From Pseudomonadota bacterium (GTDB lineage Bacteria > Pseudomonadota > Gammaproteobacteria > Steroidobacterales > Steroidobacteraceae), in contig JAFEFN010000003.1 of the NCBI GenBank assembly GCA_018240525.1, positions 124,001 through 188,000 of the forward strand: a stretch of 64,000 nt of DNA, in the 5' to 3' direction. Numbering within the stretch: the first letter of the stretch is position 1; each line of letters opens with the position of its first letter. The notes beneath the pieces are model-generated. The model was not told the DNA's origin, did not search any database, and worked only from the letters and a program-made list of their open reading frames with translations. A program made the translations under genes and the position numbers. Shown here piece by piece: positions 1 to 64,000 of this stretch.

Positions 1-756
1 GCGATTCTGTTCGAGATGCGCGGCCCCGTGGCGCTCATCACCATCAACCGACCCGAGGCCCGCAACGCGATCAACGCCGAGGTGCGCGCCGGGCTGCATG
101 CGGCGTGGAAGCGCTTCGAGGAGGACGCGACGGCCCTGGTGGCGATCCTCACCGGCGCCGGTGATCGCGCCTTCTGCGCCGGGATGGACCTGAAGGAGGC
201 GAGCGCCACGGGCCTGAAGGTGCCCGCGCGCGGATTCATCCCGATCCTCGGCGACTCGGTCCAGGTCAGCAAGCCCACCATCGCCGCCGTGAACGGCGCC
301 GCCATGGCCGGCGGCTGGCTGTTCGCGCAGATGTGCGACCTGTGCGTGGCCGCCGACCATGCGACCTTCGCGATCACCGAGGCGCGCGTCGGCCGCGGCA
401 CGCCCTGGGCGGCGCCGCTGGTGCACATGCTGCCCCAGCGCATCGTCATGGAACTGCTGCTCACCGGCGAGCCGATGTCCGCTCTGCGCATGCGCGAGCT
501 GGGTTACGTCAACCACGTGGTGCCCAGCGCCCAGCTGATCCCGCGCAGCCTGGAGCTCGCCCAGCGCATCGCCGCCAACGCGCCCCTGACGGTGCGGGCG
601 GCGCGGGCACTGGTCTATGCCGCCACGGAAACCGGCCGCACGGAGGCGCTGCGCACCGGGGACCGGCTGTTCGAGCCGGTCTACCTGAGCGAGGATGCCC
701 AGGAGGGGCCGCGCGCGTTTGCCGAGAAGCGCCCCCCGGCGTGGAAGGGTAAGTAG
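1..756 (+). CDS. Enoyl-CoA hydratase/isomerase, 5' end outside window (AtuE-like)
   Basis: Crotonase-fold protein that would hydrate an enoyl-CoA. The reading frame is open from base 1, and the bases before the first ATG (base 16) encode residues typical of this family's N-terminus, so the true start lies upstream of the window. The oxyanion-hole segments CAGMDLKEA and AAMAGGW are visible. The second acidic residue of crotonase is kept (ITEARVG), but the first position (Glu144 in rat crotonase) reads as Leu in the AGGWLFAQ segment, so a classic two-Glu hydratase mechanism is not assured. Its stop lies two bases from the convergent carboxyltransferase gene. The neighbours match the atu set, whose hydratase AtuE acts on isohexenyl-glutaconyl-CoA; that substrate is inference only. 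Confidence 0.85.
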   Translation, partial: AILFEMRGPVALITINRPEARNAINAEVRAGLHAAWKRFEEDATALVAILTGAGDRAFCAGMDLKEASATGLKVPARGFIPILGDSVQVSKPTIAAVNGAAMAGGWLFAQMCDLCVAADHATFAITEARVGRGTPWAAPLVHMLPQRIVMELLLTGEPMSALRMRELGYVNHVVPSAQLIPRSLELAQRIAANAPLTVRAARALVYAATETGRTEALRTGDRLFEPVYLSEDAQEGPRAFAEKRPPAWKGK

Positions 757-758
757 CC

Positions 759-2366
759 TCAGAAGCGGAACACGCCGTTGCCCGGCATTCCCTGCGGCAC
801 GTTCACGGCCACCGACAGCGCCACCCCGAGGGCGTTGCGAGTGTCGACCGGGTCGAGGATGCCGTCGTCCCAGAGTTCCGAGGTCGAATAGTAGGCCGAG
901 GTCTGGTCCTCGTAGGCGCGCAGCGTCTCCGCGCGCAGCTTGCCGATGACGGCCTCGTCTACCGCGGCCCCGGTGCGTTGCAGCTGGCGCAGCTTGACCT
1001 CGGCGAGCGTGCCGGCGGCCTGCTCCCCGCCCATCACGGCGATCTGGTGGTTGGGCCAGCCGAATAGGAAACGGCCATCGAAGGCCCGCCCGCACATCCC
1101 GTAGTTGCCGGCCCCGAACGAGCCGTGGCACATGACCGTGAGCTTGGGCACGTGGCTGCAGGTCTGCGCCATGATCATCTTGGCGCCATCCTTGGTGATG
1201 CCGGCCTTCTCGTACTCGCGCCCGACCATGTAGCCGGTGATGTTCTGCAGGAACAGCAGCGGGGTGTTGTTCTGGTTGCACAGCTCGATGAAGTGGGCGC
1301 CCTTGATGGCGCTGTCGTTGAACAGGATCCCGTTGTTGGCAAGGATGCCGACCCGGTAGCCCCACAGGTGCGCGTATCCGCATACCAGTGTCGTGCCGTA
1401 GTCGGGCTTGTATTCGTGGAAGCGGCTGCCGTCGACGATGCGGCCGATCACCTCGCGCATCTCGAAGGTCTGCTTGATGTCATCCGGGATGATCCCGTAG
1501 AGGTCGTCGGCCTCCAGCAACGGCGCCTCGATGGAGGCCTCCGGTGCGCGCCACTTCGGCCGCACCTCCCACTGCGCGACGATCTCGCGGCCGATCGCGA
1601 TCGCCTCGTCCTCGTCCGCCGCCGGGTAGTCGCAGGTGCCGCTCACGCGGGTATGCAGGTCCGCCCCGCCCAGATCGTCCGCAGAGACGATCTCGCCGGT
1701 GGCCGCCTTGACCAACGGCGGGCCGCCCAGGAATACCGCACCGGTGCCGCGCACGATGACGTTGTAGTCACTCAGCGCCGGCACGTAGGCGCCGCCGGCC
1801 GTGCAGTGCCCGAACACGAGGGCGAGCTGCTTCACGCCCATCTTGCTGAGCACGCACTGGTTGCGGAAGATGCGCCCCGCCATGTAGCGGTCGGGGAACA
1901 GCGCCGACTGCAGCTGCAGCTGCCCACCGGCCGAGTCGCACAGGTGCACCACGGGCAGGTGGTTCTCGACCGCGATGTCCAGCGCGCGCACGATCTTCTT
2001 GATCGTGAGCGGGTACCAGGCGCCCCCCTTCACCGATGGGTCGTCCGCGTGGATCATCACCTCACGCCCGGAGACGATGCCGATGCCGGTCAGGCAGCTC
2101 GCCCCCGGGGATTCCCCGCCGTAGGCCATGTTCGCGGCGAGGCTGGAGAGCTCCAGGAACGGCGTGCCCGGATCCAGCAGGCGCTCCAGGCGCTGGCGCG
2201 GCAGGAGCTTGCCGTGCTTGGCCAGTCTCTCCAGGTCGCGCGCCGGACGCTCGTGTCGCGCCGCCTGCTGGCGCTCGCGCAACTGTGCGGCGAGGCCCTT
2301 GTTGTGGGCGTAGCGGCGGCGGAACTCGGCGGAGTTCGTGCGCACGGCTGACTCGAGGCGCTTCAT
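759..2366 (-). CDS. Acyl-CoA carboxylase carboxyltransferase (beta) subunit, AtuC/MccB-like
   Basis: Carboxyltransferase of 535 residues. It transfers CO2 from carboxybiotin to a branched enoyl-CoA (3-methylcrotonyl-CoA or geranyl-CoA in characterised relatives). Two crotonase-like halves are seen: an N-terminal domain ending near GGAYVPALSDY and GTGAVFLGGPP, and a C-terminal domain with NNTPLLFLQNITGYMVG. Length is normal for the non-biotinylated subunit. The ATG overlaps the stop of the biotin-carrier gene (ATGA), so the two are translationally coupled. It is the last gene of the leftward operon atuA-like, tetR, biotin carboxylase, carrier, carboxyltransferase. A DUF1446 gene in the operon favours geranyl-CoA-type over leucine-type carboxylase, but sequence alone does not settle the substrate. 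Confidence 0.9.
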   Translation of the reverse strand: MKRLESAVRTNSAEFRRRYAHNKGLAAQLRERQQAARHERPARDLERLAKHGKLLPRQRLERLLDPGTPFLELSSLAANMAYGGESPGASCLTGIGIVSGREVMIHADDPSVKGGAWYPLTIKKIVRALDIAVENHLPVVHLCDSAGGQLQLQSALFPDRYMAGRIFRNQCVLSKMGVKQLALVFGHCTAGGAYVPALSDYNVIVRGTGAVFLGGPPLVKAATGEIVSADDLGGADLHTRVSGTCDYPAADEDEAIAIGREIVAQWEVRPKWRAPEASIEAPLLEADDLYGIIPDDIKQTFEMREVIGRIVDGSRFHEYKPDYGTTLVCGYAHLWGYRVGILANNGILFNDSAIKGAHFIELCNQNNTPLLFLQNITGYMVGREYEKAGITKDGAKMIMAQTCSHVPKLTVMCHGSFGAGNYGMCGRAFDGRFLFGWPNHQIAVMGGEQAAGTLAEVKLRQLQRTGAAVDEAVIGKLRAETLRAYEDQTSAYYSTSELWDDGILDPVDTRNALGVALSVAVNVPQGMPGNGVFRF

Positions 2367-2863
2367 TCTGCACTTCCCTCCTGCCTGGCGAACGACACGA
2401 GCAACGCACCGCGCTCGAAGACCGCCTCGGGAACCACGTGCACCTGCGCCACCACGCCCGCGTGCGATGCGACGATCGTCATCTGCAGCTTCATGCTCTC
2501 CAGCGTCAGCAGCCCGTCACCGGTGTTGACCGCCTGCCCGGCGCTGGCGTGCACGGCCACGACGACCCCGGGCATGCTGGCGCGGATCTCTTCCTGCCCC
2601 TCGTTCGTCCCGGCCGCGCGCTGGCGCCTGACCAGGTGCACCGTGTAGGTGCGGCCGTTCAGCCGCACCTGCAGGTCGTCCCCGCTGGCACAGCGCCAGC
2701 CGCGATGGCTCACCCCATCCAGGACGAGCGTGAATTGCTGGCCGCAGGCCTCTGCGGCCTGCAGCGTGTGCTCGGCATCGCCGATGCGCAGGCGCAGCAG
2801 CGGTCGTCGTGCACGGATCTCGACCTCGGTGTCCCTTCCGTCGACCTGGATGCGGTAGGCCAT
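2363..2863 (-). CDS. Stand-alone biotin carboxyl carrier protein of the acyl-CoA carboxylase
   Basis: A 166-residue protein. Its last 80 residues form a biotinyl/lipoyl domain with the biotinylation site ESMKLQM (Lys125), preceded by the usual MPGVVVAV segment. The first 90 residues have no motif I can name; they occupy the position of the linker domain that joins biotin carboxylase to carrier in fused alpha subunits. The start at 2863 lies two bases after the stop of the biotin carboxylase gene, and its stop overlaps the next start. Alpha subunits of methylcrotonyl- and geranyl-CoA carboxylases are normally single chains of about 650-670 residues, so here the alpha subunit is split into two coupled genes. 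Confidence 0.88.
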   Translation of the reverse strand: MAYRIQVDGRDTEVEIRARRPLLRLRIGDAEHTLQAAEACGQQFTLVLDGVSHRGWRCASGDDLQVRLNGRTYTVHLVRRQRAAGTNEGQEEIRASMPGVVVAVHASAGQAVNTGDGLLTLESMKLQMTIVASHAGVVAQVHVVPEAVFERGALLVSFARQEGSAE

Positions 2864-2865
2864 GT

Positions 2866-4331
<1,466 letters not shown>

Positions 4332-4332
<1 letters not shown>

Positions 4333-5054
4333 CAGGCACTTCTCCGCTTGCGGCGCCGGGGTGTGGCCAGGCCTTCCAGACGCTGCACTGCGCGCTCGAG
4401 GCGGTTCAGCTCCACCCCGGAGGAGCGCGCAGGATGGCCACGCCGCTCCAGCCCCTGGTAGATGAGGTTGGTGATGGCATCCGCGGCCGCATCCGGCGAG
4501 AACTCCCCCTCCTTGCGCAGGTGCGCCCAGGTGTGGTGCTCGGCGGCGCCGAAGATCATGTCGCGCACGATCCGCAGCGGCACGTCCTCCCGGAACTCGC
4601 CGCCGGCGATGCCCTCGCGGATGACGGCGAGCGTGCTCTGCGTGTAGCGCTGGTTCAGCCTGAAGATGCGCGAGCGGCGGTACTCGGGCCAGGGGCGCAG
4701 CTCGTGCACGATCAGCCGGCACATGTCCGGGTCGGCATGCATCACGCTCAGATGCTTCCAGATCATGAAGCGCAGCCGGTTCCAGGTGCCCCGCACGCCC
4801 TTCAGCTGGGCCTCGTAGTCGGACAGGATCGCCTCGTAGAACTCCTCGACCACCTTGATGAGCAGATCGCGCTTGGTCGGGAAGTAGCGGTACAGCGTGC
4901 CCTCGACCACGCCGGCCGCCACGGCGATCTCCGCGGTGGAGGCCGCCTCGTAGCCCTTGCTGCAAAATACCTGCCGCGCCGCCACCATGATCTCCGCCAT
5001 GCGCTCATCGCGCGGCAGGCGCTCGCGCCGGCGCGCACGCGCGGCGCCCTTCAT
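4332..5054 (-). CDS. TetR-family transcriptional regulator (AtuR-like)
   Basis: A 240-residue TetR-type regulator. An N-terminal helix-turn-helix is seen at about residues 18-65 (VFCSKGYEAASTAEIAVAAG then GTLYRYFPTKRDLL), followed by an all-helical ligand-binding region and a basic C-terminal tail. It is encoded inside the carboxylase operon, overlapping atuA-like (ATGA) and biotin carboxylase (TGATG). The divergent control region at 6869-6982 carries two 13-bp inverted repeats. P. aeruginosa AtuR, also a TetR protein, is reported to bind two 13-bp inverted repeats between atuR and atuA, so autoregulation of both divergent units by this protein is the natural inference. The effector is probably an acyl-CoA or terpenoid; this is not shown. 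Confidence 0.88.
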
Positions 5055-6868
5055 GGCGCCGCCCCCACGAGGCCGTCCGGGGCCAGCCACGCCGCCGGCA
5101 CCTGCACGGGCATGTCCATCAGGATCTGCGCGTAGCTCTTGCCCTGCGGGTCGTAGCGCAGCGAAGCCGTGCCGCCACCGCCGAGCGCGCGACGCAGCAC
5201 GAAGTTCCATCCGCAAAGGCCGGGCCAGTCGTAGCGCTCGACCTCCCCGTCCACCAGGTGCTCCAGGTAGGCACGCACGGCCGGCGCGCTCAGCTGGTGG
5301 GCCAGCAGGGGGACGTACTCCGCGCGCCTGGCCAGCACCCCGATGTTGGCCGTATCGCCCTTGTCGCCGCTGCGGCCGTAGGCGAGGCGCACCAGCGGCA
5401 CTTCCACGAGCGGCCCGGTCGGGGTGCCGGCGGCCGGCATGCGCGGCGGTGCGGCGGCGGTGGCCGGCGGCACGGTGGGTCGGGCCGTGGCGGGGCGCGC
5501 CGGCGTGCGCTCGCCGTTCATCTCGATGAAAACGGGGACGGTGTCCTTGGGGATGAGGCACGAGACCAGCCGCACGACCGGCTGCACGGCAGGCCGCCCA
5601 CCGGCGAAGCCGGTGATGCCCTGCGCCATCGAAGTCGCCGACGGAAATATCTCACGCGCGAAGAGCTCGAGCGCCGCCTCGTCAGGGTGCGCCACGGCGA
5701 TCTTCAGGATCACCTCGCGCGTGTGGGCGCTGCGCGCGTGCGGCCCGTACATGGACTCGGCCCCCAGCACCTCCACGCTCGCGGCGCGGTAGTCTCCCCA
5801 GCCGCGCTCCTTGAACATGCGCCGCGTGCGCTTCAGGATCGCCGCCGCCGTCGCGCTCGCCTTCGCGGCCGCCTCGCGGCCCACGATCATGAGGGTGGCC
5901 GTGCAGCGGAAGCCGTCGGTGTACGTCAGGCTCGCCTTGTAGGTGGAGGTGGCGGGCAGACCGCGCGCGCCGCTGACGCGCACCTGGTGGGCGCCGAGCT
6001 CGGTGAGCCGCACCGCGCTGAAGTCGCAGACGACGTCCGGCAGGACGTAGCGCGCCGGATCATGCACCTCGTAGGTGATCTGCTCCCCGACGCTCGCGCT
6101 GCTGACCAGACCGCCCGTGCCGGCAGGCTTGGTCACGATGAATTCGCCCTCCGGCGAGCACTCCGCGATGGGATAGCCGATGTCATCCCAGTCCGCCGCC
6201 GTGGCCTGCCAGTCGGTGAGGATGCCGCCGGTGGCCTGCGCCCCGCACTCGAGGATGTGGCCGGCCAGGCTCCCCATGGCCAGCTTGTCGAACTCGTGAG
6301 CCTGCCAGCCGAAGCCATGCACCAGCGCCGCCAGCGCCATGGAACTGTCCGCGCAGCGGCCGGTGATGACGATGTCAGCGCCCGCATCGAGCGCCTGCGC
6401 GATCGGGAAGGCGCCGAGGTAAGCGTTGGCGCTCGCGACCTCCAGCGGCAGCGTGCCGCCGGATTCCAGGTCACGGACGCCCGCGCCGCGCAGGGCCGGC
6501 AGTTGCGCGCTGATGTCATCCCCCAGCACGACCGCGACCCTGAGGCGCACACCCAGCTCGTCCAGCAGCCCGCGCAGCGCGTGCGCGCAGGCCTGCGGGT
6601 TGACCCCGCCGGCATTGGCGATGACCCTGATGCCGCGCGCGGCGATCTCGCGCGCCAGAGGGCGCATGACCGCGCTGATGAAGTCCGGCGTGTAGCCGAG
6701 CTCGGGCCGCTTGCGCCGGGCCCGCGCCAGGATCGACAGGGTGATCTCCGAGAGGTAGTCGAGCACCAGGACATCGATGTTTCCCCGCCCCACCAGCTGG
6801 GCCGGCCCCGCGGCGCTGTCGCCCCAGAAGCCGCAACCGCACCCGATGCGCAGTGTCGTCCGTGCCAT
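5051..6868 (-). CDS. AtuA-like DUF1446 protein
   Basis: A 605-residue protein of the acyclic terpene utilisation AtuA family (DUF1446), here with a separate C-terminal domain after a proline/alanine-rich linker near residues 460-490. The N-terminus (RIGCGCGFWGDS) and the segment VLDYLSEITLSILARARR are characteristic. The biochemical reaction of AtuA is not established; the gene is needed for growth on citronellol/geraniol in Pseudomonas. It heads the leftward operon and is separated from the divergent acyl-CoA dehydrogenase by the 114-bp operator region. The C-terminal domain (VRLAYGRSGDKGDTANIGVL) is the part often encoded separately in other bacteria. Confidence 0.85.
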   Translation of the reverse strand: MARTTLRIGCGCGFWGDSAAGPAQLVGRGNIDVLVLDYLSEITLSILARARRKRPELGYTPDFISAVMRPLAREIAARGIRVIANAGGVNPQACAHALRGLLDELGVRLRVAVVLGDDISAQLPALRGAGVRDLESGGTLPLEVASANAYLGAFPIAQALDAGADIVITGRCADSSMALAALVHGFGWQAHEFDKLAMGSLAGHILECGAQATGGILTDWQATAADWDDIGYPIAECSPEGEFIVTKPAGTGGLVSSASVGEQITYEVHDPARYVLPDVVCDFSAVRLTELGAHQVRVSGARGLPATSTYKASLTYTDGFRCTATLMIVGREAAAKASATAAAILKRTRRMFKERGWGDYRAASVEVLGAESMYGPHARSAHTREVILKIAVAHPDEAALELFAREIFPSATSMAQGITGFAGGRPAVQPVVRLVSCLIPKDTVPVFIEMNGERTPARPATARPTVPPATAAAPPRMPAAGTPTGPLVEVPLVRLAYGRSGDKGDTANIGVLARRAEYVPLLAHQLSAPAVRAYLEHLVDGEVERYDWPGLCGWNFVLRRALGGGGTASLRYDPQGKSYAQILMDMPVQVPAAWLAPDGLVGAAP

Positions 6869-6871
6869 TTA

Positions 6872-6886
6872 ATGAGTGCAACTCAC
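6872..6886. promoter_or_regulatory. TetR operator 1 (13-bp inverted repeat)
   Basis: The core at 6873-6885 reads TGAGTGCAACTCA, a perfect 5-3-5 palindrome. It lies just upstream of the atuA-like start and overlaps the predicted -10 of the leftward promoter. With operator 2, centred 57 bp away, it forms a matched pair between divergent genes. Binding by the TetR protein of this operon is inference. Confidence 0.7.
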
Positions 6887-6925
6887 TTAGTGTCGATTGT
6901 CAATAAATTCGGCACGTTTGTAGAC
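6875..6925. promoter_or_regulatory. Back-to-back divergent promoters with overlapping -35 boxes
   Basis: On the minus strand a perfect TTGACA (6898-6903) is followed after 17 bases by a weak -10 (TGCACT, 6875-6880) inside operator 1. On the plus strand TTGTCA (6897-6902) is followed after 18 bases by TAGACA (6921-6926), just ahead of operator 2. The two -35 boxes overlap almost completely, so the two promoters may compete for polymerase. The -10 matches are poor (3 of 6), so the exact boxes are tentative. Confidence 0.45.
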
Positions 6926-6928
6926 AAG

Positions 6929-6943
6929 GTGAGCATTACTCAT
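6929..6943. promoter_or_regulatory. TetR operator 2 (13-bp inverted repeat)
   Basis: The core at 6930-6942 reads TGAGCATTACTCA, with arms matching at four of five pairs and the same outer bases as operator 1. It sits about 40 bp before the rightward acyl-CoA dehydrogenase start, at the expected transcription start of that promoter, so a bound repressor would block it. Confidence 0.65.
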
Positions 6944-6982
6944 TAGTCTCCGGACCATTGCCCGTCGCTGGAACCCTCCTGC

Positions 6983-8188
6983 ATGACCGACCCGTCGGCA
7001 CCCCCCCTGAACGCGGCACCCCCCTTCGACCTGTCGCCGGACCTGCAGGCCACCCTGGACGGCGCCGACGAGTACGCGCGCCTCGAGCTGTATCCACTGG
7101 CGGCACGCATGGACGCCGAGGAATGGTGGCCGGCGGAGGCCTTCGCGAAGCTCGGCCAGAACGGCTACCTCGGCACGACCGTCCCGCAGGCCTACGGCGG
7201 CGCCGGGGCGGACCTGTTCACCAGCGGGCTGGTGCTGCAGGCGATCTCGCGCTGGAACCACGCGCTCGGCCTCGCCTGGGTCGCGCATGACAACCTGTGC
7301 GTCAACAACATCTACCGCAACGCCAACGAGGAGCAGCGTCGGCGCTACCTGCCGGGGCTGTGTTCGGGCCGGCACGTCGGCGCGCTGGGCCTGACCGAAC
7401 CGGGTGCCGGCTCGGATGCGCTGGGCTCGATGCGCACCACCGCGCGCCGCCAGGGCGATCATTACCTTCTCAACGGCTCGAAGCTGTACATCACCAACGG
7501 ACCGGTCGCGGACGTGCTCCTGGTATATGCGAAGACCGCCCCGGAGCGTGGCCCGCAGGGCATTTCCGCGTTCATCGTGGAGAGGGGCTTCGAGGGCTTC
7601 CGCGTCGCGCAGAAGCTCACCAAGATGGGCTTCCGCGGCAGCCAGACCGCGGAACTGGCCTTCACCGACTGCAAGGTCCCGGCGGCGAACCTGGTGGGGG
7701 TGGAGAACGGCGGCGTGGCCGTGGTCATGAGCGGCCTCGACCTCGAGCGCGCCATGATCGCGCCGCTGTGCCTGGGGATCGCCGAGCGGGCGCTCGAGCT
7801 GGCGCTCGACTACGCCAGGACGCGCGAGCAGTTCGGCAAGAAGATCGCCCAGTTCCAGATGGTGCAGTCGCGGCTGGCGGACATGTACGTCGCGGTGGAG
7901 ACCATGCGGACCTTCACCTACCGCGTGCTCGCCGCCGCCAACCACCTGGAGGTGGGCGGCGGCGGTCGCGGCCGCATCCATGCCCTGACCGCCGCCTCGG
8001 TCCTGTACGCGGCGGACACCATGAACCGCGTGCTCTCCGACGCAGTCCAGATCCACGGCGGCAGCGGCTACATCTGGGAAACCGAGGTCAACCGCCTGTA
8101 TCGCGCCATCAAGCTTTTGGAGATCGGCGCCGGCACCTCCGAGGTGCGCAAGCTCATCATCAGCGGCGAGCTCATCGGCCGGCTCTGA
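6983..8188 (+). CDS. Acyl-CoA dehydrogenase, isovaleryl/citronellyl-CoA type (AtuD-like)
   Basis: A 401-residue FAD acyl-CoA dehydrogenase that introduces a 2,3 double bond into an acyl-CoA and passes electrons to ETF. The segments LGLTEPGAGSDA and LYITNGP form the FAD/substrate cleft. The active-site base is of the isovaleryl-CoA dehydrogenase kind: Glu255 in SGLDLER, with the C-terminal EIGAGTSEVRKLI signature where other families place their catalytic Glu. It is the first gene of the rightward unit and faces the atuA-like operon across the operators. Branched 3-methyl acyl-CoA is the likely substrate class; citronellyl-CoA is inferred from context. Confidence 0.87.
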   Translation: MTDPSAPPLNAAPPFDLSPDLQATLDGADEYARLELYPLAARMDAEEWWPAEAFAKLGQNGYLGTTVPQAYGGAGADLFTSGLVLQAISRWNHALGLAWVAHDNLCVNNIYRNANEEQRRRYLPGLCSGRHVGALGLTEPGAGSDALGSMRTTARRQGDHYLLNGSKLYITNGPVADVLLVYAKTAPERGPQGISAFIVERGFEGFRVAQKLTKMGFRGSQTAELAFTDCKVPAANLVGVENGGVAVVMSGLDLERAMIAPLCLGIAERALELALDYARTREQFGKKIAQFQMVQSRLADMYVAVETMRTFTYRVLAAANHLEVGGGGRGRIHALTAASVLYAADTMNRVLSDAVQIHGGSGYIWETEVNRLYRAIKLLEIGAGTSEVRKLIISGELIGRL

Positions 8189-8193
8189 AGCGC

Positions 8194-9096
8194 ATGAACC
8201 TGCCGCCCGCGATCCCGGGGATTCTGAGCGACGAGGAGCTGGCCACCCGGCCCTCGGCGCTGGCCACGGGCCTGCTCGCCGGACGCCTGGTGGTCGTCTC
8301 CGGCGGCGGCAGCGGCATCGGCCGGGCCACCGCCTGGCTGGCGGCGCGTCTCGGTGCCCGCGTGGTGGTGTGCGGCCGCAGCCAGGAGAAGCTCGCGGCG
8401 GTGGCGGACGCCCTCGCCCGGGCAGGCCTCGCCGCGCAGAGCGTGGCGCTCGACATCCGCCAGCGTGGGGCGGTCGATGCCCTGTTCGCCGACCTGTTCG
8501 CGCGGTGCGGCGGCGTCGACCTGCTGGTCAATAGCGCCGGAGGGCAGTACCCGCAGTCCGCCCTCGATTTCAGCGAGAAGGGCTGGCGCGCCGTGATCGA
8601 GACCAACCTCACCGGCACCTTCAACATGATGCAGAGCCTGGCACGCCACTGGAACGCCGCCGGGCGTGCCGGCAGCATCGTCAGCATCGTGGTCTCGCCG
8701 CGCGGGCTGCACCAGGTGGCCCACAGCTGCGCCGCCCGGGCCGGCGTGGCCGCGCTCACCGAGTCGGTCGCGGTCGAGTGGGCGCCGCTGGGCATCCGCG
8801 TAAACTGCATCGCCCCGGGGGCGATCGTCTCGGAGGGCTGGGCGGCCTATCCTGCCGACATCCACCGCCGCTACGCGCAGGCCAGCCCGCTGCGCCGCGC
8901 GGGGACGGCCTGGGAGGTGGCCGAGGCCGCTCTCTTCGTCGGCGGCCCGGGCGGGGCGTTCATCACCGGACAGACCCTGCACGTGAACGGCGGCTCCAAC
9001 CTCTGGGGCGAGACGTGGACGGGTGGCAAGCCGGCGTGGTTCGCAGAGGCGACGCGCGCCTGGCAGGAACCGATGGCGGGGGAAGGCGGATCGTGA
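8194..9096 (+). CDS. SDR-family oxidoreductase lacking the YxxxK motif (2,4-dienoyl-CoA-reductase-like)
   Basis: A 300-residue short-chain dehydrogenase/reductase. The cofactor motif GGGSGIG and the NSAGG segment are present. The catalytic region reads HSCAARAGV: the Tyr of YxxxK is replaced by Ser and the Lys by Arg. 2,4-Dienoyl-CoA reductases use an SxxxK arrangement at this place, so this protein resembles that branch, though Arg for Lys is unusual. ATG at 8194 is five bases after the preceding stop, and the gene ends in a GTGA overlap with the next dehydrogenase. In the atu cluster SDRs (AtuB, AtuG) fill this slot. Activity should be treated as unproven. Confidence 0.8.
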   Translation: MNLPPAIPGILSDEELATRPSALATGLLAGRLVVVSGGGSGIGRATAWLAARLGARVVVCGRSQEKLAAVADALARAGLAAQSVALDIRQRGAVDALFADLFARCGGVDLLVNSAGGQYPQSALDFSEKGWRAVIETNLTGTFNMMQSLARHWNAAGRAGSIVSIVVSPRGLHQVAHSCAARAGVAALTESVAVEWAPLGIRVNCIAPGAIVSEGWAAYPADIHRRYAQASPLRRAGTAWEVAEAALFVGGPGGAFITGQTLHVNGGSNLWGETWTGGKPAWFAEATRAWQEPMAGEGGS

Positions 9097-10238
9097 AGGA
9101 CTTCGTCTCGAGCTGGATGGACGACGAGCTGGCCATGCACCGCGCGGCGGTGGCGCGCTTCGTCGAGACCGAGATGCTGCCGCACGATGCGCGCTGGCGC
9201 GCCGAGCACAATGTCGGCCACGGGATCTGGCGCAAGGCCGGCGCACTGGGTCTGCTGTGCACGGATATCCCGGTCGCATACGGCGGGGCCGGCGGCGATT
9301 TCCGCCACGAGGTCGTGCTGTACGAGGAACTCGCGCGCCGCGGCATCACCGGCTTCGGCCAGGGCGTGCACAGCATCGCCGCGCACTACCTGCTCAACCA
9401 CGGCACCGCGGCGCAGAAGGCCCGCTACCTGCCGCTGATGGCCCGGGGCGAACTGGTCGGCGCCATCGGCATGACCGAGCCGGTGGCCGGCTCGGATCTG
9501 CAGGGCATCCGCACCCGCGCACAGCGCGTGGGCGAGGAGTACGTCGTCAACGGCTCGAAGATCTTCATCACCAACGGCTATCTGGCGGAGCTGGTGATGC
9601 TGGTGGTGAAGACGGACCCGGGCCTCGGGGCGAAGGGCACCTCGATCCTCATCGTGGAAACCCGCGACCTGCCCGGCTACCGCGTCGGCCGGCCGCTGGA
9701 GAAGATCGGCATGCACGCCCAGGACACCAGCGAGCTGTTCTTCGACCAGGTGCGCGTGCCGGCCGATCGCCTGCTCGGCGGCAGCGAGGGCCGCGGCTTC
9801 GCCCAGCTGATGAGCGACCTGCCCTACGAGCGCCTGATCGTCGCGGTCCAGGCGGCCGCGACGATGGAGGGTGCGCTGGCGGCGACCACCGAGTACGTGA
9901 AGTCGCGCAAGGCCTTCGGCAAGGCCCTGCTGGAGTTCCAGAACACGCGCTTCAAGCTCGCCGAGGTCGCCACCCTCACCCGCGTGGCCCGGACCTTCAT
10001 CGACAGCTGCATCCAGCAGCAGCTCAAGGGCGAGCTCGATGATGCCACCGCCTCCATGGCCAAGTGGTGGGCCACGGACGTGGCGCAGCAGATGCTGGAC
10101 GAATGCGTGCAGCTGCACGGCGGCTATGGCTACATGAGCGAGTACCTGGTGGCGCGGATGTACGCCGATGCGCGGGTCACGCGCATCTACGGCGGCACCA
10201 ACGAGATCATGAAGGAGCTGATCGCCCGCTCCTTCTAG
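9093..10238 (+). CDS. Acyl-CoA dehydrogenase (second of the divergent unit)
   Basis: A 381-residue acyl-CoA dehydrogenase starting at GTG 9093, which overlaps the SDR stop (GTGA) and has a GGGGAAGG-type ribosome site upstream; ATG 9117 is an alternative. MTEPVAGSDLQGI and IFITNGY mark the flavin/substrate cleft. The probable base is Glu246 in DLPYERL, and the C-terminus is IYGGTNEIMKELIARSF. It is about 380 residues, the usual family length. It is co-transcribed with the isovaleryl-type enzyme and SDR, so the unit could perform two dehydrogenations or oxidise two chain lengths of one branched substrate. It converges on the ligase gene with only four bases between stops. Confidence 0.88.
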   Translation: MKDFVSSWMDDELAMHRAAVARFVETEMLPHDARWRAEHNVGHGIWRKAGALGLLCTDIPVAYGGAGGDFRHEVVLYEELARRGITGFGQGVHSIAAHYLLNHGTAAQKARYLPLMARGELVGAIGMTEPVAGSDLQGIRTRAQRVGEEYVVNGSKIFITNGYLAELVMLVVKTDPGLGAKGTSILIVETRDLPGYRVGRPLEKIGMHAQDTSELFFDQVRVPADRLLGGSEGRGFAQLMSDLPYERLIVAVQAAATMEGALAATTEYVKSRKAFGKALLEFQNTRFKLAEVATLTRVARTFIDSCIQQQLKGELDDATASMAKWWATDVAQQMLDECVQLHGGYGYMSEYLVARMYADARVTRIYGGTNEIMKELIARSF

Positions 10239-10242
10239 AGCC

Positions 10243-11742
10243 TCAGGCGTCCTCGTCCGCCATCTCGCTGCGCACCACGCGGCGCAGCACCTTGCCCATC
10301 TCGTTGTAGGGCAGCTCACTGACGAAGCGGACGCGCTCGGGCACCCGCGAGGAGCGCAGCCGCTCGCGCACCCACTGCTGCAGCGCCTGCGCGTCCGTGC
10401 GCATGCCCGCCTTCAGCACCACGGCCGCCGCCACCGCCTCGCCCCACTGCTCGCTCGGGATCGCCACGACCACCGCATCCGCCACGGCGGCGTGCCCGAG
10501 CAGCGCCTCCTCGACCTCGCCCGGGGAGATGTTCTCCCCGCCGCGCACGATCACATCGTCCGCGCGGCCGTCCAGGAACAGGTAGCCTTCCGCATCGACC
10601 CAGCCGCGGTCCTGGGTGGCAAACCAGCCCTGCGCATCCAGCAGGCTGCCAAGGCCCCGGTACTCTCCGGAGACCTGCGGCCCGCGCACGTAAACGAAGC
10701 CAGGCTCCTGCGCGCCCAGCACCGCGCCGGCGGCATCACGGATCTGCAGTTCCACCGTCGGCAGCGGCCGCCCCACCGAGCCCAGCCGCCGGCGGATGGC
10801 CGCATCCGGGCTGGCGGCCGCCGTGCGGTGGTCCTCCGGGGTGAGCAGGCACACCGTGGCGCTGGTCTCGGTGAGGCCGTAGGCGTTGGTGAAGTCCACG
10901 TTCGGGAAGGCCTCGAGGGCCCGCCCGATGACCGCGAGCGGCATCTTGCCGCCCCCATAGGCGATGGCACGCAGCGCCGGAAAGGGCCCGGCCGGGTGCA
11001 GCGCCAGGTGCTCCATGACGCGCACCAGCATGGTCGGCACCAGAAAGGCGTGCGTGATCCGCTCCTGCGCCACCAGGCGCAGCCATTCGCCCGGCTCGAA
11101 GCTCGGCAGCATGACGATGCGCCGCGTGGCGTAGGTGCTGCTCAGGACCGCGGAGATGCCGGCGATGTGGTACGGCGGCACGGAGACCAGCGCCGCCTCC
11201 TCCTCGCCCGCCGCGCCGAACTCGACCGACCCCAGGATGTAGGACATCACGTTGTCGTGGCGCAGCACCGCCGCCTTGGGCTTCGCGGTGGTGCCGCTGG
11301 TGAAGAGCAGGATGGCCACCGCTCCGGGGAGATCGGGCGCCTCGGCGGGGCCCGGCTCGCGCGCTGGGGCGAGCAGCGCCGCCGCCTCGATGCTGACGAT
11401 CCCGGCCGGAAGCTTCAGGCGCGACAGCTGCTGCGGCTGCGACACCAGCCAGGCCGGCGCCACGCGCGCCAGCAGCTCCTCGAGCTCCGGGGCGGTGAGC
11501 CGGTAGTTCAGCGGCACGTAGGGAACGCCGGCATAGGCGGCCGCGAACAAGGCCACGGGCGCTGCGAGGCCGTTGGTGTCCAGGAACGCCGCGTGCGCGA
11601 AGCCCCCGCCGGCCAGGGCCGGCGCCGCGGCGCGCGCGGCGCGCCGAAGTTCGGCATAGGTCAGCTGCTGGCCCGCACAGCTGACGGCGATGCGCTCGCC
11701 GCAGGCATCCGCTGCCATGTCCAGCAGCATCGAGAAGTTCAC
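10243..11742 (-). CDS. AMP-forming acyl-CoA ligase (AtuH-like)
   Basis: Activates a carboxylic acid to its CoA thioester using ATP. The protein is 499 residues. The P-loop-like LLFTSGTTAKPKAAVL, the NAYGLTETSATV motif, the DRGWVDAEGYLFLDGRADD hinge and the NEMGKVLRRVV catalytic lysine segment are all present. GTG at 11742 is chosen because relatives begin with NFxMLLDMAADA; ATG 11730 is the alternative. It is the last gene of the minus-strand operon that begins with the amidohydrolase (17281), four bases after the 103-residue unknown, so it may serve that operon as much as the atu-like units it abuts. Confidence 0.87.
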   Translation of the reverse strand: MNFSMLLDMAADACGERIAVSCAGQQLTYAELRRAARAAAPALAGGGFAHAAFLDTNGLAAPVALFAAAYAGVPYVPLNYRLTAPELEELLARVAPAWLVSQPQQLSRLKLPAGIVSIEAAALLAPAREPGPAEAPDLPGAVAILLFTSGTTAKPKAAVLRHDNVMSYILGSVEFGAAGEEEAALVSVPPYHIAGISAVLSSTYATRRIVMLPSFEPGEWLRLVAQERITHAFLVPTMLVRVMEHLALHPAGPFPALRAIAYGGGKMPLAVIGRALEAFPNVDFTNAYGLTETSATVCLLTPEDHRTAAASPDAAIRRRLGSVGRPLPTVELQIRDAAGAVLGAQEPGFVYVRGPQVSGEYRGLGSLLDAQGWFATQDRGWVDAEGYLFLDGRADDVIVRGGENISPGEVEEALLGHAAVADAVVVAIPSEQWGEAVAAAVVLKAGMRTDAQALQQWVRERLRSSRVPERVRFVSELPYNEMGKVLRRVVRSEMADEDA

Positions 11743-11746
11743 GGCG

Positions 11747-12058
11747 TCAGTCCGAGGACGGCAGTGCCTTGGCCTGCTTGATGCTGAGCGGCGCGCCGTC
11801 GACGCTGATCGAGCCCGCGCCGCCCTTGGTGCATAGCAGCTCCAGGGCCTCCGTGGCGTCCACGTAGCGCTTGCCGATGAGCGAACCCTGCGCGTGCGCC
11901 GGGTCGAGCGTGGCGCCGGCCGGCGCCGCATCGCCCATGCCCAGCATCTCCAGGCCGCCGCAGGTGACCAGGCCCTCGGTGCCCGGGGAGCGGATCACCA
12001 TGACTTCGGTGGCGCACACGGCGCTCTTCAGGCGCAGTCCGGGCTTGAGCACTCTCAT
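11747..12058 (-). CDS. Small conserved-looking protein of unknown function, 103 residues
   Basis: I do not recognise a named family. The protein has three cysteines (15, 33, 76) in the contexts AVCATEVMV, TCGG and ELLCTKGG, which could bind metal or stay as thiols. There is no signal peptide or membrane segment. It is sandwiched between the Ltp2-like aldolase (7-bp gap) and the ligase (4-bp gap) in one operon, so a role as an accessory protein or substrate carrier of that module is plausible. My impression is that similar small proteins occur beside acyl-CoA ligases in actinobacteria, but I cannot verify this here. Confidence 0.75.
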   Translation of the reverse strand: MRVLKPGLRLKSAVCATEVMVIRSPGTEGLVTCGGLEMLGMGDAAPAGATLDPAHAQGSLIGKRYVDATEALELLCTKGGAGSISVDGAPLSIKQAKALPSSD

Positions 12059-12065
12059 GGGGACT

Positions 12066-13232
12066 TCAGGTATTGGTCAGGATCGCGCCGGCCATGCCGC
12101 ACGATACCAGCGCGTTGGTCGCCTTGGCGACCTGGTTGGAGGCGGTGCCGCGCAGCTGGCGCACCGCCTCGGTGATGTTGTTCATCCCGTGGATGTAGGC
12201 CTCGCCGATGAGGCCGCCATTGGTGTTCACCGGCAGCGAGCCCCCGAGCTCGATGTTACCGCCCTTGATGAAGTCCTTGGCCTCGCCGAGCTTGCAGAAT
12301 CCGAAGCCTTCCAGCTGCGCCAGCACCTGCGGGGTGAAGGCGTCGTAGATCATCGCCAGCTGCATGTCCTGCGGAGTCAGCCCCGAGCGCTCGTACAGCC
12401 TTTTCGCGACCCCGCGCGCCTCGGGCATCACGTCAAGGTCCGCATGGTAGTAGTTGGAGATCACCTCCACCTCGGCCGGGATCGACTGCGCGGACGAGGC
12501 GATGCGGATCGGCTTCTGCTTCAGGTCCCGGGCGCGTTCGAGGCTGGTGATGACGATGGCGACCCCGCCATCGCTCTCCTGGCAGCAGTCGAGCAGGCGC
12601 AGCACCGGTTCGACGATCCACTTGGAGGCCTGGTGGTCCTCGAGGGTGATCGGCTTGCCGTAGAACCACGCGAGCGGGTTGGTCGCCGCGTGCTTGCGCT
12701 GGGCCACCGAGACGTAGCCCAGGTCGCGGTTGGTGACCCCGAAGCGCTCCATGTAATGCCCGGCCGAGAGCGCGGCCCAGCTCGCCGGCGTCTGCGCGCC
12801 ATAGGGCATGCACCACAGGAGCGAGCCGGTGCCGTTGCCGGCGACGTTGACCAGGCCGCCCCCGGGTGGCGCCATCGGCTGGCCGAAGCGGTACTGCGAA
12901 CGCTCGTTCATGGCGCGCCAGACGACCACGACCTCGCAGGCCCCGGAGACCACGGCCGCTGCGGCCTGGTGGATGGTGGCCACCGAGGCTGCCCCACCGC
13001 CGGGGATGCGCGTCGCCCAGCCCACGTCCTTCGCGCCCAGGCAGCGCGCCAGGCCGATCTCGTCGTTGTTGTCGATCGTGAAGGTGATCATCCCGTCGAC
13101 GTCGGCCGGGTCGATGCCGGCATCGTCGAGGGCCGCCTTGGAGGCTTCCGCCGCCAGCTGCAGCTCGCTGCGCCCGGAGGCCTTGGAGAATTCGGTCTGG
13201 CCGATGCCGGCGATGGCCGCGAACCTAGCCAC
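12066..13232 (-). CDS. Thiolase-fold lipid-transfer protein/retro-aldolase, Ltp2-like
   Basis: A 388-residue thiolase-superfamily protein without thiolase catalytic residues. The nucleophilic Cys position is in GGGAASVATI (Ala), and the usual GHP motif is replaced by GEAYIHGMNN. This matches Ltp2 of actinobacterial sterol side-chain degradation, which with a DUF35 partner cleaves a 17-hydroxy side-chain CoA by retro-aldol reaction; conserved tyrosines (IYDAFTP, GEAYIHG) carry the chemistry in that enzyme. GTG 13232 is chosen because AAGGGGG lies eight bases upstream; TTG 13238 is too close to it. The start overlaps the end of the DUF35 gene, its expected partner. The substrate is unknown: steroid or other branched side chain. 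Confidence 0.82.
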   Translation of the reverse strand: MARFAAIAGIGQTEFSKASGRSELQLAAEASKAALDDAGIDPADVDGMITFTIDNNDEIGLARCLGAKDVGWATRIPGGGAASVATIHQAAAAVVSGACEVVVVWRAMNERSQYRFGQPMAPPGGGLVNVAGNGTGSLLWCMPYGAQTPASWAALSAGHYMERFGVTNRDLGYVSVAQRKHAATNPLAWFYGKPITLEDHQASKWIVEPVLRLLDCCQESDGGVAIVITSLERARDLKQKPIRIASSAQSIPAEVEVISNYYHADLDVMPEARGVAKRLYERSGLTPQDMQLAMIYDAFTPQVLAQLEGFGFCKLGEAKDFIKGGNIELGGSLPVNTNGGLIGEAYIHGMNNITEAVRQLRGTASNQVAKATNALVSCGMAGAILTNT

Positions 13233-13665
13233 GGGCAACCCCCTTGACCGGTGCGAACACCGGAACCGCCTTGCCGCCGCGCGTCGGTGCGAAGCGCACC
13301 TCGACGGCGATGCCGCCCTTCATGTCCGCCGGCGCCACGTCGATGACGTTGGAGACCATGCGGATCCCCTCCTCGAGCTCGATGAGGGCAACGATGGGTG
13401 CCTCGGGGAAGCCGATCGGCGCCGGGTGGCGCGGGATCACCCAGCTGGCGACCGTGCCGCGTCCGCTGAGCTTCACGGTCTCGCGCCTGACGCTGTGGCA
13501 CGCCGGGCACATCGGGCGCGGCGGAAAGGCGATCTTGCGGCAGTCCGCGCAGCGCTGGCCCAGAAGCTCGCCGCGCGCGGCGCCCTCCCAGAAGAAGATC
13601 GCGTCGGGCGTGAATACCGGGTCCGGCCGCGTCGGGGCGCCGGGCGGGGTCTGGTTCGAACTCAT
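13225..13665 (-). CDS. DUF35 OB-fold zinc-ribbon protein, partner of the aldolase
   Basis: A 146-residue protein with an N-terminal zinc ribbon (CADC and CPAC, 13 residues apart) followed by an OB-fold (GRGTVASWVI to FAP). DUF35 proteins bind acyl-CoA and pair with thiolase-like enzymes; ChsH2-DUF35 is the known partner of Ltp2. The overlap with the Ltp2-like gene supports a complex. The start directly follows the stop of the CoA-transferase gene with no gap. Confidence 0.87.
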   Translation of the reverse strand: MSSNQTPPGAPTRPDPVFTPDAIFFWEGAARGELLGQRCADCRKIAFPPRPMCPACHSVRRETVKLSGRGTVASWVIPRHPAPIGFPEAPIVALIELEEGIRMVSNVIDVAPADMKGGIAVEVRFAPTRGGKAVPVFAPVKGVARG

Positions 13666-16167
13666 TTACTTCTTCTCCGTCGCCGCCGCCGGCGCCTGCG
13701 GCTGCCAGGGACTGCGGACCTTGCGATGTCCTTCCTTCAGGCTCCAGACAAGCACGCAGTCCTTGCAGAGCGCCTCGATCTGCTCGGGGGAGTAGCCGAG
13801 CTCGGCCAGGATCTCGCGACTGTGCTGGCCGACGATGAGCGGTGGCCCCTGCACGCGGCCCGGCGTGTCCGACAGGTCGAACAGCAGCCCGATCTGGTTG
13901 AGCTTGCCGACAAAGGGATGCGGGTATTCGGCCACCCAGCCGCGCTTTTTGAAGTCCGCATCCTCATGCACGCCGCGGGAGAAGCTCGGGTCCGACACCT
14001 CGCAGGGCACGCCTGCCTTGTCCAGGGCGGCGAACCACTCGGCGGCCGGGCGTTCCTTGAACTTCGCCTCCAGCAGCTGCGCGAGCGCAAGGTCGTTCTT
14101 CGCGCGCACCTTGGCGCTGGCGAAGCGCGCATCCGCCATGAGCCCCATCGCGGCCGCGAAGCGCTGCCACTCGTCCTCGCGCGCGAGCACCAGGCACAGC
14201 CAGCCCGCCTGCGTCTCGTACAGGCGGTTGGTGGCACTGCGGCCGAGCTGCATGCCATCGATCCGCGGACGCTCGAAGCCGCTGCCGTCCGGTCGTGCCA
14301 CGGCATAGGAGGTGTTCAGCAGCTGCGCGTTGACGATCGAGGTGTCGCAGAACTGCCCCTCTCCGGTGCGGTCGCGGTGGTAGAGCGCCTGGATGATCGA
14401 GATCGCCGACAGGAAGCCGTTGCCGGTGTCGCCGAGACTGGTGAACGACCACAGCGGCTTGCCGCCATCGCCCATGCCGCCGTCCTCGTACTGCACCCCG
14501 GCCAGGCAGGCACCGGTCTGGTCGTTGCCCGGCAGTCCTTCGCGCGGCCCGGTCTCGAAGCCACGGGTATGGCAGTAGATGAGCTTCGGGTTGATCGCCT
14601 TCAGGCTCTCGTAGTCGATCTTCAGCCGCTCGGCGGCGTCGTAGCGCATGTTGTGCTGCACGACGTCGGCCTTCTCGACCAGCTGCAGCAGGACCTTCAT
14701 GGCCCGGGGGTCCTTCAGGTCCAGCGCGATGCTGCGCTTGCCGCGGTTGGCCATGTAGGCGATGTGGTTCGAGTGCCAGTAGGTGTCGTAGAGCGCATTG
14801 ACCTTGATGACGTTGGCGCCCAGGTCCGACAACAGCTGCGTGCCGTAGGGACCGGCAATCGCCAGCCCCAGGTCCAACACCGTGACGCCCTCGAGCGGGG
14901 CACCGAGCTTGCGGCCGGGGCGGGCCTGCTGCGGGGGCAGCTTGGCGGCCGCGGCGGCTTCCGCCTTCACCGCGGCGGTGTGCTCGCCCAGTCGCGGTGC
15001 GGGCGCACCGATCGTGCCGGGGTTCTTGCTCATGCGATACGTGACGCCAACCTGGCGGATGGGCCCCAGCTCCGGGTCCTGGATCTGCGTGACGCAGCCG
15101 TCCTTGACGAACAAGGGATCGGCGAGTGCTTCCTCGGGCGTGCGCACGTCCTGGATGGTCATGCCCGCGACCGCGGCCGCCTCGACCCACTCCTTCGCCG
15201 GGAACTTCTTCACCGCCTCGGCGAGCAGCGGTTGGTAATGCACCATCACCAGCAGCTCCTCCGGGCCGGTCCCGAAACGGTCCGGGTCGTTCTGCGCCTT
15301 AAGATCGGGGCTCGAGTTGAGCGTCTCGCCGGCGGAGGCGGTCAGGAGGAAGCGCGGGTTGGGCACCCAGTTGTGGATCCAGCGCCCGTCGGAGCATTCG
15401 AAGTGCCCCTTGGGGCTGCGCGAGCCCAGGATCCAGCTGTTGAACATCGGCACGTCGATCTTCTCGGCACGCTGCCACACGCCACTGCCGCAGGCGAAGG
15501 CGCCCTGCAGGAGCGAGGTTTCCACCCACTGCCCGCGGCCGGTGATCTCGCGCGCGCGCAGCGCCGCGCTGATCGCCGTGCTGGCGGCGAAAAAGGCGCC
15601 GAGGCTCGGCCAGTACGAGTTCGGGTACAGCGGACCGGGCCGCGGCGCGCCCTGCAGCCACTCGTACGGGATCTCGATGTCGGCGAACGGGTCGCTCACC
15701 CCGGCCATGTGGTTGATGGCCCCTTCCGGCCAGCCGCGCTGCTCCCACTGCAGCCCCGCGCGCGCCTGCACCAGCGCGTCGTAGCCCGGGCGGTCCGAGT
15801 GCTTGTTGCCGCGGCCGTACGCGGTGATGGAGCAATAGACCAGGCGCGGGTTCGCTTTCGCGAGCGTCGCGTAGTCGATGCCCAGCCGTTCGGTCACCCC
15901 CGGCGAGAAGCTCTCCACCAGCACGTCGGCCTGGGCCGCGAGCGCCAGGAAGCTGGCCCGGTCCGCCGGGTTCTTGAGGTCCAGCACCGCGCTGCGCTTG
16001 CCGCGCTGCCACACCCGGTAGCCCAGCTCGCCGCGGAACGGGTCTCCGCCCGGCGGCTCGATCTTGGTGACCTGCGCCCCGTGGTCTGCCATGAGCATGG
16101 TCGCCATCGGCCCGGCGACTCCCCACGACAGATCCAGGACGCGTACCCCGTCCAGTACGCCCGCCAT
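13666..16167 (-). CDS. Double-length CaiB/BaiF CoA-transferase
   Basis: Family III CoA-transferase of 833 residues built from two complete CaiB/BaiF domains (about 1-400 and 430-833), each beginning with the same kind of segment (GVRVLDLSWGVAGP and GVTVLDLGLAIAGP). Normal members have about 400 residues. The catalytic Asp that forms the acyl-CoA anhydride is present in the second half (SLGDTGNG, Asp580), but the aligned first-half segment (WPSLGAFF) has Ser, so only one half appears catalytic. BaiF enzymes move CoA between bile acids. It sits between the amidohydrolase and the DUF35/aldolase pair, so it may load or recycle CoA on the module's substrate. A start at 16167 is chosen for the family-like N-terminus. 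Confidence 0.88.
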   Translation of the reverse strand: MAGVLDGVRVLDLSWGVAGPMATMLMADHGAQVTKIEPPGGDPFRGELGYRVWQRGKRSAVLDLKNPADRASFLALAAQADVLVESFSPGVTERLGIDYATLAKANPRLVYCSITAYGRGNKHSDRPGYDALVQARAGLQWEQRGWPEGAINHMAGVSDPFADIEIPYEWLQGAPRPGPLYPNSYWPSLGAFFAASTAISAALRAREITGRGQWVETSLLQGAFACGSGVWQRAEKIDVPMFNSWILGSRSPKGHFECSDGRWIHNWVPNPRFLLTASAGETLNSSPDLKAQNDPDRFGTGPEELLVMVHYQPLLAEAVKKFPAKEWVEAAAVAGMTIQDVRTPEEALADPLFVKDGCVTQIQDPELGPIRQVGVTYRMSKNPGTIGAPAPRLGEHTAAVKAEAAAAAKLPPQQARPGRKLGAPLEGVTVLDLGLAIAGPYGTQLLSDLGANVIKVNALYDTYWHSNHIAYMANRGKRSIALDLKDPRAMKVLLQLVEKADVVQHNMRYDAAERLKIDYESLKAINPKLIYCHTRGFETGPREGLPGNDQTGACLAGVQYEDGGMGDGGKPLWSFTSLGDTGNGFLSAISIIQALYHRDRTGEGQFCDTSIVNAQLLNTSYAVARPDGSGFERPRIDGMQLGRSATNRLYETQAGWLCLVLAREDEWQRFAAAMGLMADARFASAKVRAKNDLALAQLLEAKFKERPAAEWFAALDKAGVPCEVSDPSFSRGVHEDADFKKRGWVAEYPHPFVGKLNQIGLLFDLSDTPGRVQGPPLIVGQHSREILAELGYSPEQIEALCKDCVLVWSLKEGHRKVRSPWQPQAPAAATEKK

Positions 16168-16177
16168 CGGTCGAAAC

Positions 16178-17281
16178 TCAGGACAGGCCGAAGACGCGCA
16201 GCGCGTTGCCGCTGAGGATCTTGGCGCGGTCCTTCTCGGGAATCCCGGCCTTGCCGAACTGGTCGGCGATGACCTTGCGCGAATTCGGCCAGCAGGTGGC
16301 CGGGTGCGGGAAGTCGGTGGACCAGTACAGGCAGTCGGGGCCGAAGTATTTGTAGGCCGCACCGAGGCCATGCGGCTCGTACATGAAGGTCGCACCCATC
16401 TGGCGCTTGAAGTACTCGCTCGGCAGCATCTTCACGCCCGGGAACTCGTAGTGCTGGGTCATGCGCGGATCGAGCACCGTCTCGAAGAAGAACGGCAGCC
16501 AGCCCAGGCCCGGCTCGACCAGGATGACGCGCAGCTTGGGGAAGCGCTCGAGCGTGCCGGTCAGGATCCAGAACATGAGCGGCTCGGCCAGCGCGAACGC
16601 GGGCATGGCCGTGAAGATGCCCTTCTGTGGCGTCGGGTCGCGGCGGAACACGTCCCACAGCGAGGCCTTCACGTCCAGGTGGTTGAGCACGGTGATGCCC
16701 AGTTCGCCGAGTTCCGCCCACAGCGGGTCGTAGCGCTTGTCGTACACGTCCGGCAGCCCGAACTCGGTCGGGAACGGGGTGATCTGCACGCAGCGTGCGC
16801 CGCGCTTGGCCAGCCGGCGCACCTCTTTCACGGCGAAGTCGATGTCGTACAGCTGGATCTGGTAGGCGCTCAGCAGGCGCAGCGGGTCCACGGCGGCGAA
16901 GTCGGCCATGCCGTCGTTGTAGCCGGACAGGCACTCCTTCCAGTCATCGCCCATGAGTCCCGGGGTGCAGTACTTCGCGCCGCCCACCTCGGGGAAGATC
17001 ACCTCGGCCTGCACGCCGTCGCGGTCCATGGCCTTCAGCTTCGCGTGCGGCTCGAAGTGCCCCGGATCCTGCGAGGCCTCCGGGTCGACGAAGTCCTCGA
17101 GCGCCAGTTGCCTCTGGCCCTTGCGCAGCTCGGTCGCCTCGAACGCAGCCTGCTTCTTGGCCGCGTTGTCCCAGACCACGTGCAGGCGCTGCGGCAGGCG
17201 GGCCTTCACCCACTCGTCGGTGAAATGGACGTGGGAGTCGGCGGAGACGAGGCGTTCATCGGGCGAAACGACGGCGTTCAT
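16178..17281 (-). CDS. Amidohydrolase-family (ACMSD-like) metal enzyme
   Basis: A 367-residue TIM-barrel metal hydrolase/decarboxylase of the amidohydrolase-2 group. The metal-binding HxH is His17-x-His19 (DSHVHF), and the late acidic ligand is in the YWSTDFPHP segment. Members decarboxylate or hydrate cyclic acids (ACMSD, gamma-resorcylate decarboxylase), but many catabolic-cluster members have no known reaction. ATG 17281 gives the normal N-terminus; the open frame continues upstream to 17377 without family similarity. First gene of the operon running to the ligase at 10243. Confidence 0.82.
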   Translation of the reverse strand: MNAVVSPDERLVSADSHVHFTDEWVKARLPQRLHVVWDNAAKKQAAFEATELRKGQRQLALEDFVDPEASQDPGHFEPHAKLKAMDRDGVQAEVIFPEVGGAKYCTPGLMGDDWKECLSGYNDGMADFAAVDPLRLLSAYQIQLYDIDFAVKEVRRLAKRGARCVQITPFPTEFGLPDVYDKRYDPLWAELGELGITVLNHLDVKASLWDVFRRDPTPQKGIFTAMPAFALAEPLMFWILTGTLERFPKLRVILVEPGLGWLPFFFETVLDPRMTQHYEFPGVKMLPSEYFKRQMGATFMYEPHGLGAAYKYFGPDCLYWSTDFPHPATCWPNSRKVIADQFGKAGIPEKDRAKILSGNALRVFGLS

Positions 17282-17435
17282 GTCTTGAATCTCCTGGCGG
17301 CAGCGGGCCAATGGGGGATGCCGCGCGGATCCCCTCGCAGCGGGGGGCATTGTGCTCGTCCCTCCCGCGAGCGTCAATTAACGTACTGCTGGTATCCATT
17401 TAGGGGAGGCGCGCAGCGGCGCCGCGTGCCCGCCC
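17282..17435. other. Intergenic region upstream of the amidohydrolase operon
   Basis: 154 bases between the amidohydrolase start and the stop of the membrane protein gene on the same strand. It must hold the promoter of the six-gene operon 17281-10243, but I see no convincing -35/-10 pair and no strong hairpin. A relatively AT-rich patch lies near 17375-17400. Confidence 0.4.
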
Positions 17436-19874
17436 CTACCGGGGCGCGTCGCGGTCGCAGGGAGCGACGGCAAACCACGCACTGCCCAGCGCACCGGCAT
17501 GCGCGGTAACGCACACGGGCGCTCCGACCTGCACTTGAGCGTAGAGCGTGGCGGGCACGGTAATGTCCTCGGGCGCGAGCCGGGGCCCCCAGGCCTCCAG
17601 CAGCAGCCGGTACGTGGTGTTGCGGCCGCGGGTCACGTGCTTTGCAAGCACCGTGGGTCGATAGGAGGACGGCACGCTGCGGTCGAGCCACACATCCGCC
17701 GCGGTCGCGGCGCCGAATCCATACAGGGACGCAACGAGCACCAGGAACCAGCCGGTTTTTTGGCCCGAGGCCTGGTAGCCAGCCGATTTGCGCGCGGCGA
17801 CCGCGAACGACGCCGCAGCCGCGACTGCCCAAGGGATGAGGCCCCACCATGTGAGAACGTGCACATTGCCGACCGCCAGCAGCGCGAGGACCGCCGACAC
17901 GCCGAACAGCGCGGGCGCAAGATTGGGCCGACCGGTTTCCTTGCCGCCGCTGAATTGATACAGGCCGCGGGGGCGAGCCATCATGGCGAGCGCCACCCAC
18001 GGCAAGAGCACCAACAGAGCGACGAGCAGGACGTAGGGGCGTGGGTATACGACACTGCAGAAGTAGATCGCCGGCCCGATAAACACGGCAAGGTTGGCAA
18101 ACTGCTTCGCCCGGGCAAATCGCGCACGCCGTTGCTCGGGGGTATCGCCGAGTTCCCGGGCGTTCGCGACCTCGGCATCCAGCGCCGCCGCGGCCGCGGC
18201 GTCCGCGTCCGGAATCGGGTCGAGCCAGCGGGCAAAGTATGCGTCCGTCGCGAACACCTGCGGGATCCGCAGCGGCTTGCGCGCGGAGTCCTTGGGCTGC
18301 AGGACGAGGGTCCGGGTCGATCGCGATGCGGCCACGCTGCGCCGGCCGGCGATCTCCTCGCGATCGATGCGTCGGGTGCGCCACAATTCGCGTAGCTCGA
18401 GACTCGTCCCGGCGATCAACAGCCGGGAGACCCAGGCGTTGACTACCAGCATCCCTCCAAAGGCGGCCAGCACAGCGCCGAAGAACGCGAGGCCGAGACC
18501 TGCCGAGCTGTCGCGCAGATCCGCCATCACGCCAAATCCCCACACGATGGCAATGCCGACGAGGGCATTGATTGCGCCAACGACGGTCTGGACCGTGCGC
18601 CACAGCGCCGTCAGGCGGTACACGTGACATTCTTCATCGGCGGTCCGCACCGAAGGCATACCGATCGCGCGCATGGCACCGGAGTCGACGGCCGGGCCGT
18701 AGATCCGCCTCAGGCCGTAGAGGATGGCGAGGGCGAGGAGCGCCGCACCGACCACCACGCCGAGCAGGGAGGCCGAAGGCCTGGCGGCGAGCACCTGATG
18801 CGCCACTGCGCTGAAGCTCAAGGGTTCCGCGGCTGCCTGACGCTGCGCACACCCTGGCCAATCGTTAAGCGAGTCAAACCACTCCACGCGCAGTGGCGGA
18901 TGGCCCGCGCGTGCCACGCTGGCTGCCCAGTCCTCCTGGGTACCGATCAGGCAGGCCATGGCGCGCTCGGTATTGCGGTTGGCAGGGTCCGGGTACGCGG
19001 TCTCGATCTGCCTGAGGCTCTCGCGCACGGCGGGCCACTGAAAGCCTGCACCGCGGAGCACCCTCACCGGATCGGGCTCGACGCGAGCCAGATACACCGC
19101 GGCGCGCGCATAGGTCTGCCGCCCCTCCGCCGCGACGGTCGCTGCATGCAGCGCGGCCAGGTACTCTTGTGTGAGCGCAGCACTGCCACCCCATGCGGGC
19201 GACAAGGCGTCGGTGGCATCGTAATAGGTGGACTGAAACGTCGGCTCGACCGCGAGCGCCTCGCGCGCCTGCGCAAGGACCGCCGCTCGGCTCGCACCCT
19301 GTCCGTCCATGACCTCAATCCGCAGGGCGAACCAGTCCGGGTCCCGCGATCCGACTTCGCGATGCTCCTCCAGCAGCAGGCGGGCCCGCTCCATCGTGCC
19401 CGCGTAGGCATTTGCATTGCCGGCGTGCCGGAATGCCCAGGCTCGCGCGACCACGACTCCCGCGGCCGCGATCACCGCGGAGGGCGAGCGCGGGTGGTTG
19501 TCCAGATAGGCGCCCGTGGTCTGCTCGATGCGGGCCCAGTCGGGGTCCTGCGGGTCCTCCGGCAGCAGATAGGTGCCGTTGTAGAACGCGGCCAGCTTCC
19601 ACAGCCCGGCGGGCGTGCGTTCCCTCGACTCCCGCAGCTGCGTGGCGCGCGCATCGAAGCCGGTGATGTCGCCCCGGTCGAGCAAGCGGCCTGCCTCGGT
19701 TTGCAGGTCGTGCTGCAGCTGCAATTCCTGCAACCCGGCCGCTCGGGCCACCGTCACGGTGAGGCTCATCAGCGCGAAGGTGAAACAAGGAAGCCAACCC
19801 TGGACGTTCCGCGCGGCCCGCGGAGCCGGCCTGGACTGCCGGGTGGGTGTCAGCGCATCCGACGGAGGCAGCAT
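17436..19874 (-). CDS. Large membrane protein with helical-repeat N-terminus and PH-like central region; unknown function
   Basis: An 812-residue protein of unrecognised overall function. It starts with an N-terminal hydrophobic segment (about 28-45) likely to be a signal/anchor, then about 300 residues of Ala-rich helices resembling a TPR/DUF4034-type region. Several transmembrane segments follow (LLGVVVGAALLALAILYGL and others). A soluble insert (LELRELWRTRRIDREEIAGR onward) resembles bacterial PH-like domains. More membrane spans then follow to a small C-terminal domain with a CVTAH and APCD cysteine pair. Codon use and composition look somewhat less extreme than its neighbours. It has no operon partner: 154 bp to the next gene on one side, 237 bp to a divergent gene on the other. 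It may be unrelated to the surrounding catabolic genes. The start is uncertain. Confidence 0.7.
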   Translation of the reverse strand: MLPPSDALTPTRQSRPAPRAARNVQGWLPCFTFALMSLTVTVARAAGLQELQLQHDLQTEAGRLLDRGDITGFDARATQLRESRERTPAGLWKLAAFYNGTYLLPEDPQDPDWARIEQTTGAYLDNHPRSPSAVIAAAGVVVARAWAFRHAGNANAYAGTMERARLLLEEHREVGSRDPDWFALRIEVMDGQGASRAAVLAQAREALAVEPTFQSTYYDATDALSPAWGGSAALTQEYLAALHAATVAAEGRQTYARAAVYLARVEPDPVRVLRGAGFQWPAVRESLRQIETAYPDPANRNTERAMACLIGTQEDWAASVARAGHPPLRVEWFDSLNDWPGCAQRQAAAEPLSFSAVAHQVLAARPSASLLGVVVGAALLALAILYGLRRIYGPAVDSGAMRAIGMPSVRTADEECHVYRLTALWRTVQTVVGAINALVGIAIVWGFGVMADLRDSSAGLGLAFFGAVLAAFGGMLVVNAWVSRLLIAGTSLELRELWRTRRIDREEIAGRRSVAASRSTRTLVLQPKDSARKPLRIPQVFATDAYFARWLDPIPDADAAAAAALDAEVANARELGDTPEQRRARFARAKQFANLAVFIGPAIYFCSVVYPRPYVLLVALLVLLPWVALAMMARPRGLYQFSGGKETGRPNLAPALFGVSAVLALLAVGNVHVLTWWGLIPWAVAAAASFAVAARKSAGYQASGQKTGWFLVLVASLYGFGAATAADVWLDRSVPSSYRPTVLAKHVTRGRNTTYRLLLEAWGPRLAPEDITVPATLYAQVQVGAPVCVTAHAGALGSAWFAVAPCDRDAPR

Positions 19875-20111
19875 CTGCCGTGGGCTTTCAGCTTCGCGGA
19901 AGGGTCACAGGATGCTAACAGCTTGGCCGTTCGGGCTGGCGCAGTCCGGGTGCACGCGCCCCGGATCGGCTCGCGCCCCCTGCAGACCATGAGACCCCTC
20001 CGGCGCAAACCATCGGGTATGCCCGCGCTGCCCGCAGATTCGCGCCCCACCCGGCCTGCATGATAATTTGAGAACCATTGGTACCGTTGTTACCGGGTGC
20101 CGGGGGAGCCG
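19875..20111. promoter_or_regulatory. Divergent intergenic region with -10-like box and motif
   Basis: 237 bases between the membrane protein (leftward) and the SDR/Rieske unit (rightward). A TGATAAT box at 20061-20067 could be the rightward -10, with no good -35. The shared GGTAC-type motif (20080-20094) lies just downstream, a position where a bound repressor would block transcription. GGGGGA at 20103-20108 is the ribosome site for ATG 20112. Confidence 0.45.
20080..20094 (+). promoter_or_regulatory. Shared motif copy 1: GGTAC-N5-TTACC
   Basis: GGTACCGTTGTTACC has GGTA/TACC arms. The same pattern (GGTAC, five bases, TTAYY) occurs at 30802-30816 before the TonB receptor and at 35598-35612 before the alcohol dehydrogenase gene. 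Likely operator of one regulator; the regulator is unidentified. Confidence 0.5.
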
Positions 20112-20903
20112 ATGAACCGACTTGCCAAGAAGACCGCCATCGTCACCGGCGCCGCCGGCGGCATGGGCGCGGCGACCGCGCGCCTGTTCGTCGCCGAGGG
20201 CGCGAACGTGGTGCTGACCGACGTGCTCGATGCCCAGGGGGAGGCACTGGCCGCCGAGCTCGGCGGGACGGCGCTGTTCCAGCGCCACGACGTCGCCGAC
20301 GAAGCGGACTGGCAGCGCGTGCTCTCGGCCACCCTCGCCCGCTTCGGCGGCGTGGACATCCTGGTGAACAATGCCGGCATCCTCATGATGAAAGGCCTCC
20401 TGGACACCTCGAAGCAGGACTTCGAGCGCGTGCTCGGGATCAACCTCACGGGCACCTTCCTCGGCATCAAGGCCGTGGCGCCGAAGATGATCGAGCGCGG
20501 CGCCGGCTCCATCATCAACATCTCCTCGGTGGATGGTCTCAAGGGCTCAAACGCCGTCAGCGCCTACTCGGCCAGCAAGTGGGGCATGCGCGGCCTCACC
20601 AAGGTCTCGGCCATGGAGCTGTCCCCGCGTGGGATTCGCGTGAATTCGATCCACCCCGGTGGCATCGCGACGCCGATGACCACACGCGCCGGCCAGACCC
20701 CGCAGATGGCCGAGGCGACGCGCAAGTTCTACAAGACCTTCCCGCTCGGGCGGGTCGGCCAACCCGAGGAAGTGGCGCGCGTGTCCGTGTTCCTGGCCAG
20801 CGACGACGCCTCCTACATGACCGGGGCCGAGATCGCGGTCGATGGCGGCATGAGCATCGGCCCCTACTACATGACCCAGCCGGGCGCGCCGGTGATCTCC
20901 TGA
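20112..20903 (+). CDS. SDR-family hydroxysteroid-dehydrogenase-like oxidoreductase
   Basis: A 263-residue classical SDR. The NAD(P)-binding GAAGGMG, the NNAGI motif, and the catalytic Ser and YxxxK (INISSVDGLKGSNAVSAYSASK) are all intact, and the C-terminal GAEIAVDGGMS is typical of 3alpha/20beta-hydroxysteroid dehydrogenase relatives. It would interconvert a hydroxyl and a keto group. ATG 20112 has GGGGGA upstream. It is followed after 36 bp by the KshA-like Rieske gene, so alcohol oxidation and ring hydroxylation may be coupled on one steroid-like substrate. Substrate specificity is inferred only. Confidence 0.85.
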   Translation: MNRLAKKTAIVTGAAGGMGAATARLFVAEGANVVLTDVLDAQGEALAAELGGTALFQRHDVADEADWQRVLSATLARFGGVDILVNNAGILMMKGLLDTSKQDFERVLGINLTGTFLGIKAVAPKMIERGAGSIINISSVDGLKGSNAVSAYSASKWGMRGLTKVSAMELSPRGIRVNSIHPGGIATPMTTRAGQTPQMAEATRKFYKTFPLGRVGQPEEVARVSVFLASDDASYMTGAEIAVDGGMSIGPYYMTQPGAPVIS

Positions 20904-20939
20904 TCCGGCCGCACCGAAGTCCCTGAAGGAGTCCCAGCG

Positions 20940-21941
20940 ATGAGCACCGTGATGAAAGAAGTCCCCGGCGAGCCCACGCCGCTGTCCACCAGCGATGGCC
21001 TCGAGCGCAGCCCCCTGCCGGTTCCGTACGGCTGGTTCTGGGTCAGCTACAGCGAGGACCTCAAGCCCGGCGAGCACCGCAACATCGAGTGCTTCGGCCA
21101 GGAATGGGTGCTGTTCCGCGCCGAGACCGGCGAGGCCGGCGTGGTCGACCCGTACTGCCCGCACCTGGGCGCGCACCTGGGCCACGGCGGCAAGGTGGTC
21201 GGCACCTCCCTGCGCTGCCCGTTTCACCACTGGGCCTACAACACCAAGGGCTTCTGCACCAGCATCCCCTACGCCAAGGTGATGCCGCCGATCACCAAGC
21301 GCCAGCCGATCCTGAAGGCGCTGCCGATCACCGAGAACAACGGCATCGTCTGGGCCTGGTACCACCCCAAGGGCGTCGCGCCGCTATGGGAAGTGCCGCT
21401 CGTGCCCGAGCTCAACGATGCGAACTACATCACCCCGCAGCGCGGCGAATGGCCGGTCAACACCTTCATCCAGGAGCTGGGCGAGAACGGCGTCGACTTC
21501 GCGCACCTGAAGTTCCTGCACCACTCGCCGGTCATCCCGACGGGCGAGTGCCGGGCCGAGGGCTACAAGTGGCACGTGAACATGGCCAACGGCTACATCA
21601 TCATCGAGCAGTTCGGGCCGGGGCTGCAGATCGTGCGCTTCACCAAGGGCACGGTCGTGACCACCATGGTCAGCTACCCCCAGCCGATCCACAAATGCCG
21701 CACGGTGATGCGCATGGGCTTCACGCACCGCAAGTACGCGGCCGGCACGCCCGAGGCGACTCTCGCCGCCAACATGCTGCAGGAGCAGGTCGGCCAGGGC
21801 GTGGACGCGGAGGCTGGCTTCGAGTCGGTCGACATGATCGTGTGGAACAACAAGCGCTACCGCGAGCAGCCCCTGCTGTGCGATGGCGATGGGGAGATCC
21901 TGAAGTGGCGCCGCTACTTCAGCCAGTTCTACGTCAGCTAA
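20940..21941 (+). CDS. Rieske non-haem iron oxygenase, KshA-like (first copy)
   Basis: A 333-residue terminal oxygenase. The Rieske [2Fe-2S] ligands are Cys73, His75, Cys93, His96 (CPHLGAH and CPFHHW). The mononuclear iron site is Asn183-Asp186-His189-His194 (ENGVDFAHLKFLHH), with the His-x4-His spacing of 3-ketosteroid 9alpha-hydroxylase. KshA-type and related sterol Rieske enzymes hydroxylate or desaturate steroid rings. No ferredoxin reductase (kshB) is nearby, so electrons must come from elsewhere in the genome. Second gene of a two-gene unit with the SDR; GAAGGA lies before the ATG. It converges on the hydrolase gene. Confidence 0.85.
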   Translation: MSTVMKEVPGEPTPLSTSDGLERSPLPVPYGWFWVSYSEDLKPGEHRNIECFGQEWVLFRAETGEAGVVDPYCPHLGAHLGHGGKVVGTSLRCPFHHWAYNTKGFCTSIPYAKVMPPITKRQPILKALPITENNGIVWAWYHPKGVAPLWEVPLVPELNDANYITPQRGEWPVNTFIQELGENGVDFAHLKFLHHSPVIPTGECRAEGYKWHVNMANGYIIIEQFGPGLQIVRFTKGTVVTTMVSYPQPIHKCRTVMRMGFTHRKYAAGTPEATLAANMLQEQVGQGVDAEAGFESVDMIVWNNKRYREQPLLCDGDGEILKWRRYFSQFYVS

Positions 21942-21967
21942 GACCCGGCTGAAGCTGCGCCGCGCGC

Positions 21968-22909
21968 CTACTGCTGGGGGAAGGCGCGCCGCAGCATCCC
22001 GACCAGCACCTCCGCCAGCTGCGCACCGGCGTCTTCCTGCAGGAAGTGGCCGGCTTCCCGGATCACCGCGTGCGGCTGGCGGGCCGCGCCCGGCACCCGC
22101 CGGCGGAACACCTCCGCCCATGGTGCGGTCGTCGGGTCCCCGTCGCTGAAGGCGGTCACGAACGGCTTGTCGAAGCGCTCCAGGAATCCCCACACGCGTC
22201 GGTTCTCGGCGATGCCGGGCATGTCCTCGCGGATCGGGATCAGCGGCGGGAAGGCCAGCGCCGCGGCCTTGTAGGAAGCATCGGGGAAGGGCGCATCGTA
22301 GGCACGCTGCGCAAGTTCCGTCAGCGGCTTGCGCGACACGCCGCCGATGATGCCGCTGACCAGCATGTCATCGGCCGCCGCCGCGAATGCCGCCCAGTCC
22401 TCGATGAGCTTGCCCGGCCAGTCGGGGATGCCGCGCGGCGGCGGCTCGCAGTTGGGCAGGAGCGTGTTGGCGGCCAGCACCGCCGCGAAACGCTCTGGCC
22501 GCTCGGCCAGCACGCGCAGCCCGATGGGGCCGCCCCAGTCCTGGCAGACCAGGGTGATGCGTGTGAGGTCCAGCGCTTCCACGAACTGCCGCAGCCAGCC
22601 GACGAAGGCGTCGTAGCTGTAGGCGCTGCGGGCGGCGAGCTTGTCCGAGCGGCCGAAGCCGATGAAGTCCGGCGCCACGGCGCGGAAGCCCGCGGCCGTC
22701 ACCGGCGGGATCATGTGCCGGTACAGGTAGCTCCAGGTAGGTTCGCCGTGCAGCAGCAATGCCACTGGCGCATCGCGCGGGCCCTCGTCGATCGCCGCCA
22801 TCCGCAGCGGCCCGAAGCGCGCATCGCGCACCTCGACGTAGCGGGGTACGAACGGGAAGTCCAACCCACCGAAGCGCGCCTCGTCGGTGCGCAGGACGCC
22901 GGCGGGCAC
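21968..22909 (-). CDS. Alpha/beta hydrolase of the haloalkane dehalogenase (DhlA-like) family
   Basis: A 313-residue hydrolase with the layout of subfamily I haloalkane dehalogenases: HGEPTWSYLYR oxyanion segment (His54-Glu56), nucleophile Asp124 followed by halide-binding Trp125 (CQDWGG), and catalytic His288 (EAGHFLQE). Asp256 or Asp258 is the likely acid. With GTG 22909 as start these positions coincide with Xanthobacter DhlA numbering, which supports that start. The Asp nucleophile means an ester intermediate, so the substrate could be a C-halogen bond, an epoxide or another hydrolysable carbon. The second halide-binding Trp in the cap was not identified. Coupled 8 bp downstream of a DUF1214 protein. 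Confidence 0.82.
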   Translation of the reverse strand: MPAGVLRTDEARFGGLDFPFVPRYVEVRDARFGPLRMAAIDEGPRDAPVALLLHGEPTWSYLYRHMIPPVTAAGFRAVAPDFIGFGRSDKLAARSAYSYDAFVGWLRQFVEALDLTRITLVCQDWGGPIGLRVLAERPERFAAVLAANTLLPNCEPPPRGIPDWPGKLIEDWAAFAAAADDMLVSGIIGGVSRKPLTELAQRAYDAPFPDASYKAAALAFPPLIPIREDMPGIAENRRVWGFLERFDKPFVTAFSDGDPTTAPWAEVFRRRVPGAARQPHAVIREAGHFLQEDAGAQLAEVLVGMLRRAFPQQ

Positions 22910-22917
22910 GGGCGCGT

Positions 22918-24021
22918 TCAGGCGGCCGCCGCCTTGTCGAGCTTCACGACCGACACCTTCGGCACAGGGTGCGTCTTGGCACGCGTCCAGCGCAGCAGCA
23001 TGCTGCCGGTCGTGTGAGCGTCGGTGTCCAGCCAGTTGCTGAAGCCGCGGTTCTCGCGCGCGATGGTGAGCGTCGCCGAGCCGTCGGCGTTGTACTTGGC
23101 GGTGTGGCTGTTCACCCAGACCGGCACGTGGCGGTAGTCGAGCGATTCCATCCAGTAGTTGTCCAGCTGGAAGTTCCAGTACTCGCACTGCGGCGGCTTC
23201 ACCTCGATCACCAGCGCCTCGTCGGGCTTGAGGCTCCAGTAGCCGTGCAGGTAGAAGATGTTCGGGTCGCCGCCGGCCTTGAAGAACATGCTCTGGTCGA
23301 TGGTGGCCAGCTGGTTTGGGTGCGCCTGGAAGCCCTGCACCCAGTCGGCGAAGGTATGCGCCGTGCCCTTCACGAAGGCGGCGCTCGAGAGCAGCGCCCG
23401 CTCGATGCGCGCGGCAGTGAGCGCCGGCGGCTTGGCAGGCCCACCGATGCGCTCGATGGTCATGATCGCCGGCGTCTCGGTCTTGCGGTCGATGAGCGTG
23501 TTGCGCACCAAGAGCATGGAGGAGTCGGGCGACATCGGCAGCCAGTTGCCGCTCTGGCGCTTGGCGCTCACCAGCACCTCGAAGGTGCCGTCGGGGTTGA
23601 CCTTGAGGTCGGGTGAATCGAGCTCGCCGGTCGAGGCCAGCGTGCCGTCGATCGCATAGCGGTTCGCCTTGGTGGCGAACGACAGGTACTTCACGGTGCC
23701 GCGCGTGCCGCGCAGGCGGTACTCGCGGTCCCCGGCGATAGTGGCGTTCCAGTAGACGTTGTCGGGATTGTCGCCACCGATCTTGATGGTGGTGTTGGAA
23801 GCCTGGTACAGCACCGGGAAGTCCGGGTCGCCGAACTCCAGCATCATCTCCAGCGCCACGCGCGTCAGGCGCGTGAGGTAGCGCCAGCCCTCGGCGCGAT
23901 CCAGCTCGGTGGCGGGCGTTTCGGGGCGCAGTATCTCCTTGCCGGCCGCCTTGAGCGCATCACAGAACTGCTCCCAGGTGGCCCCGCTGATCACTCGGCC
24001 GACGACATCGTTCTCTGCCAT
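22918..24021 (-). CDS. DUF1214-family protein (copy 1)
   Basis: A 367-residue protein with the paired beta-rich DUF1214-type core. Recognisable blocks are NPDNVYWNATIAGDREYRL, PDLKVNPDGTFEVLVS and the late QCEYWNFQLDNYWMESLDYR. The biochemical activity of the family is not established; members occur beside oxidoreductases and degradation genes. No signal peptide. Homologous to the protein at 25344-26585 (shared LDRAExxRYLTRLTR in the N-terminal part). It precedes the dehalogenase-like hydrolase by 8 bp in one unit, downstream of a Gfo/Idh/MocA oxidoreductase. Confidence 0.8.
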   Translation of the reverse strand: MAENDVVGRVISGATWEQFCDALKAAGKEILRPETPATELDRAEGWRYLTRLTRVALEMMLEFGDPDFPVLYQASNTTIKIGGDNPDNVYWNATIAGDREYRLRGTRGTVKYLSFATKANRYAIDGTLASTGELDSPDLKVNPDGTFEVLVSAKRQSGNWLPMSPDSSMLLVRNTLIDRKTETPAIMTIERIGGPAKPPALTAARIERALLSSAAFVKGTAHTFADWVQGFQAHPNQLATIDQSMFFKAGGDPNIFYLHGYWSLKPDEALVIEVKPPQCEYWNFQLDNYWMESLDYRHVPVWVNSHTAKYNADGSATLTIARENRGFSNWLDTDAHTTGSMLLRWTRAKTHPVPKVSVVKLDKAAAA

Positions 24022-24132
24022 GGTCCCTCTCCTGCACTGATCCGGCGCGCACCACTGCCGCCCCACTGTATCGCGGTTCACCGAAGGCCGGAACGCGTGC
24101 GCCGGTGACGGCACGGTCCGCATCGGTCGGGG

Positions 24133-25248
24133 TCAGGTCCTCTCGACGCTCACCCAGCTTGAGCCTTGCGCGGAGCGGCGCATGGCATCGATGACGGCCT
24201 GGCCCGCCACGCCGTCCCGGAAGGTGGCCAGCGGCGGGGAGTCCGCGCCGTCGCGCCCCTCGATGCGCGCCTTCATGCGTTCCACCAGGCGGGTATACGG
24301 CGCCAGGTCGGTCCCGAAGGCGTGTGCCTGCTCGTACGCGGTCTGCATCAGCTCGGCGTGCGGGAAAGGCACCGGTGGCGGCAGCACCAACTCCTGCGGT
24401 GGCTCGACGCGCTTCTTGTTGCCCAGCCGGTCCGCCAGCCACAGCTCCTCCCCCGCGACGCCCTCGATCCACAGCGCGCCCTCGCTGCCGGAGATGCGCA
24501 CGATGCCGTAGAAGTCCCCCGGCGCCGCCATCGACTCGACGAACACGCCCTCGAGGCCGTTGACGAGGCGGAACTGCGCCGAGAACGTGTCGTCGGCGGT
24601 CATGCCCGGCTTGCCGGACAGGGTCTGCAGCCGTGCGCTGACCTCGGCGAACTCCCCGAGGGTGACGCGCACCTGGTCGATCAGGTGCGAGCCCCAGGCG
24701 CCAAGGAACCCGCCGCCGCGCTGGGCATCCTCCCACCAGTCCGGGGTCTGCGCCTGCGGGTGCGACAGGAAGGGCACGAGCCAGGCGAACAGTGCCTGGC
24801 GCGGCGTGCCGATCGCGCCCGAGGCGACCGTGCGGCGCAGCAGTTCGTGCGCGGTCGCGAAGCGGAACTCGACGCCCAGCACGTGCACCACCTTGGCGCG
24901 TTCGGCCGCCTCGAGCATGCCGCGCGCCTCGGCGAGGTCCATGGCGAAGGGCTTCTCGCACAGCACGTGCTTGCCGGCGCCGACCGCCTCGTGCACCAGC
25001 GCGGCATGCGTCGAGGGGGGCGTGGCGATGGTGACGATGTGCACGCCCTTGTCAGCGAGGGCATCGGCGAGCGAGGTGCAGGCGCGCGGAACCCCGAGCA
25101 GCTGTGCGCGCGACTGTGTCTTGGCCGGATCCCGGCCGACCAATGCGCGCACCTCGATCCCGGCGTTGCGCAGCGCACGCAGGTGCGTGAACACACCGAA
25201 GCCGGTCCCCACGACCACGGCCCCCAGGGCCGCCTTGTTGGCACTCAT
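24133..25248 (-). CDS. Gfo/Idh/MocA-family NAD(P)-dependent oxidoreductase
   Basis: A 371-residue protein. It begins with a Rossmann fold (VVVGTGFGVFTHLRALRNAG), has the EKPFA motif that carries the conserved Lys-Pro (VLCEKPFAMDL), and a C-terminal alpha/beta domain with substrate-binding His in GSHLIDQVR. Family members oxidise sugars, inositols or other secondary alcohols with NAD(P). Its ATG is divergent from the second DUF1214 gene, with a 95-bp shared promoter region. Substrate unknown; its position between two DUF1214 genes suggests a joint pathway. Confidence 0.85.
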   Translation of the reverse strand: MSANKAALGAVVVGTGFGVFTHLRALRNAGIEVRALVGRDPAKTQSRAQLLGVPRACTSLADALADKGVHIVTIATPPSTHAALVHEAVGAGKHVLCEKPFAMDLAEARGMLEAAERAKVVHVLGVEFRFATAHELLRRTVASGAIGTPRQALFAWLVPFLSHPQAQTPDWWEDAQRGGGFLGAWGSHLIDQVRVTLGEFAEVSARLQTLSGKPGMTADDTFSAQFRLVNGLEGVFVESMAAPGDFYGIVRISGSEGALWIEGVAGEELWLADRLGNKKRVEPPQELVLPPPVPFPHAELMQTAYEQAHAFGTDLAPYTRLVERMKARIEGRDGADSPPLATFRDGVAGQAVIDAMRRSAQGSSWVSVERT

Positions 25249-25343
25249 GCCTCATTCTGAACCCGGCGAGCCGGCTGCCGGTATCCCCGGTTCGGGGTAG
25301 CATCACTGCCCCGCGAAACGCGCCGCTGCCGTAAGGAAGGAAC
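25249..25343. promoter_or_regulatory. Divergent promoter region between Gfo/Idh and DUF1214 copy 2
   Basis: 95 bases. TAGCAT near 25299 could be a rightward -10. An imperfect inverted repeat around the segment CCCCGGTTCGGGG may form a hairpin or operator. AAGGAAGG lies just before ATG 25344. Confidence 0.4.
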
Positions 25344-26585
25344 ATGAGCGAGAAGCCCGAGGCCCGGGAGCTGAGCGCACAGCGGCTGCTGTCCGGGCGC
25401 GCCTGGGAGGACTACTGCGACGTGCTGCGCCTGGCGGGGCGTGCCATCGAGCGCTTCGGCAACGAACCGACGGACCTGGACCGCGCGGAGTGGTACCGCT
25501 TCCTCACCCGCCTGACCCGCAACGGGCTCGAGCGCTTCGTGGAGAACTGCGAGCCGGAGCGTCCACGCCTGCGCGATGCACCCTGGCACCAGTCCATCAA
25601 CTTCCAGTCGCCCGACCAGGACCACCTGCTCTGCGAGTTCGTCGACGGCCGCCACGCTTACCTCATCCGCGGCACGCGCGGCACGGCGCCCTACTTCGTC
25701 ATGGCCTCCTGGTCGGCCGTGCAGCCGCAGGACGCCGGCGCGTCGGACTGGGCGCCGCGCGGCTTCGCCGGACTGAAGGACTGCAACCCGGCGCTGCTGC
25801 GCACCACCGCGATGCTGCAGAGCCAGTCGATCGACTTCGACGCCCAGGGCAACTTCGAGGTGCTGGTGAGCCAGGAGGCGCCGCCGGGGGCTCGCAACTG
25901 GCTGAAGATCGAGCCCGACTGCGTCGGGCTCCTGGTGCGCGTCGTCTACCACGACCGCGCGCAGGAGACGGCCCCCACGATGCGCATCGAGCGGCTCGAC
26001 CGGCCGCCGCCGCAGCCGCTGACGGCCGATCACCTGAGCACCCAGCTCGCCAAGAGCGGCCAGCTGGTGCTGGCGTACCTGGAGCTGGTGCGCTCCTGGT
26101 GGCAGGACAACCTGTCCAAGCGGCCCAACAGCATCCGCTTCAGCCGTGCGCTGTACCTGAGCAACGGCGGCGTGCCGGACCGCCACCATGGCTTCGGCAC
26201 GTGGAAGAAGGCCCCCGGCGAGGCGCTGGTGCTGCGCTTCACGCCGCCGCCGTGCGACTACTGGATCTTCCAGCTGTGCAACCTGTGGCAGGAGAACTTC
26301 GACAACTACGAAGATGGGCAGGGGCACGTCACCAAGTACCGCTGCACGCCGGAGCCCGACGGCTCGATCCTGGTCGTCATCGCCGATCAGGACCCCGGCA
26401 TCGGTGGCAACTGGATAGACCCCGGCGGCCACGTCCACGGCGGCATGAGCCTGCGGCTCATCCTGATCCAGGCGCCGCCGCCGAAGGTGACCGCCTGCCT
26501 GCTGCCGCTTGCGCTGCTGCGCGCCCAGGGGCGCGCGGCTCTCGCGCAGGCGCAGGTCATCGAGAGCGGCGAGGTCTCCGACTGA
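25344..26585 (+). CDS. DUF1214-family protein (copy 2)
   Basis: A 413-residue paralogue of the protein at 22918-24021. Both begin with a GRAWEDYCDVLRLAG/GATWEQFCDALKAAG-type block and share the LDRAEWYRFLTRLTR segment; the C-terminal CDYWIFQLCNLWQEN matches CEYWNFQLDNYW. It is 46 residues longer, with a tail rich in Ala and Leu. No signal peptide. It is transcribed away from the Gfo/Idh gene. Function unknown; two divergent copies around one oxidoreductase suggest different subunits or substrates. Confidence 0.8.
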   Translation: MSEKPEARELSAQRLLSGRAWEDYCDVLRLAGRAIERFGNEPTDLDRAEWYRFLTRLTRNGLERFVENCEPERPRLRDAPWHQSINFQSPDQDHLLCEFVDGRHAYLIRGTRGTAPYFVMASWSAVQPQDAGASDWAPRGFAGLKDCNPALLRTTAMLQSQSIDFDAQGNFEVLVSQEAPPGARNWLKIEPDCVGLLVRVVYHDRAQETAPTMRIERLDRPPPQPLTADHLSTQLAKSGQLVLAYLELVRSWWQDNLSKRPNSIRFSRALYLSNGGVPDRHHGFGTWKKAPGEALVLRFTPPPCDYWIFQLCNLWQENFDNYEDGQGHVTKYRCTPEPDGSILVVIADQDPGIGGNWIDPGGHVHGGMSLRLILIQAPPPKVTACLLPLALLRAQGRAALAQAQVIESGEVSD

Positions 26586-26689
26586 GGGCTCTCCCCCTCG
26601 TCGTACCGGACTACCAGTAACCGCCGATGGGCGGCCCCGGTGCATAGCGAGTATCGTGTCCACCCCTGCGCGAGCCACGAGTGGGCACG

Positions 26690-28627
26690 ATGAGCGAGCA
26701 CCTGCAACCGGCCGAGAAACCCGTCACCGAGAGCGATGAATTCATCGCCCAGCAGCTCGAGGGTGCCAGCATCCCGACGCTGATGATGTCGATCATCCAC
26801 CTCTCCGGCGACACCAGCCTGCTGCGCGGCTCGATCCGTCCGAAGGTCGTCATGGGCTCGGGTTTCCAGGGGAATCTGAGCGAGGAGGAGCAGGCGACCG
26901 TGCGGGCACTCGCCCTCAAGGCCCTCAAGGACTACCGCGACCGCGGCTGCACGTTGCCCAAGCAGCCCGACGCCGCCCTGGTCCACGAAATGATGAACTT
27001 CATGGTGGGCGATGTCGTCGGCGATGAGTACGTGCCGCTGATGCTCGAGGAACTCGCCCTCGACGGCAACGACTCGCGCGCGCCGCGCTGGTCGCGCGAG
27101 GTGCCGGCCGCGGTGCGCGAGAAGTTCCACGTGCTGGTCATCGGCGCGGGCATGTCGGGCCTGCTGCAGGCACTGCGCCTGAAGGAAGCCGGCATCCCCT
27201 TCACGGTGGTGGAGAAGAACGACTCGGTCGGCGGCACCTGGTACGAGAACCGGTACCCGGGCTGCCGCGTGGACATCGCCAACCACTTCTACTCCTATTC
27301 CTTCGAGCCCTACCCGTGGAGCGAGTACTTCTCGCGCCGCGACGAGCTGCTCGAGTACTTCCGGCACTTCGTCAAGCGCCACGGCCTCGAGACGCACATC
27401 CGCTACAACACCGAGGTCACCGCGGCGCGCTTCGACGAGGAGACCTCGACCTGGGACGTGGACCTGAAGAGCAACACCGGCGGTGCGCCGCGCAAGATGC
27501 GGGTCAATGCAATCGTCAGCGCCGTGGGGCAGCTCAACCGCCCGCGCATCCCCGCCATTGCCGGGCGCGAGAAGTTCAAGGGCGTGCAGGTGCACTCGGC
27601 CGAGTGGGACCCGAAGCTCGACCTCACGGGCAAGCGCGTCGCGGTCATCGGCTCGGGCGCCAGCGCCTTCCAGCTCGTACCCGAGGTGGCCAAGATCGCC
27701 AGCAAGCTCTTCGTGTTCCAGCGCTCGGCACCGTGGATGCTGCCGAACCCGCTCTACCACGAAGCGGTCAGCACGCAGTTCCGCTGGCTGGTGCAGCACG
27801 TGCCCTACTACGCGCGCTGGTTCCGCTTCCTCATCTTCTATCCGGGCAGCGACGGCATCCTGCCGGCGATCCGCATCGACAAGAGCTACCCGCACCCGGA
27901 GCGGGCGGTGAATGCCCTGAACGACCAGTACCGCGCCGGGCTCGTCGAATACATGAGGCACCAGGTCAACGGCAACCTGGCGCTGCTGGAGAAGGTGACG
28001 CCGAAGTTCCCGTTCATGGGCAAGCGCATGCTGCAGGACAATGGCAGCTGGCTGCGGGCGCTGCAGCAGCCGAACGTGGAGTTGATCTGCGAAGGCGTCA
28101 CGCAGATCGACGAGACCGGCATCGTCGCCAGCAGCGGCCACTACGACGTCGACGTCATCGTCTACGCCACCGGCTTCCACGCCACCAAGTTCCTCTGGCC
28201 GATCGAGATCGTGGGGCGCGGTGGCAAGAACCTGGCCGAGGCGTGGGGCGATGAGCCGCGGGCCTATCTGGGCATCACGGTGCCGGACTTCCCGAATCTG
28301 TTCTGCCTGTACGGGCCCGCGACCAACCTCGCCCACGCCGGCAGCATCATCTTCCACTCCGAGTGCCAGGTGCGCTACGCCACCGCCTGCATCCAGGCGC
28401 TGCTCGAGAACGGGGTCAAGGCGATGGACGTGAAGCCGGAGGTGCACGATGACTACACGCGCCGGCTCGTCGCCGAGCTCGAGACGCTCGTGTGGTCACA
28501 CCCGGCCGCCGACAGCTGGTACCGCAACAAGTCCGGTCGCGTGGTCACCACCTCGCCGTGGCGGCTGGCGGATTACTGGAAGTGGACGCGCTCGCCGGAC
28601 CTGACCGAGTACCGCCTCACAAGCTGA
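26690..28627 (+). CDS. Baeyer-Villiger monooxygenase, HAPMO type
   Basis: A 645-residue flavin monooxygenase inserting oxygen next to a ketone to make an ester or lactone, using FAD and NADPH. About 145 N-terminal residues precede the FAD site; that extension (GASIPTLMMSIIHLSGDTSL) matches 4-hydroxyacetophenone monooxygenase. FAD site GAGMSG (152-157), GGTWYENRYPGCRVD, the fingerprint FKGVQVHSAEWD, and NADPH site GSGASAF follow. ATG 26690 is preferred over GTG 26681. Its last 11 bases overlap the convergent PQQ dehydrogenase gene. In a steroid setting it could cleave a side-chain or ring ketone; that is inference. Confidence 0.88.
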   Translation: MSEHLQPAEKPVTESDEFIAQQLEGASIPTLMMSIIHLSGDTSLLRGSIRPKVVMGSGFQGNLSEEEQATVRALALKALKDYRDRGCTLPKQPDAALVHEMMNFMVGDVVGDEYVPLMLEELALDGNDSRAPRWSREVPAAVREKFHVLVIGAGMSGLLQALRLKEAGIPFTVVEKNDSVGGTWYENRYPGCRVDIANHFYSYSFEPYPWSEYFSRRDELLEYFRHFVKRHGLETHIRYNTEVTAARFDEETSTWDVDLKSNTGGAPRKMRVNAIVSAVGQLNRPRIPAIAGREKFKGVQVHSAEWDPKLDLTGKRVAVIGSGASAFQLVPEVAKIASKLFVFQRSAPWMLPNPLYHEAVSTQFRWLVQHVPYYARWFRFLIFYPGSDGILPAIRIDKSYPHPERAVNALNDQYRAGLVEYMRHQVNGNLALLEKVTPKFPFMGKRMLQDNGSWLRALQQPNVELICEGVTQIDETGIVASSGHYDVDVIVYATGFHATKFLWPIEIVGRGGKNLAEAWGDEPRAYLGITVPDFPNLFCLYGPATNLAHAGSIIFHSECQVRYATACIQALLENGVKAMDVKPEVHDDYTRRLVAELETLVWSHPAADSWYRNKSGRVVTTSPWRLADYWKWTRSPDLTEYRLTS

Positions 28628-30632
28628 ACGCCACCAGGTAGTCGCCGAGCGTGGTGCGCATGTACTTGTGGCCGCCCGCCGCGATCACCACGAACTGCTT
28701 GCCCTGCGGGGAGAGCCGGTAGGTCATCGGCGTGGCCTGGGGACCTGCCGGCAGGCGGCCCTTCCACAGCTCCGCGCCCGTGGCGTTGTCGAAGGCGCGC
28801 AGGTAGTTGTCGGTCGCAGCGCCGATGAAGGTCAGTCCTGAGGCCGTCACGAGCGGCCCGCCGATGTTGGGCGTGCCGATCTTCATCCACAAGGGGAAAG
28901 GAGCAAGGTCGCGCGTCGTGCCGAGCGGCACCTGCCACAGGCGCTTGCCGGCCTTCAGGTCGATCGCCACGAGCTCGCCCCACGGCGGCTTGTTGCAGGG
29001 AGCCCCCCAGGGGGAGAGCATCGCCGTCCACTGCGCCGCATAGGGCGTGCCCGCCTGCGCCAGCAGCCACTCGCCCTTGGCGAAGCGGGCATCGGCCTGC
29101 TCGCGCGGCACCAGCTGCGCCACGGTGGCCACGTGGCTGGTGTTGATCACGAGCAGGTTGCGCACCGGGTCGACCGCGGCGCTGCCCCAGTTCATGACCC
29201 CGAGGTTGTCCGGATAGGTGACGGTGCCCTTGAGCGAGGGGGCACTGAAGGCGCCCTCGTAGTTCTTCGACCGGAACAGCTCGCGGCATTTCGCCTTGTC
29301 CCACGGCGTGAAGCCCCACATGTCCTGCTCGGTGAACTTCGGGCGCTGCAGGTTGTAGGTCGGGTCGGTGGGCACCGGCTGCGTCGCGGCCAGGTGCTCT
29401 CCCTCGACCGCCCACTGCTGCGGCGCCGGCCGCTCCTCCACCGGGACCAGCGGCGCACCGGTCTCGCGGTTGAGGATAAAGAGATAGCCCTGCTTGGTGG
29501 GCTGCGCCAGCGCCGGCACCGGCCCTTGGGCCGTCGGGAAGTCGAACAGGACCGGCTGCGAGGGCACGTCGTAGTCCCAGATGTCGTGGTGCACGGTCTG
29601 GAAGTGCCACACCACCTTGCCGGTGGTGCCATCGAGCGCCACGACCGAGGCGGCGTAGTAATCGCGGCCATCGCTGTCGCGCGTGCTGCCGTAGAGACCC
29701 ACCTGCGCGTTGCCGGTCGGTATGAAGACGAGGTTGCGCTGCGAGTCGACGGAGAAGACCGACCAGGTGTTGGCGGTCGAGCGGCGGTAGGTACCCTCCG
29801 CGGTCACGCCCTCCGCCTGCGGCGGGACCGAGTTCCACGCCCACAGCAGCGCGCCGCTGCGCGCATCGAAGGCACGCACCACGCCGGCGGGCATGTCGAT
29901 GCGCATGTCCTCGGTGATCTTGCCGCCGACGATCACCCGATCGCCGAGGATCGCCGGGGGCACCGTGACCCCGTAGTCGCCCGGCCGCATCGCACCCAGG
30001 TGCTCCTTCAGGTCCACCGTGCCGGCGTTGCCGAAGCCCGGGCACGGCTTGCCGTCCCTGGCATCGAGGGCGATCAGCCGCGCATCCTGGGTGCCCGTGA
30101 AGATGCGACTGGCGCAGGCACTGCCCGCCGCCGCCTGCACATCGTGGTAGTAACTGACGCCGCGACACACCATCAGGACCGTGCCGGTGGCATCGAGCTT
30201 GGGGTCGAAGGACCAGATCTCGCGCCCGCTCTCGGGATCCAGGGCCACCACGCGGTTGCTGCTCGAGCACACGTACAGTCGACCCTCGGCGAGGATGGGT
30301 GTTGCCTCGAGCGCCGGCAGGCGCATGGCCTCCGGGGTGATGCCCTTGGCGAGCAGGCCCGGGACCTGCGCCGGATCGGTCGGGTGCGCGGGGGCCAGCT
30401 GCGGGGCGCCAATGCGGTAGGTCCAGGCGATCTTCAGGTGGCGAACGTTGCCCGGGGTGATCTGGGTGGCCGGGGTGTAGCGCATGCCCCCCTCGTTGCC
30501 GCCCCAGGCGCTCCAGCCGGCCGTCGGGCCGCTGTAGTCGACAGGCGTTGTACGGGCGCAGCACCCGAGCAGTGGCAGCAGAATAGCAACAGCCCAGCGG
30601 GCGCCCGGGAGCCCTGTTGCCCCATACCTCAT
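28617..30632 (-). CDS. PQQ-dependent dehydrogenase, lipoprotein, glucose-dehydrogenase-like
   Basis: A 671-residue periplasmic quinoprotein. ATG 30632 gives a lipoprotein signal with lipobox LLGC (Cys24), preceded by GGGGGAGA. The propeller repeats include DARLIALDARDGKPCPGFG, VVALDGTTGKVVWHFQTVHHDIWDYD and GTPNIGGPLVTASGLTFIG, as in membrane glucose dehydrogenases. It would oxidise an alcohol or sugar in the periplasm and pass electrons to quinone. No cytochrome c domain. It is divergent from the TonB receptor, which may bring in the same substrate. PQQ binding is inferred from family. Confidence 0.87.
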   Translation of the reverse strand: MRYGATGLPGARWAVAILLPLLGCCARTTPVDYSGPTAGWSAWGGNEGGMRYTPATQITPGNVRHLKIAWTYRIGAPQLAPAHPTDPAQVPGLLAKGITPEAMRLPALEATPILAEGRLYVCSSSNRVVALDPESGREIWSFDPKLDATGTVLMVCRGVSYYHDVQAAAGSACASRIFTGTQDARLIALDARDGKPCPGFGNAGTVDLKEHLGAMRPGDYGVTVPPAILGDRVIVGGKITEDMRIDMPAGVVRAFDARSGALLWAWNSVPPQAEGVTAEGTYRRSTANTWSVFSVDSQRNLVFIPTGNAQVGLYGSTRDSDGRDYYAASVVALDGTTGKVVWHFQTVHHDIWDYDVPSQPVLFDFPTAQGPVPALAQPTKQGYLFILNRETGAPLVPVEERPAPQQWAVEGEHLAATQPVPTDPTYNLQRPKFTEQDMWGFTPWDKAKCRELFRSKNYEGAFSAPSLKGTVTYPDNLGVMNWGSAAVDPVRNLLVINTSHVATVAQLVPREQADARFAKGEWLLAQAGTPYAAQWTAMLSPWGAPCNKPPWGELVAIDLKAGKRLWQVPLGTTRDLAPFPLWMKIGTPNIGGPLVTASGLTFIGAATDNYLRAFDNATGAELWKGRLPAGPQATPMTYRLSPQGKQFVVIAAGGHKYMRTTLGDYLVAFSL

Positions 30633-30700
30633 GGAATCTCCCCCCGCGTGCCAGCCCCAAAAAGGTGCCATTGATCATAGCCACTGGCCCCCGGCAGCAA

Positions 30701-30718
30701 TCCCTCGTTTGGACGAGG
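30701..30718. repeat. 18-bp hairpin element, copy 1
   Basis: TCCCTCGTTTGGACGAGG with a perfect 6-bp stem (30703-30708 and 30713-30718) and 4-base loop. It differs by one base from the element at 37194-37211. Both lie upstream of PQQ-type dehydrogenase genes. Confidence 0.7.
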
Positions 30719-30719
30719 A

Positions 30720-30739
30720 CTCCTTGCGGCGGCAAGGAG
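30720..30739. other. Perfect 8-bp stem hairpin
   Basis: CTCCTTGC and GCAAGGAG (30720-30727, 30732-30739) around a GGCG loop, directly following the 18-bp hairpin. There is no T-run, so it is not a classical terminator. Within the divergent region between the PQQ dehydrogenase and TonB receptor it could act in the leader of the former or as a protein site. Confidence 0.55.
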
Positions 30740-30801
30740 GCGGTCCTACGTTGCGCCATCGCAACGGCCTCTCGACAACCAACGGATAGCGGATCATTAT
30801 C

Positions 30802-30816
30802 GGTACGCTGATTACT
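30802..30816 (+). promoter_or_regulatory. Shared motif copy 2: GGTAC-N5-TTACT
   Basis: GGTACGCTGATTACT, 18 bp before the TonB receptor ATG, with GGGGGA between. Same pattern as 20080-20094 and 35598-35612. Confidence 0.5.
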
Positions 30817-30834
30817 ATTTCATTGGGGGATCAC

Positions 30835-33258
30835 ATGCTGAAGCCCGGTTCGCGCCGCACAGGCGCGCTCATGGTCGTGACGACTGGGTTCCTGCTGACC
30901 GATGCGCGTCTGGCGCTCGCCCAGGAACAGACTCAGGAAGGCATCCAGGAAGTGGTGGTGACCGCGGAACGGCGCACCGAGAACCTGCAGACCACTCCCA
31001 TCGCCATCACGGCGCTCTCAGCCGAGGACTTGACCAAGGCCGGCGTCAACGATTTTGCGGGCGTGGCGAAGCAGTCCACCAGCATCAACTTCACCCCGTA
31101 CCCGAGTTCCAGCAACACGCTGATCCTGTACATGCGCGGCCAGGGTGTGGCGGATGCCAACCAGATCACGCAGGACGGCTCGGTCGGCCTGTATGAGGAC
31201 GGCTTCTACATCGCGCGCCCCCAGGCCGAGACCTTCGACCTCGCCGATGTGGAGCGCGTGGAGGTGCTGCGCGGCCCGCAGGGCACCTTGTACGGACGCA
31301 ACACCACGGGCGGCGCGGTCAACATCATCAGCAAGAAGCCCACCGGTGAGCTGGACGCGAAGGCGCAGCTGGACTTCGGCCAGCGCAACTACGTGCGCGC
31401 GCTCGGCACGCTCAATCTGCCGAAGGTCGCCGGTGGCCTGTCCAGCAAGATCACGCTGCTCTACAGCAACATGGCCGGCAACGTCGAGAACTACGGCTAC
31501 ACCGACTTCAACCGCGAGGACCAGCGGGGCGGCAGGCTCTCCCTGCGCTGGGACACCGGCGGGATCTTCACGGCCGATTACTTCTACGAAGTGGGCCAGA
31601 TCTCCTCGAGCCCGATCTACTACCAGGACGCCGCGCTCAACGGCCTGATCCCCGGCTACTCGGTGCCCGCGGACGGCATCGCAGCCGCGACCTGGCACCC
31701 GGTCCCGATGCACCCGAGCGTCGCGAAGTTCAACTCCGACGGCCTGACCCTGAACTTCAAGCTCAACGAGAACACGAACCTTCGGTCACTGACCTACTAC
31801 CGCGGCCTGGACTCGCGCTTCTACCAGGACTACAACGGCGCGTTCTCCGACCCGCTGGGCGCCCCGGCGATTGGCATCACCAACTTCACCAGCGACGATG
31901 TGGTGCAGAGCAACGAGGTCACCCAGGAGCTGCAGCTGGTGGGCACCGTCGCCCGCTCGTTCGACTACGTCCTGGGCCTCTACTACTTCCAGGAGAACGC
32001 CAATCATGCCGAGTTCGGCACGATCAACATTCCCCTGGAGTTCTACCCCGGCGCTGGCCCGGTGTTCGCCGAGAACCAGAGCCGCTACGTGACCGCAGAG
32101 GCGAAGTCGAAGGCCGCCTACGCCCAGGTGACCTGGCACATGAACGACGCCTGGGCGCTGACCCTCGGCGGCCGCTACACCAAGGATGACCGCAAGGCCA
32201 CCCGCGATGCATCCACGATCGGGTCATCGTTCACGCCGTTTGGGAACCAATATCCCGGATGCGTGCTGACTAATCCGCCGTTCGGCTTCCAGTGTCCGTT
32301 CGAGCTCACGGACCTCGGCGGTAACAACAGCGTGAGCTTCAGCAAGTTCAACCCGGCGGGCACCCTGGCCTGGCAGATCAGCCCGGACGTCAACACGTAC
32401 CTGCGCGTCGCGACCGGCTACAAGGCGGGCGGATCCAGCGAAGCCGCACCTTACGGGTCGTTTGGCCAGACGTTCCAGCCCGAGAACGTCACCACCTATG
32501 AGCTCGGCCTGAAGTCCTTCCTGTTCGACAAGCACGTGCGTGCCAACGTCGCGGTGTTCCACAGCAAGTTCAGCGACATGCAGCTGCAGTTCAACGTCGA
32601 TCCGGCCAATCTGGCGGTGGTGCAGTCCTACAACGCCGGTTCCGCTACCGTGGATGGCGCGGAGTTCGAGTTGCTGTTCGCACTGAGCCCGGACCTGACG
32701 ATCGGCATCAACGATACGGTCCTGTCGACGAACATGAAGACGGTGAACGCCCTGGCCGGCACGATCTTCGACCCGGCGGTCAACCCGGCCTCGCCCTACC
32801 ACGTGGGGGACAACGTCGCCTCGCTGTTCCGCGTGCCATACGCGCCCAACAACATCATCAATGCCAACATCGACTGGACGATGCTGCACCGCGAGGGCGG
32901 CAGCCTGGAGCTGTTCTTCAACTACCGCTACCAGGGGCGCCAGTACGACACCGCGCCGACCGGCGTGGACGTGCCGGGCTCGGCCGAGTTCTACTCGATC
33001 AAGCCGCACGGCGTGGGTGACGGCCGGCTCACCTGGAACTTCGACACGCATGGCAGCAAGAAGTCCATGCGCGCGTCGCTCTGGGTGAAGAACATCTTCA
33101 ATGCGAACTACGTGGAGCACACCATCGGCCAGGGCGCCGCGCCCTACATCCCGGTGGTGGGCAGCCAGGGACCGGTGCCGCAGACCGGCTACTACTATGC
33201 CGCCACGGCCTGGGCGCCGAAGGCCCAGGTGGGCGTGCAGCTGGAGTACGGCTTCTAG
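30835..33258 (+). CDS. TonB-dependent outer-membrane receptor
   Basis: An 807-residue receptor with a signal peptide ending near ARLALAQ, a TonB-box-like region (EVVVTAERR), a plug domain (NTLILYMRGQGVADAN, ERVEVLRGPQGTLYGRN) and a 22-strand barrel ending in the aromatic tail LEYGF. ATG 30835 has GGGGGA seven bases upstream; TTG 30823 is rejected. It has a type often seen in degraders of hydrophobic compounds (sphingomonads, Steroidobacter). It sits with a strong terminator downstream and is divergent from a PQQ dehydrogenase. The substrate is probably a sterol, terpenoid or their glycoside, by context only. Confidence 0.9.
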   Translation: MLKPGSRRTGALMVVTTGFLLTDARLALAQEQTQEGIQEVVVTAERRTENLQTTPIAITALSAEDLTKAGVNDFAGVAKQSTSINFTPYPSSSNTLILYMRGQGVADANQITQDGSVGLYEDGFYIARPQAETFDLADVERVEVLRGPQGTLYGRNTTGGAVNIISKKPTGELDAKAQLDFGQRNYVRALGTLNLPKVAGGLSSKITLLYSNMAGNVENYGYTDFNREDQRGGRLSLRWDTGGIFTADYFYEVGQISSSPIYYQDAALNGLIPGYSVPADGIAAATWHPVPMHPSVAKFNSDGLTLNFKLNENTNLRSLTYYRGLDSRFYQDYNGAFSDPLGAPAIGITNFTSDDVVQSNEVTQELQLVGTVARSFDYVLGLYYFQENANHAEFGTINIPLEFYPGAGPVFAENQSRYVTAEAKSKAAYAQVTWHMNDAWALTLGGRYTKDDRKATRDASTIGSSFTPFGNQYPGCVLTNPPFGFQCPFELTDLGGNNSVSFSKFNPAGTLAWQISPDVNTYLRVATGYKAGGSSEAAPYGSFGQTFQPENVTTYELGLKSFLFDKHVRANVAVFHSKFSDMQLQFNVDPANLAVVQSYNAGSATVDGAEFELLFALSPDLTIGINDTVLSTNMKTVNALAGTIFDPAVNPASPYHVGDNVASLFRVPYAPNNIINANIDWTMLHREGGSLELFFNYRYQGRQYDTAPTGVDVPGSAEFYSIKPHGVGDGRLTWNFDTHGSKKSMRASLWVKNIFNANYVEHTIGQGAAPYIPVVGSQGPVPQTGYYYAATAWAPKAQVGVQLEYGF

Positions 33259-33283
33259 CCTCCCCTTCCTGCAAGGAAGAACG

Positions 33284-33315
33284 AAGCGCGGACCGTTCGG
33301 TCCGCGCTTTTTTTT
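33284..33315 (+). terminator. Rho-independent terminator of the TonB receptor gene
   Basis: AAGCGCGGACC and GGTCCGCGCTT form a perfect 11-bp stem around GTTC (33284-33309), followed by T8 at 33308-33315. It is 26 bases after the stop codon and also lies in front of the convergent sulfotransferase stop. Confidence 0.95.
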
Positions 33316-33363
33316 GCGTCACAGAAATCCGCCGCCGCGAGCTGCCGCCGGCGCGTCCCGGTC

Positions 33364-34524
33364 CTAGGCTTTTGCAGACTCCAGGGGGATGTCGTAGCGC
33401 TCGACGTAGTGCCGGAAGCGCTCGGCGATAGCCGGACCGTCGAGGCCAAACTCGGCCAGGTCGTATCGATGCTGGCCGAAGCGGCCCTTGGGGTGGGATT
33501 GCACGTGCGCGGTCATCGCCGCGAGCGCCGGGCCCTGGAGTTCCTCGTCGAAGGCCGCATACACCCGGCGCATCGTGGCGATCGGGTCGCGGACCAGGTC
33601 CGCGTACTGGACGTCGACGATCTGCACACGGGGGTTGGCGGCCCGGAAGGCCTCCACCGCCGCCACCGAACGCTCGAGCATCTCGGTCCAGTGCTCGGCG
33701 ATGTAGCGCTGGTGGTCGGCATCGGAGAAGGTGCCGGTCAGCGTGGTGATGAGGCTGCACACCGAGGCGCACAGCACCGTCGGATCCCGGTGCATCAGCA
33801 CCAGGCGCGCATCCGGGTAGGTCGCCGTCAGCGGGCCGAGGTGCAGTGCATGGTGAGGGCTCTTCAGCGACCAGCGGCCGCGCACACCGCCACTCTGCAA
33901 CACCTGCAGCACGCGTTTGTGCCAGGCGTAGGCGGACGCATGGTCGGTCGCCTGCAGCCACCGGCCATAGCTCGGCACGTTGGCGAGGGCCTCCCAGACG
34001 AGGCTCTTGAACTCCTGGTTAAGGACCGCGATGCACTCGGTGGGACCGTCGGGCTCCTCGCTCTGCACCATGCGCACGCGCGGGTTGATCTCATCGAGCA
34101 TCGCCATCGCCATGCGCGAGGCGGCGATGCGCGGGTCGGAGGCCCGTGTCTCCAGGGTCGGGGGCGGCACGCTGTCGCCGGCCTCCCAGCGCAGCAGCGG
34201 CCGGTGGCGCGGGTCTTTCTCCAGCAGGTAGGTGAGGAAGGTGGTGCCCGCCCTGAACATGCCCACCACCACCAGCGGCGCCTCGATCCGCTCGTGCGCG
34301 ACCTCGGGGTGCCGCTTGAGGTACTCGGTCACCTTCAGGCGGTTGACGAGCGAGCCCAGCACGAGCCCCGGGGCTGCCATGGCACCGACCGCATTGAGCT
34401 GCGCCTCGTTGGAGGCCGAGTCACAGAAGACGTCGAGCCCTTCGCGGAAGGTCTCGCCGCCGAAATCGGTCAGGCCAGTCTGCGCGCAAGCCGCCGCCAT
34501 CATCTCTTCGGGCTTGATCTGCAT
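33364..34524 (-). CDS. Sulfotransferase-family protein (copy 1)
   Basis: A 386-residue PAPS-dependent sulfotransferase-like protein. The 5'-phosphosulfate loop is VVGMFRAGTTFLTYLL; the 3'-phosphate region is LMHRDPTVLCASVCS, with the LKSPHHALHL segment between. Such proteins are common in mycobacteria and sphingomonads, with few substrates known. Homologous to the protein at 45141-46313. The ATG at 34524 is 11 bp downstream of the medium-chain dehydrogenase gene, so the two are co-transcribed. Sulfation of a hydroxylated steroid or lipid is possible but not shown. Confidence 0.83.
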   Translation of the reverse strand: MQIKPEEMMAAACAQTGLTDFGGETFREGLDVFCDSASNEAQLNAVGAMAAPGLVLGSLVNRLKVTEYLKRHPEVAHERIEAPLVVVGMFRAGTTFLTYLLEKDPRHRPLLRWEAGDSVPPPTLETRASDPRIAASRMAMAMLDEINPRVRMVQSEEPDGPTECIAVLNQEFKSLVWEALANVPSYGRWLQATDHASAYAWHKRVLQVLQSGGVRGRWSLKSPHHALHLGPLTATYPDARLVLMHRDPTVLCASVCSLITTLTGTFSDADHQRYIAEHWTEMLERSVAAVEAFRAANPRVQIVDVQYADLVRDPIATMRRVYAAFDEELQGPALAAMTAHVQSHPKGRFGQHRYDLAEFGLDGPAIAERFRHYVERYDIPLESAKA

Positions 34525-34535
34525 GAGCTGCCCCT

Positions 34536-35570
34536 TCAGCCCGCGGCAATGTCGACCACGGTACGGCCGCAGGTGCGTCGCGCCAGGTGATCCTCCAGCA
34601 CCCCGGGGACCTCGCTCATCCGGATGCGACTCGCGACCTGCGGGCGGATCTGCTGCTTCGCGACCAGCTCGCACAGTGCGGCATGGACCCTGGCACCTGT
34701 CTCGGAGGAAAAGAAGTTCATGCCCATGCGGCGCATCGGGCCGACCGGCGTCCCGTAGGCCAGCATCACGCCCAGGACCGAGAAGTTGCCCATGGACACC
34801 TTGCGCAGCGGCCGGCCGGTGAAGCCCCCCTGTGCATCGTCGTTGAATCCCACCGGCAGGAAACGCCCCTCGAGTGCCATGCAGGTCCAGATCCTGTCGG
34901 TGAGCTCGCACCCCACCAGATCGAAGGCGACATCGGCGCCACGGCCGCCGCTAAATTCCATGACCTTGTCGAAGAGGTCGTCCTTGCGGTGATCGATGCT
35001 CGCCGCCGCCCCCTGCGCAAGGCAGTACGCGGTCTTCTCCGGACCGCCCGCCAGGGCGATGACCCGGGCGCCGGCGGCCGCAGCGAGCTGCACGGCGGCG
35101 GTGCCCACCCCGCTGGCCGCCCCGGTGACCAGCACGGTTTCGCCCGCCTGCACGCGCGCCCGCACGTGCAGGCCCAGGTAGCTGACGTGATAGGGCAGGA
35201 GGAAGCCGGTCGCCTCGGCATCGTCCAGCTGCGCCGGGGCTTCGAAGAGTCCGGTGACCGGCGCCAGCGCACTCTGTGCCATGCCGCCCAGTGCCATCTT
35301 GGTCATGGCAATCACCCGCCGCCCCATCCATCCCTCGCCGCCGGCACCGGCGGCCTCGACCACGCCGCACACGTCCATCCCCAGGGTGAAGGGCGGCTTG
35401 AGCATCGCCATCGCGACCCCGCCGAGGGCACGCGGGCCATCACCGAAATTCAGCGACGCCGCGGAGACGCGGATGCGCACCTCGCCCGGTCCGGGTACCG
35501 GCACGGCGACCTCGCTGATGCGGATCACCTCGCCGGGGCGACCATGACTTAACACCTGGACTGCCTTCAT
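34536..35570 (-). CDS. Zinc-free medium-chain dehydrogenase/quinone-reductase-like protein
   Basis: A 344-residue MDR-superfamily NADPH oxidoreductase. The N-terminal GroES-like domain lacks the cysteine cluster and catalytic zinc Cys/His of alcohol dehydrogenases; the Rossmann motif is VTGAASGVGTAAVQLA. Relatives reduce quinones or enones. It has about the family length. The upstream 181-bp region carries motif copy 3. It is first in a two-gene unit with sulfotransferase copy 1. Confidence 0.85.
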   Translation of the reverse strand: MKAVQVLSHGRPGEVIRISEVAVPVPGPGEVRIRVSAASLNFGDGPRALGGVAMAMLKPPFTLGMDVCGVVEAAGAGGEGWMGRRVIAMTKMALGGMAQSALAPVTGLFEAPAQLDDAEATGFLLPYHVSYLGLHVRARVQAGETVLVTGAASGVGTAAVQLAAAAGARVIALAGGPEKTAYCLAQGAAASIDHRKDDLFDKVMEFSGGRGADVAFDLVGCELTDRIWTCMALEGRFLPVGFNDDAQGGFTGRPLRKVSMGNFSVLGVMLAYGTPVGPMRRMGMNFFSSETGARVHAALCELVAKQQIRPQVASRIRMSEVPGVLEDHLARRTCGRTVVDIAAG

Positions 35571-35597
35571 TGCATCTTCCGAAATATTGATACTGCC

Positions 35598-35612
35598 GGT
35601 ACGGTAATTATC
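35598..35612 (-). promoter_or_regulatory. Shared motif copy 3: GGTAC-N5-TTATC
   Basis: GGTACGGTAATTATC on the plus strand, 28 bases upstream of the medium-chain dehydrogenase start, with the pseudo-palindromic GGTA/TATC ends of copies 1 and 2. Confidence 0.5.
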
Positions 35613-35751
35613 TGGCGCGAGTCTAGGGGAATTCCCGCCGGCGCGGAATATGTCGCGGGCAGCAGCGCGACCCTCGACTCAGCCATGCACCGCCCGGGTG
35701 TATCATGCGAAGCGCAGCAGTGGCGCGTTCAACGGCAGTACGGAGCGCAGG

Positions 35752-36183
35752 ATGGCTTGGTGGGGTTGGATCATCGGCGGCGCGATCCTGTTCGGGGCCG
35801 AGCTGACCTTCGTCAACGCGCAGTTCTACCTCGTCTTCGTCGGCGCCGCGGCCCTGCTCGTCGGCGCCCTGAGCGCGGCCAGCCCCGTGCCTTCGTGGGC
35901 TCAATGGGGGCTGTTCGCGCTGCTCTCGATCGTGCTGATGGTGGCCTTCCGCGCCCGGCTCTACGACAAGTTCCACCGCGAGCTGCCGCCGGTGAGGACC
36001 GGGCCCGAGGGCAGCGTGCTGACGCTGGCGACCGCCCTGCGCCCCGGTGAGTCCTGCCAGGCCGAATACCGCGGCACCACCTGGACGGTGCGCAATGACA
36101 GCGCCCAGCCGATTGCCGCCGGGGCGCGTGCGCACGTGGTGCGCGTCAACGACCTCACCCTCCTGGTCGAACCGGCTCCCTAA
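35752..36183 (+). CDS. NfeD-like membrane protein
   Basis: A 143-residue NfeD-family protein: two or three N-terminal membrane helices (WWGWIIGGAILFGAELTFVN, FYLVFVGAAALLVGALSA, WGLFALLSIVLMVAF) and a C-terminal OB-fold (about 80-143). NfeD proteins pair with stomatin-like SPFH proteins in membrane microdomains; the stomatin gene follows after 15 bp. It is housekeeping rather than catabolic. Alternative upstream starts exist from 35650 but lack family similarity. Confidence 0.88.
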   Translation: MAWWGWIIGGAILFGAELTFVNAQFYLVFVGAAALLVGALSAASPVPSWAQWGLFALLSIVLMVAFRARLYDKFHRELPPVRTGPEGSVLTLATALRPGESCQAEYRGTTWTVRNDSAQPIAAGARAHVVRVNDLTLLVEPAP

Positions 36184-36198
36184 TCCGCGAAAGACATC

Positions 36199-37152
36199 AT
36201 GTACACCTCCTACGCCTTCGTCGTGCTGGCCATCATTGCCGTCGTGCTGGTGTGGCGCACGGCCACCGTGGTGCCCCAGCAGAGCGCCTACGTCGTCGAG
36301 AACCTCGGCCGCTACAGCCGAACGCTGTCGGCCGGCTTCCACATCCTCGTCCCCTTCATCGAGCGCATCGCCTACCGGCACAGCCTGAAGGAACAGGCCA
36401 ACGACGTCGCCGAGCAGATCTGCATCACGCGCGACAACGTGCAGGTGGCGGTCGATGCGATCCTCTACCTGCAGGTGCTGGACCCGCACCTCGCCTCCTA
36501 CGGCATTACCGACTACGGCTTCGCCATCGGCCAGCTGGCGCAGACGACCCTGCGCAGCGAGATCGGCAAGATCGAGCTGGACCGCACCTTCGAGGCGCGT
36601 GCCACGATCAACGCCAACATCGTCTCGGAGCTCGACAAGGCCTCCGGCGCCTGGGGCGTGAAGGTCATGCGCTACGAGATCAAGAACATCTCCCCTCCCA
36701 AGGACATCCTCTCGGCGATGGAGAAGCAGATGCGCGCCGAGCGCGAGAAACGCGCGGTGGTGCTCACCTCCGAGGGCGAGCGCGATGCCAAGATCAACGA
36801 GGCGGAGGGCGACAAGCAGCGCGTCATCAAGGCTTCCGAGGCCAGCAAGCAGCAGCAGATCAACGAGGCCGACGGCCAGGCGGCGGCGATCCTCGCCGTC
36901 GCCACCGCCACGGCGGCCGGCCTGCGCCAGGTGGGCAGTGCCCTGACCGACCGCGGCGGCCTCGAAGCCATGCAGCTGCGTATCGGCGAGGAGTACATGC
37001 GCCAGTTCGGCAAGCTCGCGAAGGAAAGCACGACCCTCGTCATCCCCGGGCAGCTGTCGGACCTCGCCTCCATGGTGTCGATGGCCACCAGCATCATCCG
37101 CAAGCCCGAGGGCGCGGCGACCCCTGGCGCCGCGCCGTCGTCGCGCAGCTGA
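36199..37152 (+). CDS. Stomatin/SPFH-domain membrane protein (QmcA-like)
   Basis: A 317-residue protein with an N-terminal membrane anchor (YAFVVLAIIAVVLVWRT), an SPFH domain (about 25-190; QQSAYVVENLGRYSRTL, YRHSLKEQ), a coiled coil rich in Glu/Lys/Ala (about 175-235; EKQMRAEREKRAVVLTSEGE) and a C-terminal region. It forms cages in the inner membrane and partners the NfeD-like protein. The pair is conserved across bacteria. Confidence 0.9.
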   Translation: MYTSYAFVVLAIIAVVLVWRTATVVPQQSAYVVENLGRYSRTLSAGFHILVPFIERIAYRHSLKEQANDVAEQICITRDNVQVAVDAILYLQVLDPHLASYGITDYGFAIGQLAQTTLRSEIGKIELDRTFEARATINANIVSELDKASGAWGVKVMRYEIKNISPPKDILSAMEKQMRAEREKRAVVLTSEGERDAKINEAEGDKQRVIKASEASKQQQINEADGQAAAILAVATATAAGLRQVGSALTDRGGLEAMQLRIGEEYMRQFGKLAKESTTLVIPGQLSDLASMVSMATSIIRKPEGAATPGAAPSSRS

Positions 37153-37321
37153 GTCGGCCGCGCGCTTCGCCCCGGATGCCCGCCCCGGGAGGGTCCCTCG
37201 TTCGGACGAGGTACGCGCGGCGCGCGCAGGCGAGCATGGCGTGTCGATCCTGGGCGACTGCCGGCGCACGACGGCGCAGGTGCATCGACCACGCGCTTTT
37301 TTTCCAAGGACACACCGACCA
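37153..37321. promoter_or_regulatory. Intergenic region before the cytochrome-PQQ dehydrogenase
   Basis: 169 bases. It contains the second copy of the 18-bp hairpin (37194-37211), a GC-rich run (37213-37230) and a CTTTTTTTCC run at about 37297-37306. The T-run lies after a weak GCGC-flanked pairing; I do not rate it a reliable terminator. Confidence 0.4.
37194..37211. repeat. 18-bp hairpin element, copy 2
   Basis: TCCCTCGTTCGGACGAGG with a 6-bp stem (37196-37201 and 37206-37211). One base different from 30701-30718. It lies 111 bp before the PQQ-cytochrome gene start. Confidence 0.7.
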
Positions 37322-39157
37322 ATGAAGATGGGCGTCTCCCTCCTCCTGCCGCTGCTTGCCGTGCTCATGTCCTGCGCTGCGGCCGCGGAACCGCCGGCGG
37401 CGACGGCAGATCCCGCTGCCCAGGGAGCCGCCATCTGGGCCGAGCGCTGCTCGGCCTGCCATGACCACGCCCAGGACCGCATCCCGCCGAAGGTGCTGAT
37501 CGCGACGACGCGGGCACCCGAGGACATCATCGACACCCTCACGCTGGGCGTGATGCGCCCGCAGGCCGCCGGCCTGACCGACGAGCAGATCCGCAGCATC
37601 GCGGTCTACCTGACCAGCAAGCAGCCCGCGCCGCGCGCCGCCCCGGACGCCAACCTCTGCAAGACACCCGCCAACCCGCAGCTGACGCCGCACGACTGGC
37701 GCAGCTGGGGGAACGACCTCACCAGCTCGCGCTACCAGCCCGACGGCGGCCTGAGCGCCGCACAGGTGCCGCACCTGAAGCTGCGCTGGACGTTCGCCTT
37801 CCCGGGACGCGCCGCCTTCGGCCAGCCGGCCGTGGTGGGCGACATGGTGATCGCCGGCGGCACCGGTGCGCGCGTCTTCGCGCTGAACGCCGACACGGGC
37901 TGCACCTACTGGAGCTACTACGCCGGCGCGCTGGTGCGCACGGGCATCCTCATCGGCAAGCTGGCCGCGACGCAATCCGCCGATCACCGGGCGCACATCG
38001 CCGCCTGGTTCGGCGATGACAAGGGCATCCTGCACGCCGTCGATGCACGCGATGGCAGGCAGCTGTGGACGCAGCGCCTGGACAACCACCCGATCGCCCG
38101 CCTGGTGGGCACCCCGCAGCTGTACTCCGGGGTGCTCTACACCGGCGTGAGCTCATTCGAGGAAGTGGCCGCTGCGGATCCGAAATACCGCTGCTGCACC
38201 TTCCGCGGCAGCCTGGTCGCCGTCACCGCCGGAACCGGCAAGATCCTGTGGCAGTCGTACACCATCCGCCGCCCGGCGAGCACCGCCAAGGCCGCCAGCG
38301 GCAAGGAGATCACCGGTCCTGCCGGTGGCTCGATCTTCTCGGCGCCGACCATCGATGCGAAACGCAACCTCATCTACGTGGGCACCGGCGACTCCTACAC
38401 CAACGTGGAGACCGACTCGACCGACGCGATCCTCGCGCTGCGTCGCTCGGACGGGAAGCGCATGTGGACGCGCCAGGTGCTGAAGAACGATGACTGGATC
38501 TTCCTCTGCAAGGGCGAGGCCGCCGGCAACTGCCCCGCCCCGCTGGGGCCGGACTTCGACTTCTCCAGCTCGCCGATGCTCATGCACATGCCCGGCGGCC
38601 GCGAGCTGTTGGTCGCCGGCGCCAAGTCCGGCACGGCCTTCGGCTTCGACGCCCTCGCCCACGGCGACATCCTCTGGCAGCGCTCGCTGGCGGTGGGCAC
38701 CAACAACGGCGCGATCCTCTGGGGTCCGGCCAACGATGGCGTGCGCGCCTACTTCGCGACCTCCGAGTACAGCATCGAGCAGCAGAAGGGCCCGGGAGTG
38801 CTCTACGCGCTCAACCCGCTCAACGGCGAGATCCTGTGGCAGACGCCGACCCCGGAGAGTCCGTGTGCCTGGGGCACGCAGAACTGTGCGCATGCGCTCC
38901 TGGCCGGCGTGTCCATGCTGCCCGGGGTCGTATTCGCCGGTGCGATGGACGGGCACGAGCGGGCCTACGAGGCGGCCAGCGGCAGGATCATCTGGGACTT
39001 CGACACGGGGGCGAGCTTCGACACCGCCAACGGCGGCAAGGGCTACGGTGGAGCCATCGACTACGGTGGCCAGGTGATCGCCCACGGCATGCTGTTCGTC
39101 ATCTCCGGCTCCATGCGCCAGCCGGGCAACCTGCTGCTCGCCTTCGCGCCCGAGTGA
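37322..39157 (+). CDS. Cytochrome c-PQQ fusion dehydrogenase (polyvinyl-alcohol-dehydrogenase-like)
   Basis: A 611-residue periplasmic quinohaemoprotein. A signal peptide (MGVSLLLPLLAVLMSCAAAAE) precedes a haem c site Cys43-Ser-Ala-Cys46-His47, which comes before the beta-propeller. PVA dehydrogenase has this order, whereas alcohol dehydrogenases of type II carry the haem at the C-terminus. A vicinal disulfide candidate is YRCCTF, and the blades include WTFAFPGRAAFGQPAVVGD and GGSIFSAPTIDAKRNLIYVGTGDSY. It would oxidise a secondary alcohol and pass electrons to a soluble cytochrome. ATG 37322 gives the signal peptide; earlier in-frame starts do not. Confidence 0.86.
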   Translation: MKMGVSLLLPLLAVLMSCAAAAEPPAATADPAAQGAAIWAERCSACHDHAQDRIPPKVLIATTRAPEDIIDTLTLGVMRPQAAGLTDEQIRSIAVYLTSKQPAPRAAPDANLCKTPANPQLTPHDWRSWGNDLTSSRYQPDGGLSAAQVPHLKLRWTFAFPGRAAFGQPAVVGDMVIAGGTGARVFALNADTGCTYWSYYAGALVRTGILIGKLAATQSADHRAHIAAWFGDDKGILHAVDARDGRQLWTQRLDNHPIARLVGTPQLYSGVLYTGVSSFEEVAAADPKYRCCTFRGSLVAVTAGTGKILWQSYTIRRPASTAKAASGKEITGPAGGSIFSAPTIDAKRNLIYVGTGDSYTNVETDSTDAILALRRSDGKRMWTRQVLKNDDWIFLCKGEAAGNCPAPLGPDFDFSSSPMLMHMPGGRELLVAGAKSGTAFGFDALAHGDILWQRSLAVGTNNGAILWGPANDGVRAYFATSEYSIEQQKGPGVLYALNPLNGEILWQTPTPESPCAWGTQNCAHALLAGVSMLPGVVFAGAMDGHERAYEAASGRIIWDFDTGASFDTANGGKGYGGAIDYGGQVIAHGMLFVISGSMRQPGNLLLAFAPE

Positions 39158-39240
39158 GCGCAGCGATTTGAGGATCGCGAGGACTCGGGCCACAATCGAA
39201 AACGCCCCGAAAACCCGTCTCATTCATACGGACTAAAGCC

Positions 39241-40974
39241 ATGGACCCCAGCCATCCACTGTGGGCATCGCCCGTCGAAGCACCGCTGGTGATCGATGAC
39301 GTCGAGGCGCAACGCTGGGACGATGCGGCCGACCTCATCGTCGTGGGCCTGGGAGGCGCGGGCGTCGCGGCCGCCCTGGAGGCCGCCGAGCGCGGCGTGA
39401 ATGTCATCGCCTTCGACCGCTACGAGGGGGGTGGCTCCTCGGCGGCCAACGGCGGGGTCTACTACGCCGGCGGCGGTACCAGGGCGCAGCGCGAGGCCGG
39501 CGAGAGCGACACCACCGAGGAAATGTACAAGTACCTGGCGATCGAGACCGCAGGGGTGGTCTCGGATGCGACGCTGCGCAGGTTCTGCGAAGACTCGGTG
39601 CCGACCTTCGACTGGCTGCTGGCGCACGGGGCGCTGCTCAACGGCACCGGCGTCTTCAGGAAGAAGGTGTCCTACCCGCCGCTGCGCTACCACCTCTACC
39701 ACCCGGACAACTCGCTGGTTTCCTCGTACGCGGCCCGCGCTAAGCCGGCCGCGCGCGGGCACCGCACCGCGGTCTACAACAAGGGCAAGGCCTGGGGACT
39801 GGGCTGGGGCATCTGGAAGCCGCTGGCGGCGGCGGCCGTGAAGGCCGGCGTGCGCTTCGACAAGTACACCGAGGTGCGCCAGCTGGTGCTCGACCGGCAC
39901 GGCGCGGTGGTCGGCGTGAAGGCCCTGTCGATCCCGGCCGGCAGTGCGGCTGCGCGCCGCTTCGCCCGCTACATCCGCAATGCCAACTGGCTGCTCGGGC
40001 TGCTGCCGCCGGTCATCCCGCTGGCCGCCGTCACGATCGGCCTGGCGCGGCGCTACCTCGCCGCAGCCGGTCGCATCGAGGCCGAGCAGCGCGTCACGCG
40101 CTTTGTGCGCGCGCGGCGCGGCGTGGTCTTAAGCGCCGGGGGCTTCATCCTCAACTCCCCGATGGTCGAGCACTACGCACCGCTGTACCGCCGCGGGCTG
40201 CCCAACGGCACCCTGGGCGACACCGGCAGCGGCATCCGCCTGGGGCAAAGTGCCGGCGGCGCGGTGGGCATGATGGACCGCGTCACCGGCTGGTGCATGA
40301 TCAATCCCCCGTCCGCCTGGCCGCGCGGAATGGTCGTCAACAAGCGCGGCGAACGCATCATCCACGAGGGCGTGTACGGCTCGACGCTCGGCGATGCGGT
40401 CGCGCACAGCCCCGAGGGCAGCGCGTACCTGATCCTGGACGAGGCGCTCTACCGCGAGAGCCGCCGGCAGATCGGCCGCGGCGCGGACGTGGTGAAGTAC
40501 CAGCGCCAGGTGGCGCGCCTGAACCTCATGATGAACCGCAAGACCGCCGCCACGCCCGAGGCGCTGGCGCAGGCACTGGGCATCGATGCGGCCGGGCTGA
40601 AGAAAAGCGTGGAGGCCTACAACCGCGCCGCGCGCGGGGAGATCCCGGACGTGGTGGGCAAGGCACCCGAGGAGATGAGCGCCCTCACCGCCCCGCCCTA
40701 CCATGCCATCGACATCTCCGTGCACAGCCGGTACTTCCCGATGCCCATGCTCACCCTCGGGGGGCTCAAGGTCGACGAGGACAGTGGCATGGTGCTGCGC
40801 GAGGATGGCAGCGCCATCCCCGGCCTGTACGCGGCCGGGCGCACCGCCGTCGGCATCTGCTCGAACGTCTACGTCAGCGGCCTGGCCTACGCGGACTGCA
40901 TCTTCTCCGGCCGGCGCGTGGGGCGCAGCGTGGCGGGCGCGAGCGTCCTCGCCCCGCTGGCCCGCACCGCCTGA
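39241..40974 (+). CDS. FAD-binding flavoprotein of the KstD/fumarate-reductase family
   Basis: A 577-residue flavoprotein. The FAD motif GLGGAGVAAALEAAERG is followed by GSSAANGGVYYAGGGT; the C-terminal FAD region is SAIPGLYAAGRTAVGICSN. KstD enzymes end in a TYPGxG segment; this protein instead has VYVSGLAYADC, so it is a relative and not a certain delta1-dehydrogenase. A steroid or other cyclic substrate is plausible. First of a plus-strand unit with VOC and two SnoaL-like genes, probably also the Rieske gene. Confidence 0.8.
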   Translation: MDPSHPLWASPVEAPLVIDDVEAQRWDDAADLIVVGLGGAGVAAALEAAERGVNVIAFDRYEGGGSSAANGGVYYAGGGTRAQREAGESDTTEEMYKYLAIETAGVVSDATLRRFCEDSVPTFDWLLAHGALLNGTGVFRKKVSYPPLRYHLYHPDNSLVSSYAARAKPAARGHRTAVYNKGKAWGLGWGIWKPLAAAAVKAGVRFDKYTEVRQLVLDRHGAVVGVKALSIPAGSAAARRFARYIRNANWLLGLLPPVIPLAAVTIGLARRYLAAAGRIEAEQRVTRFVRARRGVVLSAGGFILNSPMVEHYAPLYRRGLPNGTLGDTGSGIRLGQSAGGAVGMMDRVTGWCMINPPSAWPRGMVVNKRGERIIHEGVYGSTLGDAVAHSPEGSAYLILDEALYRESRRQIGRGADVVKYQRQVARLNLMMNRKTAATPEALAQALGIDAAGLKKSVEAYNRAARGEIPDVVGKAPEEMSALTAPPYHAIDISVHSRYFPMPMLTLGGLKVDEDSGMVLREDGSAIPGLYAAGRTAVGICSNVYVSGLAYADCIFSGRRVGRSVAGASVLAPLARTA

Positions 40975-40992
40975 CTCCCAAACGAGGCTTCC

Positions 40993-41472
40993 ATGAACGC
41001 CAAAGCAACGCTTGCCACCCTCGGGCTGCCGCCGATCGCGCAGCTCGGCTTCGTGGTGCGCGACATCGAGGAATCGATGGCCAAGTACGACCGCCTGTAC
41101 GGGCCCTGGCAGCAGATCGACGGCTCGGTGCCGGCGGCCACCTACCGCGGCCGCAGCGCCGATGCCACGCTCAAGGTGGCCATCGGCCACAGCGGCCCGC
41201 TGGAGATCGAACTCATCCAGTGGATGGCCGGGGACAGCCCGCACCGCGAGTTCATCGAGCGCGGCCGCGAGGGCATGCACCACGTGCAGTACCGCGTCGA
41301 GGACGCCGATGGCTGGATCCGCCGCATCGCTGCCTTGGGCTACGCGCCCATCTGGTACAAGCGCTGGTGCGCGGACACGACGTTCGCGTATCTCGAGCGC
41401 GCGGGCGATCCCTTGATCGTGGAATTCCTGGAGATGCCTCCCGGTGGCCCGGGCACGAGGCTGCCCGGATGA
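40993..41472 (+). CDS. VOC (glyoxalase-fold) protein
   Basis: A 159-residue vicinal-oxygen-chelate protein with two short repeats: IAQLGFVVRDIEESMAKYDRLYGPW and EGMHHVQYRVEDADGWI. Metal-ligand-like residues (His, Glu) are visible (HHVQ, IVEFLEMP) but the reaction is not. Similar proteins are annotated methylmalonyl-CoA epimerase or lactoylglutathione lyase. The stop overlaps the first SnoaL-like gene (ATGA), so a shared reaction is likely. Confidence 0.8.
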   Translation: MNAKATLATLGLPPIAQLGFVVRDIEESMAKYDRLYGPWQQIDGSVPAATYRGRSADATLKVAIGHSGPLEIELIQWMAGDSPHREFIERGREGMHHVQYRVEDADGWIRRIAALGYAPIWYKRWCADTTFAYLERAGDPLIVEFLEMPPGGPGTRLPG

Positions 41473-41942
41473 GCCTGCAGGCGCTGTCGGACCAGTTCGA
41501 GATCCGCGACATGATCGTGCGCTACGCCAATGCGCTCGATTCACGGCGCTTCGACTGGCTGGATGATATCTTCACGCCGGACGCCTACATCGACTACCGC
41601 CCGACCGGCGGCATCGACGGCAGCTACGCTGCGATCCGCGAGTGGCTGCCGCCGGCGACCGGGGCCTTCCCGCACATGTGCCACCTGGTCGGCAACATCG
41701 CGGTCACGGTCGATGGCGACCGGGCCAGCGCCCGCACGCTGTGCCTGAACCCGGTCGAGGTGCCCGCCCCCGCCGGAGGCAGCCAGGTGATGTTCCTCGC
41801 CATGTGGTACGCGGACGAGCTCATCCGCACCCCGGCCGGCTGGCGCATGACGCGCCGCGTGCAGGAGAGCTGCGTGCAGCACAACGTGCCGACCCACCTG
41901 TCGCAGATGCCCGGCAACCAACCCAAGAGCCGCCAAGCCTGA
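41469..41942 (+). CDS. SnoaL-like NTF2-fold protein (tandem copy 1)
   Basis: A 157-residue NTF2-fold protein. It begins FEIRDMIVRYANALDSRRFDWLDDIF and shares most conserved positions with the next gene (YIDYR, HLVGNIAVTV, ARTLCLNP). SnoaL-like proteins include cyclases, isomerases and dehydratases; no function is assigned. It is coupled to the VOC gene and precedes its own duplicate by 10 bp. Confidence 0.82.
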   Translation: MSLQALSDQFEIRDMIVRYANALDSRRFDWLDDIFTPDAYIDYRPTGGIDGSYAAIREWLPPATGAFPHMCHLVGNIAVTVDGDRASARTLCLNPVEVPAPAGGSQVMFLAMWYADELIRTPAGWRMTRRVQESCVQHNVPTHLSQMPGNQPKSRQA

Positions 41943-41952
41943 AGGATCCGCA

Positions 41953-42405
41953 ATGCTCAGCCTGCAGCAACTGTCCGACCGCGTCGAACTCGAGCAGCTG
42001 TCGATTCGCTACGCCAACGCCATCGACTCGAAGAACTGGGACGAGCTGGACCAGGTGTTCACCGCCGATGCCTACATCGACTACCGCAAGCTCGGCGGCA
42101 TCGACGGCCGCTACCCACAGATCAAGAAGTGGCTCGCGGAGGTGCTGCCGAACTTCCCGAACTACTGCCACCTGGTGGGCAACATCGCGGTCACCGTCAC
42201 GGGCGACACCGCCACCGGCCGCACGCTGTGCATCAACCCGATGGACACCAAGCTGCCCTCCGGGGGCTCCCAGGTGATGTGGCTGGGGCTGTGGTACAAC
42301 GACAAGTACGCGCGCACGGCCGCCGGCTGGCGCATGACCGAGCGCGTCGAGCAGGGGTGCTTCCAGCACAACGTGCCGGCCCACATGGCCATTCCGAGCG
42401 CTTAG
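41953..42405 (+). CDS. SnoaL-like NTF2-fold protein (tandem copy 2)
   Basis: A 150-residue paralogue of the preceding gene: LSIRYANAIDSKNWDELDQVF, YIDYRKLGGIDGRY, HLVGNIAVTVTGD, GRTLCINP, GWRMTERVEQGCFQHNVP. The two products probably form a homo- or heterodimer. A 118-bp region then separates it from the Rieske gene. Confidence 0.82.
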   Translation: MLSLQQLSDRVELEQLSIRYANAIDSKNWDELDQVFTADAYIDYRKLGGIDGRYPQIKKWLAEVLPNFPNYCHLVGNIAVTVTGDTATGRTLCINPMDTKLPSGGSQVMWLGLWYNDKYARTAAGWRMTERVEQGCFQHNVPAHMAIPSA

Positions 42406-42523
42406 CCCTACCGTTTCCGGGACCTGAGCAGGCCGCAGCCGTCCGAATGGAGTAAGAGATTCAGTCGGTTGCGCGACTATCCTGTACCCATGGCGTTCCG
42501 GGTAGAACCCAGGAGTGACTGAG
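42406..42523. promoter_or_regulatory. Intergenic region before the second Rieske gene
   Basis: 118 bases with an inverted repeat TACCC-N10-GGGTA (about 42485-42505). AGGAG at 42511-42515 is eight bases before ATG 42524. A CTATCC box near 42476 may be a -10. Confidence 0.4.
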
Positions 42524-43615
42524 ATGGCATTGACCAAGGACTACGGGCTCGGCGAATACACCTTCCCGCGCGGCTGGTTCATGATCGCCGAGGCGAGCGA
42601 GGTGAAGGACAAGGTCCTGCCGGTGCGCTTCTTCGGGCAGGAGTTCGCCCTGTACCGCGGCAAGGCCAGCGGCAAGGTCGTCCTGCTGGATGCCTACTGC
42701 CCGCACATGGGCACGAACATGGCGCGCAACGAGTCCTCCTACGTCGTGCGCGACGGCCAGATCGAGGGGGACTCGATCCGCTGCCCCTACCACGCCTGGC
42801 GCTTCGGCCCGGACGGCAAGTGCAACGACATCCCCTACAGCAAGGCGCCGATCCCCAAGGCTGCCTGTGTGCGCAGCTGGCCGGTGGTGGAGAGCCTCAA
42901 CGCGATCTTCGTCTGGTACGACGCCGAGGGCGGCGAGCCGGAGTGGGAGGCCCCCTCGCTGAAGGAGTGGGACGACCCGCAGTGGATCCGCTGGAAGTTC
43001 GACCACCTGGGCACGCTGGCCTGCCATGGCCAGGAGGTCATCGACAACATCGCCGACTGCTCGCACCTGAACCCGGTGCACGGCTCCTCGGTGTCCTACT
43101 ACCGCAACGAGTTCAACGGGCACCTGGCCACCCAGCTGCAGGGCGGCGGCCACCGCACGCTGGTGACCCCGGACGGGGTGAGCCCGATCCTCACCACCGA
43201 CACCACCTACCACGGACCGGGCTTCCTGCTCTCCAAGATGATGGGCATGGGGGAGTCGATCATCTTCATCGGCCACACCATGGTCGATGACGGGATCATC
43301 AAGGTCTGGCACGCCCTGCTGGTGAAGTCCCGGCACGAGCGCCCGACCGAGCAGGACGTCATCGAGGCGGCCGCCTACCAGGAGGCCAGCAGGCTGGCCT
43401 TCGCCCAGGACTTCGACGTCTGGGCCAACAAGCGCGCCGCGATCCAGATCCTGCAGGTGCCCGGCGACGGGCCGTTCCACAAGTCGCGCATCTGGTACCG
43501 GCAGTTCTACAACCCGCGCGCCCGCAAGCAGGAATTTCTCAAGCAGGTCGAGGGCGTCCAGCATCGCGTCGCCGGCATGCCCGGCCGGCTGGAAGAGGCC
43601 GACACCGCAGCCTAG
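42524..43615 (+). CDS. Rieske non-haem iron oxygenase, KshA-like (second copy)
   Basis: A 363-residue terminal oxygenase. Rieske ligands are Cys59, His61, Cys87, His90 (CPHMGTN, CPYHAW). The catalytic iron site is Asn175-Asp178-His181-His186 (DNIADCSHLNPVH), the spacing of 3-ketosteroid 9alpha-hydroxylase, and positions 181/186 coincide with those of M. tuberculosis KshA as I recall them. ATG 42524 with AGGAG eight bases upstream is preferred to GTG 42515. It follows the flavoprotein-VOC-SnoaL unit and is the stronger KshA candidate of the two. No reductase gene is nearby. Confidence 0.87.
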   Translation: MALTKDYGLGEYTFPRGWFMIAEASEVKDKVLPVRFFGQEFALYRGKASGKVVLLDAYCPHMGTNMARNESSYVVRDGQIEGDSIRCPYHAWRFGPDGKCNDIPYSKAPIPKAACVRSWPVVESLNAIFVWYDAEGGEPEWEAPSLKEWDDPQWIRWKFDHLGTLACHGQEVIDNIADCSHLNPVHGSSVSYYRNEFNGHLATQLQGGGHRTLVTPDGVSPILTTDTTYHGPGFLLSKMMGMGESIIFIGHTMVDDGIIKVWHALLVKSRHERPTEQDVIEAAAYQEASRLAFAQDFDVWANKRAAIQILQVPGDGPFHKSRIWYRQFYNPRARKQEFLKQVEGVQHRVAGMPGRLEEADTAA

Positions 43616-43632
43616 CCGTCCTGCGTTCGCGG

Positions 43633-43655
43633 CAATGCCCAGGCGTTAGGCATTG
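43633..43655. terminator. Inverted repeat between convergent genes (possible bidirectional terminator)
   Basis: CAATGCC and GGCATTG around nine bases, between the Rieske stop and the lipoprotein stop. There is no T-run, so termination is unproven. Confidence 0.4.
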
Positions 43656-43726
43656 TCGGAAGGCCCTAAGAATTCAGGCCATCCTGCCGGTTGGCTACCC
43701 GGGCCAGTCCCCCGGGGCGACGTCAG

Positions 43727-44155
43727 TCATTTAGCGCCACAGGTTCCGCGATCGACGTTGATTGTCCCAATTAGGGCACCTCGCAAATCGCGATACTCCA
43801 GAACAACAACGACGCCCTGGTCGATCAACGATCGCAAGTCAGGATTTGCGCAGCTGCCTTTCTTTACCGTCGGGGCCAGCACGGCTTCGAAAGTGCCAGT
43901 GCTGACCCCGTTCGCTTCGGGGTTCACGAGCGTATAGAGGACAGTCAGTCTCAGCCCCGGGCCGGCCTTCGCGCCATCCAGTCTGGTGTCAGGGTCGACT
44001 GCCGCCGGGGCGGCGCCGTTAGCTTGCGCAGCGATCTGTGCGATTCTGCTTTGCAGCGCCACCTCGGCGTTGAATTGCGCGGGATTCTTCGCCTCGCAGC
44101 CCAGCAAGGCGGCGCAGAGCATTGCAAGCGATCCCACACGCATTCCTGACTTCAC
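43727..44155 (-). CDS. Small lipoprotein of unknown function
   Basis: A 142-residue secreted lipoprotein. Signal peptide with lipobox LLGC (Cys20), then an Ala-rich helical stretch and a small beta domain ending GTINVDRGTCGAK. Two later cysteines (SCANPDL and GTCGAK) may form a disulfide. I do not recognise a family. It has less extreme GC than its neighbours and no obvious operon partner. Met5 is an alternative start. Confidence 0.7.
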   Translation of the reverse strand: MKSGMRVGSLAMLCAALLGCEAKNPAQFNAEVALQSRIAQIAAQANGAAPAAVDPDTRLDGAKAGPGLRLTVLYTLVNPEANGVSTGTFEAVLAPTVKKGSCANPDLRSLIDQGVVVVLEYRDLRGALIGTINVDRGTCGAK

Positions 44156-44338
44156 GCGAGACTACTCCGGTGCTGCTGCGCGAAACGCTCGGGGCATCCT
44201 AATGCGTGGCCCCCCGGAAGTCCCGGGAAGTTCGCAAGCGCGAACCTGGGTGTCCTTCCAGGCGAGGGCGGAGCACCGCTCACAGCCGGATCGTAGCAGC
44301 CACGCTTCCGCTAACTGGCCGTTCCACCCGCCTGCGTA
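44156..44338. other. Intergenic region, nothing clear
   Basis: 183 bases between the lipoprotein start and the stop of the SDR, both on the minus strand. No strong promoter, hairpin or repeat seen. Confidence 0.5.
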
Positions 44339-45130
44339 CTACATCGTCAGGTACTCGCCGCCGTTGGCATCGATCACCGCCCCGGTTACGGCTGAGGCGT
44401 AGTCGGACAGCAGGAACAGCGCGGCGCGCGCGCACTCGGTGTCCGTCACCAGCCGCCGCAGCGGGATGTTGGCGGCGATGGCATCGTAGTAGGTCTTCTC
44501 CGGGATGCCCTTCTGCTTGGCATCGTGCGCGACGAAGCCCTGCACCGGCACCCCGAGCATCCAGCCCATGCGCGCCACGTTGACGCGGATGTTGCTGGCC
44601 CCCAGCTCGATCGCCAGGTACTTGCTGGCCGTGTTCAGCGCGCCCTTGGAGGCGGCGTAGCCGGCTTCCCCGCTGTGCGGCTTCACGGTCGCCATGGAGC
44701 TGATGTTCACGATCGCCCCGCCACCCTGCGCCTTCATCACCGGCACCACGGCCTGTACCATGTTCATCGTGCCGATGACGTTGGTCTCGAGGATCTCGCG
44801 CCAGGCGTTCAGGTCCGAGCCGTCGGCCGTGCCCGGCGCGCCCCACTGGAAGCCGCTGTTGGCCAGCCCGTCGATGCGGCCGAACTGCTTGTGCGTGCCC
44901 TCGACCAGGCGCTTGCAGCTGGCGGGGTCGCGCATGTCGGTGACGATCTTGAGCACCTTGCAGGCAGGATTGGCTTCCTTCATGCGCGCCTCGGCGTCGT
45001 CGAGCTTGGAGGCGGTGCGCGCGCTGATCGCCACGGCGCGGGCGCCCTCGCGCGCGGCCTCCACGGCGAGCTTCACACCCAGCCCCGGGCCGATGCCGGA
45101 AACGATGATGACCTTGTCTTTTAGCAGCAT
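44339..45130 (-). CDS. SDR-family oxidoreductase
   Basis: A 263-residue classical SDR: GIGPGLG cofactor motif, NSGF in place of NNAG, and Ser-Tyr-Lys site INISSMATVKPHSGEAGYAASK. The late ANGGEYLTM is typical. It would oxidise or reduce a ring or side-chain hydroxyl. Third gene of the KstD - sulfotransferase - SDR unit, 10 bp after the sulfotransferase. Confidence 0.83.
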   Translation of the reverse strand: MLLKDKVIIVSGIGPGLGVKLAVEAAREGARAVAISARTASKLDDAEARMKEANPACKVLKIVTDMRDPASCKRLVEGTHKQFGRIDGLANSGFQWGAPGTADGSDLNAWREILETNVIGTMNMVQAVVPVMKAQGGGAIVNISSMATVKPHSGEAGYAASKGALNTASKYLAIELGASNIRVNVARMGWMLGVPVQGFVAHDAKQKGIPEKTYYDAIAANIPLRRLVTDTECARAALFLLSDYASAVTGAVIDANGGEYLTM

Positions 45131-45140
45131 GACGGAGCCC

Positions 45141-46313
45141 TCAAGTCTTGGTGAATGGAAGGATGTGCTTTTCGCGGTAGCGCCGGAAGCGCCGTTCCAG
45201 TTCGGCCCGCGTGAAGCCGAACTCCTCGAGCGTGTACTCGTGCTTGGGCCGCCCCTCGCGCGGGTTGGTGGCCATGTAGGCGTTGATGCCGGCGCGCGTC
45301 TGCTCGGTGACCGGCAAGCCGATCTCGCGGTAGATGCGCTCGACCACCTTCACCGGGTCACTCGTGGTGTCGCGGAAGTCGACGTCGATGAAGCGGTTGG
45401 GCAGCTTCTCGCGCATGTCCATGCAATGGTTCAGGTGCTCCTCGAGCGTCTGCGACCACTGCCGCGCCCCCTCGAGCGCATCGGGCGAGTCGCTGCCCAT
45501 CGCCCAGAGCATGTGCACGAAGCTGGCGAAGGAGGGAATGGTCGCGATCGGGTCGCGGTGTGTCTGCACGAACACTGCCTCCGGCATCTGCTCGGCGATC
45601 ACCTCGACGTATCCCAGGTGCATCGGGGTCTTCAGCGACCAGTACTGCGCGTACTGGCCGCGCTGCTTCTTCTGCCACTGCAGGAACTTCAGGAGGCGCA
45701 GCAGGTAGGCATAGGCGGGGCGCAGGTCCTGCGAGTGGATCCAGCTGCGGTAGCTCGGGATGCAGGCGAGCGACTCGGCCGTCGTGCTCAAGAGCGTCGC
45801 ATCGATGAGCATGATGTCCTCGTCCGCCCCCATGGCATCCCAGGGATGGATCGAGGCCAGCTCCGGCATCGCCTGCAGGATGCCGGCAACTTCCGCCTTG
45901 GCGGCGGTGATGCGCTGCTCGCCCGAGACATCATCCGGGGCCGGCACGGGGAAGCGCACCTCCCACCAGGCCGCCGCATAGATGCGCGGGTCGGTCTGCA
46001 GCAGGCGATGCAGCAGGGTCGTGCCGGTGCGCGCCAGGCCGAGGATCACGATCGGCGGCGGCAGCTGCTCGTCGAGGATCTGCGGCTTCTTGTCGAACCA
46101 GTCCCGGGCGCGCAGCCGCGCCACGAGCGTGTTGTGGATACGCGCCTTCCAGGTGTGCACGCCGATGTCGTTGAGCTTCGCCTCGGTGCGCAGCGCGCGC
46201 GTCAGCCGCTCGAGCGGCTCGCCGATGTCCGGGTCGTCGAAGTGCGTCAGCCCCGTCTCGGCGCGCGCGGCCGCGATGAGCTTCGCAGGATCGAGCAGCT
46301 CGTCGGCGATCAT
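45141..46313 (-). CDS. Sulfotransferase-family protein (copy 2)
   Basis: A 390-residue protein with LGLARTGTTLLHRLLQTDP (PAPS loop) and VQTHRDPIATIPSFASFVH (3'-phosphate site), plus the LKTPMHLGYV segment. Homologue of the protein at 33364-34524. Its start overlaps the KstD stop (ATGA), so it is made together with a steroid dehydrogenase; a steroid acceptor is therefore an attractive but unproven guess. Confidence 0.85.
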   Translation of the reverse strand: MIADELLDPAKLIAAARAETGLTHFDDPDIGEPLERLTRALRTEAKLNDIGVHTWKARIHNTLVARLRARDWFDKKPQILDEQLPPPIVILGLARTGTTLLHRLLQTDPRIYAAAWWEVRFPVPAPDDVSGEQRITAAKAEVAGILQAMPELASIHPWDAMGADEDIMLIDATLLSTTAESLACIPSYRSWIHSQDLRPAYAYLLRLLKFLQWQKKQRGQYAQYWSLKTPMHLGYVEVIAEQMPEAVFVQTHRDPIATIPSFASFVHMLWAMGSDSPDALEGARQWSQTLEEHLNHCMDMREKLPNRFIDVDFRDTTSDPVKVVERIYREIGLPVTEQTRAGINAYMATNPREGRPKHEYTLEEFGFTRAELERRFRRYREKHILPFTKT

Positions 46314-48019
46314 GGCTTCGCTCCGCTGATGTGCTTGGCGGCCTGCCAGGCAAAGGTCATGGCCGGTCCGAGCGTCGAGCCCGGCCCGGGGTAGGTCGGC
46401 AGGATCGCCGCCGCGCAGTTGCCGACCGCGTACAGCCCGGGGATCGGGCTGCCGTCCTCGCGCAGCACCTGGGCGTCGGTGTTGGTGACCATGCCGCCGT
46501 GGGTGCCGAAGTCACCCGGGTCGATGCGCATGGCGTAGAACGGCGGCTCGACGATCGGCGCCAGACACGGGTTGGGCTTGATGCGCGGGTCGGCATAGTA
46601 GCGGTCGTACTCGGCATCGCCGCGGCCGTGCTCGAGGTCCTTGCCGGTGCGCGCGTAATCGTTCATCGCCTGCACCGTCTTCTCCAGCCCGTCGGCGTCG
46701 ATGCCCGCCCGGGTGGCGAGCTCGCGGATCGAGTCGGCGCGCGTGACGAAGCCGGAGGTGAAGTAGCTCTTGGGCAGGCGCTTGTCGGGCCGGAAGCTGG
46801 ACGGCCACAGCGGGCCGTTGAAGTACATGCGCCGCGAGCGGCCGTCGAAGATCATCCACGAGGGTGCCTGCGGATCCTGCGGGGTATGGCGGCGGTAGAA
46901 TTCCAGCTGGTAGGTGATGTAGTTCTGCGACTCGTTGGCGATGCGCCGGCCGCGCCGGGTGACCACGATGTTGCCCGGGTAGGACTTGTCCATGATCGCC
47001 AGGCGCGGCACCGGATCGTCCGGGGCGGTGATCGAGGAGCACCACCAGCCGCCGTTCATCAGGCGCGTGGCCGCACCCACCGCCATGGCCGCGCGGTGTG
47101 CATCGCCGGTGTTGGTGCCGGCGGCGGCGCTCCAGCGCGCATCGGTGGGCTGGGGCAGGTACTGTTCGCGCATCTGCTGGTTGTGCTCGAAGCCCCCCGC
47201 GGCCAGCACCACCGCGCGCCGGGCGCGCACCACCGTAGTCGCGCCGTTGCGGGTGACCTTCGCGCCCGTGACGCGACCGGCATCGTCGGTCGTAAGCTCG
47301 GTCATCTGCGCCTCGAGCCACAACGGCATGTTGCGGTCGTGCATCGACCAGCGCAGGCGTGCGACCCCCGCGCAGCCGCAGGCGATGCGCCGCGAGCGCT
47401 TGTGGGAGAGCGCCCAGCCGACATCGCTCACGTGGTCCCAGATGCGCCGGGCGGCCAGCTTCTTCCAGCCGGGCAGCTGGGCCATGAGCACCTGGGCGTC
47501 CACCTGGGTCATGGCGATGCGGTCGAACATCCACATCATGTGGTGCGTGTCGCGCAGGCGGCGCTCGTCGTCCCCGAGGACGCTGCGCGCCACGGGCGCC
47601 GGCTCGAGCGAGCGGTGGCCGTGCTTGGCCCCCGGCAGGTTCGACCAGTAGTCCGGGTAGTGGGCCAGGGACTCGTAGCGCACGCGCGTGCGCGCCTGGA
47701 GGAAGTCCAGCATCTTCGGACCCTCCTTAAGATAGGTCTCCTGCATCTGCAGGGGGACCGCGCCGGGGGGCGTCGAGCCGGTGACGTACTGCAGCGCCTC
47801 CTCGTAGCTATCCTTGGCCCCGGCCTCCTGGGCCGGGCGGCTGCAGGGAATCCAGATGCCGCCGCCGGAGGTGGCGCTGGTGCCCCCGTACAGGGCGCTC
47901 TTCTCTATGACCAGCACGTCCTTCACGCCCATCTCGTAGGCGCACAGGGCGGCGGTGAGCGCACCGTTCCCCGAGCCCACGACCAGGACATCGACGCTCA
48001 CATCGCGTGCGTCAGCCAA
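46310..48019 (-). CDS. kstD: 3-ketosteroid delta1-dehydrogenase (KstD-like) flavoprotein
   Basis: A 569-residue FAD enzyme that would desaturate a 3-keto steroid at C1-C2. FAD motif GSGNGALTAALCAYEMG; KstD-typical YGGTSATSGGGIWIP. The C-terminal segment LPTYPGPGSTLGPAMTFAW aligns with the catalytic Tyr/Gly (Tyr487, Gly491 in R. erythropolis KstD1) as Tyr543 and Gly547. The start is TTG 48019 after a GGGGGG stretch, with GTG 48001 as alternative. First of a minus-strand unit with sulfotransferase and SDR; divergent from the ketosteroid isomerase gene. Exact delta position not proven. Confidence 0.8.
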   Translation of the reverse strand: MADARDVSVDVLVVGSGNGALTAALCAYEMGVKDVLVIEKSALYGGTSATSGGGIWIPCSRPAQEAGAKDSYEEALQYVTGSTPPGAVPLQMQETYLKEGPKMLDFLQARTRVRYESLAHYPDYWSNLPGAKHGHRSLEPAPVARSVLGDDERRLRDTHHMMWMFDRIAMTQVDAQVLMAQLPGWKKLAARRIWDHVSDVGWALSHKRSRRIACGCAGVARLRWSMHDRNMPLWLEAQMTELTTDDAGRVTGAKVTRNGATTVVRARRAVVLAAGGFEHNQQMREQYLPQPTDARWSAAAGTNTGDAHRAAMAVGAATRLMNGGWWCSSITAPDDPVPRLAIMDKSYPGNIVVTRRGRRIANESQNYITYQLEFYRRHTPQDPQAPSWMIFDGRSRRMYFNGPLWPSSFRPDKRLPKSYFTSGFVTRADSIRELATRAGIDADGLEKTVQAMNDYARTGKDLEHGRGDAEYDRYYADPRIKPNPCLAPIVEPPFYAMRIDPGDFGTHGGMVTNTDAQVLREDGSPIPGLYAVGNCAAAILPTYPGPGSTLGPAMTFAWQAAKHISGAKP

Positions 48020-48153
48020 GTGCCCCCCTCGTGCGAATAGTGATCAGGGCCAGTGTGCCCTGCGGTGCCCCCTGCCACGTCGCCCAAATGAACGATCACG
48101 GGACGCATGGCCGTGCGGGTATGCTGTGCCGCCCTCAAACGACGGAGCCCCAC

Positions 48154-48519
48154 ATGCCGAGCCAGGAAACCATGAAGGCCGCGATGCAGGCCTATATCGA
48201 TGCCTTCAACAGCGGCGACCCGGCCGCCGTGGTGGCCCTGTACGCCGCCGACGCGACGGTGGAGGACCCGGTGGGTTCCCCGCTCAAGCGCGGGCACGCG
48301 GAGATCGGCGCCTTCTATACCCATTCCATCGCCACGGGCGCCAAGCTGTCCCTGGACGCCCCGATCCGTGGCTCGCACGGCAACTGCGCGGCGATGGCCT
48401 TCAGCGCCCGGATCGGGCCGGTCACGGTACGCGTCATCGACATCATGACCTTCGACGAGGCCGGCAAGTTCACCAGCATGAAGGCCTACTTCGGGCCCGG
48501 CGACATCCTGCAGGGCTGA
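48154..48519 (+). CDS. ksi: Delta5-3-ketosteroid isomerase (KSI)
   Basis: A 121-residue NTF2-fold enzyme moving the 5,6 double bond of a 3-keto steroid to 4,5. Residue by residue it follows the Comamonas enzyme: Tyr14 (QAYIDAF), base Asp38 (ADATVEDPVG), Tyr55 (FYTHS) and the second oxyanion acid Asp96 (RVIDIMTF; Asp99 in Comamonas, three residues shifted). The dimer surface segment AYFG is present. ATG 48154 gives exactly this numbering. It diverges from KstD, the next pathway step for delta5 sterols after oxidation of the 3-OH. One of the clearest steroid indicators in the window. Confidence 0.9.
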   Translation: MPSQETMKAAMQAYIDAFNSGDPAAVVALYAADATVEDPVGSPLKRGHAEIGAFYTHSIATGAKLSLDAPIRGSHGNCAAMAFSARIGPVTVRVIDIMTFDEAGKFTSMKAYFGPGDILQG

Positions 48520-48521
48520 GC

Positions 48522-48983
48522 TCACTGCGGGCTCCAGCCCTTGGGCCCGGGGCCGAGCACGGCGAATGACCCCAGGTGCGCGCGGTTGAGCTTCACGCGC
48601 TGCGTGAGCCACCAGCGCCCGTCGCGGCACTCCCACAGGTCGCGGTACTCCCCGAGCGTCTGGAAGGTGAGCGCCGCCTTCTCCCCGGCCCCCAGGTGCA
48701 GGTCGCTCACGTAGCAACAACTGGTGGCGCGCGTCCCGTCGACCTCGACGGTGAGGTTGCCGAGCAGGTGCTGGGTCGGCCCGCAGTCATCCAGGAACGA
48801 GCGCATGACCTCGACCACCGCCGCCCGCCCGCGCACCGGCCCGGTGCCGAAGTCCGCCGTCGCCCCTGCCGCGATGATCCCGTCCAGGGCGGCCCACTCC
48901 CGCGCATCCATCGCGCGCGCAAAGGCGGCCAGCGCGCGCGCGATGTCGCGCTCGGCCAGCAGCACCTGCAGCGGGTCGTTCAC
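48522..48983 (-). CDS. SnoaL-like NTF2-fold protein
   Basis: A 153-residue NTF2-fold protein, start GTG 48983 overlapping the stop of the NADH:flavin oxidoreductase (GTGA). Segments: AFARAMDAREWAALDGIIA, GPTQHLLGNLTVEV, GRWWLTQRVKLNR. No KSI catalytic set (no Tyr14/Asp38 pairing) was found, so it is not a second isomerase. Last gene of the long ring-degradation operon; convergent with ksi, with a two-base gap. Confidence 0.78.
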   Translation of the reverse strand: MNDPLQVLLAERDIARALAAFARAMDAREWAALDGIIAAGATADFGTGPVRGRAAVVEVMRSFLDDCGPTQHLLGNLTVEVDGTRATSCCYVSDLHLGAGEKAALTFQTLGEYRDLWECRDGRWWLTQRVKLNRAHLGSFAVLGPGPKGWSPQ

Positions 48984-50218
48984 GAGGCGGCCGGCGTCGC
49001 GTTGAGCACGGCATCCCCGGGGGTGCCGAGCACGCACGAGGTCCCTCCCGGGGTGTACATCATCGCCACGCAACGGTTGCACGAGGTGCACCCGGAGGTT
49101 TGGATGCGCCCGCTCGCCAGGGCGTCGACGAAATCCGCCTGGTGGATCAGCACGCGGCCGAGCGTGATGGCATCGAAGCCCTCCGCCATCAGCTGCCCGA
49201 CGTTGGCGAGGCTCTTGACCCCGCCGAGGTAGGCGAGCGGCATCCGGGTGGCGGCGCGCGCCTTGCGCGAGTTCTCCAGCTGGTAGAGCTCGTGGAACTG
49301 GACGTTCTTCGGTTCGGTGAACTGCTGGATCAGCATCGCCAGTGCAACGATGGGGTTGCCGACCTGGGTGCGATTCTCCTTCGGGAAGGACGAGCCGAAC
49401 ATCGTGGTGATAGACTCGATGTTCAGGCCGGCGCTCAGGACCAGCAGGTGGGCCCCCGCGGCCTCCAGGAGGCGCGCGATCTCGGCGCCGTCCTCGGCGC
49501 TGTTGCCCCCACGCGTGCCCTCGGTGACGCTGATCTTGCAGACCACGGCCATGTCCTTGCCGACCGCCTCGAGCACGCGCTCGAGCACCTGCACCGGGTA
49601 GCGCGCGCGCCCGCGCACGTCCCCGCCGTAGGCATCGCGGCGGCGGTTGTACAGGGGCGAGAGGAACTGGCTGAGCAGGTAGCCGTGTCCCATGTGGATC
49701 TCGACCGCGTCGAAGCCGGCCTCGCGCGCGAGCTGCGCGCCGCGCACGAACTCCCCGGCGATGCGCTCCATGTCCGCGCTCGTCATGGCCTGGCGCCGCC
49801 ACTGCCCGCTCATGATGCCGACCTTGTTGAAGCCGCCGCTGGCGGACAGCGGCCTGGGGGTGTCCTGCGGCGGCACGAAGGTGAAGCAGCCCCCGTGGGT
49901 GATCTGCGCCGAGGCGGCCGCGTTGTGGCGGTGCACCGCCTCGGTCAGCACGCGCAGGTGCGGCACCTGGGCACGGTCGAGGGTGATCTGGTCGACGAAG
50001 GTGCGCCCGTCCGGGGCGACCGCGCAGTAGGCGACGGTTGTCATGCCGACGCCGCCGGCGGCGATGGCCTCGTGGAACTGCACCAGGCGCTTGGAGGCGG
50101 TGCCCCCCTTCGCGCTGCCCTCGTTGGTGGCGGACTTGATGAAGCGGTTGCGCAGGGTGAGCGGGCCGATGCGCAGCGGTGTGAAGGCGCGTTGCTCGTT
50201 GGGCTGCATCTGGATCAT
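48980..50218 (-). CDS. NADH:flavin oxidoreductase/Old Yellow Enzyme family
   Basis: A 412-residue FMN TIM-barrel reductase of the 2,4-dienoyl-CoA reductase/trimethylamine dehydrogenase branch (FTPLRIGPLTLRNRFIKSATNEG; HMGHGYLLSQFLSPLYNRR). A cysteine cluster at the C-terminus (TSGCTSCNRC and then SCVLG) suggests a [4Fe-4S] site. Unlike full-length dienoyl-CoA reductase (about 670 residues) it stops after the barrel. It would reduce an enone or dienoyl-CoA. Located after the two regulators in the ring-degradation operon. Confidence 0.84.
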   Translation of the reverse strand: MIQMQPNEQRAFTPLRIGPLTLRNRFIKSATNEGSAKGGTASKRLVQFHEAIAAGGVGMTTVAYCAVAPDGRTFVDQITLDRAQVPHLRVLTEAVHRHNAAASAQITHGGCFTFVPPQDTPRPLSASGGFNKVGIMSGQWRRQAMTSADMERIAGEFVRGAQLAREAGFDAVEIHMGHGYLLSQFLSPLYNRRRDAYGGDVRGRARYPVQVLERVLEAVGKDMAVVCKISVTEGTRGGNSAEDGAEIARLLEAAGAHLLVLSAGLNIESITTMFGSSFPKENRTQVGNPIVALAMLIQQFTEPKNVQFHELYQLENSRKARAATRMPLAYLGGVKSLANVGQLMAEGFDAITLGRVLIHQADFVDALASGRIQTSGCTSCNRCVAMMYTPGGTSCVLGTPGDAVLNATPAAS

Positions 50219-50242
50219 GGTGGCTCTCCTGCCGCGGCGCCC

Positions 50243-50746
50243 TCAGGCGGAGCGCGGCTTGGCGGTGGCACGGCGCACCGGGGTGATCTTCGCGGCCCGG
50301 TAGTCGTACTTGAGGGTCTTCACGGCAATCGAGGTCTCCACGTGGCGCACGCCCGGCAGCGCCAGGATGCGGTTGTTGGCGACCTCGACGATGTCCTCGA
50401 GCGCGGCGAACAGGCCCACCGCGAGGATGTCGAAGCGGCCGAGCATGAGGATGACGCAGCCGATCTCGGGCATGGCCGCGACCTGGCGGCTGACCTCCTG
50501 CAGCTCCCCGTGCTGGGCGAGGATGCCGATGAGGACCACCTTGGGGGAACCGGCGAAGGCGACGTTGGTGACCGCCGTCAGGCGGATGGCGCCGCCCGCC
50601 TCGAGGCGGTTGATGCGCCCGCGGATCGTGCCCTCGGTGACCCCGAGCTGGGCGGCGATCTGGCGGTTGGAGACGCGCGCATCCACGGTGAGCAGGTCGA
50701 CGATGCGCCGATCGAGCTCGTCCAGCACCGGCAGCCTGCTCGTCAT
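50243..50746 (-). CDS. Lrp/AsnC-family transcriptional regulator (second of pair)
   Basis: A 167-residue regulator: N-terminal HTH (DELDRRIVDLLTVDARVSNR, QLGVTEGTIRGRINRLE) and C-terminal RAM ligand domain. It has a 4-bp start/stop overlap with the neighbouring Lrp/AsnC gene, so two paralogues are made together. The operon setting suggests sensing of a pathway intermediate. Confidence 0.87.
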   Translation of the reverse strand: MTSRLPVLDELDRRIVDLLTVDARVSNRQIAAQLGVTEGTIRGRINRLEAGGAIRLTAVTNVAFAGSPKVVLIGILAQHGELQEVSRQVAAMPEIGCVILMLGRFDILAVGLFAALEDIVEVANNRILALPGVRHVETSIAVKTLKYDYRAAKITPVRRATAKPRSA

Positions 50747-51210
50747 GAGATCTGCGCCCGGTCGAAGTCGTACTTGATGACGTCCGCGGCGATCCCCGCG
50801 GAGAGCGCGCGGATGCCGCGGATCTTGCCGATGTCGCTGAGCAGGAAGGTCTCGAGCTCCTCGAGGTCGTGCAGCGCCACCAGGATCTCGATGTCGCGCG
50901 CCCCGGTGACCAGGTGCACGGCGAACACCTCCTCGAGGGCGGCCAGGTCGCGGGCGACCTCCTCCGCGGGGCGCCCCTGGACCTCGATGCCGATGGCCAT
51001 GAGCACCTTGTAGCCGAGCGCGGAGAAGTCGGTGACGGCCACCACGCGCATCGCGTTGACGCTCTCCAGGCGGCGGATGCGCGCCCCGACTGTGGCCGGG
51101 GAGATGCGCAGCGTGCGGGCGATGCGCTGGTTGGTCGCGCGCCCGTCGGCCTTGAGCGCCGCGATGATCCTGCGGTCGATATCGTCCAGTTCGTAGCTCT
51201 CTGCTGCCAT
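50743..51210 (-). CDS. Lrp/AsnC-family transcriptional regulator (first of pair)
   Basis: A 155-residue regulator with HTH (DDIDRRIIAALKADGRATNQ, TLRISPATVGARIRRLE) and RAM domain (VHLVTGARDIEILVALHDLEEL). Paralogue of the next gene. Both end in a short Tyr-Asp pattern (IKYDFDRA / LKYDYRAA). Co-transcribed 23 bp after the thiolase; may form mixed octamers with its partner. Confidence 0.87.
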   Translation of the reverse strand: MAAESYELDDIDRRIIAALKADGRATNQRIARTLRISPATVGARIRRLESVNAMRVVAVTDFSALGYKVLMAIGIEVQGRPAEEVARDLAALEEVFAVHLVTGARDIEILVALHDLEELETFLLSDIGKIRGIRALSAGIAADVIKYDFDRAQIS

Positions 51211-51233
51211 CTGTTCGGTCCCGCCCGCGCCGC

Positions 51234-52436
51234 TCAGTAGACCTCGAACAGGCCCGCCGCCCCCATGCCACCGGCCGTGCACATGGTGATGACGACCCAG
51301 CGCACCCCGCGGCGCCGGCCCTCGAGCAGGGCGTGGCCCACCAGGCGCGCGCCGCTCATCCCGTACGGATGACCGATGGCGATGGCCCCGCCGTCGACGT
51401 TGAATTTCTCGTTGTCGATGCCGAGCCGGTCCCGGCAGTACAGCGTCTGCACGGCGAAGGCCTCGTTGAGCTCCCACAGGCCGATGTCATCGACCTTCAG
51501 CCCATGCCGCGCCAGCAGCTTCGGCACGGCGAACACCGGGCCGATGCCCATCTCCTCGGGTGCGCAGCCGGCGACCGCCAGGCCGCGGTAGGCACCCAGG
51601 GGCTTCAGGTTGCGCTTCTCGGCCAGCCGCGCCTCCATCACCACCACCGCGGCGGCCCCGTCGGAGAGCTGCGAGGCGTTGCCGGCCGTGACGTTCTCGC
51701 CCTTCTTCACGATCTCGCCGTCGGCGAACACCGGCTCGAGCTTGGCAAGTCCCGCGAGCGTGGTGTCCGCGCGATAGCCCTCGTCCTGCTTGAGCAGCAC
51801 GTCCTCGTGGTGCGTGGCCCCGGTGGCCTTGTCGGTGATGAGCTTGCGGCTGGGCAGCGGCACGATCTCCGCGTCGAAGCGCCCGGCGGCATAGGCGGCC
51901 GCGACCCGCTGCTGGCTCTGCAGCGCGTAGCGGTCCTGTGCCTCGCGGCTGACCTTGTAGTGGCGCGCCACGACCTCGGCGGTCTCGATCATCGCCATGT
52001 ACATGTGCGGGGCGCCGGCCAGCACCGACTCGGAGCGCCCCCGGTACAGGTTCATGTGCTTGTTCTGCGTGAGGCTGATCGACTCGACCCCGCCGGCCAC
52101 GCACACGTCCATCCCATCGAGCACCACCTGCTTGGCGGCGGTGGCGATGGCCACCATGCCCGAGGCGCATTTACGGTCGAGCGTCATGCCGGCCACGGTC
52201 TGCGGCAGGCCGCCGCTGATGACGCTGAGGCGGCCGATGTTGTAGCCCTGCGCGCCCTGCTGCGTCGCGCAGCCGAGCACCAGGTCCTCGACCTCGGCGC
52301 CGTCGATGCCGGCGCGCCGCACGGCCTCGCGCACGGCGTGGCCGGAGAGCACCGGCGCATCGGTGTCGTTGAAGGCACCGCGGAAGGCCTTGCCGATCGG
52401 GGTCCGGGCCGTAGAGACGATCACCGCTTCACGCAC
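51234..52436 (-). CDS. Acetyl-CoA acetyltransferase-type thiolase
   Basis: A 400-residue thiolase. Nucleophile Cys90 (DRKCASGM), His356 ([11 protein letters not shown]) and Cys386 ([13 protein letters not shown]) are all present. It cleaves a 3-ketoacyl-CoA with CoA. It is a different branch from FadA6 (the DRQCGSSQQA type) at 54615-55769, so the operon holds two thiolases for two cleavages. Generic catabolic thiolase; the exact step is not assigned. Confidence 0.88.
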
Positions 52437-52449
52437 TGTCAGGGCTCCT

Positions 52450-52911
52450 TCAGAAATACAGCCGGCTCAGGGTATCGGCGACGCATACCGGCCTGTCGAC
52501 CCCCTCCGCCTCGATGCTCACGCGGATCTTCACCTGCACGGCCCCGCCGCCGAGGTCCTCGACGCCGAGGATCTCGGCGCGCGCGCGCACGCGCGTGCCG
52601 ACCTTCAGCGCCGCGGGGAAGCGCACCCGGTCGCAGCCGTAGTTGACGCCGTGCTTCATGCCCTCGGCGCGCGCCAGGTCCGGCAGGAAGTAGTTCACCA
52701 GCGCAAGGCTGAGGTAGCCGTGCGCGATGGTGGCCCCGAAAGGTCCCTGCGCGGCGCGGACCGGATCGACGTGGATCCACTGGTGGTCCCCGGTCGCCTC
52801 GGCGAACTTGTCGATGCGGTCCTGCTCGATGGTGAGCCAGTCGGTCGGCCCGATGGAGCGGCCGACGGCGGCCTGGTATTCCGCGGCGGAGTGAAAGACG
52901 GCGGCGGTCAT
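52450..52911 (-). CDS. MaoC-like (R)-enoyl-CoA hydratase
   Basis: A 153-residue single hot-dog-fold hydratase. The motif [18 protein letters not shown] carries the catalytic Asp/His, followed by [16 protein letters not shown]. It would hydrate an enoyl-CoA or dehydrate a hydroxyacyl-CoA. It lies between the thiolase and ipdF in the ring-degradation operon. MaoC-type hydratases are known in actinobacterial steroid degradation. Confidence 0.86.
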
Positions 52912-52922
52912 GGCGGTATCCT

Positions 52923-53711
52923 TCAGGCGCGCTGGCTGGAGACCGAGACGATCTCCCCGGTCATGTAGCTGGCAAGGTCGCTCGCCAGGAAGATGATCAC
53001 GTTGGCGATCTCCCAGGTCTCGGCGGTGCGCCCGAAGGCCTCGCGGCCCTTCAGCTCGGCGAGCAGCTCGTCGCTGGTCACGCGGTTGAGGAAGGCGTGC
53101 ATGGCGATGCTGGGGGCGACCGCGTTGATGCGCACGCCGTGCTCGGCCGCCTCGATCGCCGAGCAGCGCGTGAAGGCCATGACGCCCGCCTTGGCGGCCG
53201 CGTAGTGCGACTGCAGTGCCTGCGCGCGCCAGCCGAGCACGGAGGCATTGTTGACGATGGCCCCGCCGCGGTTGGCGTACATGTGCGGCAGGATCGCGCG
53301 GGTCATGCGAAAGACGCTGGTCAGGGAGACGTCGATGACCTTGGACCACTGCTCGTCGGTCATCTCGGTGACGGCGGCCGAGCCGCCCAGTCCCGCATTG
53401 TTGACCAGCACGTCGACGCGGCCCATGGCCTGCACCGCGCCCGCCACGAGGCCCTGCACGTCGCTCTCGCGCGTGACGTCGCACACCTTGGCGTCGACGG
53501 CGCCGGCTTTGAGCGCGCGCAGCCGCTCGACCGCCTCGCCGAGCCGGCGCTCGTGGATGTCGCTGACGAAGACGCGCGCGCCCTCCTCCAGCGCCCGCTT
53601 CGCGGTCGCAAAGCCGATGCCCGTGCCCGCCGCCGCGGTCACGAGCACGTTGCGGCCGGCGAGCAGGTTGCGCGCCGGCGGGTAGGCCGGGGTGTCCACA
53701 GGGGCGCTCAT
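52923..53711 (-). CDS. ipdF: IpdF-like short-chain dehydrogenase (5-hydroxy-HIC-CoA dehydrogenase)
   Basis: A 262-residue SDR. The sequence closely follows M. tuberculosis Rv3559c (IpdF): VLVTAAAGTGIG, IHERRLGE, DVSLTSVFRMTRA, the catalytic segment NNASVLGWRAQALQSHYAAAK and RCSAIEAAEHGVRINAVAPSIA. IpdF oxidises the 5-hydroxyl of a bicyclic C/D-ring CoA intermediate. It is coupled to the upstream SDR (ATGA). The match is from memory of the family. Confidence 0.82.
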   Translation of the reverse strand: MSAPVDTPAYPPARNLLAGRNVLVTAAAGTGIGFATAKRALEEGARVFVSDIHERRLGEAVERLRALKAGAVDAKVCDVTRESDVQGLVAGAVQAMGRVDVLVNNAGLGGSAAVTEMTDEQWSKVIDVSLTSVFRMTRAILPHMYANRGGAIVNNASVLGWRAQALQSHYAAAKAGVMAFTRCSAIEAAEHGVRINAVAPSIAMHAFLNRVTSDELLAELKGREAFGRTAETWEIANVIIFLASDLASYMTGEIVSVSSQRA

Positions 53712-54613
53712 GTGCCGTAGACCTTCTTCGGCGCCGGCCGCTCGGCGAGGAGCTTCCGGACCGCCGCGCCGACCTCGGCCGGCTGCCAGCGGGCCTGCTT
53801 GTCGATGGCCGGGCCGTCGCTCCAGCCGCGGTCGATCATGATCTTGCCGCCCTCGAGCTCGAACACGCAGCCGGTGACCTCGCGCGACTCGGCGCTGCCG
53901 AGCCACACCACCGCCGGCGCGATGTTGTCCGGGTCCTGCACGTCGAAGCCCGAGTCCGGGCGCTTCATCTTCTCGGCGAAGGCCTGCTCGGTCATGCGCG
54001 TGCGCGCCGCCGGCGCCAGCGCATTGGCGGTGATGCCGTAGCGGCCGAGCTCGGCCGCCTGCACGAGCGTCAGGGTGGCGATCCCGCCCTTGGCGGCCGA
54101 GTAGGCGCTCTGCGCCATGCTGCCGTTCAGTCCGGCGCCGGAGGAGGTGTTGATGATGCGCGCATCGACCGGCTTGCCCTGCTTGGCACAGGCCCGCCAG
54201 TAGTCCACCGCGTGGCGGGCGACGCAGAAGTGCCCGCGCAGGTGCACCTTCATGGTCGCATCCCACTCCTCCACCGTGGCGCTGACGAACATGCGGTCGC
54301 GCACGACGCCGGCGTTGTTCACCACCACGTCCAGGCCGCCGAAGTGCTCGATCGCCGTGGCGATGATCCGCCCGGCGCCGTCCCACTCCGAGACATCGTC
54401 GCCGTTGGCGACCGCCTCGCCGCCGGCGGAGCGGATCTCATCCACCACCGCCTGCGCGGTGGCCGTGTCGCGCCCCGCGCCCGCGAGGCTCGTCCCCAGG
54501 TCGTTGACCACGACCTTGGCGCCCTCCCGGGCGAAGGCCAGCGCGTACGAGCGCCCGAGCCCGCGGCCCGCACCGGTGATGACGACGATCCTTCCCGCGC
54601 AAACACCTGCCAT
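53708..54613 (-). CDS. SDR-family oxidoreductase of the MFE-2/Rv3548c type
   Basis: A 301-residue SDR: GAGRGLGRSYALAFAREGAKVVVNDLG, NNAGVVRDRMF, active site INTSSGAGLNGSMAQSAYSAAK, ending in a C-terminal tail. The pattern matches the 3-hydroxyacyl-CoA dehydrogenase domain of multifunctional enzymes and the mycobacterial Rv3548c family found in the same regulon. Likely oxidises a hydroxyacyl-CoA in beta-oxidation of the ring-opened product. Confidence 0.82.
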   Translation of the reverse strand: MAGVCAGRIVVITGAGRGLGRSYALAFAREGAKVVVNDLGTSLAGAGRDTATAQAVVDEIRSAGGEAVANGDDVSEWDGAGRIIATAIEHFGGLDVVVNNAGVVRDRMFVSATVEEWDATMKVHLRGHFCVARHAVDYWRACAKQGKPVDARIINTSSGAGLNGSMAQSAYSAAKGGIATLTLVQAAELGRYGITANALAPAARTRMTEQAFAEKMKRPDSGFDVQDPDNIAPAVVWLGSAESREVTGCVFELEGGKIMIDRGWSDGPAIDKQARWQPAEVGAAVRKLLAERPAPKKVYGT

Positions 54614-54614
54614 G

Positions 54615-55769
54615 TCAGAGCCTCTCGATGATCGTGACGTTGGCCTGGCCGCCGCCTTCGCACATGGTCTGCAGGCCGTAGCGTCCGCCACGCCGTTCCA
54701 GCTCGTGCAGCAGGGTCGTCATCAGTCTCGCGCCGGTGGCCCCCAGCGGGTGCCCGAGGGCGATCGCGCCGCCGTTCACGTTCACGCGCGACATGTCCGC
54801 GTCCAGGTCGTGCTGCCAGGCGAGCACGACGGAGGCGAAGGCCTCGTTGATCTCGACCAGGTCGATGTCGGAGAGCTTCATGCCCGCCCGCGCGAGCGCG
54901 TACTGGGTGGCCGGGATCGGCGCGGTCAGCATCCACACCGGGTCCGCGCCGCGCACCGAGAGGTGGTGGATGCGGGCGCGCGGCTTGAGCTTGTGGCGGC
55001 GCACCGCGTCCGCCGAGGCGATGAGGAGCGCGGCCGAGCCGTCGGCGATCTGGCTGGAGACCGCGGCGGTGATGCGCCCGTCCGGGGACAGGGGGGCGAG
55101 CGTCGCCATCTTCTCGAGCGTCGTGCCGGCGCGCGGCGTCTCGTCCTGGGTGAGCCCGTTCAGGGGGGCGATCTCGGCGGTGAAGTGGCCCCTGGCGATG
55201 GCATCGATGGCGCGCCGGTTGCTTTCCAGCGCGAACTCCTCCATCGCCTGCCGGCTGATGTTCCACTTCTCGGCGATCATCTGCGCGGAACGGAACTGCG
55301 AGACCTCCTGCGTGCCGTAGCGGGCGCGCCAGCCGGGGGAGCCGCTGAAGGGGTCGCTCATGCCCAGCTCGCGTCCGGCGACCATCGCCGCCCCGATCGG
55401 GATCTGGTTCATGGTCTGCACGCCGCCGGCGATCACCAGGTCCTGCGTGCCGCTCATCACCGCCTGCGCGGCAAAGTGCACCGCCTGCTGCGAGGAGCCG
55501 CACTGCCGGTCGACCGTGGTCCCCGGCACGTGGTCCGGGAAGCCGGCCACCAGCCAGCAGGTGCGCGCGATGTCGCCGGCCTGCGTGCCGAGCTGGTCCA
55601 CGCAGCCGAAGACCACGTCGTCGATCTGCGCGGGATCGACCCCGGTGCGCTCCACGAGGGCCTTGATGGCGTGGGCGCCGAGGTCGGCGGCATGGATGCC
55701 GGCCAGCGTCCCTTTTTTCTTGCCGGTCGGGCTGCGCACGGCGCCGATAATGTAGGCCTCGTTGCTCAT
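54615..55769 (-). CDS. fadA6: FadA6-like thiolase of C/D-ring degradation
   Basis: A 384-residue thiolase that closely follows M. tuberculosis FadA6: GKKKGTLAGIHAADLGA, TVDRQCGSSQQA (Cys90), QISDGSAALL-type region, NGGAIALGHPLGATGA (His340), and the C-terminal YGLQTMCEGGGQANVTIIERL pattern (Cys370). FadA6 performs thiolysis of the dioxo-dicarboxylyl-CoA formed after both rings are opened. Eleven bp downstream of an acyl-CoA dehydrogenase. Confidence 0.88.
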   Translation of the reverse strand: MSNEAYIIGAVRSPTGKKKGTLAGIHAADLGAHAIKALVERTGVDPAQIDDVVFGCVDQLGTQAGDIARTCWLVAGFPDHVPGTTVDRQCGSSQQAVHFAAQAVMSGTQDLVIAGGVQTMNQIPIGAAMVAGRELGMSDPFSGSPGWRARYGTQEVSQFRSAQMIAEKWNISRQAMEEFALESNRRAIDAIARGHFTAEIAPLNGLTQDETPRAGTTLEKMATLAPLSPDGRITAAVSSQIADGSAALLIASADAVRRHKLKPRARIHHLSVRGADPVWMLTAPIPATQYALARAGMKLSDIDLVEINEAFASVVLAWQHDLDADMSRVNVNGGAIALGHPLGATGARLMTTLLHELERRGGRYGLQTMCEGGGQANVTIIERL

Positions 55770-55780
55770 CAGTGGATCCT

Positions 55781-56839
55781 CTAGGCGGTTCGTTCGAAAG
55801 TCTGGTCCGGGCCGAGCGCGAAGGCTTCCTCGCACACCAGGCCCTGCAGGCGCCGGGAATGGAAGCTGTGGTCGCCCCAGGCGCCGGCGAGCGCCCAGGC
55901 GCGCTTCATGTAGAAGTGCAGGTCGACCTCCCAGGAGTAGCCCATCGCCCCGTGCACCTGGATGGCCATCCGTGCAGCGAGATCGGCCGCATCCGCAGCG
56001 GCAAGCTTGGCATGCGAGAGGGCCGCGAGCGAGCGGGCGCCGGTGCGCCCCACGTGCGCCACCGCCGCGTACACCACCGCACGCGCGAACTCCAGCTTCA
56101 CCGCGACGCTCGCGAGGTGGTGCTTGATCGCCTGGTAGGCGCCGATGGGCTTGCCGAACTGCTCGCGCTCCTTTGCATAGGCCACGCTGATGGCGAGCAT
56201 GCGCGCGCCCACCCCGAGGCTCTGCGCCGCGACGTACAGGGCGGCGCGACTGAGCACGTTCTCCCCGAGGGCACGGGCGACCGCGCCCCTGCACAGGGGC
56301 GCCGCGGAGGCGCGCACGACCGGGCGCCCCAGCCGGCGGCCGGCATCGATCGAGGGCTCGACGATCACGTCCACGCCGGCCGCCTCGATGAGGTAGGCCG
56401 CATCCGACTCGCACAGCAGCCAGTGCGTGGGCGCCGGCGGCAGGTTGGCCAGGGGATTGCGCGAGTGGGCCAGCGCGAGGCGCGCTTCCCCCGATGCCAG
56501 CTGCGGCAGCAGCGCCTTGACCGAGGGCAGGCCGGCGTGTGCCCCGAGCGCCGGCAGCGCGACGGCCGCCTGCTCGACCAGGGGTTCGGGCAGGGCTGCA
56601 TGCCCGGCTTCCTCCGCCAGCAGGATGAAGTCGGCATCGGCCAGTCCCAGCCCCCCGTCGCCTTCGGCGGCCAGCACCCCGAACAGGCCCAGTTCCGCCA
56701 GGCGCGCCCAGCGTGCTTCCGCCTGCGTGTCGCGGCCGTCGTACAGCGCGCGCAGCTGCTCGGGCGCGCAGATGTCCGCGGTGAGCTCGCGGAACGCCCC
56801 CGCCATCAGCTGCTGCTCCTCGGTGAAGGTGAAGTCCAT
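55781..56839 (-). CDS. ipdE2: Acyl-CoA dehydrogenase, short subunit (IpdE2/FadE33-like)
   Basis: A 352-residue acyl-CoA dehydrogenase homologue shorter than usual, with a weak nucleotide/acyl cleft but a normal C-terminal helical domain (EREQFGKPIGAYQAIKHHLA, IQVHGAMGYSWEVDLHFYMK). In actinobacterial steroid degradation IpdE1 and IpdE2 (FadE30, FadE33) form a heteromeric enzyme; the short subunit lies beside a full-length one here with a 3-bp gap, supporting the same arrangement. FadE32 is an alternative orthologue. Confidence 0.72.
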   Translation of the reverse strand: MDFTFTEEQQLMAGAFRELTADICAPEQLRALYDGRDTQAEARWARLAELGLFGVLAAEGDGGLGLADADFILLAEEAGHAALPEPLVEQAAVALPALGAHAGLPSVKALLPQLASGEARLALAHSRNPLANLPPAPTHWLLCESDAAYLIEAAGVDVIVEPSIDAGRRLGRPVVRASAAPLCRGAVARALGENVLSRAALYVAAQSLGVGARMLAISVAYAKEREQFGKPIGAYQAIKHHLASVAVKLEFARAVVYAAVAHVGRTGARSLAALSHAKLAAADAADLAARMAIQVHGAMGYSWEVDLHFYMKRAWALAGAWGDHSFHSRRLQGLVCEEAFALGPDQTFERTA

Positions 56840-56842
56840 GGG

Positions 56843-58006
56843 TCAGGCGCGCGGCAGGCCGAGCAGCCGCTCGGCAATGAGGTTGCGCTGGATCTCGTTG
56901 GTCCCGGCGTAGATGGGGCCGGCGAGGGAGAACATGAAGCCCTCGAGCCAGCTCGGGTCGAGGCACTCGGGGGACCCGGCGGCCAGCTCGGCGCGGTCAC
57001 CGAGCAGGCTCATCGCGGTGCGATGCAGCTCCAGGTCCAGCTCCGACCAGAAGATCTTGTTGAGGCTCGCCTCGACCCCGATGCTGCCGCCGGCCATCAG
57101 GCGGCTCGCGGTGCGGTAGGTGTTGAGCGCGTAGGCCTCGGCGTCCATCCACGCCTGCGCCACCCGCGCCCCCAGGGCCGGATCGGCGCCGGCGGCCTGG
57201 CGGCGCCACAGCTGCACCAGCTTCTGCGCGGCCACCTGGAAACGCGCCGGGCTGCGCAGCATCAGCCCGCGCTCAAAGCCCGCGGTCGCCATCGCGATCT
57301 GCCAGCCCGCGCCGGCATCGCCCAGGCGGTTGGCGACCGGCACGCGGGCGTCCTCGAAGAATATCTCGGCGAAGCCGGGCTCGCCGTGGATCTGGCGGAT
57401 GCCGCGGACGCGCACGCCGGGGTGCCGCAGCGGCACCAGGATGAAGCTCAGCCCCTTGTGGCGCTCGGAACCGGGCTCGGTGCGGAAGATCCCGAAGCAC
57501 CAGTCGGCGAAGGCGGCGCGCGAGGACCAGATCTTGTGGCCCTTGAGCACGTAGTGATCGCCGTCGCGCACGGCCGTGGCGCGCAGTGCGGCCAGGTCCG
57601 AGCCGGACTGCGGCTCCGACCAGCCCTGGGCCCAGATCTCCTCGCCGGCGGCCATGCGCGGCAGGAAGCGCGCCTTCTGCTCGGGCGTGCCGAACTCCAT
57701 GAGGGTGGGGCCGAGCAGGAAGATGCCGTTCTGGTTCACGCGCAGCGGCGCGTTCGCGCGGTAGTACTCTTCCTCGAAGATCAGCCAGTCGATCAGGCTG
57801 GCGCCGCGGCCCCCGTATTGCTGCGGCCAGGTGATCATCCCCCAGTTGCCCGAGGCGAGCGTGCGCTCCCACTCGCGGTGCTGGGCGAAGCCCTCCTCGC
57901 TCTCCAGCGTCTTCAGCGCCCTGGCCGGCACGTGCGCCTGCATCCACGCACGCACCTCGGCGCGGAAGCGCTGCTGGGCGGGCGTGAAGTTGAAATCCAG
58001 TGCCAT
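56843..58006 (-). CDS. ipdE1: Acyl-CoA dehydrogenase, large subunit (IpdE1/FadE30-like)
   Basis: A 387-residue acyl-CoA dehydrogenase: MITWPQQYGGRGASLID, QGWSEPQSGSDLAALRATAV, HKIWSSRAAFADWCFGIFRT, and C-terminus YAGTNEIQRNLIAERLLGLPRA. In M. tuberculosis FadE30 with FadE33 dehydrogenates 5-hydroxy-HIP-CoA. The two adjacent genes support a heteromer. FadE31 is the alternative orthologue. Confidence 0.76.
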   Translation of the reverse strand: MALDFNFTPAQQRFRAEVRAWMQAHVPARALKTLESEEGFAQHREWERTLASGNWGMITWPQQYGGRGASLIDWLIFEEEYYRANAPLRVNQNGIFLLGPTLMEFGTPEQKARFLPRMAAGEEIWAQGWSEPQSGSDLAALRATAVRDGDHYVLKGHKIWSSRAAFADWCFGIFRTEPGSERHKGLSFILVPLRHPGVRVRGIRQIHGEPGFAEIFFEDARVPVANRLGDAGAGWQIAMATAGFERGLMLRSPARFQVAAQKLVQLWRRQAAGADPALGARVAQAWMDAEAYALNTYRTASRLMAGGSIGVEASLNKIFWSELDLELHRTAMSLLGDRAELAAGSPECLDPSWLEGFMFSLAGPIYAGTNEIQRNLIAERLLGLPRA

Positions 58007-58014
58007 GGGGGCCG

Positions 58015-58764
58015 TCAGTACTTCGCGGTGTTCTTGTCTTTGACGAAGGCGTCGCGCGCCTTCTGCGAGTCCTCGTGCAGGTACATCTCCAGCGTGAAGC
58101 CCTGCTCGAAGCGGTAGCCATGGTCGACATCGCGCGGCTCGAGGCCGTTGAGCGCCTCCTTGGCCAGCACCAGCGCGCGGCGGCTCTTGGCGGCGATGAC
58201 TTCCGCGAAGGCGCGCGCCTCCTCGAGCAGCTTCGCCGCCGGCACCAGCTTCTCCGCCGCCCCGAGGCGGTAGGCCTCGGCGGCCGGGATCCGGCCGCCG
58301 GTGAAGAACGCGGCCCGCACCTTGTGCAGCGGGAACATGCGCGAGAGGTGCGAAGCGCCACCCATGGCGCCGCGGTCGACCTCGGGCAGCGAGAAGTAGG
58401 CATCCTCGGCGGCGATGACCACATCGCTCGCCCCGCAGATGCCGATGCCGCCACCGATGACGAAGCCGTGCACGGCGGTCACCACCGGGACCTCGCAGCC
58501 GCGCACCGCGCGGAAGGTGCGGAAGTTGCCGCGGTTCAGGTCGACGATGCGCTCCGGGTGCTGCTGCATCTCCTTGATGTCCACGCCGGCGCAGAAGCCC
58601 TTGCCCTCTGCGCGCACCAGCACGCAGCGCACCTCGGGATGGGCACCGAGCGCCTCGATGAGGGCCGGCAGCTCGTTCCAGGCCTTGCTGTCCAGGGCGT
58701 TGACCGGCGGGTGATCGAGGATGAGCTCGCCGAGGTGTCCGCGGATCTCAGTGCGCGTGGCCAT
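58015..58764 (-). CDS. echA20: EchA20-like ring-D hydrolase (crotonase fold)
   Basis: A 249-residue crotonase. Close to M. tuberculosis EchA20: RAEGKGFCAGVDIKEMQ, VTAVHGFVIGGGIGICGASD and FSLPEVDRGAMGGASHLSR. EchA20 hydrolyses a cyclic beta-diketone CoA to open steroid ring D. Eight bp precedes the ipdE1-like gene, as expected for the operon. Confidence 0.86.
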   Translation of the reverse strand: MATRTEIRGHLGELILDHPPVNALDSKAWNELPALIEALGAHPEVRCVLVRAEGKGFCAGVDIKEMQQHPERIVDLNRGNFRTFRAVRGCEVPVVTAVHGFVIGGGIGICGASDVVIAAEDAYFSLPEVDRGAMGGASHLSRMFPLHKVRAAFFTGGRIPAAEAYRLGAAEKLVPAAKLLEEARAFAEVIAAKSRRALVLAKEALNGLEPRDVDHGYRFEQGFTLEMYLHEDSQKARDAFVKDKNTAKY

Positions 58765-58799
58765 GACCGTCCCCTTTAAGGATGTAGTGTGCGCGAAGC

Positions 58800-59870
58800 C
58801 TACTGTGGTGCGGCGTCGCCGCGCAGCGCCGCCAGGCGCCCGCGCGCCTCGCGCACGATCCCCTGGATGAGCTCCTCGCAGCTGGGCAGGTCGCTCAGGC
58901 GCCCGGCCACCAGTCCCGTGGCCAGCAGGCCGCGCTGCGGCTCCCCCGAGATCATCGAGCGCTGGAACAGGACCGGCGCGATGGCCGCCATGAGCGACTG
59001 CCCGAGCGACATGTCGCTGCCATGGCCCATCTTGCGCGCCGCGGACAACATCTCGGCAATGCTGGCGCCGGTGAGGCGCTTGAGCTGCCAGGCGCTGGTG
59101 AGCGCCAGGTACAGCATGCGCGCGCGGCCGGCCTTCTCGATCTGCGACAGGGTCTCGTTGCGGATCATGCGCTGCGGCAGGCCGTCCACCTTGGTCGTGA
59201 CCAGGATGTCCTCCGTGCCGGCCCGGGTGTAGCGCTGCTTCGTGACCTCGGGCACCGGACAGTCGCGCGTCATCAGAAAGCGCGTGCCCATGGCGATGCC
59301 CTGCGCGCCGTAGGCGAGCGCGGCGGCGAGCCCGCGGCCGTCGGCAAAGCCCCCGGCGGCGATCACCGGCACCTTCACGGTGTCCAGCACCTGCGGCAGC
59401 AGCACGGTGCTGGCCACCGAGCCGGTATGCCCGCCGCCCTCGCCGCCCTGCACGGTGATCATGTCGACGCCGAGCTCGACCATCTTCTTGGCGTGCTTGA
59501 CTGCCCCGACCGTGGGGACGCAGGCGATGCCGGCATCGCGGAAGCGCGCGATCATCTTCTTGTCCGGGCCGCGCCCGAAGCTCACCGCCGTCACCTTGGC
59601 ATCGATCAGGGTCTGCACGATGCGCTCGGCGCCGGGCTGGAACATGTGGAAGTTCACCCCGAACGGCGCGCTCGTCATCGAGCGCACGCGCTCGATCGCC
59701 GGGCCCACTTCCTCCGGGCTGAGCACCGCGGCGGCCAGGAAGCCGAAGCCGCCCGCGTTGCAGGTGGCGGCCACCAGCTCCGGCCGCGCCACCCAGCCCA
59801 TCGCCGTCTGGATGATCGGGTAGCGGCAGCCGAGGCGCTGCGTGAGCGCAGTGCTGAGCGGGTCGCTCAC
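58800..59870 (-). CDS. ipdC: IpdC-like flavin oxidoreductase (nitronate-monooxygenase family)
   Basis: A 356-residue FMN TIM-barrel protein related to nitronate monooxygenases: PIIQTAMGWVARPELVAATC, GEGGGHTGSVAST, VIAAGGFADGRGLAAALAYGA. IpdC introduces a double bond in a HIC-CoA intermediate in actinobacterial steroid degradation. GTG 59870 overlaps the ipdB stop (GTGA), as in other ipdABC operons. True nitronate monooxygenase activity is possible but the context argues otherwise. Confidence 0.86.
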   Translation of the reverse strand: MSDPLSTALTQRLGCRYPIIQTAMGWVARPELVAATCNAGGFGFLAAAVLSPEEVGPAIERVRSMTSAPFGVNFHMFQPGAERIVQTLIDAKVTAVSFGRGPDKKMIARFRDAGIACVPTVGAVKHAKKMVELGVDMITVQGGEGGGHTGSVASTVLLPQVLDTVKVPVIAAGGFADGRGLAAALAYGAQGIAMGTRFLMTRDCPVPEVTKQRYTRAGTEDILVTTKVDGLPQRMIRNETLSQIEKAGRARMLYLALTSAWQLKRLTGASIAEMLSAARKMGHGSDMSLGQSLMAAIAPVLFQRSMISGEPQRGLLATGLVAGRLSDLPSCEELIQGIVREARGRLAALRGDAAPQ

Positions 59871-60676
59871 GAGGGCTTGCCGGCCGCGCGCGGCGCGAAC
59901 GCGGAAGGGTTGCCCTTGATGACGCTGGCGCGCAGGTTGTGCGGGTCCAGGCGCCGGATGATCGCCAGCTGCTCGGCCGTCGGCCCCGCGGTGGTGGGCA
60001 GCGTGCCGGCTGCCTCCAGCGGGAACCCGGTGGCCGCCCGCACCTGCTCGAGGCTCACGCCCGGGTGCAGCGAGCGCACGCGCACCGCGTGGTTCGCCCC
60101 GCCGAAGTCCATGACGCACAGGTCGGTGACGATCAGGCGCAGGTCGACGTGCCGGTCGCTGACCCCTTGGGGCCAGCGTGCCGGGTTGTAGCCGACGCCG
60201 CCGACCACGTCGACTTCGCCCGCCACGAAGACCCGCGGGCCGTGGTTGGGCACGAACATCGAGTTCGGGTGCGAGATGCTGTTGCCCGGCAGGCCGCGCA
60301 TGCCGAGCATCTGCACCTTCGGCTTGAACGGGTCGCCGATGCCGGAGAGATTGGTCTGCCCGAAGCGGTCGATCTGGATCGGCCCGATCATGACGTGGCG
60401 CTTGCCGCCCCACACGCAATCGAACACGCGCGCGAAGGACATGGCGCCGGAGAAGCGCGGCACGTAGCTGCCGCGCGGTCCGAGCGGCACCGGCTCCTCG
60501 ACGAGGTAGGCCTCCGCGTCGGTCATCATGAGCTCGGGCGAGTGGGTGAGCTTGGCGAGGCTGGCCCCGAGGCGCGGCACGACGCCGATGCCCGAGGCGA
60601 GCAGCTCGCCGTTGCCGCGCCAGGCCTCCGAGGCGGCGACGACGAGCAGTTCCGCGAGGGTGAAGTCTGCGCTCAT
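59867..60676 (-). CDS. ipdB: IpdB, CoA-transferase-like ring-C hydrolase beta subunit
   Basis: A 269-residue CoA-transferase family I beta-type protein: GKRHVMIGPIQIDRFGQTNLSGIGDPF, MRGLPGNSISHPNS, VDLRLIVTDLCVMDFGG. IpdAB looks like a CoA-transferase but hydrolyses COCHEA-CoA to open steroid ring C. Only two bases separate its ATG from the ipdA stop, and it overlaps ipdC. Confidence 0.88.
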   Translation of the reverse strand: MSADFTLAELLVVAASEAWRGNGELLASGIGVVPRLGASLAKLTHSPELMMTDAEAYLVEEPVPLGPRGSYVPRFSGAMSFARVFDCVWGGKRHVMIGPIQIDRFGQTNLSGIGDPFKPKVQMLGMRGLPGNSISHPNSMFVPNHGPRVFVAGEVDVVGGVGYNPARWPQGVSDRHVDLRLIVTDLCVMDFGGANHAVRVRSLHPGVSLEQVRAATGFPLEAAGTLPTTAGPTAEQLAIIRRLDPHNLRASVIKGNPSAFAPRAAGKPS

Positions 60677-60678
60677 GC

Positions 60679-61560
60679 TCAGAACACCGGCGGCGGCAGG
60701 GAGCCGAGCCGCGCCGCACCGCCCTGGCGCTCCAGGTACTGTGCCTCGGGAAGGGCCACGAAGTCGGCGACGTAGCGCGACCAGCCGTCCGCCTCGCCCG
60801 CCAGGGTGGTGTAGGCCTTCAGGTGTTCCATGTCCCAGCCGTAGGCGGGCGGGTTGGAGGTGGGGTGGGCACCGAAGCGCGCCGGCACCACCCCCGTGAC
60901 GTAGCTGCGCTCGACGATGTTGAAGCGCGCGTCGGCGCTGTATTTCAGGTCCAGCCGCTCGCTGAGCTCCTCGCAGCTGGCGTAGGTGCGTGCCGCGGCG
61001 CGCGCGAACAGCTCGTCGAAGTACGGGTCGGGCCCGAGCGTCTGCACGTTGCCGAGGCGGTCGGCGCGGTCGACGTGGATGAGGGCCACGTCCAGGTTCA
61101 GCGCCGGCATCGCCAGCAGCACCTCGCCGTCGGCGTACGGGGACTTCACGGTGCGGAAGTCGGGATTGAGCTTCATGACATCCGTGGCCAGCCCCACCCG
61201 GGTCGGCAGGAACGGCACGCGCATCGCCGCGGCGCGCAGGCCCCACTGCAAGAGGCCCTCGTCGAGTTCGTGCGCCTCGATGCTGCCCGCTTCGCGGGCC
61301 TTGCGGAACCAGGGCTCCACCGGGATGGCATCGAGCGAGACGAAGCCGTAATACAGGCGGCGCACCTTGCCGGCCGCGCACAGCATGCCGACGTCCGGAC
61401 CGCCGTAGGCGACCACGGTCAGGTCCCTGAGGTTCGAGCGCAGGATCTCGCGCACCAGCGCCATGGGCTTGCGCCGCGGGCCCCAGCCGCCGATGCCGAT
61501 CGTCATGCCATCGTGCAGCCCGGCGATGACGGCGCCCGCACTCAGTGTCTTGTCGAACAT
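60679..61560 (-). CDS. ipdA: IpdA, CoA-transferase-like ring-C hydrolase alpha subunit
   Basis: A 293-residue CoA-transferase alpha-type protein: MTIGIGGWGPRRKPMALVREILR, VVAYGGPDVGMLCAAGKVRRLYYGF, then the IEAHELDEGLLQWG segment that by my memory carries the catalytic Glu (Glu105 in M. tuberculosis). Partner of IpdB directly downstream. The start at 61560 gives a family-like N-terminus; earlier starts overlap the hsaC stop. Confidence 0.87.
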   Translation of the reverse strand: MFDKTLSAGAVIAGLHDGMTIGIGGWGPRRKPMALVREILRSNLRDLTVVAYGGPDVGMLCAAGKVRRLYYGFVSLDAIPVEPWFRKAREAGSIEAHELDEGLLQWGLRAAAMRVPFLPTRVGLATDVMKLNPDFRTVKSPYADGEVLLAMPALNLDVALIHVDRADRLGNVQTLGPDPYFDELFARAAARTYASCEELSERLDLKYSADARFNIVERSYVTGVVPARFGAHPTSNPPAYGWDMEHLKAYTTLAGEADGWSRYVADFVALPEAQYLERQGGAARLGSLPPPVF

Positions 61561-61571
61561 CGCGGCCGGCC

Positions 61572-62465
61572 CTACGCGGGCGGCGGTGACCAGCGATGGC
61601 CCCACAGGTCGCCGATGACGCTCTGCGTGGGCACCCAGGTCTCCCAGTCCGGCGTGATGCCATCGCAGCCGAACTCCAGGTCGAAGCCGCCCGGGGTGCG
61701 CACGTAGAAGGACACCATGTAGTCGTTGGAGTGCTTGCCCAGGGACGAGGAGATGTGCGCGCCGCTGGCGATGCAGCGGTCGAGCGCATAGCCCACATCA
61801 TCCAGCGACTTCGCCTCCAGCATGATGTGCACCGCGCCCGAGGGCGCAGGCATCCCCACCAGCGCAAGGCTGTGGTGACGGCGGCAGGCAGCATGCATGA
61901 AGTGGATACCGAGCTTGGGATCGGCCGGGTTCGGGCTCATCTGCAGCCACATCTCATCGGTGTCGGCGAAGCCCAGGCGCTGGTAGAAGGCACGGACCTC
62001 GGCGAGCTGCAGCGCCGGCAGCACCGCGTGCCCCATCCCGAGCTCACCGGCCACGAAGCCGGAAAGCCCGCGCGGCGAGGCGAACGGGGCATAGTCGTAG
62101 GTGCGACCGTGGAAGAGCTCGAGCTGGTTGCCGGCGGGATCCGCGCAATAGGCGATCTGGCGCACGGCACGGTTGGCCGCCTCACCGTCGCTGCCGGCGC
62201 GCACGGCAACGCCGGCGGCCTTGAGGGTGGCGATCGCCGCCGCCAGCTCCGCGGCGTCCCTGAACTCCCAGCCGCAGCTGACGAAGCGGTCCTGCTTCCC
62301 CGGCACCACGGCGATGCGGAACGGGCGCTCATCGATGCGGAAGCGAACGCTGCCATCGGCCCCGGCCGGCCCTTCCATCAAGCCCAGGGTATCCACGGCG
62401 AACTTGCGCCAGGCACCCACATCGGTCGCTTCGACGACCACATAGCCAAGGGATCTGACTGTCAT
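61572..62465 (-). CDS. hsaC: HsaC/TesB extradiol dioxygenase (3,4-DHSA ring-A cleavage)
   Basis: A 297-residue type I extradiol dioxygenase that cleaves the aromatised ring A (3,4-DHSA or analogue) meta to the hydroxyls. It follows M. tuberculosis HsaC/C. testosteroni TesB: MTVRSLGYVVVEATD start, metal ligands His146 (GMGHAVL), His197 or His198 (RRHHSLALV) and Glu264 (GGFDLEFG), His245 and the LWGH C-terminal block. It starts the operon, 11 bp before ipdA. hsaA/B and hsaD, which act directly before and after it, are not in the window. Confidence 0.9.
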   Translation of the reverse strand: MTVRSLGYVVVEATDVGAWRKFAVDTLGLMEGPAGADGSVRFRIDERPFRIAVVPGKQDRFVSCGWEFRDAAELAAAIATLKAAGVAVRAGSDGEAANRAVRQIAYCADPAGNQLELFHGRTYDYAPFASPRGLSGFVAGELGMGHAVLPALQLAEVRAFYQRLGFADTDEMWLQMSPNPADPKLGIHFMHAACRRHHSLALVGMPAPSGAVHIMLEAKSLDDVGYALDRCIASGAHISSSLGKHSNDYMVSFYVRTPGGFDLEFGCDGITPDWETWVPTQSVIGDLWGHRWSPPPA

Positions 62466-62632
62466 AGGTGTTGGGGACTTCTAATATGAGTCGTTGCCGG
62501 CGGCGGCCTTTACAGGCGCGTCCGGGTCGGGAAGTTATTTCGCGGCCTGAATTGCGAGATTAAGCCCGCCTAGCAGCCGTTGCAAGCATAATTCGCTGAA
62601 TTTTCGCTTCAGGATTACGCAAATCGCCGATA
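62466..62632. promoter_or_regulatory. Promoter region of the hsaC-ipd operon
   Basis: 167 bases between cysQ and hsaC, both minus strand. The minus strand shows TTGCAA at 62580-62585, 17 bases, TAATCT at 62557-62562 as a weak sigma-70 pair. The AT-rich stretch 62585-62620 includes a repeated TTCGCT. No TetR-type palindrome such as the KstR2 motif is seen. Confidence 0.4.
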
Positions 62633-63436
62633 TCAGCGCAGCAACGCCAGCCAGTCGTGATCTTCCGGCCCACTGACCACGAAGAACGGATTGAGGATCC
62701 CCTCGTGCGTGTTGTAGCGCAACGGCGCGCCCTCGAGCGTGCGCACGCGGCCGCCGGCAGCGACCGCCACCGCGTGCGCGGCCGCGGTGTCCCACTCGCT
62801 GGTGGGACCCAGGCGCGGATACACATCCGCCGTCCCTTCCGCGACCATGCAGAACTTCAGCGAGCTGCCCATGGGCACCATCTCGTGCTCGCCGAGGCGC
62901 GCGAGGAAGCCGTCGAGCGAGTCGCCGCGATGCGAGCGGCTGCCGACGACGCGCACCGGCACCCCGCTTCTGGGGCTGACGCGGATCGGCTGCGCGGCCG
63001 CAGCCCCGCGCTGGCACCAGGCCCCGCCGCCGGCCAGCCCCTGGTAGCTGGTCCCGCTGACCGGAACGTGCACGACGCCGAGCGCGGGCTCGTGGTCCTC
63101 GATGAGCGCGATGTTCACGGTGAACTGACCGTTGCGCGAGAGGAACTCCTTCGTGCCATCCAGGGGGTCCACGAGCCAGAACCGGCGCCACGCGGCACGC
63201 TGCGCGTAGGGGATGTCGGCGGCCTCCTCCGACAGCATCGGCACGTCCGGGGTCAGCCGGGCGAGCTCCGCGGCGATCTTGCGGTGCGCGCGCAGGTCCG
63301 CCTGCGTGAGCGGTGAGTCATCCCCCTTGCGTGTCTCGCCCGCGTCATCGGAGGCGTAGACCTCGAGGATCTCGGCCGCCGCCTGGCGGGCGATGGCCGC
63401 GACCTCGCCCAGGAGCTTCGGCGAGGCAATGCTCAT
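62633..63436 (-). CDS. cysQ: 3'(2'),5'-bisphosphate nucleotidase CysQ
   Basis: A 267-residue inositol-monophosphatase-family enzyme that degrades PAP (and PAPS). Metal-binding motifs [18 protein letters not shown] and the late [15 protein letters not shown] are intact. It removes PAP, the product of sulfotransferases and PAPS reductase. The start overlaps the cysC stop (ATGA). Housekeeping sulfate assimilation, but it also supports PAPS turnover needed by the two sulfotransferases. Confidence 0.9.
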
Positions 63437-64000
63437 AGGCTCGGGATGATCTTCAGATCCAGCAGCTGGTGCACGATGTGCTCGGCGGCCTGATCTGCGC
63501 TCATCGAGGTCGTGTCGATGCGGATCTCCGGGCTCTCCGGGGCCTCGTAGGGCGAATCGATGCCCGTGAAGTTCTTCAGCTCCCCCCGCCGTGCCTTCTT
63601 GTAGAGGCCCTTGACGTCGCGGCGCTCGGCCTCGGCCAGCGGCGTGTCGACGAAGACCTCCAGGAATTCCCCCGCCCCGAAGAGCGCGCGCGCCATGCGC
63701 CGCTCGGAGCGGAACGGGGAGATGAAGGACACCAGCACGATGAGCCCGGCATCGACCATGAGCTTGGAGACCTCCGCCACCCGGCGGATGTTCTCGACGC
63801 GGTCCTGGGCGGTGAAGCCCAGGTCCTTGTTCAGGCCGTGGCGCACGTTGTCGCCATCGAGCAGGTAGGTGTGGCGGCCCTGCGCGGTCAGCAGCTTCTC
63901 GATGCGGTTGGCGATCGTGGACTTGCCCGCCCCGGACAGGCCGGTGAGCCAGAGCACGCAGGCGCGCTGGCCCTTCTGGCGGGCGCGCACCTGCTTGTCC
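63433..64000 (-). CDS. cysC: Adenylylsulfate (APS) kinase CysC, 5' end outside window
   Basis: Makes PAPS from APS and ATP. Walker A is GLSGAGKST ([16 protein letters not shown]); the APS site [10 protein letters not shown] and [13 protein letters not shown] follow. The open frame continues past the last base (codons before GTG 63990 still read as protein), so the start is upstream: either a separate APS kinase or the C-terminal half of a CysN/CysC fusion. It is co-transcribed with cysQ. Confidence 0.88.

Follow-up and report, generated by a model that had tools for sequence, protein, structure and literature searches.

The window, meaning the whole 64,000-nucleotide stretch that was analyzed, carries 16 minus-strand genes packed into one row, which gene calling placed from 48522 to 62441 or 62465; gaps reach 35 bp at most (58765-58799), and several neighboring genes share 4 bp. 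From the 5' side, the row and the region in front of it read as follows.

62466..62632, minus strand: likely promoter region upstream of hsaC, a 167-bp gap partly conserved with the nearest relative (L045)
61572..62465, minus strand: hsaC/tesB-like extradiol dioxygenase of type I; highest-scoring solved structure 2zi8/2zyq (233.3 bits)
60679..61560, minus strand: ipdA (scdL1), COCHEA-CoA hydrolase alpha subunit; 6co6_A, 270.6 bits
59867..60676, minus strand: ipdB (scdL2), beta subunit; 6co6_B, 183.1 bits
58800..59870, minus strand: ipdC (scdK), NMO/FabK-type oxidoreductase; PF03060, 262 bits, and conserved place
58015..58764, minus strand: echA20 (scdY), crotonase; PRK07938, 338.2 bits (cut-off 260 passed)
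56843..58006, minus strand: FadE31-like (scdM1) acyl-CoA dehydrogenase alpha; after-EchA20 alpha clade, 100/100
55781..56839, minus strand: FadE32-like (scdM2) acyl-CoA dehydrogenase beta; after-EchA20 beta clade, 100/100
54615..55769, minus strand: fadA6 (scdF) thiolase; PRK07801, 684.7 bits (cut-off 591 passed), name from conserved place
53708..54613, minus strand: ipdF (scdG) SDR; PRK07791, 460.6 bits (cut-off 373 passed), name from conserved place
52923..53699, minus strand: SDR, Rv3548c/scdE-like; PRK07831, 435.4 bits (cut-off 336 passed)
52450..52911, minus strand: MaoC hydratase, scdD-like; PF01575, 81.2 bits
51234..52424, minus strand: second thiolase, PRK07108-like; 556.8 bits, below the cut-off of 615
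50743..51210, minus strand: Lrp2, first gene of a tandem Lrp/AsnC pair; PF13404 and PF01037
50243..50746, minus strand: Lrp1, second gene of the pair, overlapping Lrp2 by 4 bp; PF13404 and PF01037, and tree
48980..50218, minus strand: OYE-family flavoenzyme, candidate Sor1/SteD-like double-bond reductase; PF00724, 181.3 bits
48522..48983, minus strand: SnoaL_4 protein, candidate Hsh1/SteC-like hydroxysteroid dehydratase; PF13577, 85.7 bits

The row is bounded on its 3' side by a plus-strand SnoaL gene (48154-48519) and on its 5' side by cysQ at 62633, 167 bp from the hsaC ATG. This ATG, at 62465, was preferred over the GTG called at 62441, as in the initial annotation, because L045 has kept both the ATG and its codons. 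The initial annotation had described 16 minus-strand genes with gaps of at most 35 bp forming a compact HIP operon headed by hsaC; gene calling reproduced the packing, and the gene identities likewise agree with such an operon. Its labels were correct in kind for 14 of the 16 genes, but its "ipdE1/E2-like pair" was misassigned: in the tree both proteins fall in the after-EchA20 clades (100/100), and the IpdE1/IpdE2 label for 55781-58006 was dropped. A consensus scan of 48000-63000 gave zero sigma-70-like promoters against 0.6 expected, and the same interval contains five terminator-like sites over both strands versus 3.5 expected in shuffles, with one on the row's own strand (57386-57367), inside a gene. 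It is rather unlikely that the row is divided into two or more transcripts, for example a core running from hsaC to ipdF and a tail of thiolase, Lrp, OYE, and SnoaL genes; most relatives do retain the core, with Lrp, OYE, or SnoaL genes elsewhere or absent, but intergenic gaps never exceed 35 bp, no same-strand terminator-like site lies outside genes in 48000-63000, and the nearest relative (as region L215) matches the row as far as Lrp2, Lrp1, and OYE.

The IpdA, IpdB, and HsaC proteins of the window match their solved actinobacterial counterparts, structure 6co6 being IpdAB and 2zi8/2zyq being HsaC of M. tuberculosis. IpdB has an Ala where the CoA-transferase glutamate stands (A54, aligned to Gly57 of the solved IpdB chain), and this loss of the beta-subunit catalytic glutamate marks a hydrolase rather than a CoA-transferase; the catalytic role of the glutamate at that position is described in the available part of PMC5380842. 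The best hits of IpdAB did not go to unrelated families, and the identity initially given to the two proteins stands. The name echA20 was taken from the conserved place of the gene, the name of the PRK07938 model being generic, and the Rv3548c/scdE-like name was inferred from the cluster lists in the available parts of PMC13101464 and PMC5380842. The second thiolase (51234..52424) is perhaps scdJ, a guess from gene order. Gene calling placed no gene for the ScdN hydratase between ipdB and ipdC in the window, although scdN usually stands there, and L045 and L096 likewise have none there; a clear ScdN orthologue was not found in the window's own genome, where the best match to a same-family ScdN has 33% identity and the assembly is 97.5% complete. 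A search for IpdA relatives on viral contigs gave 46 pattern matches, none of which was confirmed.

Other genes of the pathway are located elsewhere. Orthologues of IpdE1/IpdE2 (scdC1C2) lie outside the cluster, at C11:88367-90720, approximately 82 kb from the row; against 6wy8_A, the window FadE32-like protein scored 92.8 bits and the genome's other copy 164.3 bits. The acyl-CoA dehydrogenase tree was built from at most 16 rows per group, with several long branches flagged; in it the L006 copies group with the pair located after ipdF, and L094, a row of the second alpha group, is placed outside that group. FadD3, HsaA, and HsaD to HsaG, together with an HsaB candidate, are encoded at C11:97-106 kb, on the same contig and approximately 67-75 kb from the row. 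The expectation that fadD3, hsaA, hsaB, and hsaD would be found outside the row was therefore borne out, with hsaB as a candidate, and a whole-genome lack of hsa genes was ruled out. Contig 5 encodes another HsaA-HsaC set, accompanied by a divergent KshA, at C5:346-350 kb.

In HsaC, residues H146, H213, and E264, presumably the iron ligands by HsaC numbering, are invariant in 36 HsaC-type sequences and form the 2-His-1-Glu set. The window protein scored 283.9 bits against NCBIfam NF045631 and did not reach the curated cut-off of 450, and we infer that this model may be fitted to the actinobacterial enzymes. The second set on contig 5 brings in another reading, in which the window HsaC would act on another catechol and the contig 5 HsaC would be the true steroid enzyme. 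The presence of that set with its divergent KshA, the sub-cut-off score of the window protein (the contig 5 copy is also under the cut-off), and the ipdA-adjacent copies in the clade of the contig 5 HsaC point in this direction. However, the window HsaC outscores the contig 5 copy (295.2 versus 273.4 bits), occupies the conserved place, and groups with HsaC of L045 and G017 (99/96) in a tree that includes 26 ipdA-adjacent copies and in which adjacent and non-adjacent copies do not form separate groups, and it is improbable that the window enzyme would serve another substrate.

The 11-bp gap between hsaC and ipdA, on the same strand, puts hsaC directly upstream of ipdA, and this arrangement recurs in 59 of the 80 ipdA loci that come from named genomes (58 in which hsaC lies upstream at a distance of no more than 200 bp, plus L089, where the two overlap), C. 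testosteroni (L099) included. The order ipdA-ipdB-ipdC-echA20-FadE31-FadE32-fadA6-ipdF, which the window follows, is common among relatives. In C. testosteroni CNB-2, TesB has locus tag 1275 (available part of PMC4810484) and IpdA has 1276 (available part of PMC5380842). The initial annotation had proposed that the ring-A dioxygenase is newly fused to the C/D-ring operon, breaking the mycobacterial KstR/KstR2 split; the tight packing of the row and the membership of the actinobacterial ipd genes in the KstR2 regulon (available part of PMC5380842) would fit that proposal, but the adjacency in 59 of 80 loci, among them L099, and the consecutive published tags make it very improbable. The layout is not new, because the gene order is the usual "tesB to tesR" order of steroid-degrading proteobacteria. 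In the tesB-to-tesR (steA-tesR) cluster of C. testosteroni TA441/CNB-2, tesB, scdL1L2, scdK, scdY, scdM1M2, and scdF stand in the same order as in the window (L099; available part of PMC13101464), the L099 genes having been called with the window's codon table and gene calling having named few genes in low-G+C stretches. Unlike that cluster, the window row has no scdN, has its scdC1C2 pair elsewhere, carries a tandem Lrp pair, and has OYE and SnoaL as its 3'-terminal genes, whereas in C. testosteroni these are upstream of tesB. In Mycobacterium and Rhodococcus, counterparts of ipdA, ipdB, ipdC, echA20, fadE31, fadE32, fadA6, and ipdF belong to the KstR2 regulon, as listed in Table 1 of PMC5380842 (available part); the window row differs in being headed by hsaC. 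Family profile annotation found no kstR2-like (TetR) gene among the 16 genes of the row.

The window OYE shares 30% identity with the OYE encoded upstream of tesB in C. testosteroni, where SteD has a role in 12-OH removal. For SteC of C. testosteroni and for Hsh1 and Sor1 of Sphingobium and Caenibius, dehydratase and reductase functions in 12-OH removal are reported in the available parts of published accounts. The window SnoaL and OYE proteins are candidate counterparts of these Hsh1/Sor1 and SteC/SteD pairs, in which a dehydratase and a reductase remove the 12-OH.

The two Lrp genes are the unusual part of the row, and the initial annotation had listed them without comment. Both proteins exceed the cut-offs for the AsnC-type HTH (PF13404) and the RAM ligand domain (PF01037). 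Of 50 IpdA-bearing genomes taken from the 80 ipdA loci, 18 were confirmed to have this pair with its genes in this order; 21 were positive at first, and three of these (G384, G386, and G394, with one weak hit each) served as outgroups. No confirmed pair was found in 32 of the 50, and therefore the pathway in general does not need it. All 29 fetched regions have Lrp2 followed by Lrp1 on the same strand, and the pair occurs in sphingomonads and Acidocella and as far afield as SAR86 and a myxococcal MAG. At E<=1e-20, a cut set after the 50-genome search and before the control draws, Lrp2 was present in 3/369 and 3/398 control genomes, every one IpdA-positive, and absent from the 364 and 390 without IpdA, among the best 9-10 first-look candidates scored per genome. 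Fisher tests on these draws, with the window's own genome excluded, gave 8.9e-5 and 2.7e-4, and shared ancestry inflates these p-values. Among plasmids, 19 of 22 matching Lrp2 also carry ipdA, all 19 being from Sphingobium or Novosphingobium and 11 from one set of Tom strains; plasmid pEP1 has two Lrp genes of the same type side by side and no ipdA match.

The pair also recurs beside steroid-degradation genes above chance. A strict steroid marker lies within 10 kb in 19/29 pair regions versus 5/20 control regions (p = 0.006), the pair regions having been chosen for holding an Lrp2 hit, the marker cut-offs having been set by us, and the controls coming from the same contigs and being scored over their whole length. 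When the five regions that gave the idea were left out (L215, L165, L214, L213, and L164, from loci L045, L057, L096, L101, and L104), the marker was present in 14/24 (p = 0.027). Repeated neighbors of the pair are KshA, HsaA, FadD3, and IpdE1/E2, and 10/29 pair regions have no strict marker within 10 kb. One control region, L192, contained a further, diverged Lrp pair; L153, an intended outgroup, proved to be the same genes, and thus the Lrp tree, built without the L172 Lrp2, has only three true outgroup rows. Distances of Lrp1 and Lrp2 correlate over 29 loci (r = 0.91, reached by 0/2000 permutations, a value that shared ancestry inflates), and, judging from their sequences, the two genes have parallel histories.

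Motif and palindrome searches established no operator upstream of hsaC. The AATT-centered and TTGCG words of the hsaC promoter were not found again ahead of other genes across 184 kb of the genome's own sequence, and the 8-base words common to the hsaC upstream regions of the window and G017 are, by estimate, within chance at that length. De novo palindromes of width 12 (49.4 versus 27.3-37.6 in six shuffles) and width 15 (55.1 versus 33.5-47.2 in six shuffles) are G+C-rich and were set aside. The width-16 palindrome (68.7 versus 42.3-50.6) has window sites upstream of kshA, a KstD-like gene, and a TonB receptor, with none at hsaC, and it was not assigned to the Lrp pair because its sites are not upstream of hsaC.

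Lrp/AsnC proteins classically respond to amino acids, and the pair might thus govern amino-acid or general nutrient metabolism and only hitchhike in catabolic clusters. In the available part of PMC12882949, amino-acid regulation is suggested for two contiguous Lrp/AsnC genes of Sphingobium sp. Chol11 (NCHOL11_RS15865/RS15860), which are adjacent, like the window pair, and lie in a bile-acid cluster; that report concerns one strain and a side-chain cluster, and the likeness is drawn by description. The pEP1 pair and the 10/29 regions lacking a strict marker also favor hitchhiking, but the absence of Lrp2 matches (E<=1e-20; best 9-10 candidates per genome) from 364 and 390 IpdA-less controls and the repeated KshA, HsaA, FadD3, and IpdE1/E2 neighbors argue against it, leaving it a minority possibility.

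Altogether, we consider it about 70% probable that these 16 same-strand genes form a row in the conserved proteobacterial tesB-scd (hsaC-ipd) order, predicted to degrade the last two steroid rings (HIP), with the Lrp pair likely regulating the pathway. HsaC would cleave the aromatized A-ring made by HsaA/B, encoded approximately 70 kb away; FadD3, also approximately 70 kb away, would make HIP-CoA, and IpdE1/IpdE2, approximately 82 kb away, would act on it. IpdF, IpdC, EchA20 (D-ring opening), IpdAB (C-ring opening), FadA6, and FadE31/FadE32 would follow, with the succession of steps put forward for actinobacteria, and the OYE and SnoaL proteins from the row's 3' end may strip bile-acid-derived intermediates of a ring hydroxyl (12-OH). 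The Lrp proteins, from overlapping genes, would likely form one hetero-oligomeric regulator that likely senses a steroid-derived acid or CoA ester.

Regulation of steroid catabolism beyond Comamonas and actinobacteria is much less clear than the known gene order. In the available part of PMC6895838, tesR-like genes are placed only in C. testosteroni and no regulator near the cluster of Novosphingobium tardaugens, and the available part of PMC12882949 proposes AraC and TetR genes for the bile-salt clusters of that species. On sequence grounds, we predict that the Lrp pair is a putative regulator of steroid catabolism in proteobacteria that have neither TesR nor a KstR-type regulator. The odds are about even that this co-inherited pair is the long-missing dedicated 9,10-seco regulator of TesR-less proteobacteria, a hetero-oligomer that would sense a steroid product instead of an amino acid and play the part of KstR/KstR2. 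If true, the pair would give deletion and binding experiments a target of two genes, serve as a marker when marine and soil genomes are mined for steroid degraders, and exemplify an Lrp pair whose effector is not an amino acid.

The row of 16 genes considered here, with hsaC first and a SnoaL gene last, includes the following features (window coordinates):

48522..62465, minus strand, the whole row, including the genes predicted to act in degradation of the last two steroid rings (HIP)
56843-58006, minus strand, acyl-CoA dehydrogenase gene
55781-56839, minus strand, acyl-CoA dehydrogenase gene
50743-51210, minus strand, Lrp/AsnC gene Lrp2
50243-50746, minus strand, Lrp/AsnC gene Lrp1, sharing 4 bp with Lrp2

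Gene calling in this genome (4.31 Mb, 17 contigs) bore out the tight packing described in the initial annotation, as all 16 genes are present on a single strand with a maximum gap of 35 bp, and the hsaC start at 62465 is kept in the nearest relative. The adjoining cysC-cysQ genes are also conserved in that relative. The window occupies C11:124001-188000. The joining of hsaC to the ipd genes had been presented as novel. When named genomes were scanned by IpdA alignment and the best 80 of 583 loci were kept, 58 had a same-strand hsaC no more than 200 bp upstream of ipdA, and in one more (L089) the two genes overlapped; 20 had no hsaC match above 100 bits on the same strand of the examined stretch, and one locus had no room for it. 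The order ipdA, ipdB, ipdC, echA20, two dehydrogenases, fadA6, ipdF is common to many loci. In the accessible portions of PMC4810484 and PMC5380842, TesB (1275) and IpdA (1276) carry consecutive locus tags, and a 2004 title cited in the accessible part of PMC13101464 names 18 genes from tesB to tesR. The locus counts, the shared order and the published tags therefore make the arrangement ordinary, and the row is a rearranged variant of a known operon type.

The identities of the key enzymes were assessed against solved structures. IpdA and IpdB matched chains of 6co6/6con best (270.6 and 183.1 bits; next other chains, 93.8 and 52.1 bits), which we take to be the IpdAB of actinobacteria, the structure records saying only CoA-transferase subunits. 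In the window IpdB, Ala54 (aligned to Gly57) stands in place of the glutamate that true CoA-transferases have. The closest solved relative of HsaC was 2zi8/2zyq (233.3 bits), presumably M. tuberculosis HsaC. Four row proteins exceed generic NCBIfam models (PRK07801, PRK07791, PRK07831 and PRK07938); the names fadA6, ipdF, Rv3548c-like and echA20 were given because of the conserved gene order.

The two acyl-CoA dehydrogenases, initially annotated as an ipdE1/E2-like pair, are instead FadE31/FadE32: in a 73-row tree each of them clusters, at 100/100, with the dehydrogenases encoded after echA20 in other genomes, and that pair is named FadE31/FadE32 because the accessible part of PMC5380842 numbers C. 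testosteroni CNB-2 EchA20, FadE31 and FadE32 as 1280, 1281 and 1282. The other pair of this genome, at C11:88367-90720 on the contig that carries the window, groups in the same tree with the post-ipdF pair (100/100 alpha, 96/91 beta), and we take the post-ipdF pair, and hence this copy, to be putative IpdE1/IpdE2. Against structures 6wy8/6wy9, presumably IpdE1-IpdE2, the alpha subunits did not separate the copies (176.9 window, 163.1 other copy), whereas the beta subunits did (92.8 versus 164.3), as did the NCBIfam IpdE2 model (124.6 versus 211.4; cut-off 450).

The row ends with OYE and SnoaL genes. Just upstream of tesB, C. testosteroni carries an OYE with 30% identity to that of the window and a gene with weak resemblance to SnoaL (25% identity, E = 4e-4). 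SteC and Hsh1/Sor1 are assigned to 12-hydroxyl removal in the accessible text of PMC13101464 and PMC12882949, and by analogy the window OYE and SnoaL are predicted to act in the same removal. Two neighbouring SnoaL_4 genes directly upstream of kshA (41469-42405) are candidate hydroxysteroid dehydratases.

As initially proposed, the missing pathway genes lie elsewhere: fadD3, hsaA and hsaD were found on C11, and hsaB has a candidate there. FadD3 is at C11:99303-100880, across two sequence stretches (L006/L007), and was called from a 291-residue piece (443.2; cut-off 657). At C11:100857-105865, HsaE and HsaD run in one direction and HsaA, HsaG and HsaF in the opposite one; HsaG and HsaF exceed their model cut-offs, and HsaA (357.8/450), HsaD (175.9/400) and HsaE (361.9/408.8) are best hits below cut-off. 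The possible HsaB is a flavin reductase encoded at C11:97058-97594. No clear ScdN orthologue was present in this genome (best match, 33% identity); a genome of the same family (G017) has ScdN between ipdB and ipdC (L216). A second HsaA and HsaC lie in tandem with a divergent KshA on contig C5 (L003:11955-15421 = C5:346955-350421), near a sulfatase, at 58-61% G+C versus 69.5% in the window; this stretch is likely an acquired island. In the HsaC tree the C5 copy is placed (84/65) beside two sphingomonad copies that do not adjoin ipdA; ipdA-adjacent copies belong to the surrounding clade too.

The tandem Lrp pair was followed across genomes. Lrp2 matches at E<=1e-15 were present in 21 of 50 IpdA genomes, and the Lrp2-Lrp1 tandem was confirmed in sequence stretches of 18. 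Together with four stretches from control-draw genomes, the 25 from these 18 gave 29 pair stretches, all with Lrp2 then Lrp1 on one strand; the gap, scored in 28 pair stretches and one control stretch, was -11 to +18 nt (-4 in 18/29). Neighbours include KshA, HsaA, HsaC, HsaD-G, FadD3, IpdE1/E2 and IpdAB. A strict marker (a steroid-degradation gene above a set cut-off) lay within 10 kb in 19/29 pair stretches versus 5/20 control stretches of the same contigs (p = 0.006), and in 14/24 without the five stretches that had given the idea (p = 0.027). Lrp2 at E<=1e-20 occurred in three of 369 genomes drawn from the class, all within the five with IpdA above 300 bits, and in three of 398 drawn from the phylum, all within the eight with IpdA at E<=1e-60; the draws overlap and contain this genome, and the best 9-10 Lrp candidates were scored per genome. 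With this genome removed, Lrp2 was found in 2/4 IpdA genomes versus 0/364 others (class) and 2/7 versus 0/390 (phylum).

Among 72,556 plasmid records, 22 had Lrp2 (E<=1e-15), 32 had IpdA (E<=1e-40) and 19 had both; these are all Sphingobium or Novosphingobium and include 11 from Tom strains. Three Lrp2 plasmids lacked an IpdA match: pEP1, a second TomTYG65 plasmid and a Thermomicrobium plasmid. Neighbourhoods were inspected in four of the 22: pEP1 has two adjacent Lrp genes with toxin-antitoxin genes a few kb away, the Thermomicrobium plasmid a single Lrp beside an aminotransferase and agmatinase, the Novosphingobium sp. P6W plasmid adjacent Lrp genes behind an hsa-like cluster, and pNL2 two pairs of adjacent Lrp genes.

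Other observations were made alongside. A 16-bp palindrome like TCGTCCATWTGGACGA occurs at window 30701, 37194, 39220, 42439 and 48080. It precedes the genes for a TonB receptor, a PQQ-domain protein, a KstD-like protein and KshA, as well as a divergent pair, and has 10 strong matches in 453 kb of Lrp-pair stretches versus one in 400 kb of controls. Two Sulfotransfer_3 proteins adjoin steroid genes (33364-34524 and 45141-46313), the latter with relatives near steroid genes in L053, L084, L162, L215 and L218. The window also holds a second Rieske/KshA_C oxygenase (20940-21941) and a 777-aa open frame (17436-19769) whose coding score is weak and whose third-position G+C is lower (0.82). Two MAGs that carry steroid clusters (L096, L074) bear the titles Klebsiella pneumoniae and Bordetella parapertussis, which are probably wrong.

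In the Lrp tree, the Lrp1 rows (31/31) are separated from the Lrp2 rows (30/30) at 94/96, slightly short of the starred level, and three unrelated Lrp rows attach basally on the Lrp2 side. Lrp1 and Lrp2 distance matrices correlated at 0.91 over 29 loci (0/2000 permutations as high), much of which can be explained by shared genome history alone. Among the literature matches listed, with subscription papers mostly outside the search, only PMC12882949 links Lrp/AsnC to steroid degradation; for Sphingobium sp. Chol11 it describes two Lrp genes lying next to each other and suggests amino-acid regulation. According to the accessible part of PMC6895838, tesR-like genes were not found beyond C. testosteroni. 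The genomic association of the tandem Lrp pair with steroid catabolism is well supported, and the pair is a predicted regulator of the steroid pathway.
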